Assembly: GCA_002839855.1 (NCBI GenBank)
Contig: PGYV01000006.1
Coordinates: 1-64,000, forward strand
Source: Candidatus Goldiibacteriota bacterium HGW-Goldbacteria-1
GTDB taxonomy: Bacteria; Oederibacteriota; PGYV01
Length of the DNA stretch: 64,000 bases
Direction: 5' to 3'
A program made the translations under genes and the position numbers. Shown piece after piece: positions 1 through 64,000 of the stretch (its first letter is position 1; each line of letters opens with the position of its first letter). The notes beneath the pieces are model-generated. The model made no database searches and was not told where the DNA came from. It saw only the letters and a list, made by a program, of their open reading frames with translations.

Positions 1-2
1 AT

Positions 3-866
3 TCAACTTCAAATATAGCGGAAGCAAATGAAAATAATAATGTATTTAATTCTCCTGTCGCTATCTGCACGCCGCCGCCTGCATGTACAAACACTCCTGA
101 TGTAACAAATACGGTTACCACGACAACAACCATATCTCCGACAATCACAATGACTCCCACAATAACACCGGCTGTGGCGTGCCTGACGGCTAAAATTAAG
201 GCCAATAACAAATACAATGAATTATACACAAATATTAATTTTACCGGATCGTGTGTTGCTGCAAACCTTCAGTATAAAATAGCGATATATGACGGCGCGA
301 ATAATCTTATCACCACAAAAACTGCGTATTCAGGTTACGGCGGTGTGCTTACATATAATTACACTTCAAATGGAAGTAATAATATAAGCGCGCCCTGGCA
401 TGTTGCCATAATGTTACCGTCTTATAATCCGCCTGCGGTTTATAATGCATCTGATGCGGATTTTGAGGATATTTATGAATTCACAGTAATGGTAAGCGCT
501 CCGGCACCCACGCCAACACTGCCGTGTACCAATATGGTTGGTGTTTACCACGGCCAATTAACCCTGATTAAGTACTTCGATTATAAACTAAACGATTGTA
601 ATGCTTTTACTGTAAAGGTTAATTACTGTACAGAAAATACACGCATTGCGCTGTATGACGCGGGGAACAACCTGCTTAAAACAGAACTGTTAACCTGTCA
701 GACACCGGGAATGTCCGGGCTTCAGATGTTTTATCACATTGCAGGAACAGAGGTTCCCGGGATATGGCATATTGATTTGTATGGCGAATCAGATACAGTG
801 CCTCTTGTCAGAACCGGTGCCGGCACAATCAGTTCATGTCCGGAAGGTAGTTTAGTTGTAGAATAA
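3..866 (+). CDS. Secreted beta-sandwich protein, 5' end cut off by the window
   Basis: The frame is open from the first bases of the window, so this is the C-terminal part of a longer protein; the first ATG (150) lies inside a Thr-rich linker and is unlikely to be the start. The first residues, ending in an EANENNNVF motif, look like the end of a CARDB-type adhesion domain. A Thr/Pro linker follows, then two related Cys-containing beta-rich modules: the first has AIYDGANN and ends near PWHVAIM, the second has ALYDAGNN and ends near IWHIDLY. The matching phrases suggest an internal duplication. It lacks the YPNP-type C-terminal domain of the other secreted proteins here. A strong hairpin terminator follows. 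Function is unknown; a surface or extracellular protein is inferred. Confidence 0.7.
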   Translation, partial: STSNIAEANENNNVFNSPVAICTPPPACTNTPDVTNTVTTTTTISPTITMTPTITPAVACLTAKIKANNKYNELYTNINFTGSCVAANLQYKIAIYDGANNLITTKTAYSGYGGVLTYNYTSNGSNNISAPWHVAIMLPSYNPPAVYNASDADFEDIYEFTVMVSAPAPTPTLPCTNMVGVYHGQLTLIKYFDYKLNDCNAFTVKVNYCTENTRIALYDAGNNLLKTELLTCQTPGMSGLQMFYHIAGTEVPGIWHIDLYGESDTVPLVRTGAGTISSCPEGSLVVE

Positions 867-890
867 CCCTTAAAAATATAGCGTTTATAA

Positions 891-920
891 AAGGCAGGGC
901 ATAACAAGCCCTGCCTTTTT
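891..920 (+). terminator. Rho-independent terminator after the partial secreted-protein gene
   Basis: GGCAGGGC and GCCCTGCC form an 8-bp perfect stem around a 7-base loop, followed by a run of five T. It lies 25 bases after the stop at 866. Confidence 0.85.
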
Positions 921-935
921 CATTTAATATTATCC

Positions 936-964
936 TTGATTTTTTGCAAATGCAGGAGTAATAT
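936..964 (+). promoter_or_regulatory. Predicted sigma-70 promoter for porCDAB
   Basis: TTGATT (936-941), a 17-base spacer and TAATAT (959-964). This would leave a leader of about 95 bases before the porC start at 1066. Seen by eye only. Confidence 0.45.
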
Positions 965-1065
965 ATAAATGTTTTTTGAAGCTTATCAGCAAAACTGATA
1001 TCCTGAAACAAACAATTTTACTGTTTATTATTAAATTTCTATACACCTTAAGGAGGTGCGCAGTA

Positions 1066-1638
1066 ATGAAGAATATGGTAGAAATCAGATGGCACGGAAG
1101 AGGCGGTCAGGGAGCAAAGACCGCCGCGCTTCTTCTTGGAGAAGCAGCGGTAAATGCCGGAAAGTATGTTCAGGCATTCCCCGAGTACGGACCGGAAAGA
1201 ATGGGCGCCCCTGTTGCGGCTTATGACAGGATTGCGGATGAAGAAATTACGATTCACTCACCTGTAATCGCGCCAAACGTAGTTGCTGTCCTTGACGAAA
1301 CGCTTATGGATTCCATAGACGTTACAAAAGGGCTTCCCGCAGACGGAGTCCTTATCGTAAACACCCCGTTTGACAAAGCGGAAGTTGAAAAAAGGGTAAA
1401 CTGGAAAGGAAAGGTTGTTGTTATTGACGCTTCAAAGATAGCTCAGGCCACTATCGGAAAACCGATACCGAACACGCCCATGATAGGAGCCCTGCTTGGC
1501 GCAACAAACCTTATGCCGCTGCAGGCTTTCCTTGACGATACAAAAAAGAAACTTGAAAAGAAGTTTAAATCCAAACCGGAAGTTATTGAAGGAAATCTTA
1601 AAGCCATATCTCTGGCATATGAGGAGGTAAAGAAATAA
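1066..1638 (+). CDS. porC: 2-oxoacid:ferredoxin oxidoreductase, gamma subunit
   Basis: Gamma subunit of the pyruvate/2-oxoacid:ferredoxin oxidoreductase, a cytoplasmic enzyme that decarboxylates 2-oxoacids to acyl-CoA and passes electrons to ferredoxin. The 190-residue protein opens with the family's GRGGQG motif (residues 11-16), followed by the conserved FPEYGPERMGAPV stretch. I chose the ATG at 1066 because AGGAGG lies at 1051-1056; an upstream in-frame ATG (976) would add 30 non-conserved residues and put this ribosome site inside the gene. It is first of four genes in gamma-delta-alpha-beta order, typical of the four-subunit enzyme of anaerobes. Its stop codon overlaps the porD start by one base. 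Substrate (pyruvate or another 2-oxoacid) cannot be fixed from sequence alone. Confidence 0.93.
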   Translation: MKNMVEIRWHGRGGQGAKTAALLLGEAAVNAGKYVQAFPEYGPERMGAPVAAYDRIADEEITIHSPVIAPNVVAVLDETLMDSIDVTKGLPADGVLIVNTPFDKAEVEKRVNWKGKVVVIDASKIAQATIGKPIPNTPMIGALLGATNLMPLQAFLDDTKKKLEKKFKSKPEVIEGNLKAISLAYEEVKK

Positions 1639-2045
1639 TGTCAACCAAACCTAACATTAAAGGCTGGAAAGACTTAAACGTAGGCGGCGTCGTTGAAAGC
1701 GGCACGTCGGAATTTTTTCATACAGGCGACTGGAGAAGCAAAGTACCCGTATGGCAGGAAAAGAACTGCATACAGTGCATGAACTGCTGGGCTTTCTGTC
1801 CGGACCACGCTGTAAAAGTAAAGGACGGCAAACGCGCTGAATATGATTACGCATACTGCAAAGGGTGCGGAATATGCGCTGAAGAATGCCCGAAAACAAC
1901 AATCGCGATAAACGCAATTAAGAAAGAAGACCCAAGCTCTAAAGTGGACAGTTTTGACGGCGCAAAAGACCCAAGGTTTGTGGAAAAAGCCGCCATATTA
2001 ATGGTATCACTGAAAGACGCCAAAGATAAATTCGGCGTTAAATAA
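1638..2045 (+). CDS. porD: 2-oxoacid:ferredoxin oxidoreductase, delta (2x[4Fe-4S]) subunit
   Basis: Ferredoxin-like electron-transfer subunit of 135 residues. Two [4Fe-4S] motifs are visible: cysteines 44, 47, 50 and 54 (CxxCxxCxxxCP), and 74, 77, 80 and 84 (CxxCxxCxxxCP). These relay electrons from the TPP-containing catalytic core to external ferredoxin. Translation is coupled to porC: TAATG overlaps its stop, and the GAGGAGG ribosome site lies within the porC end (1621-1627). Length and motif spacing are normal for PorD/VorD. Confidence 0.94.
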   Translation: MSTKPNIKGWKDLNVGGVVESGTSEFFHTGDWRSKVPVWQEKNCIQCMNCWAFCPDHAVKVKDGKRAEYDYAYCKGCGICAEECPKTTIAINAIKKEDPSSKVDSFDGAKDPRFVEKAAILMVSLKDAKDKFGVK

Positions 2046-2081
2046 CCAAAACAAATTGGAAAAACAGGAGGATAAAAAATA

Positions 2082-3260
2082 ATGGAAAAGACTATTGTAG
2101 CAAGGACAGGGAATGAAGCCATGGCAGAAGCCATGCGTCAGATTAACCCTGATGTCTGCGCGGCGTACCCGATAACACCGGCTACGGAAATAATGCAGAT
2201 ATTTTCTGCGTTTGTAAACGACGGGCTTGTTAACACAAACCTTATAACAGTGGAATCAGAGCACAGCGCCATGAGCGCCTGCGTGGGTTCCGCGGCAGCC
2301 GGCGCAAGGACAATGACAGCCACTTCATCGCAGGGGCTTATTTACATGCATGAAATTCTGTTCATTGCGGCGTCTTTAAGACTTCCGATAGTAATGGCGG
2401 ATGTTAACCGCGCCATTTCCGGGCCTATCAACATTCACTGCGACCACAGCGACACAATGGCGGAACGCGACAGCGGATGGATTCAGATTTTCTCCGAAAA
2501 TACTCAGGAAGCATACGACAACATGATACAGGCAATAAGAATCGCGGAAAGAAAAGATGTAAGCCTTCCGGCAATGGTAACAACAGACGGTTTTATCATA
2601 AGCCACGGAATGGAAAGGCTTGTAACGTATCCTGATGCTGATGTTAAAAACTTTATCGGTAAGTACGACCCTCCGTATAACGTCTTGAACCTTGAAAAAC
2701 CTATAACAGTGGGTTCCATCGTTCTGACAGATTATTACCTTGAACACAAAAAAGCCCAGCATGAAGCCATGAAGAACGCGAAACAGGCTATTCTGGATAT
2801 TGGTAAAGAGTTTGGCAAGGTGTTCGGAAAAGAATACGGTTTCTTTGAAGAATACAAGACAGATGACGCTGACTATATCCTTGTGTGCCTTGGTTCCACG
2901 GCAGGCACCACAAAAGCGGCAATTGAAGAATTAAGGCAGGAAGGCATAAAGTGCGGGCTTATCAAAATAAGAATGTTCAGGCCTTTCCCGGCTGAAGAAC
3001 TTGCGGCAGCGCTTAAAAAATGCAAAGGCGTTGTTGTACTTGACCGCTCTGAAGCCATGAACACACAGGCAGGCCCGGTTGCAACAGAAATTAAAGCGGC
3101 CCTTTACGATGCGGGAATGGTAAAACCCATGCACAATTATATTTACGGGCTTGGCGGCAGGGAAATATACATAGAAGACATTAAGACGGTATTTAGAAAC
3201 ATATCCAAAGATTCCAAGGGCAGCAATGAAGTCAAGTACCTTGGCTTAAAGGAGGCATAA
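2082..3260 (+). CDS. porA: 2-oxoacid:ferredoxin oxidoreductase, alpha subunit
   Basis: Alpha subunit, 392 residues, of normal length for the four-subunit enzyme. It contains the pyrimidine-binding (PP) domain, with the YPITPATEI motif near residue 29 and the ESEHSAM motif (Glu expected to activate the TPP ring). It also has the family stretch VNRAISGPINIHCDHSD followed by RDSGWIQIF. Domain II and the C-terminal Rossmann-like region (RMFRPFP, VLDRSEAMN) are intact. AGGAGG lies about ten bases before the ATG. VNRAISGP and the RDSGW stretch fit pyruvate-type enzymes best, but related 2-oxoacids are possible. Two bases separate it from porB. Confidence 0.94.
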   Translation: MEKTIVARTGNEAMAEAMRQINPDVCAAYPITPATEIMQIFSAFVNDGLVNTNLITVESEHSAMSACVGSAAAGARTMTATSSQGLIYMHEILFIAASLRLPIVMADVNRAISGPINIHCDHSDTMAERDSGWIQIFSENTQEAYDNMIQAIRIAERKDVSLPAMVTTDGFIISHGMERLVTYPDADVKNFIGKYDPPYNVLNLEKPITVGSIVLTDYYLEHKKAQHEAMKNAKQAILDIGKEFGKVFGKEYGFFEEYKTDDADYILVCLGSTAGTTKAAIEELRQEGIKCGLIKIRMFRPFPAEELAAALKKCKGVVVLDRSEAMNTQAGPVATEIKAALYDAGMVKPMHNYIYGLGGREIYIEDIKTVFRNISKDSKGSNEVKYLGLKEA

Positions 3261-3262
3261 CA

Positions 3263-4213
3263 ATGGCGAATCCGAAACAGTCAGCATTAACAGAAGAAAG
3301 GTTTATAGGCGGACACAGGGCATGCGCGGGATGCGGTTTCCCGATATTTTTAAAACAGGTTCTTGGCTCCACAAGTGATCCTGTAGTGGTTGTATCAGCT
3401 ACGGGCTGCCTTGAAGTTACATCCACAATTTTCCCTTTTTCAGCATGGAAGACGCCTTTTTTACACAACGCGTTTGAAAATTCCGCGGCAACCTGCAGCG
3501 GTATTGAAGGCGCATGGCAGTCGCTTAAGAAACAGGGCAAATACGACAAGAACGTAAAGTTCCTTGCGTTAGGCGGAGACGGCGGCACATACGATATCGG
3601 GCTGCAGTCGCTGTCAGGGGCAATGGAAAGGCGCCACGACATGATGTATGTATGCTATAACAACGAAGCATATATGAACACAGGCGTGCAGCGTTCCGGC
3701 GCAACTCAGTTTGGACAGCACACCACCACTTCACCTGCGGGAAAAGTAGTTTCAGGAAAAACACAGGGAAGCAAAAATTTAACTGAAATAATGGTGGCTC
3801 ACGATATTCCTTATGTAGCCCAGACAACAATAGGCTACTGGCAGGATGCAACAAAAAAGTTTGAAAAAGCATGGGCAGTAACAGGGCCTAAATTTGTAAA
3901 TGTGTATTCACCGTGCGTTCCGGGATGGGGATACCACATGTCCCAGACTGTAAAGATGTCAAAGATGGCTGTTGAAACAAACCTTTGGCCGCTTTACGAA
4001 GTGGAAAACGGAGTTTACACAATTACGTACAAAAATCCTGTTGAAAAAAGGAAACCGGTTGAAGAATTCCTTAAGCTTCAGGTAAGGTTCAAACATCTCA
4101 TGAAGGGCGATGACAAGAGTAAGGTGATTATTGCCCAGATACAAAAGACAATTGACGAGCGTTACGCTCACCTTGAATTGATGGAAAAAGCCACAAACCC
4201 GGCGGCAAAGTAA
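3263..4213 (+). CDS. porB: 2-oxoacid:ferredoxin oxidoreductase, beta (TPP-binding) subunit
   Basis: Beta subunit, 316 residues, carrying the TPP diphosphate/Mg site. The GDGG...NN signature is present (GGDGG from residue 104, NN at 133-134). Cysteines 21, 24, 49 and 218 match the four ligands of the proximal [4Fe-4S] cluster in PorB. The ribosome site AAAGGAGG overlaps the end of porA. It is the last gene of the operon and a GC-rich hairpin terminator follows 30 bases later. All four subunits are intact, so the complex should be functional and would link pyruvate oxidation to ferredoxin in an anaerobe. Confidence 0.94.
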   Translation: MANPKQSALTEERFIGGHRACAGCGFPIFLKQVLGSTSDPVVVVSATGCLEVTSTIFPFSAWKTPFLHNAFENSAATCSGIEGAWQSLKKQGKYDKNVKFLALGGDGGTYDIGLQSLSGAMERRHDMMYVCYNNEAYMNTGVQRSGATQFGQHTTTSPAGKVVSGKTQGSKNLTEIMVAHDIPYVAQTTIGYWQDATKKFEKAWAVTGPKFVNVYSPCVPGWGYHMSQTVKMSKMAVETNLWPLYEVENGVYTITYKNPVEKRKPVEEFLKLQVRFKHLMKGDDKSKVIIAQIQKTIDERYAHLELMEKATNPAAK

Positions 4214-4242
4214 TTTAATTTACGCGGAGTTTGACGGATAAA

Positions 4243-4280
4243 AAAACCGGCGGAGGCGAAAGCCCCCGCCGGTTTTATTT
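4243..4280 (+). terminator. Terminator of the porCDAB operon
   Basis: An AACCGGCGG arm pairs with CCGCCGGTT around a short mismatch, a GGC/GCC inner stem and a GAAA loop, followed by TTTTATTTTT. Confidence 0.85.
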
Positions 4281-4404
4281 TTATGCGGAGGGACGGTTTG
4301 GATTTGGCAGGCGCACCGGCATACAGAAAGGCGATAGTAAAAAGGTGACAGGGGCAACTGACAGGTTACAGCTGACAAATAACAAAAGATACCTGGTTTT
4401 AGGT

Positions 4405-4438
4405 TTGGTAGGCGCACCTTTTAAGGTGCGGCAGTTGG
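4405..4438 (+). repeat. Dispersed hairpin element, forward copy
   Basis: The sequence is TGGTAGGCGC, then ACCTT and AAGGT arms, then GCGGCAGTTG. This is the first copy of the hairpin family that recurs in most gaps of this window. It lies downstream of the porCDAB terminator. Confidence 0.8.
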
Positions 4439-4863
4439 TTTAGGTGTGGATGTTTACCAAAACAAAATGAAAAAACAACTGCCCCGGATAATATTGCATG
4501 ATGCCTGATACAGCTGAAATATTAAAACCCGCTGTTATCAATACTAAACTATCCGATTTTCCGGCCATCCGACCGTCAGTTTTTCCCTTCGTTCCTTCCC
4601 GGGCTTGGGTATATTTTTTCAGGGTGTGCCGAAAATTGGTATTCTTGCATCCAAACAAACTTGAAATCAACATGGTGTTAATTAATTGGCAATCGGGAAT
4701 TTGCGGCACATACGTATATGCCGGCGCGGCATTTAACAGCTCCTGCCGCAGACACAGTATATTAGCGCGGCACACCCTGAAAAAAAACACCCAACCCCTG
4801 TAGGTGTTAATCTAATTTCCGAATCTCGCTGACCTTCTGTCCTTGGATTTTATTCTTTGCCCC
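4439..4863. other. Gap with an imperfect long inverted repeat, MITE-like
   Basis: No gene that I can support. Arms at about 4601-4631 and 4768-4797 are inverted copies of each other: both contain TTTTTTCAGGGTGTGCC on one strand or its complement, and the match extends into the flanks with mismatches. The 136-base interior includes a small CATACGTATATG palindrome. Both strands can be read as short open frames sharing an FFRVCR peptide, which is simply the inverted repeat read twice. A decayed miniature inverted-repeat element is one reading; a large RNA hairpin is another. Confidence 0.45.
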
Positions 4864-4940
4864 GGCCGCCCAGCCGCGTCTTTTTCTTCCGTCCCTCGTG
4901 TTTTCTAGGTTGCCCAGCCGCTCAGCCGCTTAGCTGCGTC
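4864..4940 (-). repeat. Degenerate octamer array upstream of leuS (CCCAGCCG/CTTAGCTG type)
   Basis: Two clusters of CCCAGCCG-like units (4864-4877 and 4912-4937) flank a CCGTCCCTCGTGTTTT phrase. The same phrase and array occur upstream of several other genes here, always in this pyrimidine-rich orientation. The leuS -10 box (TATAAT, 4992-4997) lies about 50 bases further on. Confidence 0.55.
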
Positions 4941-5033
4941 TTTACAGCCGTCCCTCTATTTTTTATCTTCCATCTTCCCATTTTTTCGTGATATAATTTA
5001 TCCATTGTTTACAAATCCAGGAGGAAATTATAT

Positions 5034-7505
5034 ATGTCAGAGCATTATCCGCATAAGGAAACAGAAGAAAAGTGGCATAAGAAATGGGAAGAAAACGGGA
5101 CGTTTAAGGCGACAGGAAAGGGAGAAAAATATTATATTCTTGAAATGTTTCCGTATCCTTCTGGCTACCTTCATATGGGGCATATCCGCGTTTACAGCAT
5201 AGGCGACGTGCTTGCGCATTATAATAGAATGCAGGGTAAAGACGTAATTCACCCCATGGGGTATGACGCGTTTGGATTACCCGCGGAAAACGCTGCGATT
5301 AAAAATAACGTTCATCCCGCTGAATGGACAAAAAAGAATATTGAACACGCGCGCGGTCAGTTTAAAAAACTTGGAATGTCATACGACTGGGACAGGGAAC
5401 TTGCCACCTGCGACGAATCTTATTACAGATGGAATCAGTGGCTTTTTATTAAGTTTTTTGAAAAGGGGCTTGCTTACAGGAAAGCGTCAGCCGTTAACTG
5501 GTGCGAATCATGCGGCACGGTTCTGGCAAACGAGCAGGTACAGGAAGGCAAGTGCTGGCGCTGCGAAAATACAGTTGTCCAGAAAGACTTAACCCAGTGG
5601 TTCTTTAAGACCACGGCTTATTCACAGGAACTGCTTAACGGGCATATTAAAATTGACTGGCCTGAACGCGTTATTGCCATGCAGAAAAACTGGATAGGCA
5701 GAAGCGAAGGCGCAAGGATACTTTTTAAGGAAGAAAAAACAGGCGAGGAAATACCTGTATTTACCACAAGGCCGGATACTATCTTTGGCGCTACATATGT
5801 GGTACTTGCCGCGCAGCACCCTATGGTGGATAAAATAAGGGCAAAAGCAACCGCGGAAAAACAGAAAGAAATAGACGCGTTTAGGGATAAAGTAAAAAAA
5901 ATGGATGTCACTGTTGACACGCTCTTAACCCTTGAAAAAGAGGGTGTGGATACGGGAGAGACGGCAATAAATCCGGTTAACGGGAAAAAGGTACGTATCT
6001 GGATCGGGAATTACGTGCTTATGGATTACGGCACAGGGGCAATTATGGCTGTTCCCACACACGATTCGCGCGACTTTAAGTTCGCGAAAAATTATAACCT
6101 GCCAATGATAGTGGTAATTCAGCCAAAGGATAAAATACTTAAGCTTGAAGAGATGACAGACGCGTATGAAGATGAAGGCGTGCTTGTAAATTCCGGCGAA
6201 TTTGACGGGATAAATAATGTTGAAGCCAAGAAAAAAATTGCCTCCTGGATGAATGATAAGGGCATGGCAAAGATAGAGATAAATTACAGGTTAAAAGACT
6301 GGCTGTTATCACGACAGCGGTACTGGGGAACACCTATTCCCGCCATATACTGCGACAAATGCGGTATCGTAATGGAAAAGGAAGAAAACCTTCCCGTAAA
6401 ACTTCCGCGCGATATTGAATTTTCCGGCAAGGGCAATCCGCTGGAAACATCCAAATCTTTCTTAAATGTAAAATGCCCAAAATGCGGCGGCGATGCCAGG
6501 CGCGAAACAGACACAATGGATACTTTTGTGGATTCGTCATGGTATTTTGTGCGCTACTGCGATTCCAAAAATGAAAAGCTTCCGATAGGAAAAGATGCTG
6601 CCGCAAGGGAACTGCCGGTGGACCAGTACGTAGGCGGGCCGGAACACGCGTGCATGCACCTTATTTATGCCAGGTTCTTTACCTATGTAATGCGCGACCT
6701 GGGGCTTATAAGCTGCAGTGAGCCGTTTAAAAAACTGCTTACGCAGGGCATGGTAATTAAAGACGGCTTTAAGATGTCCAAATCCAAGGGTAATACCGTA
6801 AGCCCTGATGATATGATAGAAAAGTACGGTTCTGATACGGCAAGGCTTTTCATGCTGTTTGCTGCTCCGCCGCAGGCCGACCTTGAATGGAATGACGAGG
6901 CAGTGGAAGGTTCTTTCAGGTTTATTAACAGGATATGGAGAAAGTTTACCCAGTATATTGACCGGGTTAAAGGCGCTTCAGACACAGTTGATTATTCAGC
7001 GCTTGATGAAGCAAAACAGAAACTTGTAAGAAAAACACACCAGACAATTAAAAAAGTTACAAATGACCTGGGCGTGGAACAGCAGTTTAATACCGCGGTA
7101 GCTTCGCTGATGGAGCTGTTTAATACGGTAAGCGCGACAGAAATGGACGCTTCCAAAGACGCGCCGGTAATTAAGTTTGTAATAAAGACAATGGCGCTTT
7201 TAATGGCGCCTATGACCCCGCATTTCAGCGAAGAGTTATGGGAAATGCTTGGAAATAAAGAAAGCATATTTAAGGCGAAATGGCCTGTTTATGATGAATC
7301 TCTTACGGTTGAAAACACGGTTGAATTTGTCCTGCAGGTTAACGGCAAGATAAGGGATAAAATAAAACTGGACTTTAACGCCCCGCAGGAAAAAGCTGAA
7401 AATGCGGCATTTGCGTCAGAAAAAGTCCTTGAATGGACAAAAGGCAAAGAAACCGTAAAAAAGATATTTGTACCAAACAAACTGCTTAATATTGTAGTAA
7501 AATAA
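5034..7505 (+). CDS. leuS: Leucyl-tRNA synthetase
   Basis: Class I aminoacyl-tRNA synthetase that charges tRNA-Leu; 823 residues, normal for bacterial LeuRS. The HIGH motif appears as HMGH (residues 47-50) inside PYPSGYLHMGH, and the KMSKS motif is exact (residues 580-584). Between them lie zinc-ribbon cysteines (CESCG...CWRC and CDKCG...CPKCGG), the CP1 editing domain with TTRPDTIFGAT, and the YVGGPEHACMHL stretch. AGGAGG lies at 5019-5024. It is followed after 35 bases by an lptE-like gene and then holA, the leuS-lptE-holA order known from proteobacteria. The gene is complete. Confidence 0.97.
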   Translation: MSEHYPHKETEEKWHKKWEENGTFKATGKGEKYYILEMFPYPSGYLHMGHIRVYSIGDVLAHYNRMQGKDVIHPMGYDAFGLPAENAAIKNNVHPAEWTKKNIEHARGQFKKLGMSYDWDRELATCDESYYRWNQWLFIKFFEKGLAYRKASAVNWCESCGTVLANEQVQEGKCWRCENTVVQKDLTQWFFKTTAYSQELLNGHIKIDWPERVIAMQKNWIGRSEGARILFKEEKTGEEIPVFTTRPDTIFGATYVVLAAQHPMVDKIRAKATAEKQKEIDAFRDKVKKMDVTVDTLLTLEKEGVDTGETAINPVNGKKVRIWIGNYVLMDYGTGAIMAVPTHDSRDFKFAKNYNLPMIVVIQPKDKILKLEEMTDAYEDEGVLVNSGEFDGINNVEAKKKIASWMNDKGMAKIEINYRLKDWLLSRQRYWGTPIPAIYCDKCGIVMEKEENLPVKLPRDIEFSGKGNPLETSKSFLNVKCPKCGGDARRETDTMDTFVDSSWYFVRYCDSKNEKLPIGKDAAARELPVDQYVGGPEHACMHLIYARFFTYVMRDLGLISCSEPFKKLLTQGMVIKDGFKMSKSKGNTVSPDDMIEKYGSDTARLFMLFAAPPQADLEWNDEAVEGSFRFINRIWRKFTQYIDRVKGASDTVDYSALDEAKQKLVRKTHQTIKKVTNDLGVEQQFNTAVASLMELFNTVSATEMDASKDAPVIKFVIKTMALLMAPMTPHFSEELWEMLGNKESIFKAKWPVYDESLTVENTVEFVLQVNGKIRDKIKLDFNAPQEKAENAAFASEKVLEWTKGKETVKKIFVPNKLLNIVVK

Positions 7506-7540
7506 GAACTGACTGATTTTCAAAAACAGGAGGAACTAAT

Positions 7541-8053
7541 ATGAAAAAAATTATGTTAAGCCTGATGGTTTTAGCGGCACTGGCTGCCGGCTGTGCCACT
7601 TACATTCCTCAGCCCAATCTTGCGCCCGATGTTAAGACTATTTCTATTCCGGTTTTTCTGAATAAGACTGACAAATACGGACTGGAGCAGTACGTAACAC
7701 AGAAGACAATAGATGAATTTCTTGCCGATGGCAGGGTGACAATTCTGGACGAATACAAATCTGACGCGGTTATTAAATGCGTCATTACAAAATACGTGCA
7801 GACCCCGATACTTTTTGACACAAATCAGGTGCCGCAGCAGTACAGGTTAAGGATATACGTGAACATCACATTCTTTGACAATAAGCAGCAGCGCGAACTT
7901 TGGCTTACCAAAGACATGTGGGAAGAGACCACGTATTACGTTGTAAATAACCTTGGAATGCCGGCGGAAGACGAAGAACGCGCCAGGCAGCGGGTGCTTG
8001 ACCAGCTTGCCAACAAGGTGATGAGAAGAGTGATATACGGGAGCATGAATTGA
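7541..8053 (+). CDS. lptE: LptE-like LPS-assembly lipoprotein
   Basis: Predicted outer-membrane lipoprotein of 170 residues. A type II signal peptide ends at LAALAAGC, giving a lipidated Cys18. After it come the conserved IPVFLNKTDKYGLE stretch, the IKCVITKY strand and RLRIYVNITFF, matching the LptE (LPS-assembly) fold. LptE plugs the LptD barrel that inserts lipopolysaccharide into the outer membrane. I rely partly on context: leuS is directly upstream and holA is two genes downstream, as in E. coli and many deltaproteobacteria. A ribosome site (AGGAGG) precedes the ATG. The stop codon TGA overlaps the TTG start of the next gene, implying translational coupling. Confidence 0.82.
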   Translation: MKKIMLSLMVLAALAAGCATYIPQPNLAPDVKTISIPVFLNKTDKYGLEQYVTQKTIDEFLADGRVTILDEYKSDAVIKCVITKYVQTPILFDTNQVPQQYRLRIYVNITFFDNKQQRELWLTKDMWEETTYYVVNNLGMPAEDEERARQRVLDQLANKVMRRVIYGSMN

Positions 8054-8613
8054 AACGGATAATTTTAGCGGTTATACTGACGGTATTTGCATCAGCGCTT
8101 TTTGGCGCGAAGACTTCGCCTGTACTTACGGGGCATATAACAACTTGCAGCGGGCTTATAAATAATTATCCGGCGGACACAACCAACTGGTTTTTCAGGA
8201 CGCAGCACCAGGTCGTTCAGTACTGGGCATACCTTCTTTTTCCGGCAAAACATTCATCGCCGGGAATGAAACAAAGAAACCACTTTTTTGAAAACCCATA
8301 CGCGGTATATTCCGGGGCAGGCTCGCAGGAAGTGGAAGATTCAAACATTTTTGAATTAAGAATAATATCGCCTACGGGCAAAGTGATAGCGGAGAAGGTT
8401 TTAAATTGGGATAAGAACGCGGCGGAAAATAAAAAAGTAACCGTGGACAGCGGGGAATACCTGCCGTATGTTGTCGCCAATTATATCGGCATAAAGCAGA
8501 TGTTTCCGGAAAACGGGCAGGGATTATTGCCGGACGAAATTGGGCTTTATCACGTTGACCTTTATTTAAACGGCAGAAAAATAGCAATGACCTTTTTTGA
8601 GATGAAAGATTAA
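8050..8613 (+). CDS. Secreted protein of unknown function between lptE and holA
   Basis: I do not recognise this 187-residue protein. It starts at a TTG (8050-8052) overlapping the lptE stop, with no better downstream start before the signal peptide. Residues 1-20 form a basic, hydrophobic export signal ending in SALFGA. The mature part has aromatic-rich segments (NWFFRTQHQVVQYWAYLLFP), then strands such as FELRIISPTGKVIAE and a closing GLYHVDLYLNGRKIAMTFFEM, which read like an immunoglobulin-type beta-sandwich. It sits inside a conserved leuS-lptE-holA neighbourhood. A periplasmic role, perhaps in envelope assembly, is only a guess from that position. Confidence 0.75.
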   Translation: MKRIILAVILTVFASALFGAKTSPVLTGHITTCSGLINNYPADTTNWFFRTQHQVVQYWAYLLFPAKHSSPGMKQRNHFFENPYAVYSGAGSQEVEDSNIFELRIISPTGKVIAEKVLNWDKNAAENKKVTVDSGEYLPYVVANYIGIKQMFPENGQGLLPDEIGLYHVDLYLNGRKIAMTFFEMKD

Positions 8614-8614
8614 A

Positions 8615-9616
8615 ATGGCATCACCTTTTTCAAAACCGGAAGCTTTTTACATAATAGCTGCAGAGGATGATTTCTATACAGGGGAAGTCACAGGGCAGAT
8701 AAGGGAAGGGCTTTTTAACGGGCATGATGACCCGTCCGCGGTGCAGGCATTTGATTTTTCGGACAAAGAAACATCCGTAAATGAAGCAATAGAGGGGGCG
8801 TTAACCGCGTCTATGTTCTCACCGGCCAAACTGGTTATTATGAAAGAATTCTATAAACTAAAAAAAGACGACCTTGAAAAACTATTTAATTTATTACCCT
8901 CAATTCCGCCGGGTACATGCGTTGTGCTTACCACTTCCGGTGAAATAACCGCCCCGCGCAGGGAAGAACTTAAAAAACGCGGCATAGGCAAAAAAAATCT
9001 GATAGAAGTTTCAAAAAATCAGGCGGCAGAACTTCCGGGCAAATGGATAGCCGATTACGCCGCCAAAAACGGGATAACCGTGGACAGTGATGTCTCTGAA
9101 TACATAGTAACCGAATCTAACGGTGATATTGCTTCCATAAAGAATGAACTGGATAAACTTATGCTGTTTGCCGGTGACAGAAAAGAGATAACGAAAGAGG
9201 ATTTTAACGCGGTCCGCGGTGTATCCAAAGAGTATGACATCTGGTCGCTGGTGGCAGCCGTTCAGAATAAAGAAGCCGCCAGGACATATAAAATTCTTGA
9301 CGCGCTTTTTGAAGACAGCAGCCCGGAAGCCATTTTAGGCACTGTATTTTCATCCATAAAAGACCTGTATATCTATATCCTGTATGACATGACCGGAAAT
9401 GCTTTCAGGGCAAGGGCTGTGCTTGGCGGGAAGGTGTTCTTTATAGAAAAAGAAAAACGGACCCGCTTTTTCAAGAAGGTCCGTTATGAAGAAGTTGTCT
9501 CTATTTTCAGGGAAGCCGACAGGAAGATTAAACTTTCCCACCGTGATCTTGCAAAATCTGTGTTAACCGTTATGTTTGAAAGGCTGTTTACTTTATTAGA
9601 GGAAAAAAACAGGTAG
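8615..9616 (+). CDS. holA: DNA polymerase III delta subunit (clamp-loader)
   Basis: HolA, 333 residues, close to the usual length of about 340. Delta opens the beta sliding clamp within the clamp-loader complex. Family features are an N-terminal AAA-like domain lacking a P-loop, with the ASMFSPAKLVIMKEFYKL stretch (normally SLFxxxRLVxv), ESNGDIASIKNELDKLMLFAG, and a C-terminal collar domain. It begins one base after the stop of the upstream gene and probably belongs to the leuS operon. Its stop codon abuts the stop of convergent rpsT with no gap, so the two transcripts may overlap. Confidence 0.9.
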   Translation: MASPFSKPEAFYIIAAEDDFYTGEVTGQIREGLFNGHDDPSAVQAFDFSDKETSVNEAIEGALTASMFSPAKLVIMKEFYKLKKDDLEKLFNLLPSIPPGTCVVLTTSGEITAPRREELKKRGIGKKNLIEVSKNQAAELPGKWIADYAAKNGITVDSDVSEYIVTESNGDIASIKNELDKLMLFAGDRKEITKEDFNAVRGVSKEYDIWSLVAAVQNKEAARTYKILDALFEDSSPEAILGTVFSSIKDLYIYILYDMTGNAFRARAVLGGKVFFIEKEKRTRFFKKVRYEEVVSIFREADRKIKLSHRDLAKSVLTVMFERLFTLLEEKNR

Positions 9617-9862
9617 TTAAGCTGTTTTTACCTTAACGGCTGCCGCAATTCTGCTTTTATACCTTGATGCCGCGTTCTTTTTGATGATGCCTTTTTTGGC
9701 GGCTTTATCAATAAAAGAAACAGCTTCAATAACTTCTTTTGGGTCCTTTGATGCTTTTGCTTTTTTCATAAGAGTCCTTAACTTATGAAGGGCGGCGCTG
9801 TTGCTTGCCGTTCTTTTCTTTGTTTTCCTTAAATCTTTCTTTGACGCGTTTAAATTTGGCAT
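9617..9862 (-). CDS. rpsT: Ribosomal protein S20
   Basis: Small-subunit ribosomal protein of 81 residues that binds 16S rRNA. The sequence is highly basic and starts MPNLNASKKDLRKTKKR, followed by an alanine-rich helix with KKGIIKKNAASRYKSRIAA, the S20 signature. I place the start at 9862 rather than at the upstream in-frame ATG (9892) because AAGGAGG would otherwise lie inside the gene. It has its own divergent promoter and is convergent with holA. The holA-rpsT neighbourhood is seen in other bacterial groups. Confidence 0.95.
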   Translation of the reverse strand: MPNLNASKKDLRKTKKRTASNSAALHKLRTLMKKAKASKDPKEVIEAVSFIDKAAKKGIIKKNAASRYKSRIAAAVKVKTA

Positions 9863-9903
9863 TTCTGTAAAAAACCTCCTTAAGATTTTCAAAATAATGA
9901 TGA

Positions 9904-9932
9904 ATTCTATTATAAATAAAGGTTTTTGTCAA
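9904..9932 (-). promoter_or_regulatory. Predicted promoter of rpsT
   Basis: On the minus strand TTGACA (9927-9932), a 17-base spacer and TAGAAT (9904-9909). The boxes lie about 40 bases before the rpsT start. Confidence 0.6.
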
Positions 9933-9947
9933 TATCATTATGCCTTG

Positions 9948-9976
9948 TTGACTTTGAAAAACCGCTGGTATAAAAT
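9948..9976 (+). promoter_or_regulatory. Predicted promoter of the GH44 gene
   Basis: TTGACT (9948-9953), a 17-base spacer and TAAAAT (9971-9976). The boxes lie 55 bases before the TTG start at 10031. I found no LacI-like palindrome here, unlike at four of the other enzyme genes. Confidence 0.5.
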
Positions 9977-10030
9977 GGCTTGTAATTAAGTGCAACCAGT
10001 TTAATGCAGTTGACGCGGAGGCATTAATCA

Positions 10031-12979
10031 TTGAATAGAATAAAAGGGCTGTTTTTAAGAAAACTTGCGGTTTTATTAACTTATTTAATTCTGCCGCTTG
10101 CTGTATTTTCCGCCTCTATAACAATTGATACTTTAAACGCAAGGGGAACTATAAGCCCTTTAATCTATGGCACCAACCAGCAGATGCAGGGTAATGAAAA
10201 TCTTACCTGTATGCGTTTTGGCGGCAACAGGGTGACCGGGTATAACTGGGAAAACAATGCCAGTAATGCCGGTTCCGACTGGTATCATTCAAGTGATACT
10301 TTTATGTGTACCAGCCTTGAAAATCCGGTAAGCGATTATGACTGCGCGAATGTACCCGGCGCTGTTCTTAATAATTTCATAGATTATTGCATAACAAGGG
10401 GATATGAACCTTTAATAACGCTTCCAATGGCGGGGTATGTGGCGGCTGATAAAAATGGAAATGTTTTAGAGTCACAAGCCGCGCCTTCTGTAAGGTGGAA
10501 AACGCTGATTTCAAAAAAGGGTTCCGCGTTTTCACTTCCGCCGGACATATCTGATAATTATGTTTACGCCGATGAAGAAGTGGCGCATATCGTGAACAGA
10601 TACGGCCTGTCCGGTGCGGGCGGTGTCAGATTTTATGAACTTGATAATGAAGGGGACTTATGGAATTCCACTCATGTCAGAATTCACCCGTCGCCCGTTG
10701 GCGCTTATGAATGGGTGACAAGGGGCGCGCAGCTTGCAAAAGCGGTAAAAGATGTTGACCCGCAGGCGCAGATAATGGGGCCTGTGTTTTTTGGCATCTG
10801 GTCAATGATGAGCCAGGGTGATGACTGGGATTCGGTAAGGGGTACCAATACATGGTATGTCCCGTATTACCTTCAGCAGATGAAAGCGCAGTCAGATGCC
10901 GACGGAAGAAGGCTTCTGGATGTTTTAGATATTCATTATTACTCGGAGGCGCGCGAAGGGCTTTACCCGCCGTTTGATTATAATAATGGCCAGTGCAGAA
11001 TAACAGAATCCGGCTGCAATTCAGCAGAAGCTATACAGGCAAGGCTTCAGGCGCCGCGTTCTCTTTGGGATCCTGCTTATATAGAAAACAGTTCCGCCGG
11101 CCAATGGTGCGGCACGGCGCTTCCGATAATACCAAAAGTTCAGGCGGCAATAGACACGAATTTTCCGGGGACGAAAATTGCTGTAACTGAATTTGGTTTT
11201 GGCGGCGGCAATAATTTTTCCGGCGGTATAGCTATGGCTGACGCGCTTGGGATATTCGGTAAGTACGGAGTCTATATCGCCACCATGTGGAATACGGATT
11301 ACGGATTGTTTCATTCCGCGGCTTACAAATTGTTCCGCAATTATGACGGGGCGAATTCAACATATGGCGATACAAAGGTTTACTGTGAAAGCGGCGATAA
11401 CGCGTCAATGACCGCTTACGCTTCAATCTCCGGCACGGATGAAACCGAGCTTCACGTCATTGTACTTAACAAATCATCAGCCGCCCAGGACGCGGCTTTT
11501 GTAATAAACGGAAGCGCCGCGTATCAAACCGGCGAAGCATATGGGTTTGGCGGAAGCGACAGTACAATCACGGTAAAGGCCGCTCCTGTGGTCACAGGCA
11601 ACACTTTTTCTTATTCAATACCGGCTTACAGCGCATATCACTTTGTTTTTTACGGCGCTATCGGCCCGACAAACACACCCACGCCTTCTATAACTCCGGG
11701 CGGCCCGACTTTAACTTTTACCAATACTTATACACATACGCATACAAATACAAGCACTTATACGGCAACCAATACTCCCACGCCGGGCGCGGGTATTGAT
11801 ATTTATGACGGCGATACCGCAGGAATGACAATTACGGACGGTACGGTAAATAATTCCGCTGACGGCGGCGGAATATCACAGGGCTCGGCTGGAAGCCCCG
11901 GCGACGGAATGGTTGCGGCGTTCGCTTCAATTCAAAGCTGGTGGCAGCAGCATGACTGGGCGTTAAACACACCTGTTAATACCGGCGCTTACACACTGCT
12001 GGAATTTGACATAATTTCAGAAGCGGGCATCCCTAACGGTTTCAGGTTCGGCCTTGACTGGAACCTTGCGGATTGGTCGGTTGATGTTGCTGATTACATA
12101 TCGGGCGGTGTTATTAATCAGACATGGAATCACGTATCAATTCCGCTTAATATCCTTCTTCAGGGCGGTAATGTTATTAACAGGCTGGTTTTTATTGCAA
12201 ACGCGAATAATGACTATTCTGTTATTATAGATAATGTCAGGATAACAGGGCAGGCGTTACAGACACCCACATATACATATACGGTATCAGCTACAGAAAC
12301 AGAAACGGCGGTTAACACCGCTGTAAATCCTCCCGTGAATACGGCAACAAATACCGCCACGCTTACGCCTTCTTTAACGCCGTCGCCGGCGATAACATTT
12401 ACCATAACAAGCACACATCAGATTTCATTTACAGCCACTGCTGTGGACACAGCGGAATATACCGCCACTGTAACGCTTACAAATACGGCGGTTCTAACCG
12501 TAACCAAAACAATAACCGTCTCGCCGTCAAATACCGCGGGTATTACATTTACAAAAACCGCCACACGTACAGGCACGGCAACAGTTACCAATACCGCAAT
12601 TTATACAGCGACTGAAACTCCTGTCTTAGCCGCCACATTCACGCATACGCCTGTTTTGGTTAACGAACAGGATGAATTGAAAATAGAAAATGTAACGGTA
12701 TATCCAAATCCGTATACGGGCAGCGGATTGGCTGTTATGTTTGATATTACCAAAAGCACGCAGTCTGTTAAGTTCAGCCTTTACACCGGAAGCTTCAGGT
12801 TAATTAAAGAGGCGAAAATAAATATTACACCGGGTGCGGGGAATAAAAAAGCTGAAATCAGCTCCGAAAACTTTGAATCCTTAGCCAACGGGACGTATTA
12901 CTGTGTTATAAGCGCGGAAGACGGCGGGGCAAAGGCCGTTTCAAAGATTAATACTGTTGTGATTATAAGAAAGAAGTGA
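10031..12979 (+). CDS. Secreted GH44 endoglucanase/xyloglucanase with CBM-like module and C-terminal sorting-type domain
   Basis: 982 residues, starting at a TTG with GGAGG nine bases upstream. A signal peptide ends near residue 28. The catalytic domain (about 30-540) shows the GH44 hallmarks ISPLIYGTNQ, RFGGNR and YNWENNASNAGSDW. Glu207 in ELDNEGD is the likely acid/base and Glu387 in VTEFGFGG the likely nucleophile. GH44 enzymes cut internal beta-1,4 links of cellulose and xyloglucan. After a Thr/Pro linker comes a module (about 588-745, starting IYDGDTAG) shared with the GH5 at 22497 and the GH74 here. A longer Thr-rich linker leads to the YPNP domain (about 885-982, ending TVVIIRKK). Monocistronic. 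Confidence 0.9.
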   Translation: MNRIKGLFLRKLAVLLTYLILPLAVFSASITIDTLNARGTISPLIYGTNQQMQGNENLTCMRFGGNRVTGYNWENNASNAGSDWYHSSDTFMCTSLENPVSDYDCANVPGAVLNNFIDYCITRGYEPLITLPMAGYVAADKNGNVLESQAAPSVRWKTLISKKGSAFSLPPDISDNYVYADEEVAHIVNRYGLSGAGGVRFYELDNEGDLWNSTHVRIHPSPVGAYEWVTRGAQLAKAVKDVDPQAQIMGPVFFGIWSMMSQGDDWDSVRGTNTWYVPYYLQQMKAQSDADGRRLLDVLDIHYYSEAREGLYPPFDYNNGQCRITESGCNSAEAIQARLQAPRSLWDPAYIENSSAGQWCGTALPIIPKVQAAIDTNFPGTKIAVTEFGFGGGNNFSGGIAMADALGIFGKYGVYIATMWNTDYGLFHSAAYKLFRNYDGANSTYGDTKVYCESGDNASMTAYASISGTDETELHVIVLNKSSAAQDAAFVINGSAAYQTGEAYGFGGSDSTITVKAAPVVTGNTFSYSIPAYSAYHFVFYGAIGPTNTPTPSITPGGPTLTFTNTYTHTHTNTSTYTATNTPTPGAGIDIYDGDTAGMTITDGTVNNSADGGGISQGSAGSPGDGMVAAFASIQSWWQQHDWALNTPVNTGAYTLLEFDIISEAGIPNGFRFGLDWNLADWSVDVADYISGGVINQTWNHVSIPLNILLQGGNVINRLVFIANANNDYSVIIDNVRITGQALQTPTYTYTVSATETETAVNTAVNPPVNTATNTATLTPSLTPSPAITFTITSTHQISFTATAVDTAEYTATVTLTNTAVLTVTKTITVSPSNTAGITFTKTATRTGTATVTNTAIYTATETPVLAATFTHTPVLVNEQDELKIENVTVYPNPYTGSGLAVMFDITKSTQSVKFSLYTGSFRLIKEAKINITPGAGNKKAEISSENFESLANGTYYCVISAEDGGAKAVSKINTVVIIRKK

Positions 12980-13222
12980 CAGGGAAATGTTTGATTTTTA
13001 TGGATGTTATATATCCGGCAGGCGCGTGTTTTGTCTTTGCTTGTAGAGACGCAATATATTACGTCTCTTTTTTTATGTCCAATCTTAAATTTTCGGATTA
13101 ATTTAACCTGTGAAGAAAAAATATCCGGCGATGAAGTAAGCTTGTAAGATTAAGCGGCCGGAAAAATTAATTAGTTTTGATATAAACAACGCGCCCTAAA
13201 GGGCGCGGCTACCAGATCCAAA
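12980..13222. repeat. Convergent gap with two dispersed hairpins
   Basis: 13043-13067 is a palindrome of the GTAGAGACGC family (arms GAGACG and CGTCTC) followed by seven T, so it could terminate the GH44 transcript. 13187-13214 is a hairpin (GCGCCC-TAAA-GGGCGC) ending GGCTACCA, the inverted orientation of the TGGTAG element; on the minus strand it lies beyond the octamer array that follows the lipoprotein gene. No gene seen. Confidence 0.6.
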
Positions 13223-13328
13223 CCTAGCTGCCTAGCTGCCTAGCTGCTTAGCTGCCTAGCTGCTTAGCTGCCTAGCTGCTTAGCTGCCTAGCTGCCTAGC
13301 TGCTTAGCTGCTTAGCTGCCTAGCTGCT
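13223..13328 (-). repeat. Octamer tandem array, about 13 units of CCTAGCTG/CTTAGCTG
   Basis: Units of exactly 8 bases alternate between CCTAGCTG and CTTAGCTG. Read on the minus strand, which is the coding strand of the adjacent gene, it is (GGCAGCTA/AGCAGCTA)n starting 7 bases after that gene's TAG stop. Because 8 is not a multiple of 3, a TAG or TAA falls in every reading frame within 24 bases. It is the longest and cleanest array in the window. Confidence 0.9.
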
Positions 13329-13335
13329 GCCCTTC

Positions 13336-13701
13336 CTACCTTATAATCTGATACTCTTCGTAATACTGCTTTATTTTGTTGTCGTCGGGTTTTTCGTTAG
13401 CACGCATATAATCTGTGATTTGACCGCCAAAATACCAGCCTATAAGCCCGCCGGCTGCCGCGGCTGCAACGGACGTGATTGCTGTTTTTCCGCCGTCTTC
13501 ATCGCCGGATACGGCAAGAAAACCAAGCGTTCCGCCTATGACCGTTCCGACAAAAGTGGCCACTGAATTTATGATGAAATAAGTTGATTCTTTTGCCTCG
13601 TCAGGAGGGGGCAGCCCCGCTTTTCTGTCTTTTTGAACCGTGGCGCAGGAAACTGATAAAAACAAACAGGAGACAAGAAGCAGATACTGAAATTTTTTCA
13701 T
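13336..13701 (-). CDS. Small lipoprotein with glycine-rich membrane segments
   Basis: 121 residues, unknown family. A type II signal peptide ends at LSVSC, giving lipidated Cys19. Two Gly/Ala-rich stretches follow, FVGTVIGGTLGFLAV and SVAAAAAGGLIGWYFGGQI. They resemble glycine-zipper segments of small outer-membrane lipoproteins, and a charged C-terminal tail follows. A good ribosome site (AAAGGAGGTG) precedes the ATG. It is divergent from the propeller gene at 13802 with about 100 bases between them, so the promoters overlap. The stop is followed directly by the octamer array at 13223-13328. Envelope location is likely; function cannot be assigned. Confidence 0.75.
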   Translation of the reverse strand: MKKFQYLLLVSCLFLSVSCATVQKDRKAGLPPPDEAKESTYFIINSVATFVGTVIGGTLGFLAVSGDEDGGKTAITSVAAAAAGGLIGWYFGGQITDYMRANEKPDDNKIKQYYEEYQIIR

Positions 13702-13742
13702 ATTTCACCTCCTTTAAAATAATTATAACATATCAGCCCTTA

Positions 13743-13771
13743 TTGTATTAAGAACTTTAATGTATTATAAT
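13743..13771 (+). promoter_or_regulatory. Predicted promoter of the propeller-protein gene
   Basis: TTGTAT (13743-13748), a 17-base spacer and TATAAT (13766-13771), 30 bases before the ATG at 13802. Confidence 0.5.
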
Positions 13772-13801
13772 TGTCACAATATTAAAGGGGAAAGATAATA
13801 T

Positions 13802-16800
13802 ATGAGTGATGGAATTTTTAACAAAAGATTATTATTTCATATGGCGGTTGCCGCGGTATTTTTTTTAACTTTTCCATTTTTCGCGTATTGCGCGTGGGTG
13901 GATGTTGACGGGACAGGGCAGGAGGGGATAAATATTTATCCCACCGATAATCAGGCAGGAGACCCGGACATTGCCATTGACGGCAGCGGATATCCGCATA
14001 TCGTGTGGTTTGAACATTCAGGGAGTAATTATGAGATTTATTATATTAAATGGAACGGCACAGGCTGGGTGGACGCAGACGGCGCAGGGCTTGAATCCGC
14101 GCGGATAACTGTCACATCGGGTGATTCTATATTTCCCAACGTGGCAATTGATTCGGCCGGAAGGCCGCACATAGCCTGGCAGGAAACTTCCGGTGTCGGC
14201 GGCGAGATATATTACTGTAAATGGAACGGCTTAAACTGGGTGAAGGCGGATGGTGTCCCGGGATTTGACAGCGTGTCGGCTTCTTTAACAGTTTCTTCGG
14301 CACACCCGTTTATGGTTTTGGATGCGTTTGACAAACCGCACATAGTATGGAATGAGGGTGCTGAAAACGAATATATGGGGGGAGCGTTTGCTGATATTCA
14401 GTATGCGGCGTGGAACGGGACACAGTGGGCGGACGCGGACGGAACAGGCATTGAATCCAGAACAATTTATTCATCGCCGTATTACTCGCTTTATCCCCAT
14501 TTAGATACTGATTCGGCAGGCAGGCCGCATATAACCTGGTGCGACGGAGAGGATGAAAACAGGGAAATATTTTATTTAAAATGGAACGGCGCATCATGGG
14601 TGGACGCAGACGGCGCAGGGCAGGAATCAATAAATATTTCAAACAGCCCGGATTATTCCGCCTGGCCTTATATAGATATAGACAACTGGGATGTGCCTCA
14701 TATTGTTTGGGAGGACTTTTCTTCCGGGCATCAGGATGTTTATTATCTTAAATTTAACGGCGCTTCATGGGTGGATGCCGACGGCACCGGCACAGGAAAT
14801 ATAAACATAACCTACGGCTATCATAATTCTTCGGTACCGATGATAAAGGTGGATGCGTCGGGAATACCGCATGTTATGTTTGGATACGGCTCTCTTGAAA
14901 CCACGCAGCGCTACTGCCTTAAATATAACCCTGCGGGCGCGCTTTGGTCGGGCGAGGACGGCACCGAGGCATCCGTTAACATATCTTCAAACGAAATTAA
15001 TAATTCATGGTCTTCTTTTGAACTTGGCCCCGACGGTTACCCGCATGTGGTATGGCCTGCCGGTTATCTGACAGACCCGCACGACATTTATTATCTGCGC
15101 TGGCTTCCCGAAGGTACGCCCACAATCACCCCCACAATTACCATTACCCATACGGCTGTGGAAGATGCCACTATTACAATGACGCATACCAATACAAAAA
15201 CAATCACCCTTACAAGGACGCCTACTATAACAAGGACGCTTACTTATACCATGACTCCTAATCCACAGCCTTCTGCCACGCCGAATAACTGCTGGGTGGA
15301 TGCGGACGGCACCGCGCAGGAATCCGTAAAAGTAAGCCCGGGAACGAATTCAAAAATGGCCCTGGATCAGTCCGGAAACCCGCATATTGTGTACGAAGAC
15401 GCCGGTGAGATTTATTACCTTTTCTGGAACGGGACACAGTGGACGGACGCGGACGGCACCGGCAGGGAAAGCAGCATGGTTTCGGTCCATATGGATAACA
15501 GCTTTGACCCGGCAATTACAGTGGACAGTTTTGGCAGGCCGCATATAGCGTGGAACGGCGGATTATATATTGGGTGGCAGCAGATATATTATCTTAAGCA
15601 TAACGGCACAACGTGGGTGGACGCGGACGGGACAGGCGTTGAAAAAATAACTGTTCCGGCGTACAACGGCGGATTCCCGCAGGATGTTTCACTTGCGTTA
15701 GACGGGGCTCAGCAGCCCGCGTGCGCGTGGGTTGACTATCCGGCGGGTAAAACATACACGGTAAAAGATGTATTCTTTCTGCACTGGAACGGCGGGTGGT
15801 GGACGGATGCCGACGGTACGGGTTATGAATCAAGCGCGGTAAGTTCCAACACTTATGAATGCCTTGAACCCGATTTGAAAATGTTTTTTGGCGCGGTTCC
15901 GTATATCGCGTGGATAATGCAGGCGCCGGGGGATAATTCTGTAGTGGTAAAAAAATGGTCGGTTACACAGTGGACTCAGGCGGACGGCGTAAGCACGGCG
16001 GAAACCGATATAATAACAAATCCTTCCGTGACAAATCCACGGCGGGTAAAACTTGCAATAGACAGCGCTGGAAACCCCGGCGTGGTGTTTGATGCCGTTA
16101 TAGGCGGCAACAGGGAAATCTGCTATCTTAAATGGAACGGAACGCAGTGGGTTGATTATGACGGCGCCGGGCAGGAATCAATTAATGTTTCAAACACTCC
16201 CGGTTTTTCGCAGGGCGCGTCAATTTCATTTGACAGCGGAGGATATCCGCATATCGCGTGGTTTGATGAAGATGGGATTTATTTTATAAGGTGGAATGGC
16301 GGTGAATTTACAGGCGCTGACGGCCTGCCGGGTTCAAAACTGATAGCGCCTTCATCAGGAAGGGCGGCAGGTTCTGTTGAAAGCGCGGTTAAACCCGGTG
16401 ATGTTCCGGCTGTCGCGTGGCATGACGATATAGCCGGCCAGCAGGACGTGTACTATCTTTATCATATCTGCGGCTATGTAACGCCGACGCATACCCCTAC
16501 TGTAACAATGACCGTTACCGTTACAAATACGGTCACCTGTACAGCCACAATAACATTAACACAACAGATTACCCCGACAGCAACGTGCACTGTAACCGCC
16601 ACTATTACGCCCGCGCCTGTTGATTTGAAACCCGTAAAAAAAGCTATTGGTGAAAATCCGCGTATTGGTTCGGAAATCACATATGAAATTACCCTTGAAA
16701 ACGATTCGGATTTTATTATCTATAATCCTGCTTTGTGGGACACGCTTCCGAATGAAATATATTACGCTTCACGCATATCCGGTCCGGAGCCTGACACAGT

Positions 16801-17287
16801 ATATAGTTCGGGAAATTATTATTACTGGAGCCTGCCCGATACCGCTTTAAATCCGGGCAGTTCAATTACCATAAGGTTCAGTACCAGGATAGCATCAATA
16901 AGGCCGGATGGAATAATAACGAATACTGTATATGCCGATTACATGGACCAGCATTATAATACCGAGAATCACAGGCATCCGCCTGTATGCTCTGATATTT
17001 CTTATTTTCCGCAGGGAATCGCGGCAGTATACCCGAATCCGTTTAACCCCGCCACAGCTGTCGGCGGTAATATGAAATTCATTAACCTTGTCCCTGATTC
17101 AAGGGTGGAAATATATAATATTTCCGGAGAACACATAATAAGTATGCATTCGCCGGGCGTTGTGGTTTTTTGGAACGGGACAAACAGGGCGGGACAAAAA
17201 GTATCGCCCGGTGTTTATTATTATGTTATAATTAATTTAATTACCCGGGAAAAAATAAAGGGTAAATTTTTTGTTGTATCAAAATAA
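13802..17287 (+). CDS. Secreted protein with two seven-bladed beta-propellers, DUF11-like domain and YPNP C-terminal domain
   Basis: 1161 residues with an N-terminal signal peptide. The body is a repeat of about 60 residues: a G-x-PHIVW strand, a EIYYLKWNG strand, then WVDADGTGQES. I count seven repeats (about 30-435), a Thr/Pro linker (about 437-496) and seven more (about 497-895), which fits two seven-bladed propellers. The DxDGxGxxE loop resembles an EF-hand calcium loop. Then come a second linker, a DUF11-like domain (about 940-1062) and a C-terminal domain with VYPNPFNP that is nearer the FlgD-like or classical sorting type than in the enzymes. No catalytic residues recognised; a binding or adhesive surface protein is likely. 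Followed after 14 bases by the gene at 17302. Confidence 0.85.
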   Translation: MSDGIFNKRLLFHMAVAAVFFLTFPFFAYCAWVDVDGTGQEGINIYPTDNQAGDPDIAIDGSGYPHIVWFEHSGSNYEIYYIKWNGTGWVDADGAGLESARITVTSGDSIFPNVAIDSAGRPHIAWQETSGVGGEIYYCKWNGLNWVKADGVPGFDSVSASLTVSSAHPFMVLDAFDKPHIVWNEGAENEYMGGAFADIQYAAWNGTQWADADGTGIESRTIYSSPYYSLYPHLDTDSAGRPHITWCDGEDENREIFYLKWNGASWVDADGAGQESINISNSPDYSAWPYIDIDNWDVPHIVWEDFSSGHQDVYYLKFNGASWVDADGTGTGNINITYGYHNSSVPMIKVDASGIPHVMFGYGSLETTQRYCLKYNPAGALWSGEDGTEASVNISSNEINNSWSSFELGPDGYPHVVWPAGYLTDPHDIYYLRWLPEGTPTITPTITITHTAVEDATITMTHTNTKTITLTRTPTITRTLTYTMTPNPQPSATPNNCWVDADGTAQESVKVSPGTNSKMALDQSGNPHIVYEDAGEIYYLFWNGTQWTDADGTGRESSMVSVHMDNSFDPAITVDSFGRPHIAWNGGLYIGWQQIYYLKHNGTTWVDADGTGVEKITVPAYNGGFPQDVSLALDGAQQPACAWVDYPAGKTYTVKDVFFLHWNGGWWTDADGTGYESSAVSSNTYECLEPDLKMFFGAVPYIAWIMQAPGDNSVVVKKWSVTQWTQADGVSTAETDIITNPSVTNPRRVKLAIDSAGNPGVVFDAVIGGNREICYLKWNGTQWVDYDGAGQESINVSNTPGFSQGASISFDSGGYPHIAWFDEDGIYFIRWNGGEFTGADGLPGSKLIAPSSGRAAGSVESAVKPGDVPAVAWHDDIAGQQDVYYLYHICGYVTPTHTPTVTMTVTVTNTVTCTATITLTQQITPTATCTVTATITPAPVDLKPVKKAIGENPRIGSEITYEITLENDSDFIIYNPALWDTLPNEIYYASRISGPEPDTVYSSGNYYYWSLPDTALNPGSSITIRFSTRIASIRPDGIITNTVYADYMDQHYNTENHRHPPVCSDISYFPQGIAAVYPNPFNPATAVGGNMKFINLVPDSRVEIYNISGEHIISMHSPGVVVFWNGTNRAGQKVSPGVYYYVIINLITREKIKGKFFVVSK

Positions 17288-17301
17288 CGGAGGTAATATT
17301 A

Positions 17302-17850
17302 ATGAAAAAAATTCTTTTAGTTTCTGTCCTTGTAGCGGTTTTATGCGCGCCTGTATTAAGCGATGAGCTTTCTGCGGATACTAACGCCAATTCAAACGTT
17401 ACCACAACAACTGTTTATGATATTTTTATGCACGAGGACATTGCCACAAACGTACTTATGGGATGGGGCGGACTGTCGCTTGGCACAGGTTTGGTAATGT
17501 TTTCGAACGGAAATGAATTTGTAAAAGGTTACGGGCTTACAAACCTGATATGGGGCGCGGTTGATACGGCGCTTGGCATATGGGCAAAGCAGAGCATTGA
17601 TTTTAGAAAGGCAAATATTACCCCGGAAAAAGAACTGCAGGAATTTAAAGATAATATCTGGCTGAATATGATAATAGACGGCGCCTGTATTCTGGCGGGA
17701 ACCGGAATGCTGGTATGGGGAAATGAAAGCGTAAAAGGGTATGGAGCGGGAGTTTTGACACAGGGTATATTTTTAATTACCTTTGACGGCGTGAATTTCA
17801 TGATGGCAGAGAACCTTTCGAAAAGATATCCGGATACAACCGCAAACTGA
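17302..17850 (+). CDS. Small membrane protein with an internal duplication, unknown function
   Basis: 182 residues with a signal peptide or anchor (residues 1-20, ending APVLSDE). Two halves repeat the pattern GTGLVMFSNGNEFVKGYG and GTGMLVWGNESVKGYG, each followed by a hydrophobic helix ending near a conserved Asp, so four membrane segments in two related pairs are likely. I do not recognise a named family. A ribosome site (GGAGG) precedes the ATG, and the 14-base gap suggests cotranscription with the propeller gene. A mutated copy of its last 28 or so codons occurs at about 19815-19900. Confidence 0.75.
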   Translation: MKKILLVSVLVAVLCAPVLSDELSADTNANSNVTTTTVYDIFMHEDIATNVLMGWGGLSLGTGLVMFSNGNEFVKGYGLTNLIWGAVDTALGIWAKQSIDFRKANITPEKELQEFKDNIWLNMIIDGACILAGTGMLVWGNESVKGYGAGVLTQGIFLITFDGVNFMMAENLSKRYPDTTAN

Positions 17851-18118
17851 TTGAATTTAATAGGGCAGGGTTAAAACTTTGTTTACAGACTTGTGTATAT
17901 TAAGCTGAGTAACAAAGAAAATAAATGCTATAAGCAGGTTTGACCCATATTAATCCTGCTTTCCAGGGATGCAGGAAAGAATAATACTGAAAACTCAGAA
18001 CTGTTGAATGAAATACGCAACAGTAACATAGGGTGGATAATTTTAAAAGTAATGAATGGAACAAAAGAGGATAAAAAAGCAAAGCAGGAAGTGAATTAAA
18101 TAATGAACTTATACAGGT
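17851..18118. other. Gap with sequence related to 19725-19808
   Basis: No gene seen. The stretch at about 17871-17945 resembles 19725-19808 beyond the glycosyltransferase gene: both share TTACAGACTT, then an AAGAAAAT-like segment, then a CAGG-TTTG-CC end. This suggests that the segment was once duplicated. Confidence 0.5.
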
Positions 18119-19687
18119 ATGAGAAAAAATGAAAAATTAATAAGTGATAAAGGTTTGATCCCCGGCCCGCATAATCAACAAAACAAACGAAAGAGGAGTT
18201 CGCTGACTTTGAAAATAAAATTTTTAAACTTCATAATACCTGTTTTCTTATGTGTTCTTGCCTTTTCAATCGTTCTGCCGAACGCAGATAAATCAATTTG
18301 GTATGATGAAGCCTGTACTGTTGATTTTTCAAGGCTTGTTCCGTCCGGACTGACAGAAATGCTTTCATCCGGCAATAATCTTCCGGCTTACTATTATTTT
18401 ATGAGTGCATGGACCTTTGTTTTCGGAATTAGCGAGACAGCACTCCGGTTACCCGGGATATTCTTTTATATAATTTCAACTGTTCTTGTTTTTTTATTCG
18501 GGAAAAACCTTTTCAAAAACACCGGTTTTGCTTTCGTTTCAGCGCTTATATATCTTCTTTTGGAAATAAACACAACAAACGCAGTCAGTGCCAGACCCTA
18601 CGGAATGCTGGCATTGCTAAGCTTACTTTCGTTAATGCTATTTCATAAACTTTTTATCGAAAAAGAATACAGTCTTGTCTCAGGCATATCTTTTGTGGCT
18701 GTAAATATTGCAGGTAGTTTTACCCACATTTGGTTTTTCTTTTCTGTGTTGCCGCAAATTATTTTTTATCTGAAAAGCAACAAAATCACAGGTAAACGTT
18801 TTCTTGTTCTGTTTTTGAGCTCTTTCACTCCTTTTATTTTATTATGGAGCCCTATATTGCTGGCTCAAATGCAAAACGCCAGCAATGATTGGATGTTATT
18901 TCGTGGAGACGATCTGAGAGTGACAATTCAGTATTTCACAGCCGGAAAATTAAATACTATCTTCATGTTTTTTTTGATACCTGTACTTGCAGGAGTTTTA
19001 GTTTCAAGACTGAAAAAAGATACTGCCAAAATTAATTACTTTTCCGAAAATGCTTCTTTTCTTTTTATTGTTATCACTTTCAGTCTGCTTACCCCATACC
19101 TGATTTCATATTTCAGGCCGATATATGTCGTTGACCGCGGCCCTATTATTGCCGCAGCTCCATTTGCCCTGCTTCTTGGTTATCTTGGAAGTATTTCATA
19201 TAAACCTTTTTTTTATCCGGCCGCAGCCTACTTTTCGATTTTTTTGTATATTACGCTGTATTCATCGCGCGCTGTTTATTTCGATACCGACAAAATAATA
19301 ACAAAGGTAATAATTTCAAACTCCCGCAACGTTCGGCAAATAGTTTTATTTAACGAATCACAAAGACAGGTAAAATACTATTTTAACAGGCTGCACTTTA
19401 ATGGAGAGGTTTCGTTCTCAGATATACCCCTTATACTGTCTTATTCAAATATCTCCGAGTGGCGGAAACTTCCTGACAATATCCAAAATAAACTTCTTAG
19501 TGAATATACAAACAGTTTGAACAGAGATGGAAATCTGCTTTTTGTTTTCAATGATGCTGATGTTGAAAAAGAAAACTTTGCTCCGATATTTGAAAGCCTG
19601 AGAAAAAGCCGCAACATTCTCAGCATCAAGGAAATGAAAAGTTTAAGTTTAATACTTATAAACTTCGGGCCGCCGGTTAAATACTAA
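18119..19687 (+). CDS. Integral-membrane glycosyltransferase, GT-C/GT39-like
   Basis: 522 residues with about ten hydrophobic segments. The first extracytoplasmic loop carries WYDEA (near residue 62), the acidic motif typical of GT-C lipid-phosphosugar-dependent transferases such as GT39 or ArnT-like proteins. SARPYG and LRLPG, also seen in this group, follow. Such enzymes move sugars from polyprenyl-phosphate donors to protein or lipid on the outer face of the membrane. The ATG at 18119 has only a weak ribosome site, so the start is uncertain. The gene is more AT-rich than its neighbours and lies between two related flanks, so recent insertion is likely. A role in O-glycosylating the Thr-rich linkers is speculative. 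Confidence 0.75.
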   Translation: MRKNEKLISDKGLIPGPHNQQNKRKRSSLTLKIKFLNFIIPVFLCVLAFSIVLPNADKSIWYDEACTVDFSRLVPSGLTEMLSSGNNLPAYYYFMSAWTFVFGISETALRLPGIFFYIISTVLVFLFGKNLFKNTGFAFVSALIYLLLEINTTNAVSARPYGMLALLSLLSLMLFHKLFIEKEYSLVSGISFVAVNIAGSFTHIWFFFSVLPQIIFYLKSNKITGKRFLVLFLSSFTPFILLWSPILLAQMQNASNDWMLFRGDDLRVTIQYFTAGKLNTIFMFFLIPVLAGVLVSRLKKDTAKINYFSENASFLFIVITFSLLTPYLISYFRPIYVVDRGPIIAAAPFALLLGYLGSISYKPFFYPAAAYFSIFLYITLYSSRAVYFDTDKIITKVIISNSRNVRQIVLFNESQRQVKYYFNRLHFNGEVSFSDIPLILSYSNISEWRKLPDNIQNKLLSEYTNSLNRDGNLLFVFNDADVEKENFAPIFESLRKSRNILSIKEMKSLSLILINFGPPVKY

Positions 19688-19724
19688 TGTCCGCCTTTAC
19701 TGTCTTTGCATTAACTTGGTTATG

Positions 19725-19900
19725 CTGTCAAAACCCGCTTACAGACTTTAGTATAATAGGAATAAGATGAGCGGTAAAGAAAATTAACGCTGTAAACAGG
19801 GTTTGGCCGGATATTATAATTTTTTATAACCTTTGACGGCGTTTATTTCATGATGGCAGAGAACCTTTCAAAAAGGTATCCGGATACCGCTACAAACTGA
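19725..19900 (+). pseudogene. Decayed duplicate: 3' end of the 17302 gene plus flank
   Basis: About 19815-19900 closely matches 17764-17850 and includes ACCTTTGACGGCGT, TTCATGATGGCAGAGAACC and the final ACAAACTGA. The preceding 19725-19808 resembles 17871-17945, the region just after the intact gene. Order here is flank then gene end, as expected if a second tandem copy lost its 5' part. No start codon or ribosome site is present. Confidence 0.75.
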
Positions 19901-20139
19901 TTAGATATATTATGTAACCGGTTAATTGACCGGTAAAATAACCGTAAATGATTAGACACATTAACTTATACTGGAATAGTATCCTTTGACGTAGTCATGG
20001 CTTACTGTCCCTGTAAAATCCTTTGTTTTCGTGGGGGATTGCTTAATTTTACATAACGCAATAAACACCTTCTATTAAAATAATGCATTTATACAAACCT
20101 ACAAATTCCAGAATATAAAATCTAACAATCCCAACATAC
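19901..20139. other. Gap, no gene recognised
   Basis: AT-rich spacer after the duplicate fragment. I see no coding frame, RNA gene or clear repeat in it. Confidence 0.5.
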
Positions 20140-20180
20140 AAATGTCCCTAAAGGCACAAATAGTGCCTTTAGGGACATTT
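20140..20180. repeat. Perfect 18-bp inverted repeat (hairpin)
   Basis: AAATGTCCCTAAAGGCAC (20140-20157) and its exact complement (20163-20180) around the loop AAATA. No mismatch. There is no proper T-run after it, so it is not a classical one-direction terminator. It lies 100 bases before the PilZ-like gene. Confidence 0.9.
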
Positions 20181-20279
20181 ATTCAAAATAAATATTACAT
20201 AATACCTATGTTTTGACAGTTTTTTGGAAGGAATGAATCTTGCTTATTGTTATATGTAAATTGCCAGGAGGTGAAAGTT

Positions 20280-20657
20280 ATGGAACCGGACTTCAATTTA
20301 GAGCTTGAACAGATGATAGCCAACAAGCACAGAGTTCATGTAAGTGAAGAGGTTCGCTATAAAATCCTGGACAGGGAAGATGAAGAGTTTCAGGGCCTTT
20401 ATATGGAAGCAAGGACAATTTCAATAAGCAAGAAAGGGTTAATTCTTCTTATGAAACACAGGGTAAAACCCGAAGATGCAATGATTGTTGAACTGATACT
20501 TGGTGCGGAAAAACGTAAAATTAAGACCTGCTGTGAGTCAATTGGCTGCAGAAAGGAAAGTTTTAACAAAGGATATGAAGTGGAAGTGCAGTTTTTGATC
20601 TTAAAAGATGAAGACAAAGAATACATTGAACATTATATGAAACAAAACAGCGCCTGA
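20280..20657 (+). CDS. PilZ-like domain protein
   Basis: 125 residues, cytoplasmic. The start at 20280 follows a strong AGGAGGTG site; an earlier in-frame ATG (20247) lacks one. The pattern VRYKIL...ARTISISKKGLILLMKHRVKPEDAMIVELIL, then a short strand, then GYEVEVQFLIL and a helix EDKEYIEHYM, matches the PilZ fold (D/N-x-S-x-x-G motif here S-I-S-K-K-G). PilZ proteins bind cyclic di-GMP, but the usual RxxxR motif is not clear, so binding may be lost. Assignment is by pattern only. A strong terminator follows. Confidence 0.6.
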   Translation: MEPDFNLELEQMIANKHRVHVSEEVRYKILDREDEEFQGLYMEARTISISKKGLILLMKHRVKPEDAMIVELILGAEKRKIKTCCESIGCRKESFNKGYEVEVQFLILKDEDKEYIEHYMKQNSA

Positions 20658-20724
20658 CTTCTGTGGATTATCACAAGTAATTAATAGTGCATGTGATAAT
20701 CTGCAGAAATGCAAAAGCTCTTTT

Positions 20725-20779
20725 CGCGTCCCTGCCTAATTCACCGCCCCCCCCGAAAAAGGCAGGGACGCGCTTTTTA
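20725..20779 (+). terminator. Rho-independent terminator after the PilZ-like gene
   Basis: CGCGTCCCTGCC (20725-20736) pairs perfectly with GGCAGGGACGCG (20761-20772) around a 24-base loop, followed by CTTTTTAA. Confidence 0.85.
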
Positions 20780-20801
20780 ATTATGCTTTTAAATCATAAT
20801 C

Positions 20802-20830
20802 TTGCGCCGCCGCCGCTATTGTTGTATAAT
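20802..20830 (+). promoter_or_regulatory. Predicted promoter of the zinc-ribbon gene
   Basis: TTGCGC (20802-20807), a 17-base spacer and TATAAT (20825-20830), 19 bases before the ATG at 20849. Confidence 0.55.
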
Positions 20831-20848
20831 AAATTTAAAGAGGTGGCT

Positions 20849-21406
20849 ATGGCTTTTAAATGTCCGCGTTGTAATCAGGTAAACAAAGATGGAAGCGATA
20901 CGTGCTGGAGCTGCCATACCATATTTGCCACCGGCGAAAAAAAACCGCTTGATATGAAAGTTAAAAAGTCAATTTTCTCAACGTTAAAAAGGGAAAAGGT
21001 TGATTTTAAAGTGGTTTCATCTGATTTTCCCGGGACAATTGCATTATATTTTTCAGCCCCTCCCAAAGAACGTTATATTCTTGCAAGGCTTACCGTATTT
21101 TTTCTTGTACTAAACCTTTTTAATAACATTATTTTTTATTATTTTAAAGGCGTTACACAGGCACAGGAAAATGCGGGCAGCATAACGACTTTTCTGGTAG
21201 TTTTTATAGCTATATACAGCGCTGTTATCTGTATAGCGCGGCTTAAAGCTGACACGGATTTTCCCGGAAAAACAGCTTACTTTTTTTACCTGTTTTTTAT
21301 TCCTATTTTCGCTTTTGGTTATATTGTCCCGTCTTATTACCCGAATTTCAGGTTATTTCTGGAAGGTGCGCTGCTTATATGGAATGCGGTTCTGTTAAGG
21401 CCATAG
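20849..21406 (+). CDS. Membrane protein with N-terminal zinc ribbon
   Basis: 185 residues. I start it at 20849, where AGAGGTGGC precedes the ATG; upstream in-frame codons back to 20687 cross the terminator and promoter and are not protein-like. Cysteines 5, 8, 19 and 22 form a CxxC-x10-CxxC zinc ribbon. After a basic linker come about four hydrophobic helices. Unknown family; similar zinc-ribbon plus membrane architectures occur in small proteins of many bacteria. It has its own promoter and lies upstream of the LacI-family regulator, with no sign of cotranscription. Confidence 0.75.
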   Translation: MAFKCPRCNQVNKDGSDTCWSCHTIFATGEKKPLDMKVKKSIFSTLKREKVDFKVVSSDFPGTIALYFSAPPKERYILARLTVFFLVLNLFNNIIFYYFKGVTQAQENAGSITTFLVVFIAIYSAVICIARLKADTDFPGKTAYFFYLFFIPIFAFGYIVPSYYPNFRLFLEGALLIWNAVLLRP

Positions 21407-21415
21407 TTTTATAAG

Positions 21416-21444
21416 TTGACATAACCGCTTTTTTTTTATATATT
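21416..21444 (+). promoter_or_regulatory. Predicted promoter of the lacI-GH5-GH9 operon
   Basis: TTGACA (21416-21421), a 17-base spacer and TATATT (21439-21444). A palindromic operator begins three bases after the -10 box. Confidence 0.7.
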
Positions 21445-21446
21445 TG

Positions 21447-21460
21447 TTTTAACGTTAAAA
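21447..21460. promoter_or_regulatory. Putative LacI-family operator TTTTAACGTTAAAA
   Basis: A perfect 14-bp palindrome with the CG centre typical of LacI-family operators, placed across the expected transcription start of the regulator's own gene. This suggests autorepression. The identical 14 bases recur at 31878-31891 before the GH5 gene. Confidence 0.65.
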
Positions 21461-21476
21461 TTAAAGGAGCCATAAA

Positions 21477-22469
21477 ATGAGCATTACAATAAAAGATGTT
21501 GCCAAAAAAGTCGGGGTTACCGCAACCACGGTATCAATGGTAATCCGCAACGACCCAAGGATAAGCGATAAAACCAAAGAGAAAGTTTTAAAGGCTGTAA
21601 AAGAGATGAATTATTATCCCAATCAGATTGGGCGAAGCCTTGTTAAAGGCAAGACAAATGTAATAGCCGTTGCGTCATCAATGTTTTATGGCCCTTTTAA
21701 AATAGATATCTTTAACGGGATAGACACCGGTGTCGTTGAAACGGATTATACCACACTGCATTTTTCAGCGCGCGCGGATCAGGAAGCTGAATTGTTAAAG
21801 GAAATTGTTTATGGAAGGCGTGCAGACGGCGTAATTGCAATTAACATGAGGACAGAAAAAGAAACACTGCAGGCATACAATGATACCGGCCTGCCGATAG
21901 TATTTGTTGAAGAGACATTTGACGGTTTTGCCGGAGTTAAAGGCGACAGTTTTAAAGGCGCGTATAAAGCAACGGAGCGCTTTATTAAAACAGGAAAGAA
22001 AAACATAGGTTTAATCAGCGCCGTGTACACTCATCTTTCATGCGTGACCGACAGGGAGAAAGGTTTTATGCAGGCGCTGGCTGATAACGGGCTTAAATAT
22101 GATGAAAGCAAGACACTGCGCAGTGCCGCTTATAATTTTCAGGAAGGGCAGGATTTGATGGACAAAATTATAAATGATAAAATGCAGGTGGATGCGGTAT
22201 TTTGCAGCGCCGGAGACCTTGTCGCAATGGGGATGATAAAAAGGGCCAAAGAAAAAGGCGTTAAAATTCCCGATGATATTGCAATTATAGGATACGACGG
22301 GCTTGATACGGGCTCTCTTGTAACACCTTCGCTTACCACTTTAAAGCAGCCGGTTGTGGATATGGGGCGCGCTGCTTTTGATATGTTAAAGAAACTTATG
22401 GAAGAAAAGAATGTCAAAAAAGAAATAAAGGTATTTGAACCTGAACTGATTATCAGGGAAAGCGCTTAA
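21477..22469 (+). CDS. LacI-family transcriptional regulator
   Basis: 330 residues. The N-terminal helix-turn-helix is classical: ITIKDVAKKVGVTATTVSMVIRNDPRIS with the hinge helix near YYPNQIGRSLVKG. The rest is the periplasmic-binding-protein-like sensor, with DAVFCSAGDLVAMG, IGYDG and TPSLTTLKQP. Members usually bind a sugar or oligosaccharide and release DNA. AAAGGAG precedes the ATG. It is followed by the GH5 gene after 27 bases and then GH9 after 14 bases, so it heads a cellulase operon. It probably represses itself and, through matching palindromes, other enzymes in the window; a breakdown product such as cellobiose would be the natural inducer, but that is inference. Confidence 0.93.
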   Translation: MSITIKDVAKKVGVTATTVSMVIRNDPRISDKTKEKVLKAVKEMNYYPNQIGRSLVKGKTNVIAVASSMFYGPFKIDIFNGIDTGVVETDYTTLHFSARADQEAELLKEIVYGRRADGVIAINMRTEKETLQAYNDTGLPIVFVEETFDGFAGVKGDSFKGAYKATERFIKTGKKNIGLISAVYTHLSCVTDREKGFMQALADNGLKYDESKTLRSAAYNFQEGQDLMDKIINDKMQVDAVFCSAGDLVAMGMIKRAKEKGVKIPDDIAIIGYDGLDTGSLVTPSLTTLKQPVVDMGRAAFDMLKKLMEEKNVKKEIKVFEPELIIRESA

Positions 22470-22496
22470 ACAAAAACACAAACACGGAGACTGAAA

Positions 22497-24557
22497 ATGG
22501 CTAAAAAGCACCTGATTGTTTTAACGTTAATTCTTATGGCTGCGTTTATTTACGCTTCGCCTGTTTCTGAAAACGGGCAGCTTAAAGTAAACGGGCTTCA
22601 GCTTGTTAATCAATGCGACACGCCGGTGCAGCTGCGCGGCGTTTCCACGCATGGTATAGGGTGGTTTGACGGCTGTTATACTCAGGCTGCGGTTCAGTAC
22701 GCGGCAAATACAATGAATTCGGATTTGTTCAGGATTGCAATGTATGTAAAAGCTTCGGAAAGCGGCTATCTTCAGGACCCGGCGTATTGGACATCGCGCG
22801 TTAACCAGATGGTGGACTGGATAGGCGCGGCGGGAATGTACGCTTTAATTGACTGGCATATATTAAATGATGACCCGAATAATTTTATAGAAGACGCAAG
22901 GATATTCTGGACTGCAATGGCAACAGAACACAAGGATAAAAACTTTGTGATATACGAATTATGCAATGAACCTAACGGCGTGACCTGGGCTCAGATAAAA
23001 GCTTACGCCGAAGATATTATTCCGCGTATAAGGGCCATTGACCCGGACGCGGTTATTGTAGTCGGTACGCCCAACTATTCGCAGCTGGGCGCCGATGTTG
23101 TAAATGACCAGATACTTGAACCCAATATAATGTACGCGTTTCACTTTTACGCGGGTACACATTCCACGTCCATGCTTATACCATATATAAACCAGATTCC
23201 GATATTTGTATCCGAATGGGGCGCAAGCAATGCTTCCGGCGACGGCGGCGACAATTATCCGCGCGCGCAGCAGTTTATGGATATAATGTCCGGCGTTGAC
23301 ACGATAAACAATCCGCAGGGCATAAAACTAAGCTGGGCTTCATGGTCGTATTCCGACGACAGGGACTGGGCAACTGACCAGCACTTAAAATCCACGTCGC
23401 ATCTTACTTTAAATTCCTGCAGCACAACCGGCTGGACAATAGCAAATTTAAGCACGGCAGGGCAGTTTGTTGCCGCTAATATTACCAATCCTGCAAGAAA
23501 TTTTATCTGCTGGACTGCAACTGAAACTCCTGTCGGCGACCCGCATACGCCGACAGTTACAAGGACTGTAACGCCCACAAGAACAATAACTTCGACGCCT
23601 GTCCCTGATTTAATTTATAACGGCGATATCGCGGGTTATACACTTGCGGACGGCAGCGTCAACAACGCGGCAATGTTTTCTGAACCGGCGGCGGGGAACA
23701 CGGGCAATGCGATGCAGATTGCTTACACTGCGGGAGGATGGCAGGAAGCCCGGTGGATGACAACTGCAAGGCCCAGAAATGACAGGACATATATAAGTAT
23801 TGATGTAAGGGCGACGGCAGGCACGATAAGCCAGCTGCTTTTTATACCTGATTGGAACACATGGACAAACCGCGCAACAGATAATGATTTTAACGTTGCC
23901 GCATACGTGCCTGGCGGTGTGATAACAACAACATGGAAGACCGCGTATATCCCGCTTTCAAAAGTTTATAACCCGTATCCGACAACCCTTGGGACAATGA
24001 GGTTTATCTCTAACAGCGCCATATATACAGTTCAGATTGATAATATAAAGTTCTTTGACGCGTCAGTATGGACGCCCACAGTCACAAGGACAAGGACACC
24101 CACAAGGACAGCTACAAGGACAAGGACGCCCGCGGCAACAATGACTGCAACCCCCACTGTTACAATGACTCCGCAGGCGACTTATACGCCCACGTTGACG
24201 GCTACTGTTTATGTGGAACCTACGGTTACGCCCACTATTTCCGCCAATATAAGGATAACAATAGGCGATCATTTTCCTTATCCCAACCCTTCAAACGGAA
24301 GAAGCGTTAATATACGTTACCAGATAAAGACCGGTTTCGCGAAAAATGTTAAAATACATATATATACGCTTGGCGACAGAAAAATAGATATGATAAAGGA
24401 TTCTGACAGCGCGCCCGGTTTTCACGATGTGCTGTGGCGACCCAAACAGCAGCTTTCCAACGGAATGTACTATTATATAATGGAGGCTGACAACGGGCGG
24501 ACAGGGGACAGATTAAAACGCGATGTGGTTCAGGGTGCGATTGTAGTGCTTAAATAA
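22497..24557 (+). CDS. Secreted GH5 endoglucanase with CBM-like module and YPNP C-terminal domain
   Basis: 686 residues; signal peptide to about residue 21 (ends IYASP). The catalytic domain (about 30-330) matches GH5, probably subfamily 2: LRGVSTHGIGW, ALIDWHIL, Glu158 in YELCNEPNG as acid/base and Glu240 in FVSEWG as nucleophile. The expected activity is internal hydrolysis of beta-1,4-glucan. A short Thr/Pro linker leads to the IYNGDIAG module (about 374-520) shared with GH44 and GH74 here. A second linker rich in TRTRTPT precedes the C-terminal domain (about 586-686, PYPNPSNGRS to the final VVLK). Its C-terminal domain is closest to that of the next gene. Second gene of the lacI operon. 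Confidence 0.92.
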   Translation: MAKKHLIVLTLILMAAFIYASPVSENGQLKVNGLQLVNQCDTPVQLRGVSTHGIGWFDGCYTQAAVQYAANTMNSDLFRIAMYVKASESGYLQDPAYWTSRVNQMVDWIGAAGMYALIDWHILNDDPNNFIEDARIFWTAMATEHKDKNFVIYELCNEPNGVTWAQIKAYAEDIIPRIRAIDPDAVIVVGTPNYSQLGADVVNDQILEPNIMYAFHFYAGTHSTSMLIPYINQIPIFVSEWGASNASGDGGDNYPRAQQFMDIMSGVDTINNPQGIKLSWASWSYSDDRDWATDQHLKSTSHLTLNSCSTTGWTIANLSTAGQFVAANITNPARNFICWTATETPVGDPHTPTVTRTVTPTRTITSTPVPDLIYNGDIAGYTLADGSVNNAAMFSEPAAGNTGNAMQIAYTAGGWQEARWMTTARPRNDRTYISIDVRATAGTISQLLFIPDWNTWTNRATDNDFNVAAYVPGGVITTTWKTAYIPLSKVYNPYPTTLGTMRFISNSAIYTVQIDNIKFFDASVWTPTVTRTRTPTRTATRTRTPAATMTATPTVTMTPQATYTPTLTATVYVEPTVTPTISANIRITIGDHFPYPNPSNGRSVNIRYQIKTGFAKNVKIHIYTLGDRKIDMIKDSDSAPGFHDVLWRPKQQLSNGMYYYIMEADNGRTGDRLKRDVVQGAIVVLK

Positions 24558-24571
24558 CGGCAGGAGATAAA

Positions 24572-26839
24572 ATGCGTAAATTTTACCTGACACTCACCGC
24601 TCTTTTATGCTGTTCGGTTTTTCTTTCAGCCGCTGACAGCGATATTGTTTATTGCGGTGCAGGATATAAACCTGTAATGTCAAAAAAGGCATCGGTTAAT
24701 GTGCCCTGCACCTCGTTTCAGGTGCTTAGGTCATCGGATAATGCATCTGTTTATTCCGGCACTGCATCAGCGCCTGTATATACTTCTGACAGCGAAAGAA
24801 ATGTTTATGTTCTGGACTTTTCGCCGCTTACAACGCCGGGCAATTATTACATAAATGTGGACGGGGTGGGCAGGACGCAGGGTTTTGAAATTTCAGAAAC
24901 GGTTTTTGAGGATGTTTTTAAAAAAGTTTTTCTTGGAATGTATATGTGGCGGTCCGGAACCGCGGTTTCTTATACTTACGGCAGTACAACATATTCCTGG
25001 AACGCCGGACATATGGCTAACGCGAATTTATACTATTCAAACGAGCCGTATTCAAATTCATACAAGGACGGCACAGGCGGCTGGTATGACGCTGGAGATT
25101 ACGGAAGATACCTGGGAAATGTGGGGATAACAGTATGGCCTATGTTTATGGCGTGGGAAGATTTCGGCGATTCAATAAATGCCATGACATACGGGATTCC
25201 TGATTTAAATCCGGGGATGCCGGAATATCTTCAGGAAATAAAATGGGAAACCGACTGGCTGTTTAAAATGATGTACGCGGACGGCAGCGGTAAAATTCAC
25301 GATAAGCTTACAAGCAAAAATCACACTTCAATGAACGTGTTGCCCGCGAATGACACTTCGCTTATGTATTTTCTTCCGTGGAGCACGTATGCCACTTCTA
25401 ATTTCGCCGGCACGATGGCAATGGCGGCAAGATACTTCGCGCCCTATGATTCGTTTTACGCGCAGGAATGCCTTGACGCCGCGGAACTTGCGTTTCAGGC
25501 ATTAATAGACAATCCGTCAATAGTAACATTTGACGCTTACGGGCTTGGTTTTTACACCGGCATTTATAACGGAGATGACGCGGGCAACAGGATATGGGCG
25601 GCCGCGGAACTTTTTGCGTCCACGGGAAAAACGGTTTACCGCGATTATTTTGAAGCAAGGGCTTCAAGCGGATATATGCAGTCTATATATGACTGGAATA
25701 ATCTTTTAGATATGGCTATGCTTACTTATTATTTCTGCGACAGGCCGGGTAAGAATTCGGTCATTACGGACAGGATAAGAACCAACACGATAAATACAGC
25801 AAATGGGATTGTTTCATCCGTTAATTCTCATGGCTATGGAAGGTCAATGTCAAATCACTGGTGGGGAAGTAACGGCGTGGTGGCAAGGATGTCTGTGATT
25901 TTATATTCGGCTTTTAAAATGACAGGGGATTACAAATATAGAAATGCCGGCTTTGAAATATTAAGCCATCTGTTTGGCAGAAATCATTTTGGACGCTCTC
26001 AGGTAACGGGTATCGGCACTAACCCCGCGCTTTATCCGCATGACAGAAGGTGTAATGCCGACGGAATTGCCGCGCCGATACCGGGGTATCTTGTGGGCGG
26101 TTCGCATGGGTCTAATAATACGGATGACCCGATAATTGGAGCAATGCCCGCTGGGCTTCCAAAGGCCGCGTATTGGGTCGATAATGTGGGTTCTTATTCA
26201 TCAAATGAAATTGCCATTAACTGGCAGGCAGGGCTGATATACGGTGTTGCTGCTTTTTTAAAAGACGGGCCGGCGCCTACGGTTACGCCTACCGTTACGG
26301 TAACCCTGACAAGAACAAACACTCCTATTGTATCGCCGACGCCGACAAGGACACTTACAGCGACAAAGACAGCCACAAGGACAATTACTTTTACAAGCAC
26401 AGCTTCGCCTACGCCTACAATTACGTTGACATCAACGGTTACGCCGTTTGTGACATCCACGCCCACGTTTACCATAACCATGACGTCAACAATAACAATT
26501 ACAGCCACCCCAACTTCCGAAATTCCTTCGGTTTATATAACGGTGGGTGAACATTTTCCTTATCCAAACCCGTCAAAAGGAAATGAAATTAAAATAAGAT
26601 ATCAGATAATAAAAGGGCTGGCAAAAACAGTTAACATTCATTTTTACACCCTTGCAGACAGAAAGTTTGACACGATAAAAGAGAATAACATAGGTATAGG
26701 ATGGCATGAAGTTTTGTGGAAGCCCAAAAAGAAACTTGCGTCCGGAATGTATTATTATGTCATTGAAGCGGACAACGGGAAGTTTGGTGGATTAAATAAG
26801 AAAGCTATAAAGCAGGGTGCGGTTGTGGTAATAAAATAG
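24572..26839 (+). CDS. Secreted GH9 cellulase with YPNP C-terminal domain
   Basis: 755 residues with signal peptide (ends FLSAAD). An N-terminal immunoglobulin-like domain (about 25-110, ending TPGNYYINVDGVGRTQGFEI) is followed by the (alpha/alpha)6 GH9 domain. DAGD lies at 173-176 (catalytic base and partner), LFGRNHFGRSQVTGIG and YPHDRR form the substrate signature, and Glu546 in SSNEIAINW is the proton donor. The enzyme should cut beta-1,4-glucan with inversion. No separate carbohydrate-binding module: a Thr-rich linker (about 566-645) runs straight to the C-terminal domain (about 650-755). Begins 14 bases after the GH5 stop, with which it shares a very similar C-terminal domain. The stop is followed at once by an octamer array. 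Confidence 0.93.
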   Translation: MRKFYLTLTALLCCSVFLSAADSDIVYCGAGYKPVMSKKASVNVPCTSFQVLRSSDNASVYSGTASAPVYTSDSERNVYVLDFSPLTTPGNYYINVDGVGRTQGFEISETVFEDVFKKVFLGMYMWRSGTAVSYTYGSTTYSWNAGHMANANLYYSNEPYSNSYKDGTGGWYDAGDYGRYLGNVGITVWPMFMAWEDFGDSINAMTYGIPDLNPGMPEYLQEIKWETDWLFKMMYADGSGKIHDKLTSKNHTSMNVLPANDTSLMYFLPWSTYATSNFAGTMAMAARYFAPYDSFYAQECLDAAELAFQALIDNPSIVTFDAYGLGFYTGIYNGDDAGNRIWAAAELFASTGKTVYRDYFEARASSGYMQSIYDWNNLLDMAMLTYYFCDRPGKNSVITDRIRTNTINTANGIVSSVNSHGYGRSMSNHWWGSNGVVARMSVILYSAFKMTGDYKYRNAGFEILSHLFGRNHFGRSQVTGIGTNPALYPHDRRCNADGIAAPIPGYLVGGSHGSNNTDDPIIGAMPAGLPKAAYWVDNVGSYSSNEIAINWQAGLIYGVAAFLKDGPAPTVTPTVTVTLTRTNTPIVSPTPTRTLTATKTATRTITFTSTASPTPTITLTSTVTPFVTSTPTFTITMTSTITITATPTSEIPSVYITVGEHFPYPNPSKGNEIKIRYQIIKGLAKTVNIHFYTLADRKFDTIKENNIGIGWHEVLWKPKKKLASGMYYYVIEADNGKFGGLNKKAIKQGAVVVIK

Positions 26840-26840
26840 A

Positions 26841-26949
26841 CGGCGGCTAGGCAGCTAGGCAGCTAGGCAGCTAGGCAGCTAGGCAGCTAGGCAGCAAGGC
26901 GGCAAGGCGGCAAGGCGGCAAGGCGGCAAGGCGGCAAGGCGGCAAGGCG
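26841..26949 (+). repeat. Octamer array directly after the GH9 stop codon
   Basis: (GGCAGCTA)n units turn into (GGCAAGGC)n units without changing the 8-base period. The array starts one base after the TAG at 26837-26839, in the same orientation relative to the gene as at 13223-13328. Confidence 0.88.
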
Positions 26950-27150
26950 GGCGCACCTTTTAAGGTGCGGTTGTAGCGAGCATGCGAAGCGGAAATCCCG
27001 GCAATGAAGCGAGCTTGCAATCTGAAGCGGGCGGGACAGTTGGTTGTTAATATGAAGAATATTTTAAATAGAATAGAACCAGTATAAAACGGATTAATTA
27101 TATAAAAACATAATCAAAACAACGCGGGCTAAAGACCCGCGTCTACCAAG
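26949..27150 (+). repeat. Composite repeat plus inverted hairpin
   Basis: 26949-27048 contains the GCGCACCTTTTAAGGTGCGG hairpin, then a block with GAAGCGGAAATCCCGGC and AATGAAGCGAGCTTGC, ending GCGGGACAGTTGG. The same block follows the hairpin at 31575-31683. 27121-27150 is a hairpin of the GCGGG...CCCGC class in reverse orientation, ending GTCTACCA. Confidence 0.75.
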
Positions 27151-27235
27151 GCACAAAGAAACTTCCAACCATCCAACCATCAAGGTGTCTTAAATATATT
27201 CCGTGCTTTTATCATCTATCTCTGATATGTCTTAT

Positions 27236-27290
27236 AGCTTCCCAGCTTCCCAGCTTCCCAGCTTCCCAGCCGCCTAGCTGCCTAGCTGCC
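27236..27290 (-). repeat. Octamer array upstream of the 27449 gene
   Basis: CTTCCCAG units passing into CCTAGCTG units, period 8 with a few exceptions. Reverse orientation to the array at 26841-26949, so the gap is framed by inverted arrays. Confidence 0.75.
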
Positions 27291-27309
27291 GTATTTCTCC
27301 CTTATTTCA

Positions 27310-27338
27310 TTGCCAATCTATCCCTGTTTTAGTATAAT
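27310..27338 (+). promoter_or_regulatory. Predicted promoter of the 27449 GH9 gene
   Basis: TTGCCA (27310-27315), a 17-base spacer and TATAAT (27333-27338), leaving a leader of about 105 bases. Confidence 0.55.
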
Positions 27339-27372
27339 AAACACCGTTTCAGAATTGCACTTTGACCGAAAC

Positions 27373-27386
27373 TTTAAACGCTTAAA
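27373..27386. promoter_or_regulatory. Putative LacI-type operator TTTAAACGCTTAAA
   Basis: Near-palindrome with a CG centre, resembling TTTTAACGTTAAAA at the regulator's own promoter. It lies about 35 bases after the -10 box, consistent with a downstream roadblock site. Confidence 0.45.
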
Positions 27387-27448
27387 TTTGTCAAAATAAT
27401 TGTTAAATGTGATAACCGCAAAAAGAATAATTTAAGGAGAAACGGCAC

Positions 27449-30400
27449 TTGAAAAAACTAACATTGCTGACTATAGCCGTTTTGTTTATAACAGTTAATA
27501 TTTTTTCCGCACAAAATAATGCCATCCGCGTGGACATGGAGGGTTATAGAACCCTTGGTAATAAATATGTAATTCTTGTCGGGAATTCTGCTACATCATT
27601 CACCGTTAAAACTGTTTCGGGCGGTACAACTGTATTTACCGGCACTTTTTCGGCGGCTGTTGCCGATGCCGCGTCCGGTGATTCTGTTAAAACAGGCGAT
27701 TTTTCCGCGCTTACAACACCCGGCGAATACTACGTAGCGGTAACAGGGTTGGGCGAATCTTATAACTTTAGAATATCCGATACCATTCATACTGACACTT
27801 TAACCACTCTTATGCGGGGATTTTACGGGCAGCGCTGCGGCGCATCTGTAACCTTAACTCACAGGGGAACCACTTTTACCCACGGCGCGTGCCATTTAAA
27901 TGACGGAACTTACGCGGGTTCAACCGGATTAAACGGGACAAAGAATACAACCGGAGGCTGGCACGACGCCGGCGATTACGGCAAGTACGCCTTAAACTGC
28001 GGCGTAACAAACGGCGAGCTTCTTCTTATGTACGAAAAATATTACGATGCGCTTGAACACATTAATCTTGGGCTTCCATATTCCGGCGGCGCGCTGCCTG
28101 ACGTTCTGACCGAAATTAAATACAACCTTGACTGGCATAAAAAAATGCAGCACACAAACGGCGGTGTTTTCCACAAACTTTCAAACGGCTTTCCTCAGAA
28201 TATTATGCCGACGTCAGATACTGATACAAGGTATATCTTTGCAATATCTTCCGCCGCGACCGCGGATTTTGCGGCTGTAATGGCAATTGCGGCGCGCGTT
28301 TTTGATATGTATGACGCCGCGTACGCCGCGGAATGCCTGACAGCCGCACAAAACGCGTGGGCTTTTTTACAGGCAAACCCCAATATTGTCCCGGCCGGCG
28401 GTTTTACTGACGGCAGTATGGGCGGAATTTACGGCGATACCGATGACAGTGATGAAAGGTTATGGGCGGCGGTTGAACTGTTTAACACCACAGGCGAGGC
28501 GCAGTATAATACTTATGTTGCCGCGCATTATACGGATAGAACGCTTACATTAATGTCTGACCTTGGCGATGATTGGAAAGAACTTCATCCCGTTGCTTAT
28601 ATGTCATATATGCAGTCCAAACAGCCATCGGTAAATACCACCGTGGTTAACGCTATGAAAACGTTATTTCAGCCGCAGGTTAACACGTTCAGGAACAGGG
28701 TGCAGTCAACGAACGGGTATAAGTTTGTACTTAACTCCGGCGATTATTACTGGGGCTCAAACTCTGTTGCTTTAAACAGGGCGATACGGCTTGTTGCGGC
28801 ATCGGAAATATTCGGAGATGATACTTATAAAGACGCCGCGGAAGAAGTGCTTCATTATATCCTTGGCAGAAACGCCATGAATAAATCTTATCTTACTTAC
28901 GTCGGCGAGGTTTACACGAACCAGCCTCATCACCAGCCGTCTGCCGCGGATGGAATTACGCCGCCCTGGCCCGGGATTCTTGCCGGAGGGCCAAATGAAT
29001 ATTACGATACAATAGGGGCGCCGGCAAAATGTTATGTTGATGATGCAGGGAATTACACTTCCAACGAAGTGGCAATAAACTGGATGGCGGCGTACGCTTA
29101 TGTGCTTGCGGCTTTTGTTCCGACGCCGGGGCCTACAAATACGCCTACCAATACCCCCACGTCTTTATGCCACCCGCTTACATGTACTTTTACGCAGACA
29201 AGCACACCGACTGTCACTGCCACGCCGATAAATGTTTTAAGGGTAAATGTGGCGGGGGCTCAGGTAACCACCGGCGGAAATGTCTGGCTTGCCGACAAAG
29301 CATATATAGCGGGAAGCTGGGGTTATAACACACCCGCAAATACCGGCGACCGTACCGCGCTTGGAAATATTGTAAACAACACAACAGATGATGTTTTGTA
29401 TCTTACGGAAAGATGGGGCGCGGCGCTTTCTTATACTTTTGACCTTGCAGACGGCTGGTATCTTGTCACGCTTAAATTTAATGAAATGTTTGTAAACAGC
29501 GCCAATGCCAGGCTGTTTAATATACTTCTTGAAGGGCAGGTTGTGGAATCGTCTTTTGACGTTTATGCCGTTAATAACAGCCAGGCATACGCGGTTGACA
29601 GAAGTTATCCGGTATTGTTAACAGATGGAAAACTGAACATTGACCTTACGCAGGTAACCGAAATGTGTATTTTAAACGCGCTGCGGATAGAATCATATTA
29701 CCCTCCAACCGCCACTTATACATACACTCCTTTAAACACAAATACGTTCACAAATACCGCGACAGCAACCGCTACATTTACAAATACATCCACAAGCGAA
29801 TGCTATCCGCTTACATGTACGTTTACAAATACCAATACTTACACAAGCACACAAACGCCTACAAACACGCCTGTGCCCACTCCGATACGCGTAAACTGCG
29901 GAGGCGCGGCTTATCTTGACGGCGCGGGGAACACATGGGCTGCGGATTATGGGTTTACCGGCGGGACTGCCACATCTGTAACTGACGCGATTGCAGGCAC
30001 AACAGATGACACGCTTTATCAAAGCGAAAGGTACGGAAACCCGTCATATACTTTTACCGTTCCAAACGGATATTATGATATTACGTTTAAGTTCGCTGAA
30101 ACATGGTTCAACGCGGCAGGGGAGAGGATTTTTGACGTAAGTGTGGAGGGAGTAACTGTAATTGACAATCTTGACTTATATGTATCAGCTCCCGGAGCAA
30201 TGCGCGCGTATGATGTAATTATATCAAATGTTTTAATTACGGACGGGCAGATAAATATAACCGCTTCATCCGCGGTTGACAGCGCCAACTTCCGCGCCAT
30301 TGCAATAATCCCCGCGGGCCCGGCGCCTACATTCACATATACAAATACGGTGCCTCCGACAAACACACATACGAACACAAATACCGATACTGCGACAGCC

Positions 30401-31534
30401 ACATCCACTTTCACAAACACTTATACGGCAACAGATACCGCCACAAGCACATATACTTATACGCATACCAGTTCACATACCGCCACAAATACACCGGAGC
30501 CTCCCACAAATACACATACCGCAACTGATACCGCGACATATACTTATACGAATACAAATACATCCACTTTCACATATACGCATACACATACGGCAACGCA
30601 TACCAATACGGAAACCCCGACAGACACAAATACCGCAACAATTACAAACACTCCGCCGCCGGGCAGCACAAACACGCATACTTTCACAATTACATCAACT
30701 CCGTCGGATACTCATACCGCCACATATACTTATACTTACACATTTACAAATACGGCAACGCAGACCTATACCGAAGTGCCTCCGACCTTTACAGGTACTT
30801 TCACGGAAACGTTTACGTTCACATACACTTCAACTTACACGCACACGGCAACAATAACAGATACGGTTCCGCCGGGAAGCACGTCCACTAACACCCCCAC
30901 GCAAACGCTGATTCCGTCAAATACCCACACGCATACGGCCACTGAAACAAGTACTTATACAAACACTTATACCGCCACAAATACTTTTACGGAAACAAAC
31001 ACGGTTCCGCCGGGAAGTACAAACACTAACACTCCCACAGAAACGCTGATTCCGTCAAACACTGATACCGCTACACATACACACACGCATACGTTTACAA
31101 ATACATACACGGCTACAAGTACACCTGTTATTCCGACTGATACGCATACGGCAACGGCAACGGTTCCGGCGCCCACAGCCACGATTACAAATACTCCCTC
31201 TTCCATTATCGCGGAAGACGCAAAACAGATAATTTCTGAAGTTATGATTTATCCAAATCCTTATAATTCTAAAATTTCTCCGGCAGGACCCTTTGTCATA
31301 TTTAAACTTGCGAAGAATGCCGCAGGAGTGTCGCTTAGAATATATTCATCTTCATTCAGGCTTGTGAAAAATATTGAATTTGAAGGAGTATTTACGGCAG
31401 GGTTGAACAGGGCGCATACCCGCGCAGAAGATTTTAAAAATCTTTCAAACGGCACTTATTATTTTGTCCTGACAGCGGACGGTGCATCAGGAAAAGCCAA
31501 AAGCAAAGCGGATAAGATGATTGTCTTAAAATAG
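27449..31534 (+). CDS. Secreted GH9 cellulase with two malectin-like modules, long Thr-rich linker and YPNP domain
   Basis: 1361 residues, TTG start with AAGGAG upstream. Signal peptide (ends IFSAQ), immunoglobulin-like domain (about 20-108), then GH9 (about 110-555) with DAGD at 173-176 and Glu540 in TSNEVAINW. Two malectin-like (diglucose-binding) domains follow: about 594-750 (LRVNVAGAQ...NALRIESYYP) and 811-953 (IRVNCGGAAY...FRAIAI). Then about 300 residues of alternating Thr linker, for example TNTHTATDT, broken by PPGSTNT stretches. The C-terminal domain (about 1258-1361) has YPNPYNSK, YSSSFRL and GTYYFVL. The malectin modules probably hold the enzyme on glucan chains. The linker is unusually long for a cellulase. 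Confidence 0.92.
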   Translation: MKKLTLLTIAVLFITVNIFSAQNNAIRVDMEGYRTLGNKYVILVGNSATSFTVKTVSGGTTVFTGTFSAAVADAASGDSVKTGDFSALTTPGEYYVAVTGLGESYNFRISDTIHTDTLTTLMRGFYGQRCGASVTLTHRGTTFTHGACHLNDGTYAGSTGLNGTKNTTGGWHDAGDYGKYALNCGVTNGELLLMYEKYYDALEHINLGLPYSGGALPDVLTEIKYNLDWHKKMQHTNGGVFHKLSNGFPQNIMPTSDTDTRYIFAISSAATADFAAVMAIAARVFDMYDAAYAAECLTAAQNAWAFLQANPNIVPAGGFTDGSMGGIYGDTDDSDERLWAAVELFNTTGEAQYNTYVAAHYTDRTLTLMSDLGDDWKELHPVAYMSYMQSKQPSVNTTVVNAMKTLFQPQVNTFRNRVQSTNGYKFVLNSGDYYWGSNSVALNRAIRLVAASEIFGDDTYKDAAEEVLHYILGRNAMNKSYLTYVGEVYTNQPHHQPSAADGITPPWPGILAGGPNEYYDTIGAPAKCYVDDAGNYTSNEVAINWMAAYAYVLAAFVPTPGPTNTPTNTPTSLCHPLTCTFTQTSTPTVTATPINVLRVNVAGAQVTTGGNVWLADKAYIAGSWGYNTPANTGDRTALGNIVNNTTDDVLYLTERWGAALSYTFDLADGWYLVTLKFNEMFVNSANARLFNILLEGQVVESSFDVYAVNNSQAYAVDRSYPVLLTDGKLNIDLTQVTEMCILNALRIESYYPPTATYTYTPLNTNTFTNTATATATFTNTSTSECYPLTCTFTNTNTYTSTQTPTNTPVPTPIRVNCGGAAYLDGAGNTWAADYGFTGGTATSVTDAIAGTTDDTLYQSERYGNPSYTFTVPNGYYDITFKFAETWFNAAGERIFDVSVEGVTVIDNLDLYVSAPGAMRAYDVIISNVLITDGQINITASSAVDSANFRAIAIIPAGPAPTFTYTNTVPPTNTHTNTNTDTATATSTFTNTYTATDTATSTYTYTHTSSHTATNTPEPPTNTHTATDTATYTYTNTNTSTFTYTHTHTATHTNTETPTDTNTATITNTPPPGSTNTHTFTITSTPSDTHTATYTYTYTFTNTATQTYTEVPPTFTGTFTETFTFTYTSTYTHTATITDTVPPGSTSTNTPTQTLIPSNTHTHTATETSTYTNTYTATNTFTETNTVPPGSTNTNTPTETLIPSNTDTATHTHTHTFTNTYTATSTPVIPTDTHTATATVPAPTATITNTPSSIIAEDAKQIISEVMIYPNPYNSKISPAGPFVIFKLAKNAAGVSLRIYSSSFRLVKNIEFEGVFTAGLNRAHTRAEDFKNLSNGTYYFVLTADGASGKAKSKADKMIVLK

Positions 31535-31566
31535 CAGCTAGGCAGCTCAGCAGCTTAGAAGCTCAG
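31535..31566 (+). repeat. Short octamer array directly after the stop codon
   Basis: CAGCTAGG, CAGCTCAG, CAGCTTAG and AAGCTCAG units starting on the base after the TAG at 31532-31534. Confidence 0.7.
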
Positions 31567-31574
31567 TTTAGATC

Positions 31575-31796
31575 TGGTAGGCGCACCCTTCAGGGTGCGG
31601 TTATAGCAAGCCTGCGAAGCGGAAATCCCGGCAATGAAGCGAGCTTGCGAGTGAAAGCAGGCGGGACAGTTGAACTTGGTTGTAAACAAAACGACTTCTG
31701 CCTCTGTTATAACGACGTTATTACTATGCGTACGAAACAAAAAAAATCGCAACAATTAAATCTAAACAGTACGGGATAAAAACCCACATCTACCAA
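31575..31796 (+). repeat. Composite hairpin repeat and a decayed inverted hairpin
   Basis: 31575-31600 is TGGTAGGCGCACCC-TTCA-GGGTGCGG; it continues to about 31683 with the block shared with 26949-27048. The stem differs from that copy at paired positions (ACCTT/AAGGT versus ACCC/GGGT), so pairing is kept. 31767-31796 is a degraded reverse copy ending ATCTACCA. Confidence 0.7.
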
Positions 31797-31810
31797 TACC
31801 AAACCTTCAG

Positions 31811-31848
31811 AGCCGCCAAGCCGCTTAGCTGCCCAGCTGCTTAGCTGC
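31811..31848 (-). repeat. Degenerate octamer array upstream of the GH5 gene
   Basis: CCGCCAAG, CCGCTTAG, CTGCCCAG and CTGCTTAG units in the pre-gene orientation. Confidence 0.6.
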
Positions 31849-31877
31849 AGTCCTTTGTTAAACATTTAACCGCAACT

Positions 31878-31891
31878 TTTTAACGTTAAAA
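31878..31891. promoter_or_regulatory. Putative LacI-family operator, exact copy of the lacI-operon site
   Basis: TTTTAACGTTAAAA, identical over all 14 bases to 21447-21460. A TAATAT box at 31907-31912 would place this palindrome over the -35 region. Confidence 0.65.
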
Positions 31892-31975
31892 CTGTCAAAA
31901 GTATGGTAATATACAGGAACGTGATTTTTCATTATGAAATGGCTTAAAATACCATGCAAAAAAGAGGAGATTTCA

Positions 31976-34912
31976 ATGAAAAAATCTTTAAACGCCTTAT
32001 TAATGGTGTTTATCTTTATTCCTTTATTATATGCCACGCCTGTATCTGAAAACGGCGAGCTTAAGCTTGTCGGAAATCAGCTTTCCAATTCATGCGGAAA
32101 TCCGGTCCAATTAAAAGGAATGTCCAGCATGGGGCTTCAGTGGTACGGCGTTGGTCAGTGTCTGGATACCGCCACTATGGATTATATGGTTAATACAATT
32201 GGAATTGATGTATTCAGGGCTGCTATGTATGTTGATGAAGGCGGATACCTGACTGATAAAACGAAATACTCTAATATGGTAAATACAATTGTTGACTGGT
32301 GCGAAGCACGGGGTATTTATGTGATAATTGACTGGCATATGCTTACGCCGGGCGATCCTAATGCTCATATTAATGAGGCCAAAACTTTTTTCGCGGAAAT
32401 GTCATTAAGGCATAAAGATAAAAAGCACGTAATATATGAAATCTGCAACGAACCTAACGGCGTTTCGTGGTCAACTGTTCAGACTTACGCGAATATCATA
32501 ATCCCCATAATCCGCGCAAATGACCCTGACACCATAATAATAGTAGGTACGCCTAACTGGTCACAGCTTGGTACTGATGTTGCAAATAATAAATTAAACT
32601 ATACAAATATTATGTACACGTTTCATTTCTATGCCGCATCACATTCCACCGGCTTAGTTACGCCCTTTACCGATAAACTTCCAATTTTCTGTACAGAGTG
32701 GGGCATAAGCGATGCAAGCGGAAACGGCGCAATTGACACTGCAAACGCCACGAATTTTTTAAACATATTTGACGGAGCCAATACAGGCGGTCAGAAAATA
32801 AGCTGGGCAGGGTGGTCGTGGTGTGATAAAAACGAATCTTCTGCGTATCTGCAGGCAGGGTCGTGCCTCAGCAACCCGCCAAGGTTTACAACCGCGGGTA
32901 ACTATATAATAGGCAAGATTCAGACGAATCCGAATAACTGGACAGCGTGTAACGCGCAGACTCCCACTTTTACAAAAACAATAACACCGGGCGGGCCTAC
33001 GTTTACACCCACCAGAACGCCCACTCCTTTTGCAAGTTTGTTGGTCAACTGTGCCGGGCCGCAGTATACAAATGCGGAAGGCGTATGGCAGGCTGATAAA
33101 GCTTACGCGGCAGGAAGCTGGGGATATGTGGGTGGTACGGTTGTAAGCAGGGGAAGTGTGGCAATTGGCAATACCACAGATGACACGCTGTATCAGACTG
33201 AACGTTATGCGGACCCGGTGGAATACAGGTTTGATATTCCTAACGGGACATATTCGGTTACGTTTAAAATGTGTGAATCTTATTGGGGAAACACGACAGG
33301 CGGAAACGGAAGCAGGATATTTGACATAGTAGCGGAAAACAATACTGTAGTAAACAACCTTGATTTGTACGCGGTGGCGGGATATAACAATGCTTATGAC
33401 GTAACGGTCAATATTACCGTAAATGACGGGCAGCTTAATATATCAATGCCTGCTGATGTTGATAACGGGCTTATTAACGCGATAAAAATTGTAAACGCGG
33501 CTTCTGTGACAAACACTCCCACAAGGACCAATACGTTTACCGCCACAAGGACGCATACAAATACGTTTACAAAAACATTCACGCACACTTTTACAAGGAC
33601 GAATACTTTTACCGCGACAAGGACAAACACCTTTACCGCGACAATTACTCATACTTTTACAGCCACAAGGACAAATACGCCCGTACCTCCCACAAACACG
33701 TTTACAAATACGGCTACAAGGACATATACGCCGGTACCTCCCACAAACACATTTACAAATACGGCGACAAGGACATATACGCCGGTACCTCCCACAAACA
33801 CATTTACAAATACGGCTACAAGGACATATACTCCTGTGCCGCCAACAAGCACATTTACTGACACAGCCACAAAGACAAATACGCCCGTTCCGCCTACAAA
33901 CACGTTTACTAAAACGGCTACAAATACTGCAACAAACACATTTACAAATACGGCAACTAACACAGCCACAAAAACAAACACGCCTGTGCCGCCGACAAAC
34001 ACATTCACGAACACTGCCACAAAGACAAACACGCCGACTGTTACGGAAACACCTATCCCGGGCAGCACTGATACGTTTACACATACAATAACAAATACAT
34101 TTACAAAAACAAATACGTTTACAAATACGCATACTGCAACTGATACATTTACGCCTGTTCCGCCCACAAGTACGTTCACAAACACGGCGACAAATACATT
34201 TACAAATTCCAATACCGCCACCAATACAAATACCGCCACAATTACAAACACGCCTCCGCCGGGAAGCACAAATACGTTTACGCACACAATAACAAATACA
34301 TTTATAAATACGGCCACAAATACGTTCACGTCAGTGCCGCCGACAGCCACGCATACATATACAAGGACGTTTGTAAATACGGCCACAAACACTTTCACGT
34401 CAGTGCCGCCGACAGCCACGCATACATTTACAAGGACGTTTATAAATACGGCCACAAATACGTTCACGTCAGTGCCGCCGACAGCCACGCATACGTTTAC
34501 CGTTTCTTATACTGAAACAGCCGTTGTTTTTACCCCCACATATACCTTTACGGCAACCGTAACTGTTGTGTTTACAGGTACGCCAACGCCGGTTGCTACT
34601 GAAGGCAAAAAAGCCGAAATTAAAGATGTTGATGTTTATCCGGTTCCTTTTGGAAAAAAAGGGAACGTATATTTTGAATTTACCCTTACCAAAAGCATGA
34701 ACTCCGTTGAGCTGAAGATTTATTCTTCGGGTTACAGGCTGTTAAAGAGAGTTGATGTTTCTTCGGCATGCGTTCCCGGAAGAAAGAAGAGCGCAATAGC
34801 GGCAGGGGAATTTGTAAATCTTGCAAATGGGACGTATTATTTTGTACTGGAAGGTAATAGCGCGGACGGATATGTGAGAAGCAGGACAGAGAAGATGATA
34901 ATTTTAAAATAG
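31976..34912 (+). CDS. Secreted GH5 endoglucanase with malectin-like module, very long Thr-rich linker and YPNP domain
   Basis: 978 residues. The start at 31976 follows AAGAGGAG and begins the signal peptide; an upstream in-frame ATG (31934) adds 14 residues without a ribosome site. The GH5 domain (about 20-325) is a close paralogue of the one at 22497: [19 protein letters not shown], Glu159 in YEICNEPNG and Glu241 in FCTEWG. A malectin-like domain (about 355-508, LLVNCAGPQ) follows. The linker (about 510-880) includes near-exact DNA repeats: a 51-base unit three times near 33686-33838 (17 residues ending TYTPVPP) and a 69-base unit near 34307-34500 ([11 protein letters not shown]). The C-terminal domain has YPVPFGK instead of YPNP, then YSSGYRL and GTYYFVL. 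Confidence 0.92.
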
Positions 34913-34973
34913 AGGCTTGGATGCTTTGAGGCTTGGATGCTTTGAGGCTTGGAAAGCTTGGCAGCTCGGCTTG
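34913..34973 (+). repeat. Tandem array after the GH5 stop (AGGCTTGGATGCTTTG units)
   Basis: A 16-base unit made of two related octamers, AGGCTTGG and ATGCTTTG, repeated about three times from the base after the stop, ending in CAGCTCGG. Confidence 0.65.
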
Positions 34974-34985
34974 AGTCTTTTGTCA

Positions 34986-35152
34986 TGGTAGGCGCACCCT
35001 TTAGGGTGCGGCAGTCAGCTGTGGTTAGGCATTTGTTGTCCTGGTAGACGCGGGTCTTTAGCCCGCGGCAGTTGGATTTGTTTTAAAACAGAACACGCGC
35101 ATAATACCGAGCAATGTAATAATAGGCTCGGTATTAAAAGGCGGGGCTACCA
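34986..35152 (+). repeat. Hairpin cluster upstream of the broken GH9
   Basis: 34986-35015 is TGGTAGGCGC with ACCC/GGGT arms; 35042-35073 is TGGTAGACGC with GGG/CCC arms ending GCGGCAGTTG; 35101-35152 holds AATACCGAGC and GCTCGGTATT arms followed by GGCTACCA, probably a reverse variant with a different stem. Confidence 0.7.
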
Positions 35153-35327
35153 GGGCTTAATACATAAAAAATTATATTTAAGTTATTACAAATGACAGAA
35201 CAGGAGAATGATTTTATGAAAAAAGGGATACTGAAATTACTTACAGGGCTTTTAATATTAATCCCGTCGTTTATATTCTCTGCGGATTCTCAGGTTAGGG
35301 TAAATTCTGTGGGATTTCTTCCTGCAA

Positions 35328-37973
35328 ATGACAAAGGGGCGTCGGTCTCTACGGCGGTTTCGGGCTTCAACAAACGCTGTTGTTTTTTCTTCAACCGCCG
35401 CTAATATCACCGGGCCGGTTAATGCAACTGATTCCAATGAAACTGTTTATAAACTTAATTTTACCTCTTTTACAACACCCGGCACCTATTATGTTGATGT
35501 GACCGGCGTCGGCAGGTCGGTTAATTTTACTATAGCGGATAATGTATATAATGATGCTTATATTACTTCTTATAAATCCATGTATTACTGGCGCTGCGGA
35601 ATGGCTGTCAGCGCTGTTACAAACGGGCAGACTTTCGGGCACGGCGCGTGCCATACAAATGACGCGAATCAGAACTACATAGGATTTGGAAGCAATATTA
35701 GGGACGGAAAAGGCGGCTGGCATGATGCCGGAGATTTTAACAAATATATAGTTAACGCAGGCATAACAATGGGTATGTTCTTCATGGCGTGGGAACATTA
35801 CGGAAGCGTACTGAACAATATCCCGCTTACATACATGCCGAATACAGTTGCAGGTTATCCGGAGTATAATGTATCGGCGTATCCTGATTTTCTGAAAGAA
35901 TTAAGGTGGGAAATGGACTGGGTTTTAAAAATGCAGTATCCGGACGGTTCCGGTAAAGTTTCCCATAAATTAAGCACCCTGAATTTCGGCGGTTTTATAA
36001 TGCCGGAAACAGAAACCGCAACCCGCTATTATGTTGACTGGGGTTCTGCGGCTACCGCTGATTTTGTGGCGATGTGCGCAATGGCTGCCAGAATTTTCTA
36101 CCCGTATGACCCTGTGTACGCGCAGAAATGCCTTGACGCGGCATGGGTAAGTTATAATTTTCTGCGCACAAATACGGCGAATAAAAACCCGGATCAGTCC
36201 GCATTTACAACCGGAGGATATGGGACAACAGACAGCGACGACAGGCTATGGGCTGCAGCTGAAATGTGGGCCACGACAGGTGATGCCAATGCAAAGACAG
36301 ACCTTGATAACAGGGCAAATGCTTATTCCGATAAAACGGATGAGGATTTTGACTGGGGCAACGTAAAAAATCTGGGCATGTACACGTATTTGATGTGCAC
36401 AAGGACAGGCAAGAACACAGCTATTGTAAATGATATACAGGCTGATTTGATTGCCGATGCAAACACTATAGTTACAAAGAAAAATAATCACGCGTATTCA
36501 AGGCCTTTGGGCACAAATTTTTACTGGGGCTGCAATGGTTCGGTAGCAAGGCAGACAATGCTGCTTCAGATTGCCAATATGGTGTCGCCCAACGCTAACT
36601 ATGTTAATACAGCGCTTGATTCGCTTGGATATCTTCTTGGAAGAAACCCTTTCAGGCGTTCATATGTAACGGGAATCGGGACAAGCCCTCCGATGTACCC
36701 GCATGACAGGACGTCCGGCGCGGATGGTATAACAAATCCTGTGCCGGGATATCTTGTAGGCGGTTCTAACGGAACCAACAGCGGCGACCCCGCTTTAACC
36801 GCAATGCCGGCAGGCCTTGGTGCCGCTATGTACTGGACAGATAATCAGGATTCATATGCCTCAAATGAAATTGCTATAAACTGGCAGGGAGCGCTTGTTT
36901 ACGCGCTTGCGGGTTTTTGTAAAAATCCGTCAGTACCCACATTCACGCCCACTAATACAAATACGCCCGACGGCCCCACATATACTTTCACAAATACGGC
37001 TACGCAGACAAATACGTACACGCCGTCGCATACATTCACGGTTACACCCACTGTTGTATTACCTGTGGCAATTTGTTCCGGGCCATCTTTGATAATTGAC
37101 GGAAGCCTGGATGAAGCTTTCTGGCAGGCAGGGGAATGGACTGAGGTTTTAAAAGTGGTTACGGGTACAATGCCTGCGCCCGTATCCGCGCGTTATAAAG
37201 TGCGGTATGATGATTATGGTTTTACCCTTGGCGTGCAGATTACTGACAGCGCGCTTTACAATGATTCCGGCACAGAATGGTATAACGACGATTCGGTTGA
37301 ACTTTACCTTGATGTTAATAATGATAAAAGCACAACATACGACGCTGATGATTATCAGTTCAGCGTGCGCTACGTCGAAGGTATAATAAGGGAACAAAGC
37401 GGTGATCCCGGAAACGCTTACGCTGCTTACGGCTATATTGTGGGAGGTTACACGGTTGAAATTGATGTGCCATGGGCCGATTTGGGAGTTACCCCTTTTG
37501 AAGGCATGGTAATGGGTTTTGACGTAGGCGTAAATTATGACCAGGACGGCGATGAAAGGGAAGGTGTTTTGATGTGGAACGGCACAAGCACCAACTGGCA
37601 GAACCCTTCAAATTTCGGCGAAGTAACCCTTGGCGCGCCGTGCGGTGCCGCGGAAACGCCCACGCACACTTATACCAACACATCCACTTACACGCATACT
37701 GCGTCATACACATCAACCTTTACAAACACAGCAACAGTGCCTACAAACACGTTTACAAGCACAGCAACAGTGCCTACAAACACGTTTACAAACACAGCAA
37801 CAGTGCCTACAAACACGTTTACAAGCACAGCAACTGCACCTACATATACTTTTACGAGCACAGCAACTGCACCTGCAAATACGTTTACGAGCACAGCAAC
37901 TGCACCTGCAAATACGTTTACGAGCACAGACGTTTACAAATACGGCAACTGTTCCGACAAATACTTTCACTAA
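35328..37973 (+). CDS. Main frame of the broken gene: GH9 catalytic plus CBM9-like domain
   Basis: 881 codons open without a signal peptide; the ATG at 35328 lies out of frame inside the N-terminal part, so it is probably not a real start. It holds the end of the immunoglobulin-like domain (TPGTYYVDVTGVGRSVNFTI), a complete GH9 domain (GGWHDAGDF, LLGRNPFRRSYVTGIG, YPHDR, ASNEIAINW) and a CBM9-like domain (IDGSLDEAFWQAGEW...NDDSVELYLDVNND...YTVEIDVPW), then linker repeats. CBM9 modules bind chain ends of cellulose or xylan. All catalytic residues are intact, so the domain itself shows no decay. Confidence 0.75.
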   Translation: MTKGRRSLRRFRASTNAVVFSSTAANITGPVNATDSNETVYKLNFTSFTTPGTYYVDVTGVGRSVNFTIADNVYNDAYITSYKSMYYWRCGMAVSAVTNGQTFGHGACHTNDANQNYIGFGSNIRDGKGGWHDAGDFNKYIVNAGITMGMFFMAWEHYGSVLNNIPLTYMPNTVAGYPEYNVSAYPDFLKELRWEMDWVLKMQYPDGSGKVSHKLSTLNFGGFIMPETETATRYYVDWGSAATADFVAMCAMAARIFYPYDPVYAQKCLDAAWVSYNFLRTNTANKNPDQSAFTTGGYGTTDSDDRLWAAAEMWATTGDANAKTDLDNRANAYSDKTDEDFDWGNVKNLGMYTYLMCTRTGKNTAIVNDIQADLIADANTIVTKKNNHAYSRPLGTNFYWGCNGSVARQTMLLQIANMVSPNANYVNTALDSLGYLLGRNPFRRSYVTGIGTSPPMYPHDRTSGADGITNPVPGYLVGGSNGTNSGDPALTAMPAGLGAAMYWTDNQDSYASNEIAINWQGALVYALAGFCKNPSVPTFTPTNTNTPDGPTYTFTNTATQTNTYTPSHTFTVTPTVVLPVAICSGPSLIIDGSLDEAFWQAGEWTEVLKVVTGTMPAPVSARYKVRYDDYGFTLGVQITDSALYNDSGTEWYNDDSVELYLDVNNDKSTTYDADDYQFSVRYVEGIIREQSGDPGNAYAAYGYIVGGYTVEIDVPWADLGVTPFEGMVMGFDVGVNYDQDGDEREGVLMWNGTSTNWQNPSNFGEVTLGAPCGAAETPTHTYTNTSTYTHTASYTSTFTNTATVPTNTFTSTATVPTNTFTNTATVPTNTFTSTATAPTYTFTSTATAPANTFTSTATAPANTFTSTDVYKYGNCSDKYFH

Positions 37974-38505
37974 CACGGCAACTGTACCGACAAATACATT
38001 TACTAATACTGCAACAGTCCCTACAAATACGTTTACAAGTACTGTAACAGTCCCTACAAATACGTTTACAAGTACAGTAACAGTATCTACAAATACATTT
38101 ACAAGCACAGCAACAGCGCCGACAAATACTTTCACTCAAACTCCAACAATTCCAACGCCTACATATACTGTAACCCCTGTGATACAGGAAGGGGATAAAC
38201 AGAAGATTACGGATGTAATGGTTTTCCCGCACCCATATAACGCTTCCAAAAATCCTTACGCCGGCATAAAGTTTAACCTTTCCAAAAGCGCGGCTGTGGT
38301 AAAGATAAGATTATATTCATCAGCTTTCAGGTTGTTGGAAGAATCGGACATAGCAAAAAACTGCCACCCGGGCAGTAATATCGGCGCGATAAGCGGAAGA
38401 AGGCTGTCAACAATGTCCAACGGGACGTATTATTTTGTCCTGATCTCGGAAGATAATGCAACAGAGGTCAGAAGTAAAGTGGATAAGATGATAATAATGA
38501 AGTAA
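37930..38505 (+). pseudogene. C-terminal fragment: linker and YPNP-type sorting domain
   Basis: In this frame the linker repeats ([11 protein letters not shown], 11 residues or 33 bases) continue and lead to the C-terminal domain, which here reads FPHPYNAS, YSSAFRL and GTYYFVL. No start codon or ribosome site of its own is evident, so it can only be expressed as part of the upstream gene. Confidence 0.65.
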
Positions 38506-38814
38506 TGGTTAGAATGAAAACCTTATCCCATAACCTGTTATCCCATATCCCATAAATAAAGGCATACATCCGGCCGCGTCTTTACCTATGGGATAGGTGA
38601 ATGTTGGTATTATCAAATTTCGAATCTCGAATTTCGATTCTCGATACACTTCCGTCCCTCACGCTTTAAACCGTCCCTCATGTTTTCCTAGCTGCCTAGC
38701 TGCCTAGCTGCCTAGCCGCTTCTCTTTCCTCAATTTTTCTGCTATAATCATCACAACTTTATTCATTTGTTTTTGTCCAAAAACGAATTAACGCCTTATA
38801 TCAAAGGAGAAAAG
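38506..38814. other. Gap with short inverted repeats, octamer array and -10 box
   Basis: TATCCCATA near 38523 and TATGGGATA near 38586 form an inverted pair. A direct/inverted AATTTCGA-CTCGA motif lies near 38619-38645. The CCGTCCCTCA phrase occurs twice and is followed by CCTAGCTG units (38687-38720) in pre-gene orientation. TATAAT lies at 38743-38748 but has only a weak -35 partner. No forward GGCAGCTA array follows the stop at 38505, an exception to the general rule. Confidence 0.6.
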
Positions 38815-41800
38815 ATGACACTTAAACGGGTTTTAGCCACGGTATTTCTTCTTTCCATATTAAACTCTTACATTATTAGTGCGCCGATAACAGAGCAGAT
38901 TATCGTTGACCAGATAGGGTACAGGACAACTGCCGACAAATGGTTTATGATTGCGGATCCAAGGACGGGTTATAACGCAGCTGTTACATACGTTCCGGGT
39001 GCAAGCGTGGAATTAAGGCGCGCATCTGATGATATATCGGTTATGACTATCCCCGTTACCGCATGGAATGCCGGCGCGGAACATTCCCAGTCCGGCGATG
39101 TGGTATGGCAGGGAAATTTTTCCGCATATACAACGCCCGGTACTTATTACATATTTGACACCACAAACAATACTCAGTCATTTGATTTTGATATTGCGGA
39201 TGATACGTATAACACAATTCTTGAAAGCTCTGTTAAATCCTATTATTACCAGCGGTGCGGTACGGCAATTACCGGCGCTCACGGCGGTACGTGGACACAT
39301 GCCGCTTGCCATACAACCACTCAACAGACTGCGCGCCTTTACGACGCATCACTTGGCGGCGATCAGGGAGCGGCAACCGCACGCGACATTACCGGCGGAT
39401 GGCACGATGCCGGCGATTACAGAAAGTACACATCTTGGATGGCTGTTATAGTATGGGACTTGGCTTATGCTTACGAATGGAACCCGGACGCATTTTCGGA
39501 TGCTACCGGAATTCCGGAATCTAACAATGGCGTACCGGATATATTAGATGAAATAAAATGGGAACTTGACTGGCTTTTGAGAATGCAGGGTACAAACGGC
39601 GCGCTTTATTCAGGCGCATTTGTCGTGACAGGAATAAACGGAACAGGAAACGGTATCGGAGACCCGTCAACAGAGAACAGGCAGTATTTTTATGCCAACT
39701 ATTCAACAGCGGCCACAGGTTCCGGCTGTTCGTCATTCGCAATAGGCGCTCGCCTTTTTGCGCCTTATGAAGCAGCTTATCCGGGTTATTCCGCCGCGCT
39801 TCAAATCGCCGCCGAAAACGCGTGGGCTTATCTTCAGGCAAATCCTTCGAATATTACTTACAATCACACCGGGTTTGATAACGCCAACGCCAATAAAGGG
39901 GTTGATGCTGACAGGGGGCACAGGATAATGTCGGCAGCGGAACTATACAGGCTGACCGGAGATACAGATTATAGAACTTATATTGACGATCACTACGATG
40001 ACCCGCCTTCTACCGGAGTGCATAATCCGATTACAAGCGGATATTTTGAAACAAGCGGTTCTTATGAAATTCAAAGGGGATTGATTTCTTACTGCCTGGT
40101 GCCGGGCGCCACGTCATCAGTTGTAACCGCGGTAAAAAATTCAATCAATCAGGGTATACAGAACCAGGCTTATGGCCAGCGCAATAACGACCCATATAAG
40201 TCTTATACTTGGGATGGCCATCACTGTTGGGGTTCAAACGGAATCAAATCTGAATGGGGCAATCTTTGCGTCTTTGGTAATAAGTTAAATGTTAACGCCG
40301 GGCTTTCTGCGGCATATTTAAAAACAGGCGAAGAGTATCTTCATTACATTCACGGGCGCAACCCTAACGCGTTTAATTACATTACACAGTCTCAGCTTTA
40401 CGGCGCGGATAAGCCGATAAAGCAGATATATCACGGCTGGTTTCACCACGGCACGGTTTGGGATATAAATCCAGCGCCCGGAATATTATCCGGCGGGCCT
40501 AACTGGTACTTTGTTCCTGACGCTTCGTATATAGGCACAATAGAACCGCCGCAAAATCAGCCGCCCATGAAATCATATAAGGATTGGAACACAAGCTGGC
40601 CGGAAAATTCATGGGAAGTAACGGAAAATTCAACGGGCTACCAGTCGCGATACACTCTGCTTGCTTCGTTTTTCGCCTCTGCCGCGGGCCCGACAGCCAC
40701 GCCCACATATACTTTTACCTATACCGATACAATAACACCCGGCGGGCCTACGTTTACTTTTACGCACACGCCCACTGAAACATTTACAAACAGCCACACT
40801 TCCACACAGACGCCCACGCCTGTAAGCGTGCTTTTTAATACCTGCGATACCATAAATTACAACGGCGCCTGGACAGAAACCGCTTCTACAATATCCATCA
40901 ACACAATTGAAACAGCGGCCATTACGCAGGGGACAGGCGCGCTTCAGATTGATGTTGAAACAATTGCGGCATGGCAGGACGGAATAGCATCACTTGGCGG
41001 TTTTGTTCCGTCAGACTGGAGCGGTATTGCACGCATTGAAATGGATGTTTATATCGCGCCCGGCGAAGAACCTTGGGGCGCGGCAGATACTTATCATCAG
41101 CTTGTATTAGTTGTGGATTCAAATGATACTTCAAAATGGTACAGGACTATTACAGCAAATCAGAATATTACAACAGGCATGAACCACCTGGTGTTTACAA
41201 TAAACTGGGCACTTGATTTGGACCCTGACCCGATACTGCCCATAGACGCAATTAGCAATCTTACATTTATTATAAATTCAGAGACAGGAAATACAGGGAC
41301 GTTATATTTTGACAATATGATCCTTTATTCAACAGCATCCCCGGAGACACCAACCGCCACGATAACACTTACCCCGGTAATTTCCGCGACGGCAACAGCG
41401 ACAGTTACAATGACAGAAGTATTATCCGCCACGGCGACATTAACAGCAACTGCAACAGTTACAATGACAGAGGTGTTTTCGTTAACTATAACCAAGACGC
41501 CTACCGCGACAGTAACTGTAACACAGGATATATCATCCACATCGACGCCGACGGCAACGGCAACAGGAACTTCGACGGTGGAGGTCTCCGCTACATCAAC
41601 ACAGACAGCAACCCCCACGGCAACGCATACGGAAGAATTATCCGCGACAGTTACAAATACAATCACTGTAACAATAACAATTACTTCGTCCTTAACTTTT
41701 ACGGCAACGCCGACCATAACGCTGACGCCGGTTATTTCCGCTACAAATACGGTTACAAGGACAATTACTATCACGTCATTTACATCTCCGACACCAACAG

Positions 41801-42237
41801 TTACGCCTTCTATAACAGCCACTTTTACACGTACAATCACGGTGACGGTTACTCCCACTGTTACAAATATTATAAACACATTAACCCCAACCGTTACGCT
41901 TACACCGGCAATTCAGGAAGGGGATAAACAGGAAATTACAGATGTATTTATTTACCCGCATCCGTTTAACCCTGAATCTGACGAGATGAAAATGTTTATC
42001 AGATACAAGCTTTCAAAAAGTACAGGGTTGGTGAAACTGCGTTTATATTCGTCGGCGTTCAGGCTGATAAGCGAAACAGAAATATCCCAAAACTGCACCC
42101 CGGGAATAAACACCGGAAGCGTAAACAGGGGAAAACTGAAAAACCTTTCCACAGGAACGTATTATTTTGTGTTAACCACAGATAACGGCGAAGGCGAAAT
42201 TAAAAGCAAGGTGGATAAACTGATTATAATGAAGTAG
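38815..42237 (+). CDS. Secreted GH9 cellulase (divergent subfamily) with CBM-like module and YPNP-type domain
   Basis: 1140 residues; start at 38815 after AAAGGAG, ahead of the signal peptide (ends YIISAP). An N-terminal immunoglobulin-like domain (IIVDQIGYRTTADK) is longer than in the other GH9 paralogues. GH9 motifs are DAGD at 198-201 and Glu604 in WEVTENSTGY, the form found in another GH9 subfamily. The substrate signature is GRNPNAFNYITQSQ. A beta-sandwich module (about 670-840, ending TLYFDNMILYS) resembles CBM4/CBM11-type folds. The linker (about 841-1030) is richer in Val/Ser/Ala (TVTMTEVLSATAT) than in the neighbours. C-terminal domain about 1033-1140 with YPHPFNPES. Confidence 0.9.
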   Translation: MTLKRVLATVFLLSILNSYIISAPITEQIIVDQIGYRTTADKWFMIADPRTGYNAAVTYVPGASVELRRASDDISVMTIPVTAWNAGAEHSQSGDVVWQGNFSAYTTPGTYYIFDTTNNTQSFDFDIADDTYNTILESSVKSYYYQRCGTAITGAHGGTWTHAACHTTTQQTARLYDASLGGDQGAATARDITGGWHDAGDYRKYTSWMAVIVWDLAYAYEWNPDAFSDATGIPESNNGVPDILDEIKWELDWLLRMQGTNGALYSGAFVVTGINGTGNGIGDPSTENRQYFYANYSTAATGSGCSSFAIGARLFAPYEAAYPGYSAALQIAAENAWAYLQANPSNITYNHTGFDNANANKGVDADRGHRIMSAAELYRLTGDTDYRTYIDDHYDDPPSTGVHNPITSGYFETSGSYEIQRGLISYCLVPGATSSVVTAVKNSINQGIQNQAYGQRNNDPYKSYTWDGHHCWGSNGIKSEWGNLCVFGNKLNVNAGLSAAYLKTGEEYLHYIHGRNPNAFNYITQSQLYGADKPIKQIYHGWFHHGTVWDINPAPGILSGGPNWYFVPDASYIGTIEPPQNQPPMKSYKDWNTSWPENSWEVTENSTGYQSRYTLLASFFASAAGPTATPTYTFTYTDTITPGGPTFTFTHTPTETFTNSHTSTQTPTPVSVLFNTCDTINYNGAWTETASTISINTIETAAITQGTGALQIDVETIAAWQDGIASLGGFVPSDWSGIARIEMDVYIAPGEEPWGAADTYHQLVLVVDSNDTSKWYRTITANQNITTGMNHLVFTINWALDLDPDPILPIDAISNLTFIINSETGNTGTLYFDNMILYSTASPETPTATITLTPVISATATATVTMTEVLSATATLTATATVTMTEVFSLTITKTPTATVTVTQDISSTSTPTATATGTSTVEVSATSTQTATPTATHTEELSATVTNTITVTITITSSLTFTATPTITLTPVISATNTVTRTITITSFTSPTPTVTPSITATFTRTITVTVTPTVTNIINTLTPTVTLTPAIQEGDKQEITDVFIYPHPFNPESDEMKMFIRYKLSKSTGLVKLRLYSSAFRLISETEISQNCTPGINTGSVNRGKLKNLSTGTYYFVLTTDNGEGEIKSKVDKLIIMK

Positions 42238-42270
42238 ACGCTTGGATGGTTAGATGGTTAGAGGCTTGGT
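42238..42270 (+). repeat. Degenerate octamer array directly after the stop
   Basis: GCTTGGAT, GGTTAGAT, GGTTAGAG and GCTTGGTT: four units of 8 from two bases after the TAG. Confidence 0.65.
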
Positions 42271-42283
42271 TAATTCTTATGTC

Positions 42284-42373
42284 TTGGTAGACGCGGGTCT
42301 TTAGCCCGCGTTGTTTTGATTTGATTATGTAAAAACGGACCAACTGCCGCGGGCTAAAGACCCGCGTCTACCA
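42284..42373. repeat. Facing pair of hairpin elements
   Basis: Forward copy 42284-42314 (TGGTAGACGCGGGTCTTTAG...) and reverse copy 42342-42373 (...GTCTACCA) are inverted copies of each other, separated by about 27 bases. Together they could form one long hairpin, or each could fold alone. Confidence 0.85.
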
Positions 42374-42455
42374 AGACTAAAACAAACCGACCCTCTGCCC
42401 ATCCAACCTTCCGACCTTCAGTTTTTACTTCCGTCCCTTCGTTCCTCATGTTTTT

Positions 42456-42492
42456 CCTAGCTGCCTAGCTACTTAGCTGCCAAGCTGCCGCC
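42456..42492 (-). repeat. Octamer array upstream of the GH116 gene
   Basis: CCTAGCTG, CCTAGCTA, CTTAGCTG and CCAAGCTG units, preceded by ACTTCCGTCCC and CCTCATG phrases. Confidence 0.75.
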
Positions 42493-42503
42493 TTTTAAAC
42501 CAT

Positions 42504-42532
42504 TTGACACTTTTGCCCTAATTTTGTATATT
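42504..42532 (+). promoter_or_regulatory. Predicted promoter of the GH116 gene
   Basis: TTGACA (42504-42509), a 17-base spacer and TATATT (42527-42532). Both hexamers and the spacing are the same as at the lacI operon (21416-21444). Confidence 0.7.
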
Positions 42533-42550
42533 GTTTAAACGGTTAAACAA
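42531..42550. promoter_or_regulatory. Putative LacI-type operator at the GH116 promoter
   Basis: TTGTTTAAACGGTTAAACAA: half-sites TTGTTTAA and TTAAACAA around ACGG, with a CG centre. It overlaps the end of the -10 box, nearly the same geometry as the operator of the lacI operon. Confidence 0.55.
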
Positions 42551-42582
42551 TACGCCTTTATTAATATTATCGGGAGAAAACT

Positions 42583-45500
42583 TTGCTGCGCAGAACGCTT
42601 TTTACAGTGATGGTTTTGCTTGTTTTTATTACCGGCCTGCGCGCTTCTTCTATAATACCAACCCAGGCGTGGTCGCGCGATGTGGGCGCTTCCGGCTATA
42701 CCGACGGCGCGCCTATAGGCGGCTTTGGCGCAGGAACAATTACATGGAAAAATAACGGGGATTTTTACCTTTCACGCCTTGACATTGGCGCCGGCGATGA
42801 AACGGGAACTTTTACCGCGGCCAACACTAACTGCAAATTCTTTATGTATCAGAAACCGGCGTCAGGTGCGGCTACAGTACAGCGCCTTGATTCTGCTAAC
42901 TTAGGCACAGGGCAGGCTGTTTACAATTCGCTTTTTCCTTTTGCGTGGGTCAACTATTCCGGCAGCAGGTTTAATGTAAAAGCAAAAGTGACGCAATACT
43001 CTCCGCTTATTCCCGAAGATTATCAGCGCGTAAGTTATCCTGTGGGCGTTTATGAATGGGAGCTTACAAACCCCACAACCCAGAACTATGACGCGGCAAT
43101 AATGTTAACGTGGGAAAATCCCTATGGTTCTTCGGCTTCGCTTGTAACGGACGGAAATTATACCGGCCTTGTTTTAAACAAAGCAGGCACAGGCACGCCA
43201 ACGCTTGAAACACAGGGTGAGTTCTGCCTTGCGTCTTTATCATCGGCGAACGTTACAGTCACAAGAATGTCAGCGGCAAACAGGGCCGCCCTTGAAACTG
43301 ATTTTTCCACGGACGGCGCGCTTTCAAATACAGTCGGCAGCAACACAATAGGCGCGGTTGCTTTTAAGGTCACCCTTGCGCCGGGTCAGACAGTAAGGAT
43401 TCCAATAATATTATCGTGGGACATTCCAATAACACAGTCGCAGTATAACGCCAAGTGGTACAGAAAATATACGCAGCACTTTAACCGCCTTGGGACAAAT
43501 TCGTGGGCAATAGCGCGTGAAGCGCTTGCTGACAGGTCTGTGTGGGAACAGAAACTTGATGAATGGATTCACAGGATAACCGATAACCCCAATTACCCCG
43601 AATGGCTTAAATCCATGCTGTTAAATGAAATGTATATTTATTTTACCGCAGGCACATACTGGGAAGCGGGCGCTGCTTCAGGGCAGGCGGACAACCCTTC
43701 GGAAAATATGTTTTCGCATCTGGAATCATATATTTATGATTTTTACGGCACGTCAGACGTAAGGTTTTACGGTTCATGGGCTTTGTTCATGAACTGGCCG
43801 GAAATTGACAAGCAGTGCATAAAACAATTTTCAGACTCTGTTTACAACAACCGCTCTGACAGGCCCGCGGGATTAGGGACAACCGCGCACGATATAGGTT
43901 CAAGGGCCGATGTCTTTACACGCTGGAACGCTTACGTGTACAGGGATTCCACAAACTGGAAAGATTTAAATTCCAAACTTGTGCTTATGGTTTACCGCGA
44001 CTGGCACTTAACAGGCAGGACAGATTCGGCTTTTCTTGATTACTGCTGGCAGCCGTGCAAAATAGCAATGGAAAAAACCGCAACGCAGGACGCGGACGGC
44101 GACGGGCTGCCGGATTCCAACGGTATAGACCAGACTTATGATGACATGGATTTAACAGGCGACACTTCATACTGCGGCGGGCTGTATCTTGCGTCATTGC
44201 TTGCGGCAAAAGAAATGGCGCTGGCAAAGGGCGAAACCGCGCTTGCGCAGACGTATCAGGACAGGTTTGATTTCGCGCAGCCCAACTTTGAATCACAGCT
44301 GTGGACGGGGCAATATTACAGGATTGATACTGACAGCCATGATCCAACCAGGATAATGTCAGACCAGCTGTGCGGTCAGTGGTATAACAAAGCGCTTGGG
44401 CTTCCCGGAATAGTGTCAGACGCCAATGCGGTTTCTTCTTTTCAGAAAATATACGATAATAATTTTGCCAAATTCGGGAACGGCACGCACGGTGTAATTA
44501 ACGTAATGAACGCGAACGGTACAATAGACACAACTTCAAGCCAGACAGAAGAATGCTGGGTTGGCACTTCGTGGGGCGTTGCCGCGGGAATGATTCATCA
44601 GGGAATGGAAGCGCAGGCTGACGATATAGGCCAGTCGCTTTTAAACACAATCTGGAATACCGGGCAGTACTGGTTTAGGACACCCGAAGCGTTCCGCGTT
44701 AACCTTACAATACCAAGGGCGTTTTATTATATGAGGGCAACAGCGGTGTGGGCTGTTAAACACGCGTATGATTCCGTACATCCCGTGCCCACTTATACGC
44801 CTTCGCCCACTGCCACGAATACCAATACCTGGGACCCCGCGTATCCAACATATACTTTTACCAATACAGCAACGGCAACCAATACAAGTACTTATACCCA
44901 TACAGCCACAGTAACGCCTACATTTGCCGACATCAGGGTAAACTGCGGCGGGGCGGCACACAATGACGGAACGCATATATGGGCGGCGGATTATGGTTAC
45001 ACCGCGGGTACGGCGGCAGGGCCTTCGGGTGCGGTTGCGGGCGCGCCTGCAGGGCAGGGAACGCTTTATCAGACCGAAAGATGGGGAATGTCCGCGTACA
45101 CTTTTAATAACATTCCTTTTGGCACTTATGATATAACTTTAAAATTTGCGGAGACGTATTCGGGCGCTTATTCTGTGGGTGCAAGGGTATTTGATGTATT
45201 TATAGAAGGCACACGCGTACTTGATGATTTTGATATTTTTGCCGAAGCCGGCGCAAGCACGGCGCTGGATAAAGTGTTTAGCGCCGTTCAGGTTTCTGAC
45301 GGAGTCTTAAATATTACTTTTTCGGCATCTGTTGACAACGCTAACATTACCGCCATTGAAGTTGTGCTTGTTTCGCAGATGCCCACTTCAACGCACACTT
45401 CAACCGCCACGCGCACGCCCACCGCCACTTCTACTTATACAGCCACGGACACACAGACACCTGACCCGTTATGGACAAAGACTTTTACCTATACATATAC

Positions 45501-47298
45501 GGACACGGCAACAAACACGGCAACTTATACTTATACAAATACATATACAATCACAAACACGCCTACAGCCACGTTTACCGCCTCAATCACGCCCACGCGG
45601 ATTGATGACCTTTTTATTGACTGCGCGTCCAATGATAATTACACAGACGGGCAGGGAAATATCTGGCTTGCGGATCAGGCGTATGGCGGCGGCAACGCGT
45701 GGGGATATGTCACAGCAGGTTCCACAAATGACTGGTACACCGGCGAGATTACCTTAACAAATGATGACGAACTGTATCAAAGCGAAAGGTGGTCGGGCAG
45801 CGGCAATACACTTTTACAGTATAACGCGGATACGGGAAATGGGATGTTTGAAGTTGAACTTCATTTTACAGAAGGGTTCTGCACGGCTGCGGGATGCAGG
45901 CAGTTTAATATCGCCCTTGAATCGCTTACAGTTGAAACCAATCTTGATATATACGCGGAAACAGGCGCGCAGCGTGCGGCGCTTGTAAAAACTTATTACG
46001 TTGAAGTTACAGACGGCACTTTAAATATTAATCTTACTCAGGGAAGCGCGGACTGGCCGCTTATTAACGCGATAAGGATAAGTACGTATTATCCTCCCAC
46101 AAACACGCCTACAAATACAGTCCCCGAGACACCCACATATACTTTCAGCGCCACAAGTACGTTCAGTAATACGCATACATATACAAATACACAAACTTAT
46201 ACTCAGACTCCCGTATCTACAAGCACTTATACTGATACCGCCACGCACACTTACACGGACACATATACTGAAACCGCCACAAACACACCTGTAAATACAG
46301 ACACAAATACAAACACCGCCACATACACGCATACATACACGGTAACTGATACAGCCACAGACACGCATACAGCAACCATAACTTATACCCCTTCGGATAC
46401 GGTTACAGGCACACCGCCGTCAACGCACACGTTTACGGACACGCCCACAGAGACTTACACATATACATTCACACAGACTTATACTGAAACTCCTGCAGAC
46501 ACGTTTACGCACACCCCTGAAAATACCAATACAAATACACCCCAGGATACTTTCACACATACTTATACAGCCACATACACTTATACTTCAACAAATACAA
46601 ACACAAGCACAGAAACATATACGCCTACTATTACGAATACCTTTACAGACACAATTACACCCGGCGGCCCCACGCTTACGTTTACTGATACGCCGACAGA
46701 AACCGGCACACCCACGCACACACATACAAGCTCAAATACAAACACCGCAACAAATACAAACACAGTTACTGATACGGCGACAAATACAGCAACTGATACC
46801 GTAACCCATACAAATACATACACCGCAACATTTACCGCCACATACTCACAGACACCGTCATATACATCATCACTTACAGAAACTCCTGTTTTTACGCAGA
46901 CACACACGTTTACTTATACGGCCACAGAAACGCCTGTCTTTACAGCAACACCGACATATACAAAGGTTCCCGCGGACAAACAGGAAATTACAGAAGTACT
47001 GCCATACCCAAATCCGTTTAACCCGTCGCGTTATAACTATGTAAGGATATCATTTAAAATAGCGCAGCCGGATACAGAACGCCTTTCGTTGAGGATATAT
47101 TCATCGTCATACAGATTAATAAGGGAAGTATCGTACGAACGTGATGCCCTTACGCAGATTGTGAACAGGGGATACATACAATACGAATCCAAACACCTTG
47201 AAACTTTATCCAACGGCACATACTATTTTGTCCTTTTAGCCGGAGAACAGGGCGACGAAACAAGAAGCAGGGTGCAGAAGATTATAATTATTAAATAG
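42583..47298 (+). CDS. Secreted GH116-type beta-glucosidase/glucosylceramidase-like enzyme with two malectin modules and YPNP domain
   Basis: 1571 residues, TTG start after GGGAGA. After the signal peptide (ends GLRASS) comes a region (about 25-735) matching the GBA2-type N-terminal domain and the DUF608 catalytic domain of GH116: GAPIGGFGAGTITW, then HLESYIYDFYGTSDVRFYGSWAL, YDDMDLTGDTSYCGGLYLASL, and ECWVGTSWGVAAGMI. By analogy with characterised GH116 enzymes, Glu381 (HLES) may be the nucleophile and Asp520 (TYDD) the acid/base. GH116 removes terminal beta-glucose or beta-xylose. Two malectin-like domains follow (about 783-930 and 1006-1168), then a Thr linker of about 300 residues and the YPNPFNPS domain (about 1466-1571). 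Secreted, multi-modular GH116 proteins are unusual. Confidence 0.85.
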   Translation: MLRRTLFTVMVLLVFITGLRASSIIPTQAWSRDVGASGYTDGAPIGGFGAGTITWKNNGDFYLSRLDIGAGDETGTFTAANTNCKFFMYQKPASGAATVQRLDSANLGTGQAVYNSLFPFAWVNYSGSRFNVKAKVTQYSPLIPEDYQRVSYPVGVYEWELTNPTTQNYDAAIMLTWENPYGSSASLVTDGNYTGLVLNKAGTGTPTLETQGEFCLASLSSANVTVTRMSAANRAALETDFSTDGALSNTVGSNTIGAVAFKVTLAPGQTVRIPIILSWDIPITQSQYNAKWYRKYTQHFNRLGTNSWAIAREALADRSVWEQKLDEWIHRITDNPNYPEWLKSMLLNEMYIYFTAGTYWEAGAASGQADNPSENMFSHLESYIYDFYGTSDVRFYGSWALFMNWPEIDKQCIKQFSDSVYNNRSDRPAGLGTTAHDIGSRADVFTRWNAYVYRDSTNWKDLNSKLVLMVYRDWHLTGRTDSAFLDYCWQPCKIAMEKTATQDADGDGLPDSNGIDQTYDDMDLTGDTSYCGGLYLASLLAAKEMALAKGETALAQTYQDRFDFAQPNFESQLWTGQYYRIDTDSHDPTRIMSDQLCGQWYNKALGLPGIVSDANAVSSFQKIYDNNFAKFGNGTHGVINVMNANGTIDTTSSQTEECWVGTSWGVAAGMIHQGMEAQADDIGQSLLNTIWNTGQYWFRTPEAFRVNLTIPRAFYYMRATAVWAVKHAYDSVHPVPTYTPSPTATNTNTWDPAYPTYTFTNTATATNTSTYTHTATVTPTFADIRVNCGGAAHNDGTHIWAADYGYTAGTAAGPSGAVAGAPAGQGTLYQTERWGMSAYTFNNIPFGTYDITLKFAETYSGAYSVGARVFDVFIEGTRVLDDFDIFAEAGASTALDKVFSAVQVSDGVLNITFSASVDNANITAIEVVLVSQMPTSTHTSTATRTPTATSTYTATDTQTPDPLWTKTFTYTYTDTATNTATYTYTNTYTITNTPTATFTASITPTRIDDLFIDCASNDNYTDGQGNIWLADQAYGGGNAWGYVTAGSTNDWYTGEITLTNDDELYQSERWSGSGNTLLQYNADTGNGMFEVELHFTEGFCTAAGCRQFNIALESLTVETNLDIYAETGAQRAALVKTYYVEVTDGTLNINLTQGSADWPLINAIRISTYYPPTNTPTNTVPETPTYTFSATSTFSNTHTYTNTQTYTQTPVSTSTYTDTATHTYTDTYTETATNTPVNTDTNTNTATYTHTYTVTDTATDTHTATITYTPSDTVTGTPPSTHTFTDTPTETYTYTFTQTYTETPADTFTHTPENTNTNTPQDTFTHTYTATYTYTSTNTNTSTETYTPTITNTFTDTITPGGPTLTFTDTPTETGTPTHTHTSSNTNTATNTNTVTDTATNTATDTVTHTNTYTATFTATYSQTPSYTSSLTETPVFTQTHTFTYTATETPVFTATPTYTKVPADKQEITEVLPYPNPFNPSRYNYVRISFKIAQPDTERLSLRIYSSSYRLIREVSYERDALTQIVNRGYIQYESKHLETLSNGTYYFVLLAGEQGDETRSRVQKIIIIK

Positions 47299-47333
47299 AG
47301 GCTTGGACGCTTAGATGCTTAGATGCTTGGCAA
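47299..47333 (+). repeat. Octamer array directly after the GH116 stop
   Basis: GCTTGGAC, GCTTAGAT, GCTTAGAT and GCTTGGCA units beginning two bases after the TAG. Confidence 0.7.
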
Positions 47334-47362
47334 CATAGAGTCCGCGCGTTTTTGCTTTTGCT

Positions 47363-47672
47363 CTTGTAGGGATAGCGCTCCCGCGCTGTCCGGCTCTTTT
47401 TGTTTGGTATTAAATGTTTGGTAGGCGCACCTTTTAAGGTGCGGTAGTTGATTTTTTCTTTATGTTCTGGATCTTTTGTCCTGGTAGACGCGGGTCTTTA
47501 GCCCGCGGCAGTTATCTTGTCTTGGAACTTGTAGGGACGGCGTTCCCTCGCTGTCCGGTTCTTTTGTTGTCTGGTATTAAATGTTTGGTAGGCGCACCTT
47601 TTAAGGTGCGGCAGTTGATTTTAATCTGTGAATTAAATCAAAACAACGCGCCCTGAAAGGACGCGGCTACCA
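47363..47672 (+). repeat. Cluster of six hairpins with an internal duplication
   Basis: In order: GTAGGGATAGCGC class at 47363-47395; TGGTAGGCGC class at 47419-47449; TGGTAGACGC class at 47482-47513; GTAGGGACGGCG class at 47529-47560; TGGTAGGCGC class at 47586-47616; and a reverse copy at 47643-47672. The first two plus spacer (47363-47455) and the fourth plus fifth (47529-47620) are copies of one unit of about 93 bases, sharing GGTATTAAATGTTTGG between the hairpins. No gene is visible in the gap. Confidence 0.85.
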
Positions 47673-47752
47673 CTGCCAAAACAAACTGACCCGCCGCCCC
47701 TCGCGTTTTAAACCGTCCCTCCGTGCATCTGTCCCTCCGTCCCTCGTGTTTT

Positions 47753-47787
47753 CCCAAGCCTCTAACCATCCAAGCTTCCAAGCCTCA
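47753..47787 (-). repeat. Degenerate octamer array upstream of marR
   Basis: CCAAGCCT, CTAACCAT, CCAAGCTT and CCAAGCCT units after three CCGTCCCTC-like phrases (47700-47745). Confidence 0.6.
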
Positions 47788-47803
47788 GTTGTTAAAAAAA
47801 CAG

Positions 47804-47885
47804 TTGTCTGAACAAATAATTTCTGTTGACATCAGGCGGGATAATATATATACTTGTCCGAACAACAATATAGTTGCTTAGACAA
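47804..47885. promoter_or_regulatory. Three putative MarR-type operator sites (TTGY-N4-ACAA)
   Basis: TTGTCTGAACAA (47804-47815), TTGTCCGAACAA (47854-47865) and TTGCTTAGACAA (47874-47885). The last two are halves of a larger inverted repeat with perfect outer arms ACTTGTC and GACAAGT. One site lies above the -35 box, two overlap the start of transcription. The arrangement fits autorepression by the MarR protein encoded next. Confidence 0.65.
47826..47854 (+). promoter_or_regulatory. Predicted promoter of the marR-tolC-RND operon
   Basis: TTGACA (47826-47831), a 17-base spacer and TATACT (47849-47854). Confidence 0.7.
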
Positions 47886-47934
47886 GTATTAACATTCCGT
47901 TAACTGTAAATTAGCGGAAGGAGAGCAGGTTGAG

Positions 47935-48417
47935 ATGACAGAACAGAAAAAGGATAAAAGCCTGAATAACCAGGTGGGTTGGAACCTTTACCGCACGGGC
48001 ATGATGATGCGCAGGGAAGGGGCAAGAATGCTTATGAGGTATAACCTTACCCCGGAGCAATGGCAGATAATGATGATACTTGGAAGCAAAGGGGCGCTTA
48101 CGCAGAAGGCGCTTGGCGATATTACGCTTCAGGACGCGCCTGCTGTTTCAAGGGCTGTTCAGCGCCTTATAGGAAAAAATTACGCCAAGAAAAGTTCAAG
48201 CGATAAAGACAAAAGGGCTGTGCAGGTGGAAATTACCGATAAGGGCGTGCTGCTTCTTTCGGATATTGTATTAAGAATGAAAAAAGCGCACAGGGTTAAA
48301 GATATTTATCAGAACTTTTCTGATGCTAAAAAAAGGCAGCTTATAAAACTGCTTACTGAATTACGGTCAAATTTGGAAAATAATATACATCCGGATAACT
48401 TTGGAGGAGAAAAATGA
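47935..48417 (+). CDS. MarR-family transcriptional regulator
   Basis: 160 residues, winged helix. Typical elements: helix 1 NQVGWNLYRTGMMMRREG, LTPEQWQIMMILGSKGALTQKALGDITLQDAPAVSRAVQRLIGKNYAKK for the DNA-binding core, and DKDKRAVQVEITDKGVLLLSDI for the wing. MarR proteins generally repress efflux genes and release DNA when they bind phenolic or lipophilic compounds. A ribosome site (GGAAGGAGAG) precedes the ATG. The gene overlaps tolC by four bases (ATGA), so it is first of a marR-tolC-RND-RND operon. The inducer cannot be read from sequence. Confidence 0.93.
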   Translation: MTEQKKDKSLNNQVGWNLYRTGMMMRREGARMLMRYNLTPEQWQIMMILGSKGALTQKALGDITLQDAPAVSRAVQRLIGKNYAKKSSSDKDKRAVQVEITDKGVLLLSDIVLRMKKAHRVKDIYQNFSDAKKRQLIKLLTELRSNLENNIHPDNFGGEK

Positions 48418-49901
48418 AAAGATTAATAGCACTGGTTTTAAGCGCGGTATTTATCGCGGGCACGGTATCGGCGGAGCCTTTGGCATTTAATGACGCTTTA
48501 AAAAACGCTTTTGAAAAAAATACATCCATAACAAAAGCGTATTCGGACTATAAAATTTCAAAAGCGGTGGTAGAACAGACATACGGCATGTTTGATGTAA
48601 TGCTTGATGCCGGCGTCAATTATATAGAACAGAGGGACCTTGCAACTTCCCCGCTTTCGCCGTCCGAATTAAAAGTCCTTTCATATAATGTGGGGCTTTC
48701 AGAGAAAATATTCACAGGCGGGTTTCTTGGGTTAAAACTTACAAACGACAGAACCACAATGCTTTATGGTGATATTGACCCCATGATGGCGGCGTTTTTA
48801 GGGCCGGCAGAAACATACGACCCTTCGCTTTCAATATCCCTTTCTCAGCCTCTGTTAAAAGGCGTATGGGGCAGGCCTGATGAAAAAGCCATTGAGATAG
48901 GGAAAAAATCCATCCTTCTTTCAAAAGAAGCCCTGAAAAATACTGTTTATAATCAGATATCAGCCCTGCGTGAATCGTTTTATTTTGTATATATGTCCGA
49001 TGAAATGCTGAAAACACAGAAAAAGCTGTACGAAGACGCAAGCAAGTTCTATAAGGAAACGCTGAATTTAAAGCAGATAGGAATGAGGGAAACAAAAGAT
49101 GTTTATCAGACGCAGGCTTCCTTATTATCGGCTGAAGCGGGCATTACACCTGCCGAGAATCAGCTTAAGTTTGCCAAAGAACAGTTTTTGAACCTTGCGG
49201 GTTACTCTGACGCGCAGTGGGAAAATATAGAAGTTGAAATGACAGGCGCTGTTGAAGAAATAGAGATTCCCGGCGGACTGAATTCCCAAATGGAAGAAAC
49301 CCTTGTTGATTTTCAGCCCGAAGTTGTAATGGCAAAGCTGGGGATGGATATGACCGGAATTGAAGATGATATGAAATTCGCGGACATGCTTCCGGAACTT
49401 AACCTTATCGGCAGCTATGGAATTGACGGGCTTGGAACAGATATGGACGGTGCGTTTGATACTCTGTCCACAAATAATTACAATAACTTTATGGTGGGCG
49501 TGAATCTTAAATATTCATTTCCTAACAGGGGAAACATAGCCGCAAAAAGCCAGACAGAAGAAAAACTGAAGAAAGCCCGGGAAGATTATGAATTTTTAAG
49601 AAGGCAGATGAAGATAATGATAAGGGACGGGTACAGAAAACTGCTTTCCGCTAAAAATGATTATGAAAAGAAAAAAGAAGCCACAGAACTTCAGAATAAA
49701 AGGCTTGGTATAGAAGAAAAAGATTTTAAACAGGGCAGGTCTTCAACAAGGGAACTGTTAATGGCGCAGACAGACGCTTCAACCGCAAAGTTAAGCGAGA
49801 TAGGTTCTTTTATTACATATATTCAGGCGGTAAATAACTGGAGTAAAATTTCGGGAAAATATAACGGGTATTTTGAAGAATACCTTAAAGACAAGGAGTA
49901 A
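48414..49901 (+). CDS. tolC: TolC-family outer-membrane efflux protein
   Basis: 495 residues with a signal peptide (ends GTVSAEP). The sequence has two related halves of long amphipathic helices with beta segments, as in outer-membrane efflux proteins (OEP). LAFNDALKNAFEKNTSITKAYSDYKISKA opens the first half and LKKAREDYEFLRRQMKIMIRDGYRKLLSAKNDYEKKKEA lies in the second. TolC-like trimers form the outer-membrane duct for RND or other pumps. ATGA overlap with marR and three bases to the first RND gene show tight coupling. The gene symbol is used in the family sense only. Confidence 0.85.
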   Translation: MKRLIALVLSAVFIAGTVSAEPLAFNDALKNAFEKNTSITKAYSDYKISKAVVEQTYGMFDVMLDAGVNYIEQRDLATSPLSPSELKVLSYNVGLSEKIFTGGFLGLKLTNDRTTMLYGDIDPMMAAFLGPAETYDPSLSISLSQPLLKGVWGRPDEKAIEIGKKSILLSKEALKNTVYNQISALRESFYFVYMSDEMLKTQKKLYEDASKFYKETLNLKQIGMRETKDVYQTQASLLSAEAGITPAENQLKFAKEQFLNLAGYSDAQWENIEVEMTGAVEEIEIPGGLNSQMEETLVDFQPEVVMAKLGMDMTGIEDDMKFADMLPELNLIGSYGIDGLGTDMDGAFDTLSTNNYNNFMVGVNLKYSFPNRGNIAAKSQTEEKLKKAREDYEFLRRQMKIMIRDGYRKLLSAKNDYEKKKEATELQNKRLGIEEKDFKQGRSSTRELLMAQTDASTAKLSEIGSFITYIQAVNNWSKISGKYNGYFEEYLKDKE

Positions 49902-49904
49902 TTC

Positions 49905-52900
49905 ATGGGCCTGATACGTTATTTTGTAAAGAAAAGTATTTTAGTAAATTTAGTGGCGGTTTTCATCACGTTAATCGGTTTCTTTATGTTCTTTACATCC
50001 GCAAAGGAAGTGTTTCCAAATATTCAGATGGGTTATATTGTAATAACAACCGTATATCCTCAGGCTGGTTCCGAAGAAGTTGAAAAGCTTGTCACCATAC
50101 CCATTGAAAACGCCATAGAAGATGTTGACGGGATTGATAAAATCACTTCCTGGACATCTGAAGGCATGTCAATGATAGGAATAGAACTTGTCGCTGACGC
50201 TAATATCAAAGAGGCTCTTGATGATATTGAAAAAGCGGTTGATGCTATAAGCGATCTGCCGGACGAAGCAATGGACCCCAATGTTTTTGAGATTGCGTCT
50301 GATATCTTTCCGGTTATTAATGTCTCTGTTTCCGGCGGCAAAGATTATGCACAGCTTAGGGAAGCTTCAAAAAGGCTTGAAGAAAGGCTTCTGGAAGTAA
50401 AGGGTGTGGGTGAAATTGAAATGTGGGGTTATTACGACAAAGCCCTTTGGATAGATGTAGACAAGAACGAACTTGACAGATACGGCCTTACGCTTTTTAA
50501 CTTCATTTCAACACTGCAGGACAGGGATATTTCAATGCCCGCGGGAAACAAGACGTTTGACAGGTATGAATACGCGGTAAGGTTCCTGTCTCCCATGGAC
50601 AGCAAAGAAGATGTTGAAAATGTAATCTTACGTTCTAATGATGCGGGCAGAAAACTTCAGGTAAAAAATGTCGCTGAAGTAATTGACGGTTTTCAGGACG
50701 AAGATATGTACCTGCGTTCGCAGGGCCAAAGGGCTGTTCTGTTTGATGTTTTAAAAAATCAGGGCAAAGACAGCATTAAAATAGCAAAGCAGGTCCGTGA
50801 AATAGCGCTTAACCTTGAAAAAGAATTCAACGGCGATATTAAAGTTTCATTTTCCAATGATATGTCCATTTACCTTCAGGACAGGCTGGATGTGCTTTAT
50901 TCAAACGGCGCTTTTGGAGCGCTGCTGGTTGTGGGCATGCTTATGCTTCTGCTCCGCCCATCCATAGCTGTTTTTACCGCGCTTGGCCTTCCGGTGGCTT
51001 TTGGAATATCATTTTTTGCAACAAACCAGTTGGGCATTTCGTTCAACATGATGTCAATTTTCGGTTTCATAATGGTTCTGGGTATGCTTGTGGATGACGC
51101 GATTGTTGTCGGAGAAAATGTCTACCGGCATATGGAAATGGGAAAGGATACATATAACGCCGTTGTGGACGGGACATCGGAAATGATAATGCCGGTTATT
51201 GCTTCTGTGTCAACCACTATCGCGGCATTCTCGCCGCTGATGATGATTGGCGGCATGATGGGAGAATTCCTATCTGCCATCCCCAAAGTTATAATTATTG
51301 CATTGGCAGCGTCTGTAATAGAATGCTTCTTTATTCTGCCTTCTCATCTGGCGGATTTTGTAAAGCAGAAAACGCGCGGTAAAGGCGAACAGTTACAGGA
51401 GCATTGGTTTGAAGTGCTTAAGGAAAAATACGGCAAACTTCTGGAAATATCCCTGTATAAAAGGGGTACAACCGCGGTTCTGATAGCCCTTATGTTTATT
51501 TTTGGAATAGGGCTTGAAATGAGAAACGGTTTTTCTTTTACTGATTCACAGGTAAATGAAATAGAGATAAAACTAAAAACTAATAAAGAGTTTTCAGTGG
51601 ATGATACGGAAAGAATTGTCAAAGATATAGAAAAAATAGTTTTGGAGCTTGATCCAAAAGACCTTGAAGCGGTTAACAGTTTTGTGGGTATGTGGAATTC
51701 CACAAACGGCCCGCCGACTTTTGCCCCGAATATCGGAAATATTGCGGTAATTCTTCATATAGAAGATAACAGAAAGACGAAAGACGCCAATAAGATACTT
51801 GAAACGTTAAGAAACCGCATAGGCATGCCGGAAGGCGTAAAGACCCTTGATATTAAAGTTGTTAAAGGCGGCCCGCCGTCAGGCGAAGAAATTGATGTCG
51901 CCATATCCGCGGACAGTTTTGACAGGGCGGTTGCGGTTTCAGAAGAGTTTATGGAAGCGGTAAAAAAGATTAATTTTGCCGATACTAAAAAAGATTCCGC
52001 CGCGTTTTATAACCCTGTTGCTTCTTTAAATACGGATTTTGAAGAGGGCAAAAAAGAATTAAGGTTTGTTGTTGATGAAGCAAAAGCTTCAAGGGCGGGG
52101 GTAAACCTTACGCAGGCAAGTATAATAATGAGGTCCGCGATAGCCGGTTTTAAACTGAAAACCATTAAAAAACTGGGCGAAGACATAGAGGTTAAAGTAA
52201 GGGTGAACGAACAGTCAATTGCCACTATTGATGATGTGCTTCAGTTAAAGGTGCCAAACATGATGGGCAACAGGATTCTGCTGCGGGAAATCGTGAAAGT
52301 TGAACAGGGCACAACATATTCGCAGTTAAAGCATATTGACGGCAAAAAGAGCGTATCGGTAATTGGAACTCTTAAAAAACCCGTTAAAAAAGACAAAGGC
52401 GAATCAAACGTCGTTAAAGCAGAAGCGGATAAAACTGAAAAAACAAAGATAAAAAAAGAACCAAATATAAATGTTAACTTTTTTAACATGAAGATGAAAG
52501 GCGTTATTAAGGAATTTGAAGAAAAATATAAAGATGTGCGCTTTGAAACAGGCGGCGAGCAGGAAGCTATGGCGGAAGGTTTTCAGGATTTGGGAAAAGC
52601 TTTTGTTGTCGCGCTCTTTCTGATATTTATTATCCTTGCGACGCTGTTTAACTCGCTTGTTCAGCCGTTTATAATAATGCTTGCCATACCTTTTGGGTTT
52701 ATAGGCGTTATGTGGACGCTTGTATTCCACGGCATGTCAATTTCATTTATGGCATTCATGGCGTTTGTGGGTTTAACGGGTGTTGTTGTAAATAATTCTC
52801 TTATTATGGTTTCTTTTATAAACGGCCTGATTGCGGAAGGAAAATCCTTTGAACACGCGATTATTGAAGGGTCTAAAACAAGATTAAGGCCGATAGTGCT

Positions 52901-53156
52901 TACGACTTTCACCACGGTAATCGGGCTTATGCCGCTGGGATACGGATGGTTTGGCGGAAATGACCCTATGATTACGCCTATGGCGGTTGTGTTTGCGTGG
53001 GGGCTGCTGTTTGCCTCTTTTGTAACGCTGTTCATTATTCCAAGTTTTATGGTAACTGTTAATAATCTTAAAATTTCCATAAAAAGAAAACTTGGAAAAG
53101 GCGGGGAAGAGAAAAAGGCTTTCAGTAAGAAAGAAAGCAGTCAGAAGATAAGTTAA
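49905..53156 (+). CDS. RND-superfamily efflux pump subunit (first of two)
   Basis: 1083 residues; twelve membrane helices with two large periplasmic loops, as in AcrB-type pumps. The proton-relay motif in the fourth helix is present (GMLVDDAIVVGENVYRHME), as are KEVFPNIQMGYIVITTVYPQA and the C-terminal GFIGVMWTL and VGLTGVVVNNSLIM segments. A Lys-rich insertion (KKPVKKDKGE onward, about 30 residues, encoded near 52375-52470) lies in the second porter loop and is absent from the second pump. RND pumps export drugs, lipids or metals using proton flow. No membrane-fusion (HlyD/AcrA) gene is in this operon. The protein ends in a Lys/Ser-rich tail. Confidence 0.9.
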   Translation: MGLIRYFVKKSILVNLVAVFITLIGFFMFFTSAKEVFPNIQMGYIVITTVYPQAGSEEVEKLVTIPIENAIEDVDGIDKITSWTSEGMSMIGIELVADANIKEALDDIEKAVDAISDLPDEAMDPNVFEIASDIFPVINVSVSGGKDYAQLREASKRLEERLLEVKGVGEIEMWGYYDKALWIDVDKNELDRYGLTLFNFISTLQDRDISMPAGNKTFDRYEYAVRFLSPMDSKEDVENVILRSNDAGRKLQVKNVAEVIDGFQDEDMYLRSQGQRAVLFDVLKNQGKDSIKIAKQVREIALNLEKEFNGDIKVSFSNDMSIYLQDRLDVLYSNGAFGALLVVGMLMLLLRPSIAVFTALGLPVAFGISFFATNQLGISFNMMSIFGFIMVLGMLVDDAIVVGENVYRHMEMGKDTYNAVVDGTSEMIMPVIASVSTTIAAFSPLMMIGGMMGEFLSAIPKVIIIALAASVIECFFILPSHLADFVKQKTRGKGEQLQEHWFEVLKEKYGKLLEISLYKRGTTAVLIALMFIFGIGLEMRNGFSFTDSQVNEIEIKLKTNKEFSVDDTERIVKDIEKIVLELDPKDLEAVNSFVGMWNSTNGPPTFAPNIGNIAVILHIEDNRKTKDANKILETLRNRIGMPEGVKTLDIKVVKGGPPSGEEIDVAISADSFDRAVAVSEEFMEAVKKINFADTKKDSAAFYNPVASLNTDFEEGKKELRFVVDEAKASRAGVNLTQASIIMRSAIAGFKLKTIKKLGEDIEVKVRVNEQSIATIDDVLQLKVPNMMGNRILLREIVKVEQGTTYSQLKHIDGKKSVSVIGTLKKPVKKDKGESNVVKAEADKTEKTKIKKEPNINVNFFNMKMKGVIKEFEEKYKDVRFETGGEQEAMAEGFQDLGKAFVVALFLIFIILATLFNSLVQPFIIMLAIPFGFIGVMWTLVFHGMSISFMAFMAFVGLTGVVVNNSLIMVSFINGLIAEGKSFEHAIIEGSKTRLRPIVLTTFTTVIGLMPLGYGWFGGNDPMITPMAVVFAWGLLFASFVTLFIIPSFMVTVNNLKISIKRKLGKGGEEKKAFSKKESSQKIS

Positions 53157-53259
53157 ATGGAAATCCCGGATTTATTTTACCGGGCATAACAGGCTGAATG
53201 TTATAATATAGTGGAAAGGCCGTTTACGGTTTTTCCACTATATATTTACAGGGGTGAAC
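53157..53259 (+). promoter_or_regulatory. Two hairpins between the RND genes
   Basis: CCCGG...CCGGG at 53165-53184 and a 12-bp perfect stem, ATATAGTGGAAA (53206-53217) with TTTCCACTATAT (53232-53243). The second stem ends only eight bases before the ribosome site of the next gene, so folding could set the ratio of the two pumps. Confidence 0.6.
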
Positions 53260-56200
53260 ATGAAGATAATTGAATTTTTTGCCAAGAAACACATACTGGT
53301 AAATCTTCTGGCTGTGTTTGTGACTGCCGCGGGTTTTTATACTTTTCTTACTTCGCCCAAAGAAGCTCTGCCTGAAATCAAATTCGGGCTGATAGTGATA
53401 CAGACTCTTTATCCGTCAGCCGCGCCGCAGGAAGTTGAAAAACTTATTACCACCCCGATAGAAGAGGCAATAGACGGCATAAAGGGTATTGACAGTATTA
53501 CATCTTCATCATCTGAAGGGGTTTCAATAGTAAGTATCACTTTAAAATCGGGAATTAAAGACGCTTCTGTTATTTTAAATGACATTAAAGGTGCAATTGA
53601 TAAAATACGCACTCTGCCCGCTGACGCGCAGGACCCGGTTGTAAGCGAACTTACAACTGATGAATTTCCGGTAATACAGCTTTCCGTTTCCGGCGGAAGC
53701 AATTACGGCGAATTAAGAGAAGCCGCAAAATTTATAGAAAACAAACTGTCTAAAATCCGCGGCGTTACAAAGGTTGATAAAATTGGTTATTATGACAAAG
53801 TTATATGGGTTGAATCTGACGCGGAAAAGGAAAGAAAGTACGGCGTTACTCTTTTTAACATTGCCAATGCCCTTAAAAACAGGAATATTTCAATACCCGC
53901 CGGCAATAAGGTGTTTGACGGTTATGAGAATTCCATCAGGGCCCTTGCGGAAATTAAAGACAGCAAAGATGTCGGCGGTGTGATTCTAAGGTCAAACGAT
54001 GTGGGCAGATACATAAATATTGCTGACGTGGCGGATGTTTATGAAGGATTTTCTGATTCAGACTTTTTAACAAGGGCGGACGGAGAGACCGCGATACTCT
54101 TTACAATACTTAAAACAAGCGGCGATGACACGCTTCGTATCAGCAGGGATGTAAAAGAAAATATAAAAAGCATAAAAACTCTTATACCGCCGTCGGTCAG
54201 GATAAAATTTTCCAATGACACATCATTATTTGTCAAAGACAGGCTTAATATTGTATTTTCAAACGGCATAGCCGGGGCGTTTTTGGTTGTAGCCATCCTG
54301 CTTTTGATGCTAAGGCCGTCAATAGCCGTAATGACCGCGCTTGGCCTTCCTGTGGCATTTGGACTTGCGCTTATAACTTTAAAAGCGCTTGGATTATCCT
54401 ATAATATGCTTTCGCTTTTTGGCTTTGTTATGGCGCTTGGGCTTCTTGTAGATGACGCCATAGTTGTGGGGGAAAATGTTTTCAGGCATATGGAAATGGG
54501 AAAAAGCGCCATGCAGTCAGCTGTTGACGGGGCCGCGGAAATGGTAATTCCCGTAACCGCGTCAGTTGCAACCACTATAGCCGCGTTTTTTCCTCTGTTA
54601 ATGGTAGGCGGTGTGCTTGGAAGTTTTCTGGCGCCTATTCCGACGGCGATTATTATAGCTATTACCGCGTCATTGATGGAATGCTACATAATACTGCCTT
54701 CGCATCTGGCTTATTTCGGGCAGTTTGGCGGTTCCGGCAGGCTGGCCCCGCTGCAGGATTCATTTACAAACACACTGAAAAATATTTACCTGAAAGTTCT
54801 TACCCCGGTTCTTAAACACAGATGGAAATTTATCGGTGTTATGATGGTTATTTTCCTGGGGGCGGTTTTCGCGGGCGGGATGAAAGGGGTGGAATTTTTC
54901 AGCCAGGAAACTGACGCCATAAACATAAAAATAAAGTGTGATAATCTTTTTTCCATAACGGATACGGATAAGGTTGTAAGGCAGATAGAACAGAAGCTTG
55001 ACGGAAATCTTTTAAAAGATGACGTGGAAACAATTTTCTACTATATAGGAAAGTATCCAAATTCCCAGGGGCAGCCCGAAACCGGCAGCAATCTTGCGCA
55101 GATAGAAATTTATCTGAAATTAAAAGCTGAAAGAAAAACCAAAGACACCAATGACGTGATAAGCGCGGTCAGGCAGTTTGTAGGCAAGCCCGAAGGTGTA
55201 ACCGACATAAAAATATCCGGAGTCACCAGAGAAGGCGGACCGGGAAGAAATGACATTGATTATTCGGTTGTGGGCGATTCGTATGAAAAACTTCAGCCTG
55301 CGGTTTTGGAACTTATTACGGCCGCGAAAACCATCAGCGGGGTCACTGAAATATCGGCTAACCTTGAACAGGGAAAGAAAGAACTGCGCCTTATCATGGA
55401 CGAAAAGAAAGCGTCACAGGCCGGTATTATGCTGTCGGATATAGGAATGATGCTGCGCGGAGCAGTAGCGGGCGTAAAAGTAACATCAATAAAGAGGGAC
55501 GGGGAAGATATAGACGTCATAGTAAAGGCAAAAGATTCAGAGATAAAATCATTAGATGACCTGCTGTCCCTGAAAATCCCAAACAGGACAGGCGCAAATA
55601 TACCCCTGAAGAATCTGGTATCAATAGAAAAAGGCTACAGCTATTCCGTGCTTAAACACAAGGATACAAAAAAGGCAATAAGTGTTCTGGGGTCTATTGA
55701 TAAAAAAGAAACAACCGTAAACAGCGTAAATTCAAAACTGCTTGAAAAAATAGCGGCGCTTAAGATGAAATATCCGGATGTTGAATTTATAACAGGCGGG
55801 GAGTTTAAAGAGATGCGGGAAACGTTCAGGTCTTTGGGGAACGCTTTTGCCGTGGCATTATTCCTTATATTCATTATATTGGCCACGCTTTTTAATTCAC
55901 TGATTCAGCCGTTTATTATAATGCTTGCAATACCTTTTGGATTTATGGGAGTTATGCTTACGCTTGCAATTCACGGCATGCCTGTATCATTCGGAGCGTT
56001 TATGGGGTTTGTGGGGCTGTCAGGCGTGGTTGTAAATAACTCTTTGATAATGACGGATTTTATAAACAAAAATATTAAAAGCGGGATTGCTTTTGAAGAA
56101 GCTGTTTTAAGCGGTGCAATATCAAGGTTAAGGCCTATCTTTCTTACAACCGCAACCACCGCGGCCGGTTTATTGCCGCTGGGATACGGCCTTTTCGGCG

Positions 56201-56376
56201 CAAACGACCCATTCTTAAAACCTGTAGCGCTTGTTTTTGCGTGGGGTCTGATATTTTCCACGGTGGTAACTCTTTTTATGATACCGGTATTTACCGTTAT
56301 GATGCACAATTTAAAAGTAACCTTTTTACGCGTTTTCCGCAAAGACAAAAACAACGAATACGCGTTTAAAAAATAG
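53260..56376 (+). CDS. RND-superfamily efflux pump subunit (second of two)
   Basis: 1038 residues from the ATG at 53260 (site AGGGGTG; a GTG at 53254 would add two residues but overlaps the site). Close paralogue of the upstream pump along its whole length: KEALPEIKFGLIVIQTLYPSA, GLLVDDAIVVGENVFRHME, GVMLTLAIHGMPVSFGAFMGFVGLSGVVVNNSLIM. It lacks the Lys-rich insertion of the first. Tandem RND genes occur in heteromeric pumps such as MdtBC, which suggests a mixed trimer. Gap to the upstream gene is 103 bases. Substrate unknown. Confidence 0.9.
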   Translation: MKIIEFFAKKHILVNLLAVFVTAAGFYTFLTSPKEALPEIKFGLIVIQTLYPSAAPQEVEKLITTPIEEAIDGIKGIDSITSSSSEGVSIVSITLKSGIKDASVILNDIKGAIDKIRTLPADAQDPVVSELTTDEFPVIQLSVSGGSNYGELREAAKFIENKLSKIRGVTKVDKIGYYDKVIWVESDAEKERKYGVTLFNIANALKNRNISIPAGNKVFDGYENSIRALAEIKDSKDVGGVILRSNDVGRYINIADVADVYEGFSDSDFLTRADGETAILFTILKTSGDDTLRISRDVKENIKSIKTLIPPSVRIKFSNDTSLFVKDRLNIVFSNGIAGAFLVVAILLLMLRPSIAVMTALGLPVAFGLALITLKALGLSYNMLSLFGFVMALGLLVDDAIVVGENVFRHMEMGKSAMQSAVDGAAEMVIPVTASVATTIAAFFPLLMVGGVLGSFLAPIPTAIIIAITASLMECYIILPSHLAYFGQFGGSGRLAPLQDSFTNTLKNIYLKVLTPVLKHRWKFIGVMMVIFLGAVFAGGMKGVEFFSQETDAINIKIKCDNLFSITDTDKVVRQIEQKLDGNLLKDDVETIFYYIGKYPNSQGQPETGSNLAQIEIYLKLKAERKTKDTNDVISAVRQFVGKPEGVTDIKISGVTREGGPGRNDIDYSVVGDSYEKLQPAVLELITAAKTISGVTEISANLEQGKKELRLIMDEKKASQAGIMLSDIGMMLRGAVAGVKVTSIKRDGEDIDVIVKAKDSEIKSLDDLLSLKIPNRTGANIPLKNLVSIEKGYSYSVLKHKDTKKAISVLGSIDKKETTVNSVNSKLLEKIAALKMKYPDVEFITGGEFKEMRETFRSLGNAFAVALFLIFIILATLFNSLIQPFIIMLAIPFGFMGVMLTLAIHGMPVSFGAFMGFVGLSGVVVNNSLIMTDFINKNIKSGIAFEEAVLSGAISRLRPIFLTTATTAAGLLPLGYGLFGANDPFLKPVALVFAWGLIFSTVVTLFMIPVFTVMMHNLKVTFLRVFRKDKNNEYAFKK

Positions 56377-56642
56377 TTTTTTAATATTGTTATAGTTTCG
56401 TCACCCGCATTGTCCGGCTCTTTTGTTTGGTAGGCGCACCTTTTAAGGTGCGGCAGTTTATCTTGTCTTTGAACTTGTATTAATATCACGAATGCCTGCG
56501 ATGTCTCAACATTCACGCTATCCGGCTCTGTTTGCTCTTGTATCTTCCAATCATCCAACCCTCCGACCTTCTGACCCTCAGTTTTCCTTCCGTCCCTCCG
56601 CACATCCGTCCCTCTGATCTATTTTTGCACAAAAATAACCAC
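56377..56642. repeat. Gap with hairpin remnants
   Basis: 56427-56460 is a full TGGTAGGCGC hairpin (ACCTT/AAGGT) preceded by TGTCCGGCTCTTTTGTTTGG, the tail of the GTAGGGA class as in the 47363 cluster. A second CCGGCTCTGTTTGCTCTTGT remnant lies near 56521-56540, then CCAATCATCCAACCCTCCGACC and two CCGTCCCTC phrases in pre-gene orientation. No gene seen. Confidence 0.65.
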
Positions 56643-56696
56643 AACAAAAACGCTTTTTGTTTGTCTAAATATCATTGAAACTAAAGCGTTTTTGTT
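56643..56696. promoter_or_regulatory. 14-bp perfect inverted repeat before the GH74 gene
   Basis: AACAAAAACGCTTT (56643-56656) and its exact complement AAAGCGTTTTTGTT (56683-56696). Each arm contains AAAACGCTTT-like sequence with a CG step, so it may be two operator half-regions or a hairpin. Confidence 0.55.
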
Positions 56697-56714
56697 AAAT
56701 CGGGAATAAAGCAA

Positions 56715-56743
56715 TTGACGGGGGATTAATTAAAAGTTATTAT
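56715..56743 (+). promoter_or_regulatory. Predicted promoter of the GH74 gene
   Basis: TTGACG (56715-56720), a 17-base spacer and TATTAT (56738-56743), 42 bases before the ATG. Confidence 0.6.
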
Positions 56744-56785
56744 TTAAATGAATTAAGGGAATCAACAAATATACGGGAGAAATTA

Positions 56786-59700
56786 ATGAACAAACTGAAA
56801 GCTAAGCTGCTCTCCTTATTAATAATATTTATTCTGGCAGGCGCGGTATTCGCCGAACCCTATACCTGGAAAAGCGTGCAGGTGGGCGGCGGCGGATTTG
56901 TGACCGGTTTTGTTTATCACCCCCTTGAACAGAACCTTCTGTACGCGCGCACAGACATGGGCGGCGCTTACAGGTGGGACAATACAAACAGCAAATGGAT
57001 TCCCATAACAGATTCCATGACAAGGGACAACGCCGATAATATGGGTATTTTAGGAATGGCGGTTGACCCGTCTGATGTAAACAGAGTCTACATGCTTTGC
57101 GGCAAATACACACAGAGCTGGGCGGTCAATGGGAATTTTCTTGCGTCAAATGATAAAGGCAATACCTGGACAATTAACGCGCTTAACTTTAAAGTGGGCG
57201 GCAACGAAGTTGGCCGCGGCGCAGGCGAAAGGGTGGCGGTTGACCCTAATCTTGGAACTGTAATATTTGTCGGAAGCTCCGGCACCACTCCAAGCGGATT
57301 ATGGAAATCCACGAACAGAGGGACTTCCTTTACACAGGTAACATCATTCCCGCAGACAATAATAAATTTTATTATCTTTGATAAAAATTCAACTGTCACA
57401 GCCGCCGGCACACAGACGGTTTATGTGGGAGCGGGCGTTAACGGCAGCAGCCTTTATAAAAGCACGGATGGCGGCGCTACATGGACTTTGGTTGCAGGGC
57501 AGCCGGCAGGCGTGCAGGCGTTCCGCGGAGTCTTAATCGGCACCACATTTTATCTTACATACGCAAGCAATAACGGGCCCAATAACAGCAACGCCACGGG
57601 TTATGTTTATAAATACAATACATCAACAGGGGCATTCACCAATATCACGCCTGTTACCACCGGCTTTGGTTATTCCGGTATATCGGTTGACCCACAGAAC
57701 ACTGACAACATAATTGTTTCCACGCTGTTTCGATGGACGCCAATGGACGCTATTTATTACTCCACAAACGGCGGCACAAGCTGGACAGAAAAAAATGCGA
57801 CAGCCACATGGGACAGGACATACGCGCCATATTCTGCTTCAAGCAGCCCGCACTGGGTAACAGATGTTCAGATAGACCCGTTTAACTCCAACAAAGCAAT
57901 CTGGAATACCGGATACGGATTATGGATGACTTCTAACCTGCAGAGCGCGCCTGTGAAATGGGAATTTAATAACAGGGACCTTGAAGAAACGGTTCCACTG
58001 CAGATTATAAGCCCGCCTTCCGGCGCTAATCTGCTGACCGCAATGGGCGATATAGACGGTTTCAGGCACAACGATTTGGATGTTTCTCCGCCGCAGGGAA
58101 GGTACAGCCCGAATAAAGGCACCACATTATCAATAGCATTCGCGGAAAGCGTACCGCTTAAAATTGTAAAAGGGTATAATTCATCTCCGTTCGGCGCTTA
58201 TTCAACTGACGGCGGCACAACGTGGATAGATTTTTCTTCTTATCCTTCCGGTACTTCAGGCGGCGGCAGCAAGGCGATTGCAATTTCCGCAAACGGCACT
58301 AACATAGTCTGGTCGCCTGCAGGTGCTGCAGTTTCATACTCTACTAATAACGGCTCTTCGTGGACAACATCAGCGGGAAGCCCGCCGGCGAATTTTAGCC
58401 CGGTGGCTGACAGAATAAATTCAAGTAAGTTTTATTTATATGACGGTGTTACCGGCACAATGTGGCGTTCCACAAATGGCGGCGCAACATTTGCCGCTGC
58501 AGCATCAGGGCTGCCAATGGTTCCAAGCTGGGCCCCGGCTGACGGCGTCTGCGCGGCAGCGCCGGGCAATGAAGGGCACTTATGGATAACAACAGCCGCA
58601 GGCGGACTTTACAGGTCAACTGATTCAGGCGCCACAGCGGTAAAAGTAAACAGCGTTACAGCGGCTTACAGAATTGGTTTTGGAATGGCGGCATCGGGCT
58701 ACACGTATCCGGCAATTTATATGCAGGGGATTGTAGGCGGGGCCCTTGGTTTCTACCGGTCAATTGACACGGGCGCAACGTGGGAAAGAATAAATACAAT
58801 TGCCAATCAGTACGGCTACGTACATCAGATAACAGGCGATCCGCGAATTTACGGCAGGTGTTATGTTTCAGCAGAAGGCCGCGGCGCGCTTTACGGCGAT
58901 CCTGCAGGCACCCCAACCGACACACCGACAAGCACTTACACAGTAACACCGGGCGGCCCCACATTCACATTCACACAGACGCCCACAGATACGGCAACCG
59001 CAACGCCTACAAACGCGTACAAACTTATATATGACGGCGATACACCGGGATACATGCTTGCTGACGGCGCTATTAATACAAATACTGCCGGTTCTTTAAC
59101 CGAAGGCGCAGGCGGAGTTACAGGAAATGGAATGATAGCCGCTTATACATCCCCGGCTTATTGGGGGCAGGCGCAGTGGGACATCCCCGGCGCAAACCAG
59201 CAGATGGACGGGAATACGGATATTGTATTTAACATAAAAGCTTTAACAGGTACTGTTTCACAGTATCTGCTTTATCTTGACTGGACTTACGCGTTTATAA
59301 CTGTCGCAAACTATCTTGAAGAAGGCGGCGCGATAGACACAACATGGAAGACTGTCAGAATTCCTATAGCGGACGTACTTTCCAATACACATACTGCCAT
59401 TTATTACCTTGCGTTTATTAACAACGCCGATACAGACTACTCCGTAATAGTTGACAATGTCCGCTTTGAAGGGGCGGCCGCGGTTTCAACATCCACGTTT
59501 ACAAACACCGCGACACAAACAAGTACTTACACATCAACTTACACGGCTACAAATACATACACGCAAACGGAAACAGAAGTGCCCGCGACAAATACTTTTA
59601 CGCAGACGTATACCGAAACTTTTACTGCCACAGCAACAGACACAAACCTGATATCAACCAATACTTTTACATCAACGCCTACTGATACCTCAACAGCCAC

Positions 59701-61636
59701 ATATACCAATACAGAAACACAGACTTCGGCGGATACCCCCACAGACACATTCACCAACACGTCAACTTATACAAACACAGAAACAGAAACCCCCACGCAG
59801 ACTTACACATTCACGGACACGGTAACCCCGGGCGGGCCCACATTTACGGACACACCTACAGCCACACAGACTTTTACGCCTATGCCTTGCGCGTGCGGTG
59901 TGGTTTACGGCAACACCAATACAACCGCAATGGTAGGGGCAAGTATATATAATTCGCTGACCGCCATTCCTATATATGTTTCCGAAAACACAATAATGGA
60001 AAGCATGGGTGTCCACCTTGTCTCAAGCGCCGGCGGATATATAAAGATGGCGCTTTACACAAATGACGGGTCAGCGCCTTTGAATCTTATTGTATCTTCA
60101 ACAGACACGCCTTCGGCTGCGGGCTGGAATATCGTGGACGTTGTTGATACGCCTTTAACCGCGGGTGTTTATTGGATAGTTATAAATACAGAAAGCGGAA
60201 TACTGGTAAGCGCAATGGCGGGAATGCAGAACGCGGAGCTTTACACCGGATATTTCAGTGAAGCTTCCGCAATGCCGGCAACATTCCCGACAGCCGGTGT
60301 ATCGCCCGGCAACGGCAGTTACGCGCTTGTAATTAACGCGTGCCCGGGTTCATGTGACACACCCACGGAAACGCCAACGCCTGTTCTGCCGTGCATGTGT
60401 GAAGATGATTTTGGTTTACAGTATACTCCGACAGCGGCAACGGTAAATATATCCGGTTATGTTTCCGCAAACGTTTATTATATGGGATATAACGGCACAT
60501 TAAGCGGAATTGACCTGCACGTGGAATCGGGTTCGGGATATGTCCGCCTTGCGGTTTATTCAAATGACAATTCCACGGGGACAAATGTCCCTTACATACT
60601 GCAGGTGCAGACAGAAGAAACTGCGGTAACAACAGGGGATAACTTAATACCGCTGCCGTCAGCTCATTTGAATTCAGGAATCTATTGGATAGCAATTCAA
60701 ATGTCGCCCGGACTTATGGTTTCAAGGGATATAGGCAGCAGCGGCGATGAAATGTATTATGAAATGACTTACGGAAATTTTCCAGGATTTCTGCCGTGGC
60801 CAATGGGGCAAAGCGCGGGCAATTGGGCATTCAAGGTAAACTACTGCCCGGATACCTGCAATACCCCTACAGAGACTTTTACAGCCACTTATACTTACAC
60901 AGACACACAGACGGCGACATTTACGCAGACGTACACAGAAACATATACCGCAACAGAAACAGTTACAACAGGCGGGCCTACATTTACGTTTACTGATACG
61001 CCCACAGAAACCTTTACAGAAACTGCGACAGAAATATTTACAGAGACTCCCACGGAAACAGCGGCAGAGACTGCGACATACACAAACACCGTCCCGCCCG
61101 CGTCCACTTCAACATACACGCATACAATCACTGATACATACACTTATACAGCCACGCACACTTATACAAACACAGCGACTTTTTCACACACAAACACTTT
61201 AATACCTTCAGACACTTACACACAGACTCCGTCACAGACGCCTACAAACACCAACACTTACACGGCAACAGTAAGTGTTCCCACAAACACATTCACGCCC
61301 ACACCCGTGGCAACAGAAGCGGAATTTAAGGTGAAAGACCAGCTTGCTTACCCGAACCCGGTAAACCCCGGCGACAACCCGTATATTTTTGTGAAGTATT
61401 ACGCCACAAGAAATTACAAAGAGGTTCATTTCAGAATGTATTCGTCGTCGTTAAGGCTGGTGGATGAAATCGCGTATAAAAATTCTTATACAGCGGGCAA
61501 TCACGTAATCCCGATACCGGATAAACATTTTAAAGGCCTCGCCAACGGCGCTTATTACTATTTAATTCTGCTTATTGACAACGACGGCAAAGAAGCCCGC
61601 GGCCCGGTAGGGAAGATAATAGTTCTTAAGAAGTGA
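56786..61636 (+). CDS. Secreted GH74 xyloglucanase with CBM-like module, duplicated novel module and YPNP domain
   Basis: 1616 residues; signal peptide ends VFAEP, site GGGAGA. The catalytic region (about 24-705) is the double propeller of GH74, with repeated sialidase-like WKSTNRG, YKSTDGGATW and YRSTDSG blades. Asp57 in ARTDMGGAYRW and Asp422 in MGDIDGFRH are the likely catalytic pair. GH74 enzymes cut xyloglucan internally. A module starting IYDGDTPG (about 747-895) is shared with GH44 and GH5 here. After a Thr-rich linker come two copies of a Cys-containing domain (about 1033-1190 and 1200-1358) that I do not recognise. A further linker and the C-terminal domain (about 1512-1616, YPNPVNPG, YSSSLRL, GAYYYLIL) complete it. 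Monocistronic. Confidence 0.92.
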   Translation: MNKLKAKLLSLLIIFILAGAVFAEPYTWKSVQVGGGGFVTGFVYHPLEQNLLYARTDMGGAYRWDNTNSKWIPITDSMTRDNADNMGILGMAVDPSDVNRVYMLCGKYTQSWAVNGNFLASNDKGNTWTINALNFKVGGNEVGRGAGERVAVDPNLGTVIFVGSSGTTPSGLWKSTNRGTSFTQVTSFPQTIINFIIFDKNSTVTAAGTQTVYVGAGVNGSSLYKSTDGGATWTLVAGQPAGVQAFRGVLIGTTFYLTYASNNGPNNSNATGYVYKYNTSTGAFTNITPVTTGFGYSGISVDPQNTDNIIVSTLFRWTPMDAIYYSTNGGTSWTEKNATATWDRTYAPYSASSSPHWVTDVQIDPFNSNKAIWNTGYGLWMTSNLQSAPVKWEFNNRDLEETVPLQIISPPSGANLLTAMGDIDGFRHNDLDVSPPQGRYSPNKGTTLSIAFAESVPLKIVKGYNSSPFGAYSTDGGTTWIDFSSYPSGTSGGGSKAIAISANGTNIVWSPAGAAVSYSTNNGSSWTTSAGSPPANFSPVADRINSSKFYLYDGVTGTMWRSTNGGATFAAAASGLPMVPSWAPADGVCAAAPGNEGHLWITTAAGGLYRSTDSGATAVKVNSVTAAYRIGFGMAASGYTYPAIYMQGIVGGALGFYRSIDTGATWERINTIANQYGYVHQITGDPRIYGRCYVSAEGRGALYGDPAGTPTDTPTSTYTVTPGGPTFTFTQTPTDTATATPTNAYKLIYDGDTPGYMLADGAINTNTAGSLTEGAGGVTGNGMIAAYTSPAYWGQAQWDIPGANQQMDGNTDIVFNIKALTGTVSQYLLYLDWTYAFITVANYLEEGGAIDTTWKTVRIPIADVLSNTHTAIYYLAFINNADTDYSVIVDNVRFEGAAAVSTSTFTNTATQTSTYTSTYTATNTYTQTETEVPATNTFTQTYTETFTATATDTNLISTNTFTSTPTDTSTATYTNTETQTSADTPTDTFTNTSTYTNTETETPTQTYTFTDTVTPGGPTFTDTPTATQTFTPMPCACGVVYGNTNTTAMVGASIYNSLTAIPIYVSENTIMESMGVHLVSSAGGYIKMALYTNDGSAPLNLIVSSTDTPSAAGWNIVDVVDTPLTAGVYWIVINTESGILVSAMAGMQNAELYTGYFSEASAMPATFPTAGVSPGNGSYALVINACPGSCDTPTETPTPVLPCMCEDDFGLQYTPTAATVNISGYVSANVYYMGYNGTLSGIDLHVESGSGYVRLAVYSNDNSTGTNVPYILQVQTEETAVTTGDNLIPLPSAHLNSGIYWIAIQMSPGLMVSRDIGSSGDEMYYEMTYGNFPGFLPWPMGQSAGNWAFKVNYCPDTCNTPTETFTATYTYTDTQTATFTQTYTETYTATETVTTGGPTFTFTDTPTETFTETATEIFTETPTETAAETATYTNTVPPASTSTYTHTITDTYTYTATHTYTNTATFSHTNTLIPSDTYTQTPSQTPTNTNTYTATVSVPTNTFTPTPVATEAEFKVKDQLAYPNPVNPGDNPYIFVKYYATRNYKEVHFRMYSSSLRLVDEIAYKNSYTAGNHVIPIPDKHFKGLANGAYYYLILLIDNDGKEARGPVGKIIVLKK

Positions 61637-61637
61637 C

Positions 61638-61672
61638 GCAGCTTGGCAGCTAGGCGGCTAAGCAGCTAGGCT
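61638..61672 (+). repeat. Octamer array after the GH74 stop
   Basis: CAGCTTGG, CAGCTAGG, CGGCTAAG and CAGCTAGG, period 8, starting three bases after the TGA. Confidence 0.8.
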
Positions 61673-61688
61673 AAAAAAAAATAAGGTT

Positions 61689-61846
61689 TGGTAGGCGCAC
61701 CCTTCAGGGTGCGGCAGTTGGTCTTGTTTTATTTCAATCTAAACACCGCACCCTAAAGGGTGCGGCTACCAAACCAAAGCAAATAACGGATTGTATATAA
61801 AAATGTTTCAGATGTGGTAGACGCGGGTCTTTATCCCGCGGCAGTT
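61689..61846. repeat. Three hairpin elements, two facing
   Basis: Forward 61689-61719 (TGGTAGGCGCACCC-TTCA-GGGTGCGG), reverse 61744-61772 (ACCC-TAAA-GGGT, ending GGCTACCA) and forward 61815-61846 (TGGTAGACGCGGG...CCCGCGG). Confidence 0.85.
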
Positions 61847-61959
61847 AATGTGTAAATCCCGGTAATTTCTTCGCTATAGCTTAATTGCTTAACCCGCTTA
61901 TGCTTAATATTTATAATGCCATTTGTGACTATAATCACTGTTTTTTCATCTTTATTAAG

Positions 61960-62045
61960 TATAATTGTTATAGATGTAGGGGCGGTGTTTTAGGCAGAGA
62001 TGGTGAGGTAAAAGCGGCGGATGAAAATCCGCCGCTTTTATTTTT
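61960..62045 (+). ncRNA. Possible small RNA ending in a strong terminator
   Basis: TATAAT at 61960-61965 could start an RNA near 61972. AAAAGCGGCGGAT (62010-62022) pairs perfectly with ATCCGCCGCTTTT (62027-62039) around GAAA, followed by ATTTTT. The terminator is about 370 bases from the GH74 stop and precedes no same-strand gene end, so a transcript of about 70-75 bases is possible. No convincing -35 box, and the segment GTAGGGGCGGTG also resembles the dispersed hairpin family, so this is tentative. Confidence 0.35.
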
Positions 62046-62063
62046 AGCAAATATGTTTTTTAA

Positions 62064-62132
62064 AGTAGAGACGCAACATGTTGCGTCTCTACTTTAAAAT
62101 ATAAAACCCGCACCCTAAAGGGTACGCCTACC
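62064..62132. repeat. GTAGAGACGC palindrome and reverse hairpin
   Basis: 62064-62094 is AGTAGAGACGCAACATGTTGCGTCTCTACT, a near-perfect palindrome given here by position (arms of about 13 bases around ACATGT). 62107-62132 is a reverse TGGTAG-type copy with ACCC-TAAA-GGGT arms ending GCCTACCA. Confidence 0.8.
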
Positions 62133-62178
62133 AGATCCATGCCAAACCTTCCGTCCCTCCGGCCATCGTGTTTTTATG

Positions 62179-62214
62179 CCAAGCCTCCAACCATCCAAGC
62201 CTCTAAGCCTCCGC
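62179..62214 (-). repeat. Degenerate octamer array upstream of murJ
   Basis: CCAAGCCT, CCAACCAT, CCAAGCCT, CTAAGCCT and CCGCCTTT, period 8, after a CTTCCGTCCCTCC phrase. Confidence 0.65.
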
Positions 62215-62263
62215 CTTTAAAAAACAATATCTTTATCTCAATAATTATTATATAATTTTCATC

Positions 62264-63853
62264 ATGTCATCAAAACAAATTGCAAAATCAGCCGCTATAG
62301 TCAGTTTAATTACCATGCTAAGCAGGGTGCTTGGCTATGTGCGCGACGCCATTTCAGCGGCTATTTTAGGCGTTGGCTGGGTCTCTGATGCGTTCTTTGT
62401 GGCATTCCGCATACCCAACATGCTCCGCAGCCTTCTGGCAGAAGGCGCCTTGTCATCCGCTTTCATCCCCGTATTTACAGATTACCTTGAGAAAAAGGAC
62501 AGAAGGGAAACCTGGCTTCTTGCTGTTAATGTCTTAAACGCGTTATCACTTTTATTAGTCCTTATAACCTTCGCGGGAATTGTATTCGCGCCGTTTATTG
62601 TAACCATAATGGCGCCCGGCTTTATCAATGACCCGCAGAAATTTCAGCTGACAGTATCGCTTACGCGGTGGCTTTTTCCTTTTATACTTTTTGTAAGCAT
62701 TGCAGCTTTGTTTCTTGGAATATTAAACTCGCTTAAAAAATTCTCCATTCCTGCATTTGCGCCGGTTGTCCTTAATATCTCCATGATTTTATCCGGAGTA
62801 TTTATCTGCCCGCGCCTTGGCGACACCCCGGAAACGCAGGTCTACGGCTGGGTATTTGGCGCGCTATTTGGGTCATTTCTTGAAATATTAATCCAGTGGA
62901 TACCTTCTGTAAAAGAAGGGCTTGCATGGAAACCGTTTATTAATTTAAAAGATGAAGGTTTGCGCAGAATAGGCAAGCTAATGATACCCGCCACACTGGC
63001 GCAGTCGGTCACGCAGATTAACCTTCTGGTAAATACAATCCTTGCATCACTGCTTGTAGAAGGCGCAGTCACATATCTTTATTACGGCAACCGCCTTATG
63101 CAGCTGCCGCTTGGGGTATTTGGTGTTGCCGTGGCAACTGTTTCTTTCCCGTTTATATCACAGTACGCGTCAAGAGGGGATTTTGATTCTCTCCGCGACA
63201 CCATACATTCATCACTTAAGCAGGCATTTTTTGTCGTCCTGCCCGCATCCGCGGGTTTAATAGCGTTAAGTGTGCCGATAAACCTGCTTCTTTTTAACTA
63301 CGGCCGTTTTCAATACGACGACGCCATAAAAACAGCAGGCGTTTCCGCGGTTTACTGCACAGCCATATTCGCGCACACAGGGGTAAAGATTCTAACCCAG
63401 GTTTTCTACGCCATAAACAAAGCAGGAACAGCGGTAAAAATTTCCGTCTCTTCCATGATAATAAACATTCTTCTATGCGTTTCGCTTATGTTTTCCATGA
63501 ATTACCTTGGTTTGGCGCTTGCCACATCACTTGCCGCGTTGATTCAGTTCATAGCGCTATATTTTTACCTGTCTAAGTTCATCAACGGCTTAAAGACAAA
63601 AGAATTCCTGGCATATTGTGCAAAGGTCACGGTAATTTCGCTGATTATGGCGGGATTGTCGTATTTAACTTACTATCTGTTAAATGCCAACTTTAACGCC
63701 GCAGATTTCTCCCGCACTATTAACGGCTTTATAGTCCTTGCCGCAATAACGGTGGGAGTTATCTCATATGGAATAATGGCAAAACTCTCCGGCCTTGATT
63801 ACGCGGAAAGAATAATGCAGGGGATTGTTAACAGGTTTAACAAGAAAAAGTAG
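62264..63853 (+). CDS. murJ: Lipid II flippase MurJ (MviN)
   Basis: 529 residues with fourteen predicted membrane helices, of normal length. The N-terminus is diagnostic: AKSAAIVSLITMLSRVLGYVRDAISAAILGVGWVSDAFFVAFRIPNMLRSLLAEGALSSAFIPVF (each element is a MurJ landmark, including the Arg residues of the central cavity). LPLGVFGVAVATVSFPFIS lies in the middle. MurJ moves undecaprenyl-linked peptidoglycan precursor across the inner membrane. No obvious ribosome site precedes the ATG at 62264. It lies alone, after a repeat-filled gap of 627 bases, so it is not part of the cellulase locus. Confidence 0.95.
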   Translation: MSSKQIAKSAAIVSLITMLSRVLGYVRDAISAAILGVGWVSDAFFVAFRIPNMLRSLLAEGALSSAFIPVFTDYLEKKDRRETWLLAVNVLNALSLLLVLITFAGIVFAPFIVTIMAPGFINDPQKFQLTVSLTRWLFPFILFVSIAALFLGILNSLKKFSIPAFAPVVLNISMILSGVFICPRLGDTPETQVYGWVFGALFGSFLEILIQWIPSVKEGLAWKPFINLKDEGLRRIGKLMIPATLAQSVTQINLLVNTILASLLVEGAVTYLYYGNRLMQLPLGVFGVAVATVSFPFISQYASRGDFDSLRDTIHSSLKQAFFVVLPASAGLIALSVPINLLLFNYGRFQYDDAIKTAGVSAVYCTAIFAHTGVKILTQVFYAINKAGTAVKISVSSMIINILLCVSLMFSMNYLGLALATSLAALIQFIALYFYLSKFINGLKTKEFLAYCAKVTVISLIMAGLSYLTYYLLNANFNAADFSRTINGFIVLAAITVGVISYGIMAKLSGLDYAERIMQGIVNRFNKKK

Positions 63854-63879
63854 TTTGTGTACTTGTTTTCTTTTTCTAA

Positions 63880-63962
63880 TGTAGAGACGCAACATGTTGC
63901 GTCTCGCTTTTATGTGTGAATTTAAATTCTTGGTAGACACGGGTCTTTAGCCCGCGGCAGTA
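63880..63962 (+). repeat. Palindrome and forward hairpin after murJ
   Basis: 63880-63905 repeats the GTAGAGACGCAACATG palindrome (arms GAGACGCAAC and GTTGCGTCTC). 63931-63962 is a forward TGGTAGACAC copy with GGG/CCC arms ending GCGGCAGT. The window ends in spacer DNA. Confidence 0.8.
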
Positions 63963-64000
63963 GATTTGATTCTGTTTATATCAGAAATCGCTCCTACGCT

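Follow-up and report, generated by a model that had tools for sequence, protein, structure and literature searches.

Several gaps between genes of Candidatus Goldiibacteriota bacterium HGW-Goldbacteria-1 appeared to be built from the same modules in mirror order. The gap at 42238-42582 raises the question of what these modules are, what keeps them in place and whether such gaps have a function. The window, i.e., the whole stretch of DNA analysed, comprises 64,000 nucleotides (contig PGYV01000006.1, positions 1 to 64,000).

Build of the gap at 42238-42582 and of related gaps

The gap runs from the stop codon of a GH9-type glycoside hydrolase gene (38815-42237) to the promoter of the gene that follows. 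It contains G-rich octamers, a forward hairpin, a reverse hairpin, C-rich octamers, the word CCGTCCCT and a CCTAGCTG array, which are followed by the promoter and the gene. This order, given in the original prediction, was borne out by direct reading of the coordinates. The CCGTCCC phrase listed there is also present, not as a separate module: CCGTCCC, CCGACC, CCAACC and CCAAGC are further octamer words. The elements of the gap are as follows:

42238-42270, plus strand: left (G-) arm, octamers GCTTGGAT GGTTAGAT GGTTAGAG GCTTGG of family B, directly 3' of the TAG stop codon
42285-42311, plus strand: forward GTAG-type REP hairpin R1, TGGTAGACGCGGGTCTTTAGCCCGCG; an identical sequence flanks the RAYT gene L163 of the sister species G002
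42347-42373, minus strand: reverse copy of REP R1, CCGCGGGCTAAAGACCCGCGTCTACCA, which forms a REPIN-like head-to-head dimer with the forward copy at 42285-42311
42387-42418, plus strand: right (C-) arm, octamers CCGACCCT CTGCCCAT CCAACCTT CCGACCTT
42431-42438, plus strand: the CCGTCCCT word, a family C octamer
42456-42489, plus strand: outer right array CCTAGCTG CCTAGCTA CTTAGCTG CCAAGCTG CC of family A, ending just short of the promoter
42504-42532, plus strand: sigma-70-like promoter of the next gene, TTGACA/17 nt/TATATT, from direct reading of the sequence

The RNA fold predicted for this gap had an energy of -112 kcal/mol (z = -11.5). In this fold, the octamers at 42238-42270 pair with those at 42387-42418, and the two REP hairpins pair inside. 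The CCTAGCTG array at 42456-42489 has no partner of the same family on the left side of the gap.

The full order, or its forward or upstream half, was confirmed in the other gaps that had been cited together with this one. These and further gaps of the window are built as follows:

26840-27448: same build; G-arm A (26844-26947), REP R2 forward (26945-26970), REP R1 reverse (27122-27148), C-arm words (27165-27180 and 27241-27288)
31535-31933: same build; G-arm A (31535-31566), REP R2 forward (31575-31600), C-arm A (31816-31847)
47299-47934: G-arm B (47299-47330), forward REPs R4/R2/R1/R4/R2, then one reverse REP, C-arms of family C (47713-47744) and family B (47754-47785)
61637-62263: G-arm A (61639-61670), REP R2 forward/reverse pair, R1 forward, palindromic R3, R2 reverse, C-arm B words (62147-62162 and 62179-62210)
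34913-35327: forward half only; G-arm B (34912-34953), forward REPs R2 (34986-35011) and R1 (35042-35068)
38506-38766: upstream half only; CCGTCCCT words and C-arm A (38687-38718)
12980-13335: right half only; REP R3, reverse R2 and C-arm A (13223-13326, 13 octamers), which adjoins the stop codon of a minus-strand gene
4214-5033: gap before leuS; an intrinsic terminator ahead of the arrays, REP R2 forward (4406-4431), C-arm words (4829-4955)
56377-56785: REP R2 forward (56428-56453), C-arm B/C words (56547-56578)

No Rfam family was matched within the window. At 4614-4790 there may be a further, independent MITE-like element, whose inverted ends read TTTTTTCAGGGTGTGCCG ... CGGCACACCCTGAAAAAAA, and a related end occurs in one gap of the sister genome G001. 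The window also contains genes for secreted glycoside hydrolase-like proteins, many of them with long threonine-rich coding repeats (30856-31122, 33593-34500, 37719-38129, 60989-61150). These repeats have periods of 12, 18, 33, 51 and 66 nt and probably encode linkers.

Words, placement and pairing of the octamer arms

Tandem arrays were searched for, without an assumed unit, in a sample of 824 kb, which is 29% of the same genome (G000) and includes approximately 57 kb of N; genes were called by a simple hexamer model. Period 8 accounted for 81 intergenic arrays and period 7 for 24. The remaining periods up to 19 nearly all had 0-5, except for 14, 15 and 16, which are multiples or sums. Coding arrays had periods of 6, 12 and 18 instead. 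The octamers form three rather pure families, which on the C strand read CYNAGCYG (A), CYAANCNT (B) and CYGWNCNT (C). The skeleton common to the families, C-Y-N-W-N-C-N-K, was matched 83 times in 66 kb of gaps versus 6 times in 696 kb of genes. Further words are heptamers (TRRCARG), one 15-mer, and words similar to AATTCGAA.

The orientation of the words was compared in four genomes: the one under study, G001 and G002 of the same genus, and G029 of a distant family of the same phylum. In ++, --, +- and -+ gaps alike, the left end is occupied by G-rich words and the right end by C-rich ones. Among the 34 gaps holding both kinds, 33 showed the G-then-C order (p = 4e-9) and one was mixed (C, G, C). 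Every element thus forms a palindrome whose 5' arm and 3' arm are fixed. Together with the excess of periods 7 and 8, this order puts such gaps far beyond chance. In stretches L129-L138 of G029, periods 7, 8 and 9 were represented by 24, 25 and 27 intergenic arrays, respectively.

At the 3' ends of genes, arrays begin a median of 6.5 nt past the stop codon, with 63 of 76 lying no more than 20 nt away. At the 5' ends, the median distance from the start codon is 83 nt, and the promoter and leader are spared. When gaps of at least 100 nt were considered, arrays were found in 13 of 18 convergent, 49 of 152 tandem and 4 of 30 divergent gaps (divergent versus convergent, p = 9e-5). Two-armed elements occur in some divergent gaps too, i.e., in gaps without any 3' end. 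Random placement of the modules with respect to gene ends and strand, which the original prediction had named as the outcome that would count against it, was tested for and was not what we found.

The left and right arms belonged to the same word family in 20 of 25 gaps, compared with 8.4 expected (p < 2e-5), and this concordance indicates that the two arms of a gap belong together. The two arms of a gap showed no better pairing than arms of the same family drawn from different gaps (p = 0.93). There is thus no covariation backing selection on the exact stem, and the derivation of the arms from each other by foldback was rejected. Consequently, the claim that the right side of a gap is the inverted left side holds for module polarity, skeleton and usually family, and fails for exact complementarity. 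The median z of the predicted RNA folds of 16 gaps was -5.25.

Orthologous gaps of at least 100 nt, with flanks about 80-95% identical, were then set side by side. Both species had arrays in 16 gaps and neither had one in 41; an array in the genome under study alone did not occur, and one in the sister alone occurred once (p = 2e-13). The word family differed in 10 of 15 pairs in which both gaps carried an array. At the divergent gap C4:61834, the promoters and boundaries are the same in both species and the interior is of TAGCTGCC type in the genome under study versus CCGTCCCT type in G001; the same was seen at C2:53332. The vocabulary is species-specific (A34/B31/C25 in the genome under study, A3/B22/C29 in G001, B1/C18 in G002), and several word families may be layered within one gap. 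There are also cases in which the orthologous gap is empty in one species and filled in the other (C3:104959), and G001 has a homogeneous B array right at a stop codon where the genome under study has none. We conclude that the position of the arrays is conserved and their wording is not. Since the sister species keep a palindrome in the same gap, often with different words, this suggests that palindrome shape and place matter more than sequence.

Families f8 and f16, which belong to the phylum, carry octamer arms as well, but most genomes of the same order lack them. The exact TAGCTGCC array gave just scattered single matches among 84,980 other genomes. Viral contigs gave 42 matches, mostly simple perfect octamers, and a clear G-then-C hairpin only in L207 (IMG/VR contig 3300037608_000083), where it is of family B; contigs L218 and L223 from the same sample also matched. 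L207 may be a phage, or host DNA from a carrier lineage that was assigned to viruses by mistake. A natural case of loss is G026 (1.7 Mb), which has neither octamer arrays nor any Y1 transposase, while its congeners G015 and G035 have both.

Inner hairpins and their transposases

Known GTAG-type REPs, REPINs and BIMEs are characterised by a 5' GTAG, a short palindrome, head-to-head dimers, an intergenic location near stop codons, and RAYT transposases (PMC3733652, PMC3116915, PMC2817692). The inner hairpins of the present gaps are alike. They consist of TGGTAG and a palindrome, in families R1, R2 and R3, and thus carry the 5' GTAG tag. Approximate REP heads numbered 90 in 66 kb of gaps versus 80 in 696 kb of genes, the latter being about the chance level. 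Forward copies lie mostly in the left half of a gap and reverse copies in the right half, and head-to-head dimers are formed, as by the pair at 42285-42373.

R1 and R2, the two main hairpins of the window, flank RAYT genes in the sister species. In G002, the gene L163 (154 aa) is flanked on both sides by R1 in inverted orientation; in G001, the gene L161, whose protein is 64% identical to that of L163, is flanked by R2. The genome under study differs from the known systems in having no intact cognate RAYT. It contains a frameshifted remnant (L025, C2:63771-64303, with frames of 81 and 96 aa) flanked by R3 GTAGAGACGCAACATGTTGCGTCTC palindromes; R3 is a third family of REPs, and the transposase belonging to it is broken. 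Two long Y1 transposases/RAYTs of about 330 aa are also present (L006 on G000:C7 and L007 on G000:C15), with unrelated flanking inverted repeats, AAACGCCCTGTCTGGGGTCAGACCCCAGACAGGGCGTTT and a TGACATT-type repeat. The inner hairpins are ordinary GTAG-type REPs/REPINs, placed here between octamer arms, which REPs lack.

No octamer arrays were found at the ends of the RAYT genes examined; the arms are neither REPs nor RAYT-flanking sequences. A RAYT as the mover of the octamer arms was rejected, as the long RAYTs of the genome under study have other inverted repeats and the other RAYTs are flanked by palindromes. The Y1_Tnp domain occurs in all array carriers but also in most non-carriers. The octamer arms are a layer separate from the REPs, with a patchy distribution, and the mobile small-repeat system proposed originally applies to the hairpins, which are REPs with cognate RAYTs in the sister species.

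Function, origin and relation to known systems

The explanation that we favour, tentatively and short of calling it probable, is that the gaps are bidirectional 3'-end or boundary hairpins, selected for place and foldability while their words turn over. Each such gap is a composite palindrome. Its outer layer is formed by paired, orientation-locked arrays of degenerate 7-9-nt words, G-rich first and C-rich last, which fill the free DNA between the stop codon and the promoter or stop codon that comes next. Inside lies at least one GTAG-type REP/REPIN hairpin, movable by a RAYT transposase. Because the palindrome reads the same both ways, a transcript from either flanking gene would fold into a long hairpin a few nucleotides past the stop codon. 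We infer that such transcription and folding take place in the cell, where the hairpin may act as a two-way transcript end or boundary, by ending transcription, protecting the 3' end or insulating the next promoter. Selection would hold place and foldability and not wording, so that arrays could expand, invade and replace one another while the gap keeps one; it would thereby be the cause of their persistence.

The positions of the arms fit a 3'/5'-end signal, which the original prediction had considered: they adjoin stop codons, lie upstream of promoters and prefer convergent over divergent gaps. A link to terminators was not supported. Intrinsic terminators were found at 4 of 42 array-adjacent 3' ends versus 18 of 112 in gaps without arrays, a difference that is not significant, and so the arrays were rejected as a replacement for intrinsic terminators. 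A T-run followed the C-arms in 22% versus 15%, near background. This lack of a terminator signal, the occurrence of elements in some divergent gaps and the lack of pair-level covariation speak against the boundary reading, and targeted insertion into existing palindromes could be an alternative source of the conserved presence.

The main rival is neutral or selfish layering, which is possible, though we consider it unlikely. Slippage-expanded words and palindromic elements would nest wherever DNA is free, polarity would be the mere shape of the inserted element, and positions would persist via insertion into existing palindromes. The REP layers are of a mobile type, families are layered within single gaps, orthologous gaps such as C3:104959 may be empty or filled, and there are slippage-like runs (TAGCTGCC x13 at 13223; CCTTCCCT runs in G001). 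However, presence is almost perfectly conserved between the species and sequence is not. Words of family B differed by 1.76 mismatches within an array versus 1.82 between arrays; MITE-like, near-identical array copies at different loci were not found, and no long word strings are common to different gaps. As divergence within arrays equals that between them and long strings are not shared, family B arrays are neither the result of recent slippage of one word nor recent transposed copies. The word strings that family B gaps have in common did not exceed those of shuffles, while families A and C showed a small excess, with some slippage signal and some signal of transposed copies.

Improbable, in our estimation, is a dedicated process that writes or rewrites boundary arrays, by which the same gaps would be converted to the vocabulary of the species with polarity and position fixed; if true, it would be a concerted, position-preserving intergenic turnover without a known bacterial counterpart. 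Arrays bound by a recognition protein (a nucleoid protein, Rho, or a CsrA-like RNA-binding protein) would account for the regular spacing and the fixed skeleton, but one genome contains several unrelated vocabularies, which take each other's place at a given gap; we regard such binding as hardly probable. We give very little credence to enzymatic array writing, telomerase-like or by a retro-element, in which species-specific words would be added at gene boundaries. The species-specific vocabularies and the homogeneous B array at a stop codon in G001 agree with it, and the polarity would be that of head-to-head telomere fusions. However, reverse transcriptase PF00078 (RVT_1) is absent from G000-G002, from the f16 carriers and from nearly all others, G015 being the only carrier to have it. 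A G-quadruplex function, as proposed for the GGGAATC arrays of Xanthomonas, is most improbable: polarity and positions match those repeats (PMC4692102), but a three-tetrad G4 is possible in just 5 of 90 arms, and families A and B mostly lack GGG tracts.

The Xanthomonas and Nostoc heptamers GGGAATC / GGGGA(C/T)T are intergenic arrays of short words (Rehm et al. 2015, PMC4692102). In Xcc there are about 70 inverted pairs, few arrays lie between divergent genes, and position, unlike length and sequence, is largely preserved across species (83%) (PMC4692102). The present arrays show the same polarity, in which the G-rich strand faces away from the gene at either of its ends, the same adjacency to stop codons, the same rarity in divergent gaps, inverted pairs as in Xanthomonas, and the same positional conservation; their architecture is therefore of a known kind. 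In contrast to that single heptamer with G4 potential, the arrays here are not built on a GGGNATC unit with G4-forming G-tracts. Octamers dominate, among several degenerate vocabularies of 7-, 8-, 9- and 15-nt words, mostly without G4 potential. These vocabularies occur side by side, are matched by family between arms, surround REPINs and take one another's place at orthologous gaps, and the phylum is an unrelated one. The TAACTGA direct repeats of Beggiatoaceae are likewise intergenic arrays of a short word, patchy across taxa; they consist of a single word, mostly just upstream of starts, with 1 inverted per 170 sets (PMC4679880). The HOOF-print octamers of Brucella, AGGGCAGT, are also tandem arrays, in which a single word is repeated at eight loci and serves as a VNTR marker, and framing of gaps is not reported for them (PMC7589603). 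Our literature search found precedents for heptamers and none for inverted octamer pairs of multiple vocabularies. The novel features are the vocabularies of octamers and of multiple words, most of which lack G4 potential, the family matching of the arms, the nested REPINs, the replacement of whole families at orthologous gaps, and the unrelated lineage.

If the boundary reading is right, bacteria can possess intergenic elements that are selected for place, polarity and foldability and hardly for sequence, and ordinary searches based on conservation would therefore miss them. The polarity and stop adjacency common to Xanthomonas, Nostoc and an unrelated phylum, here mostly without G4 potential, point away from G-quadruplexes and toward inverted pairing or position at the gene boundary as the shared property. 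The genus pair offers natural replacements, in which the same gap and promoters are combined with other words.
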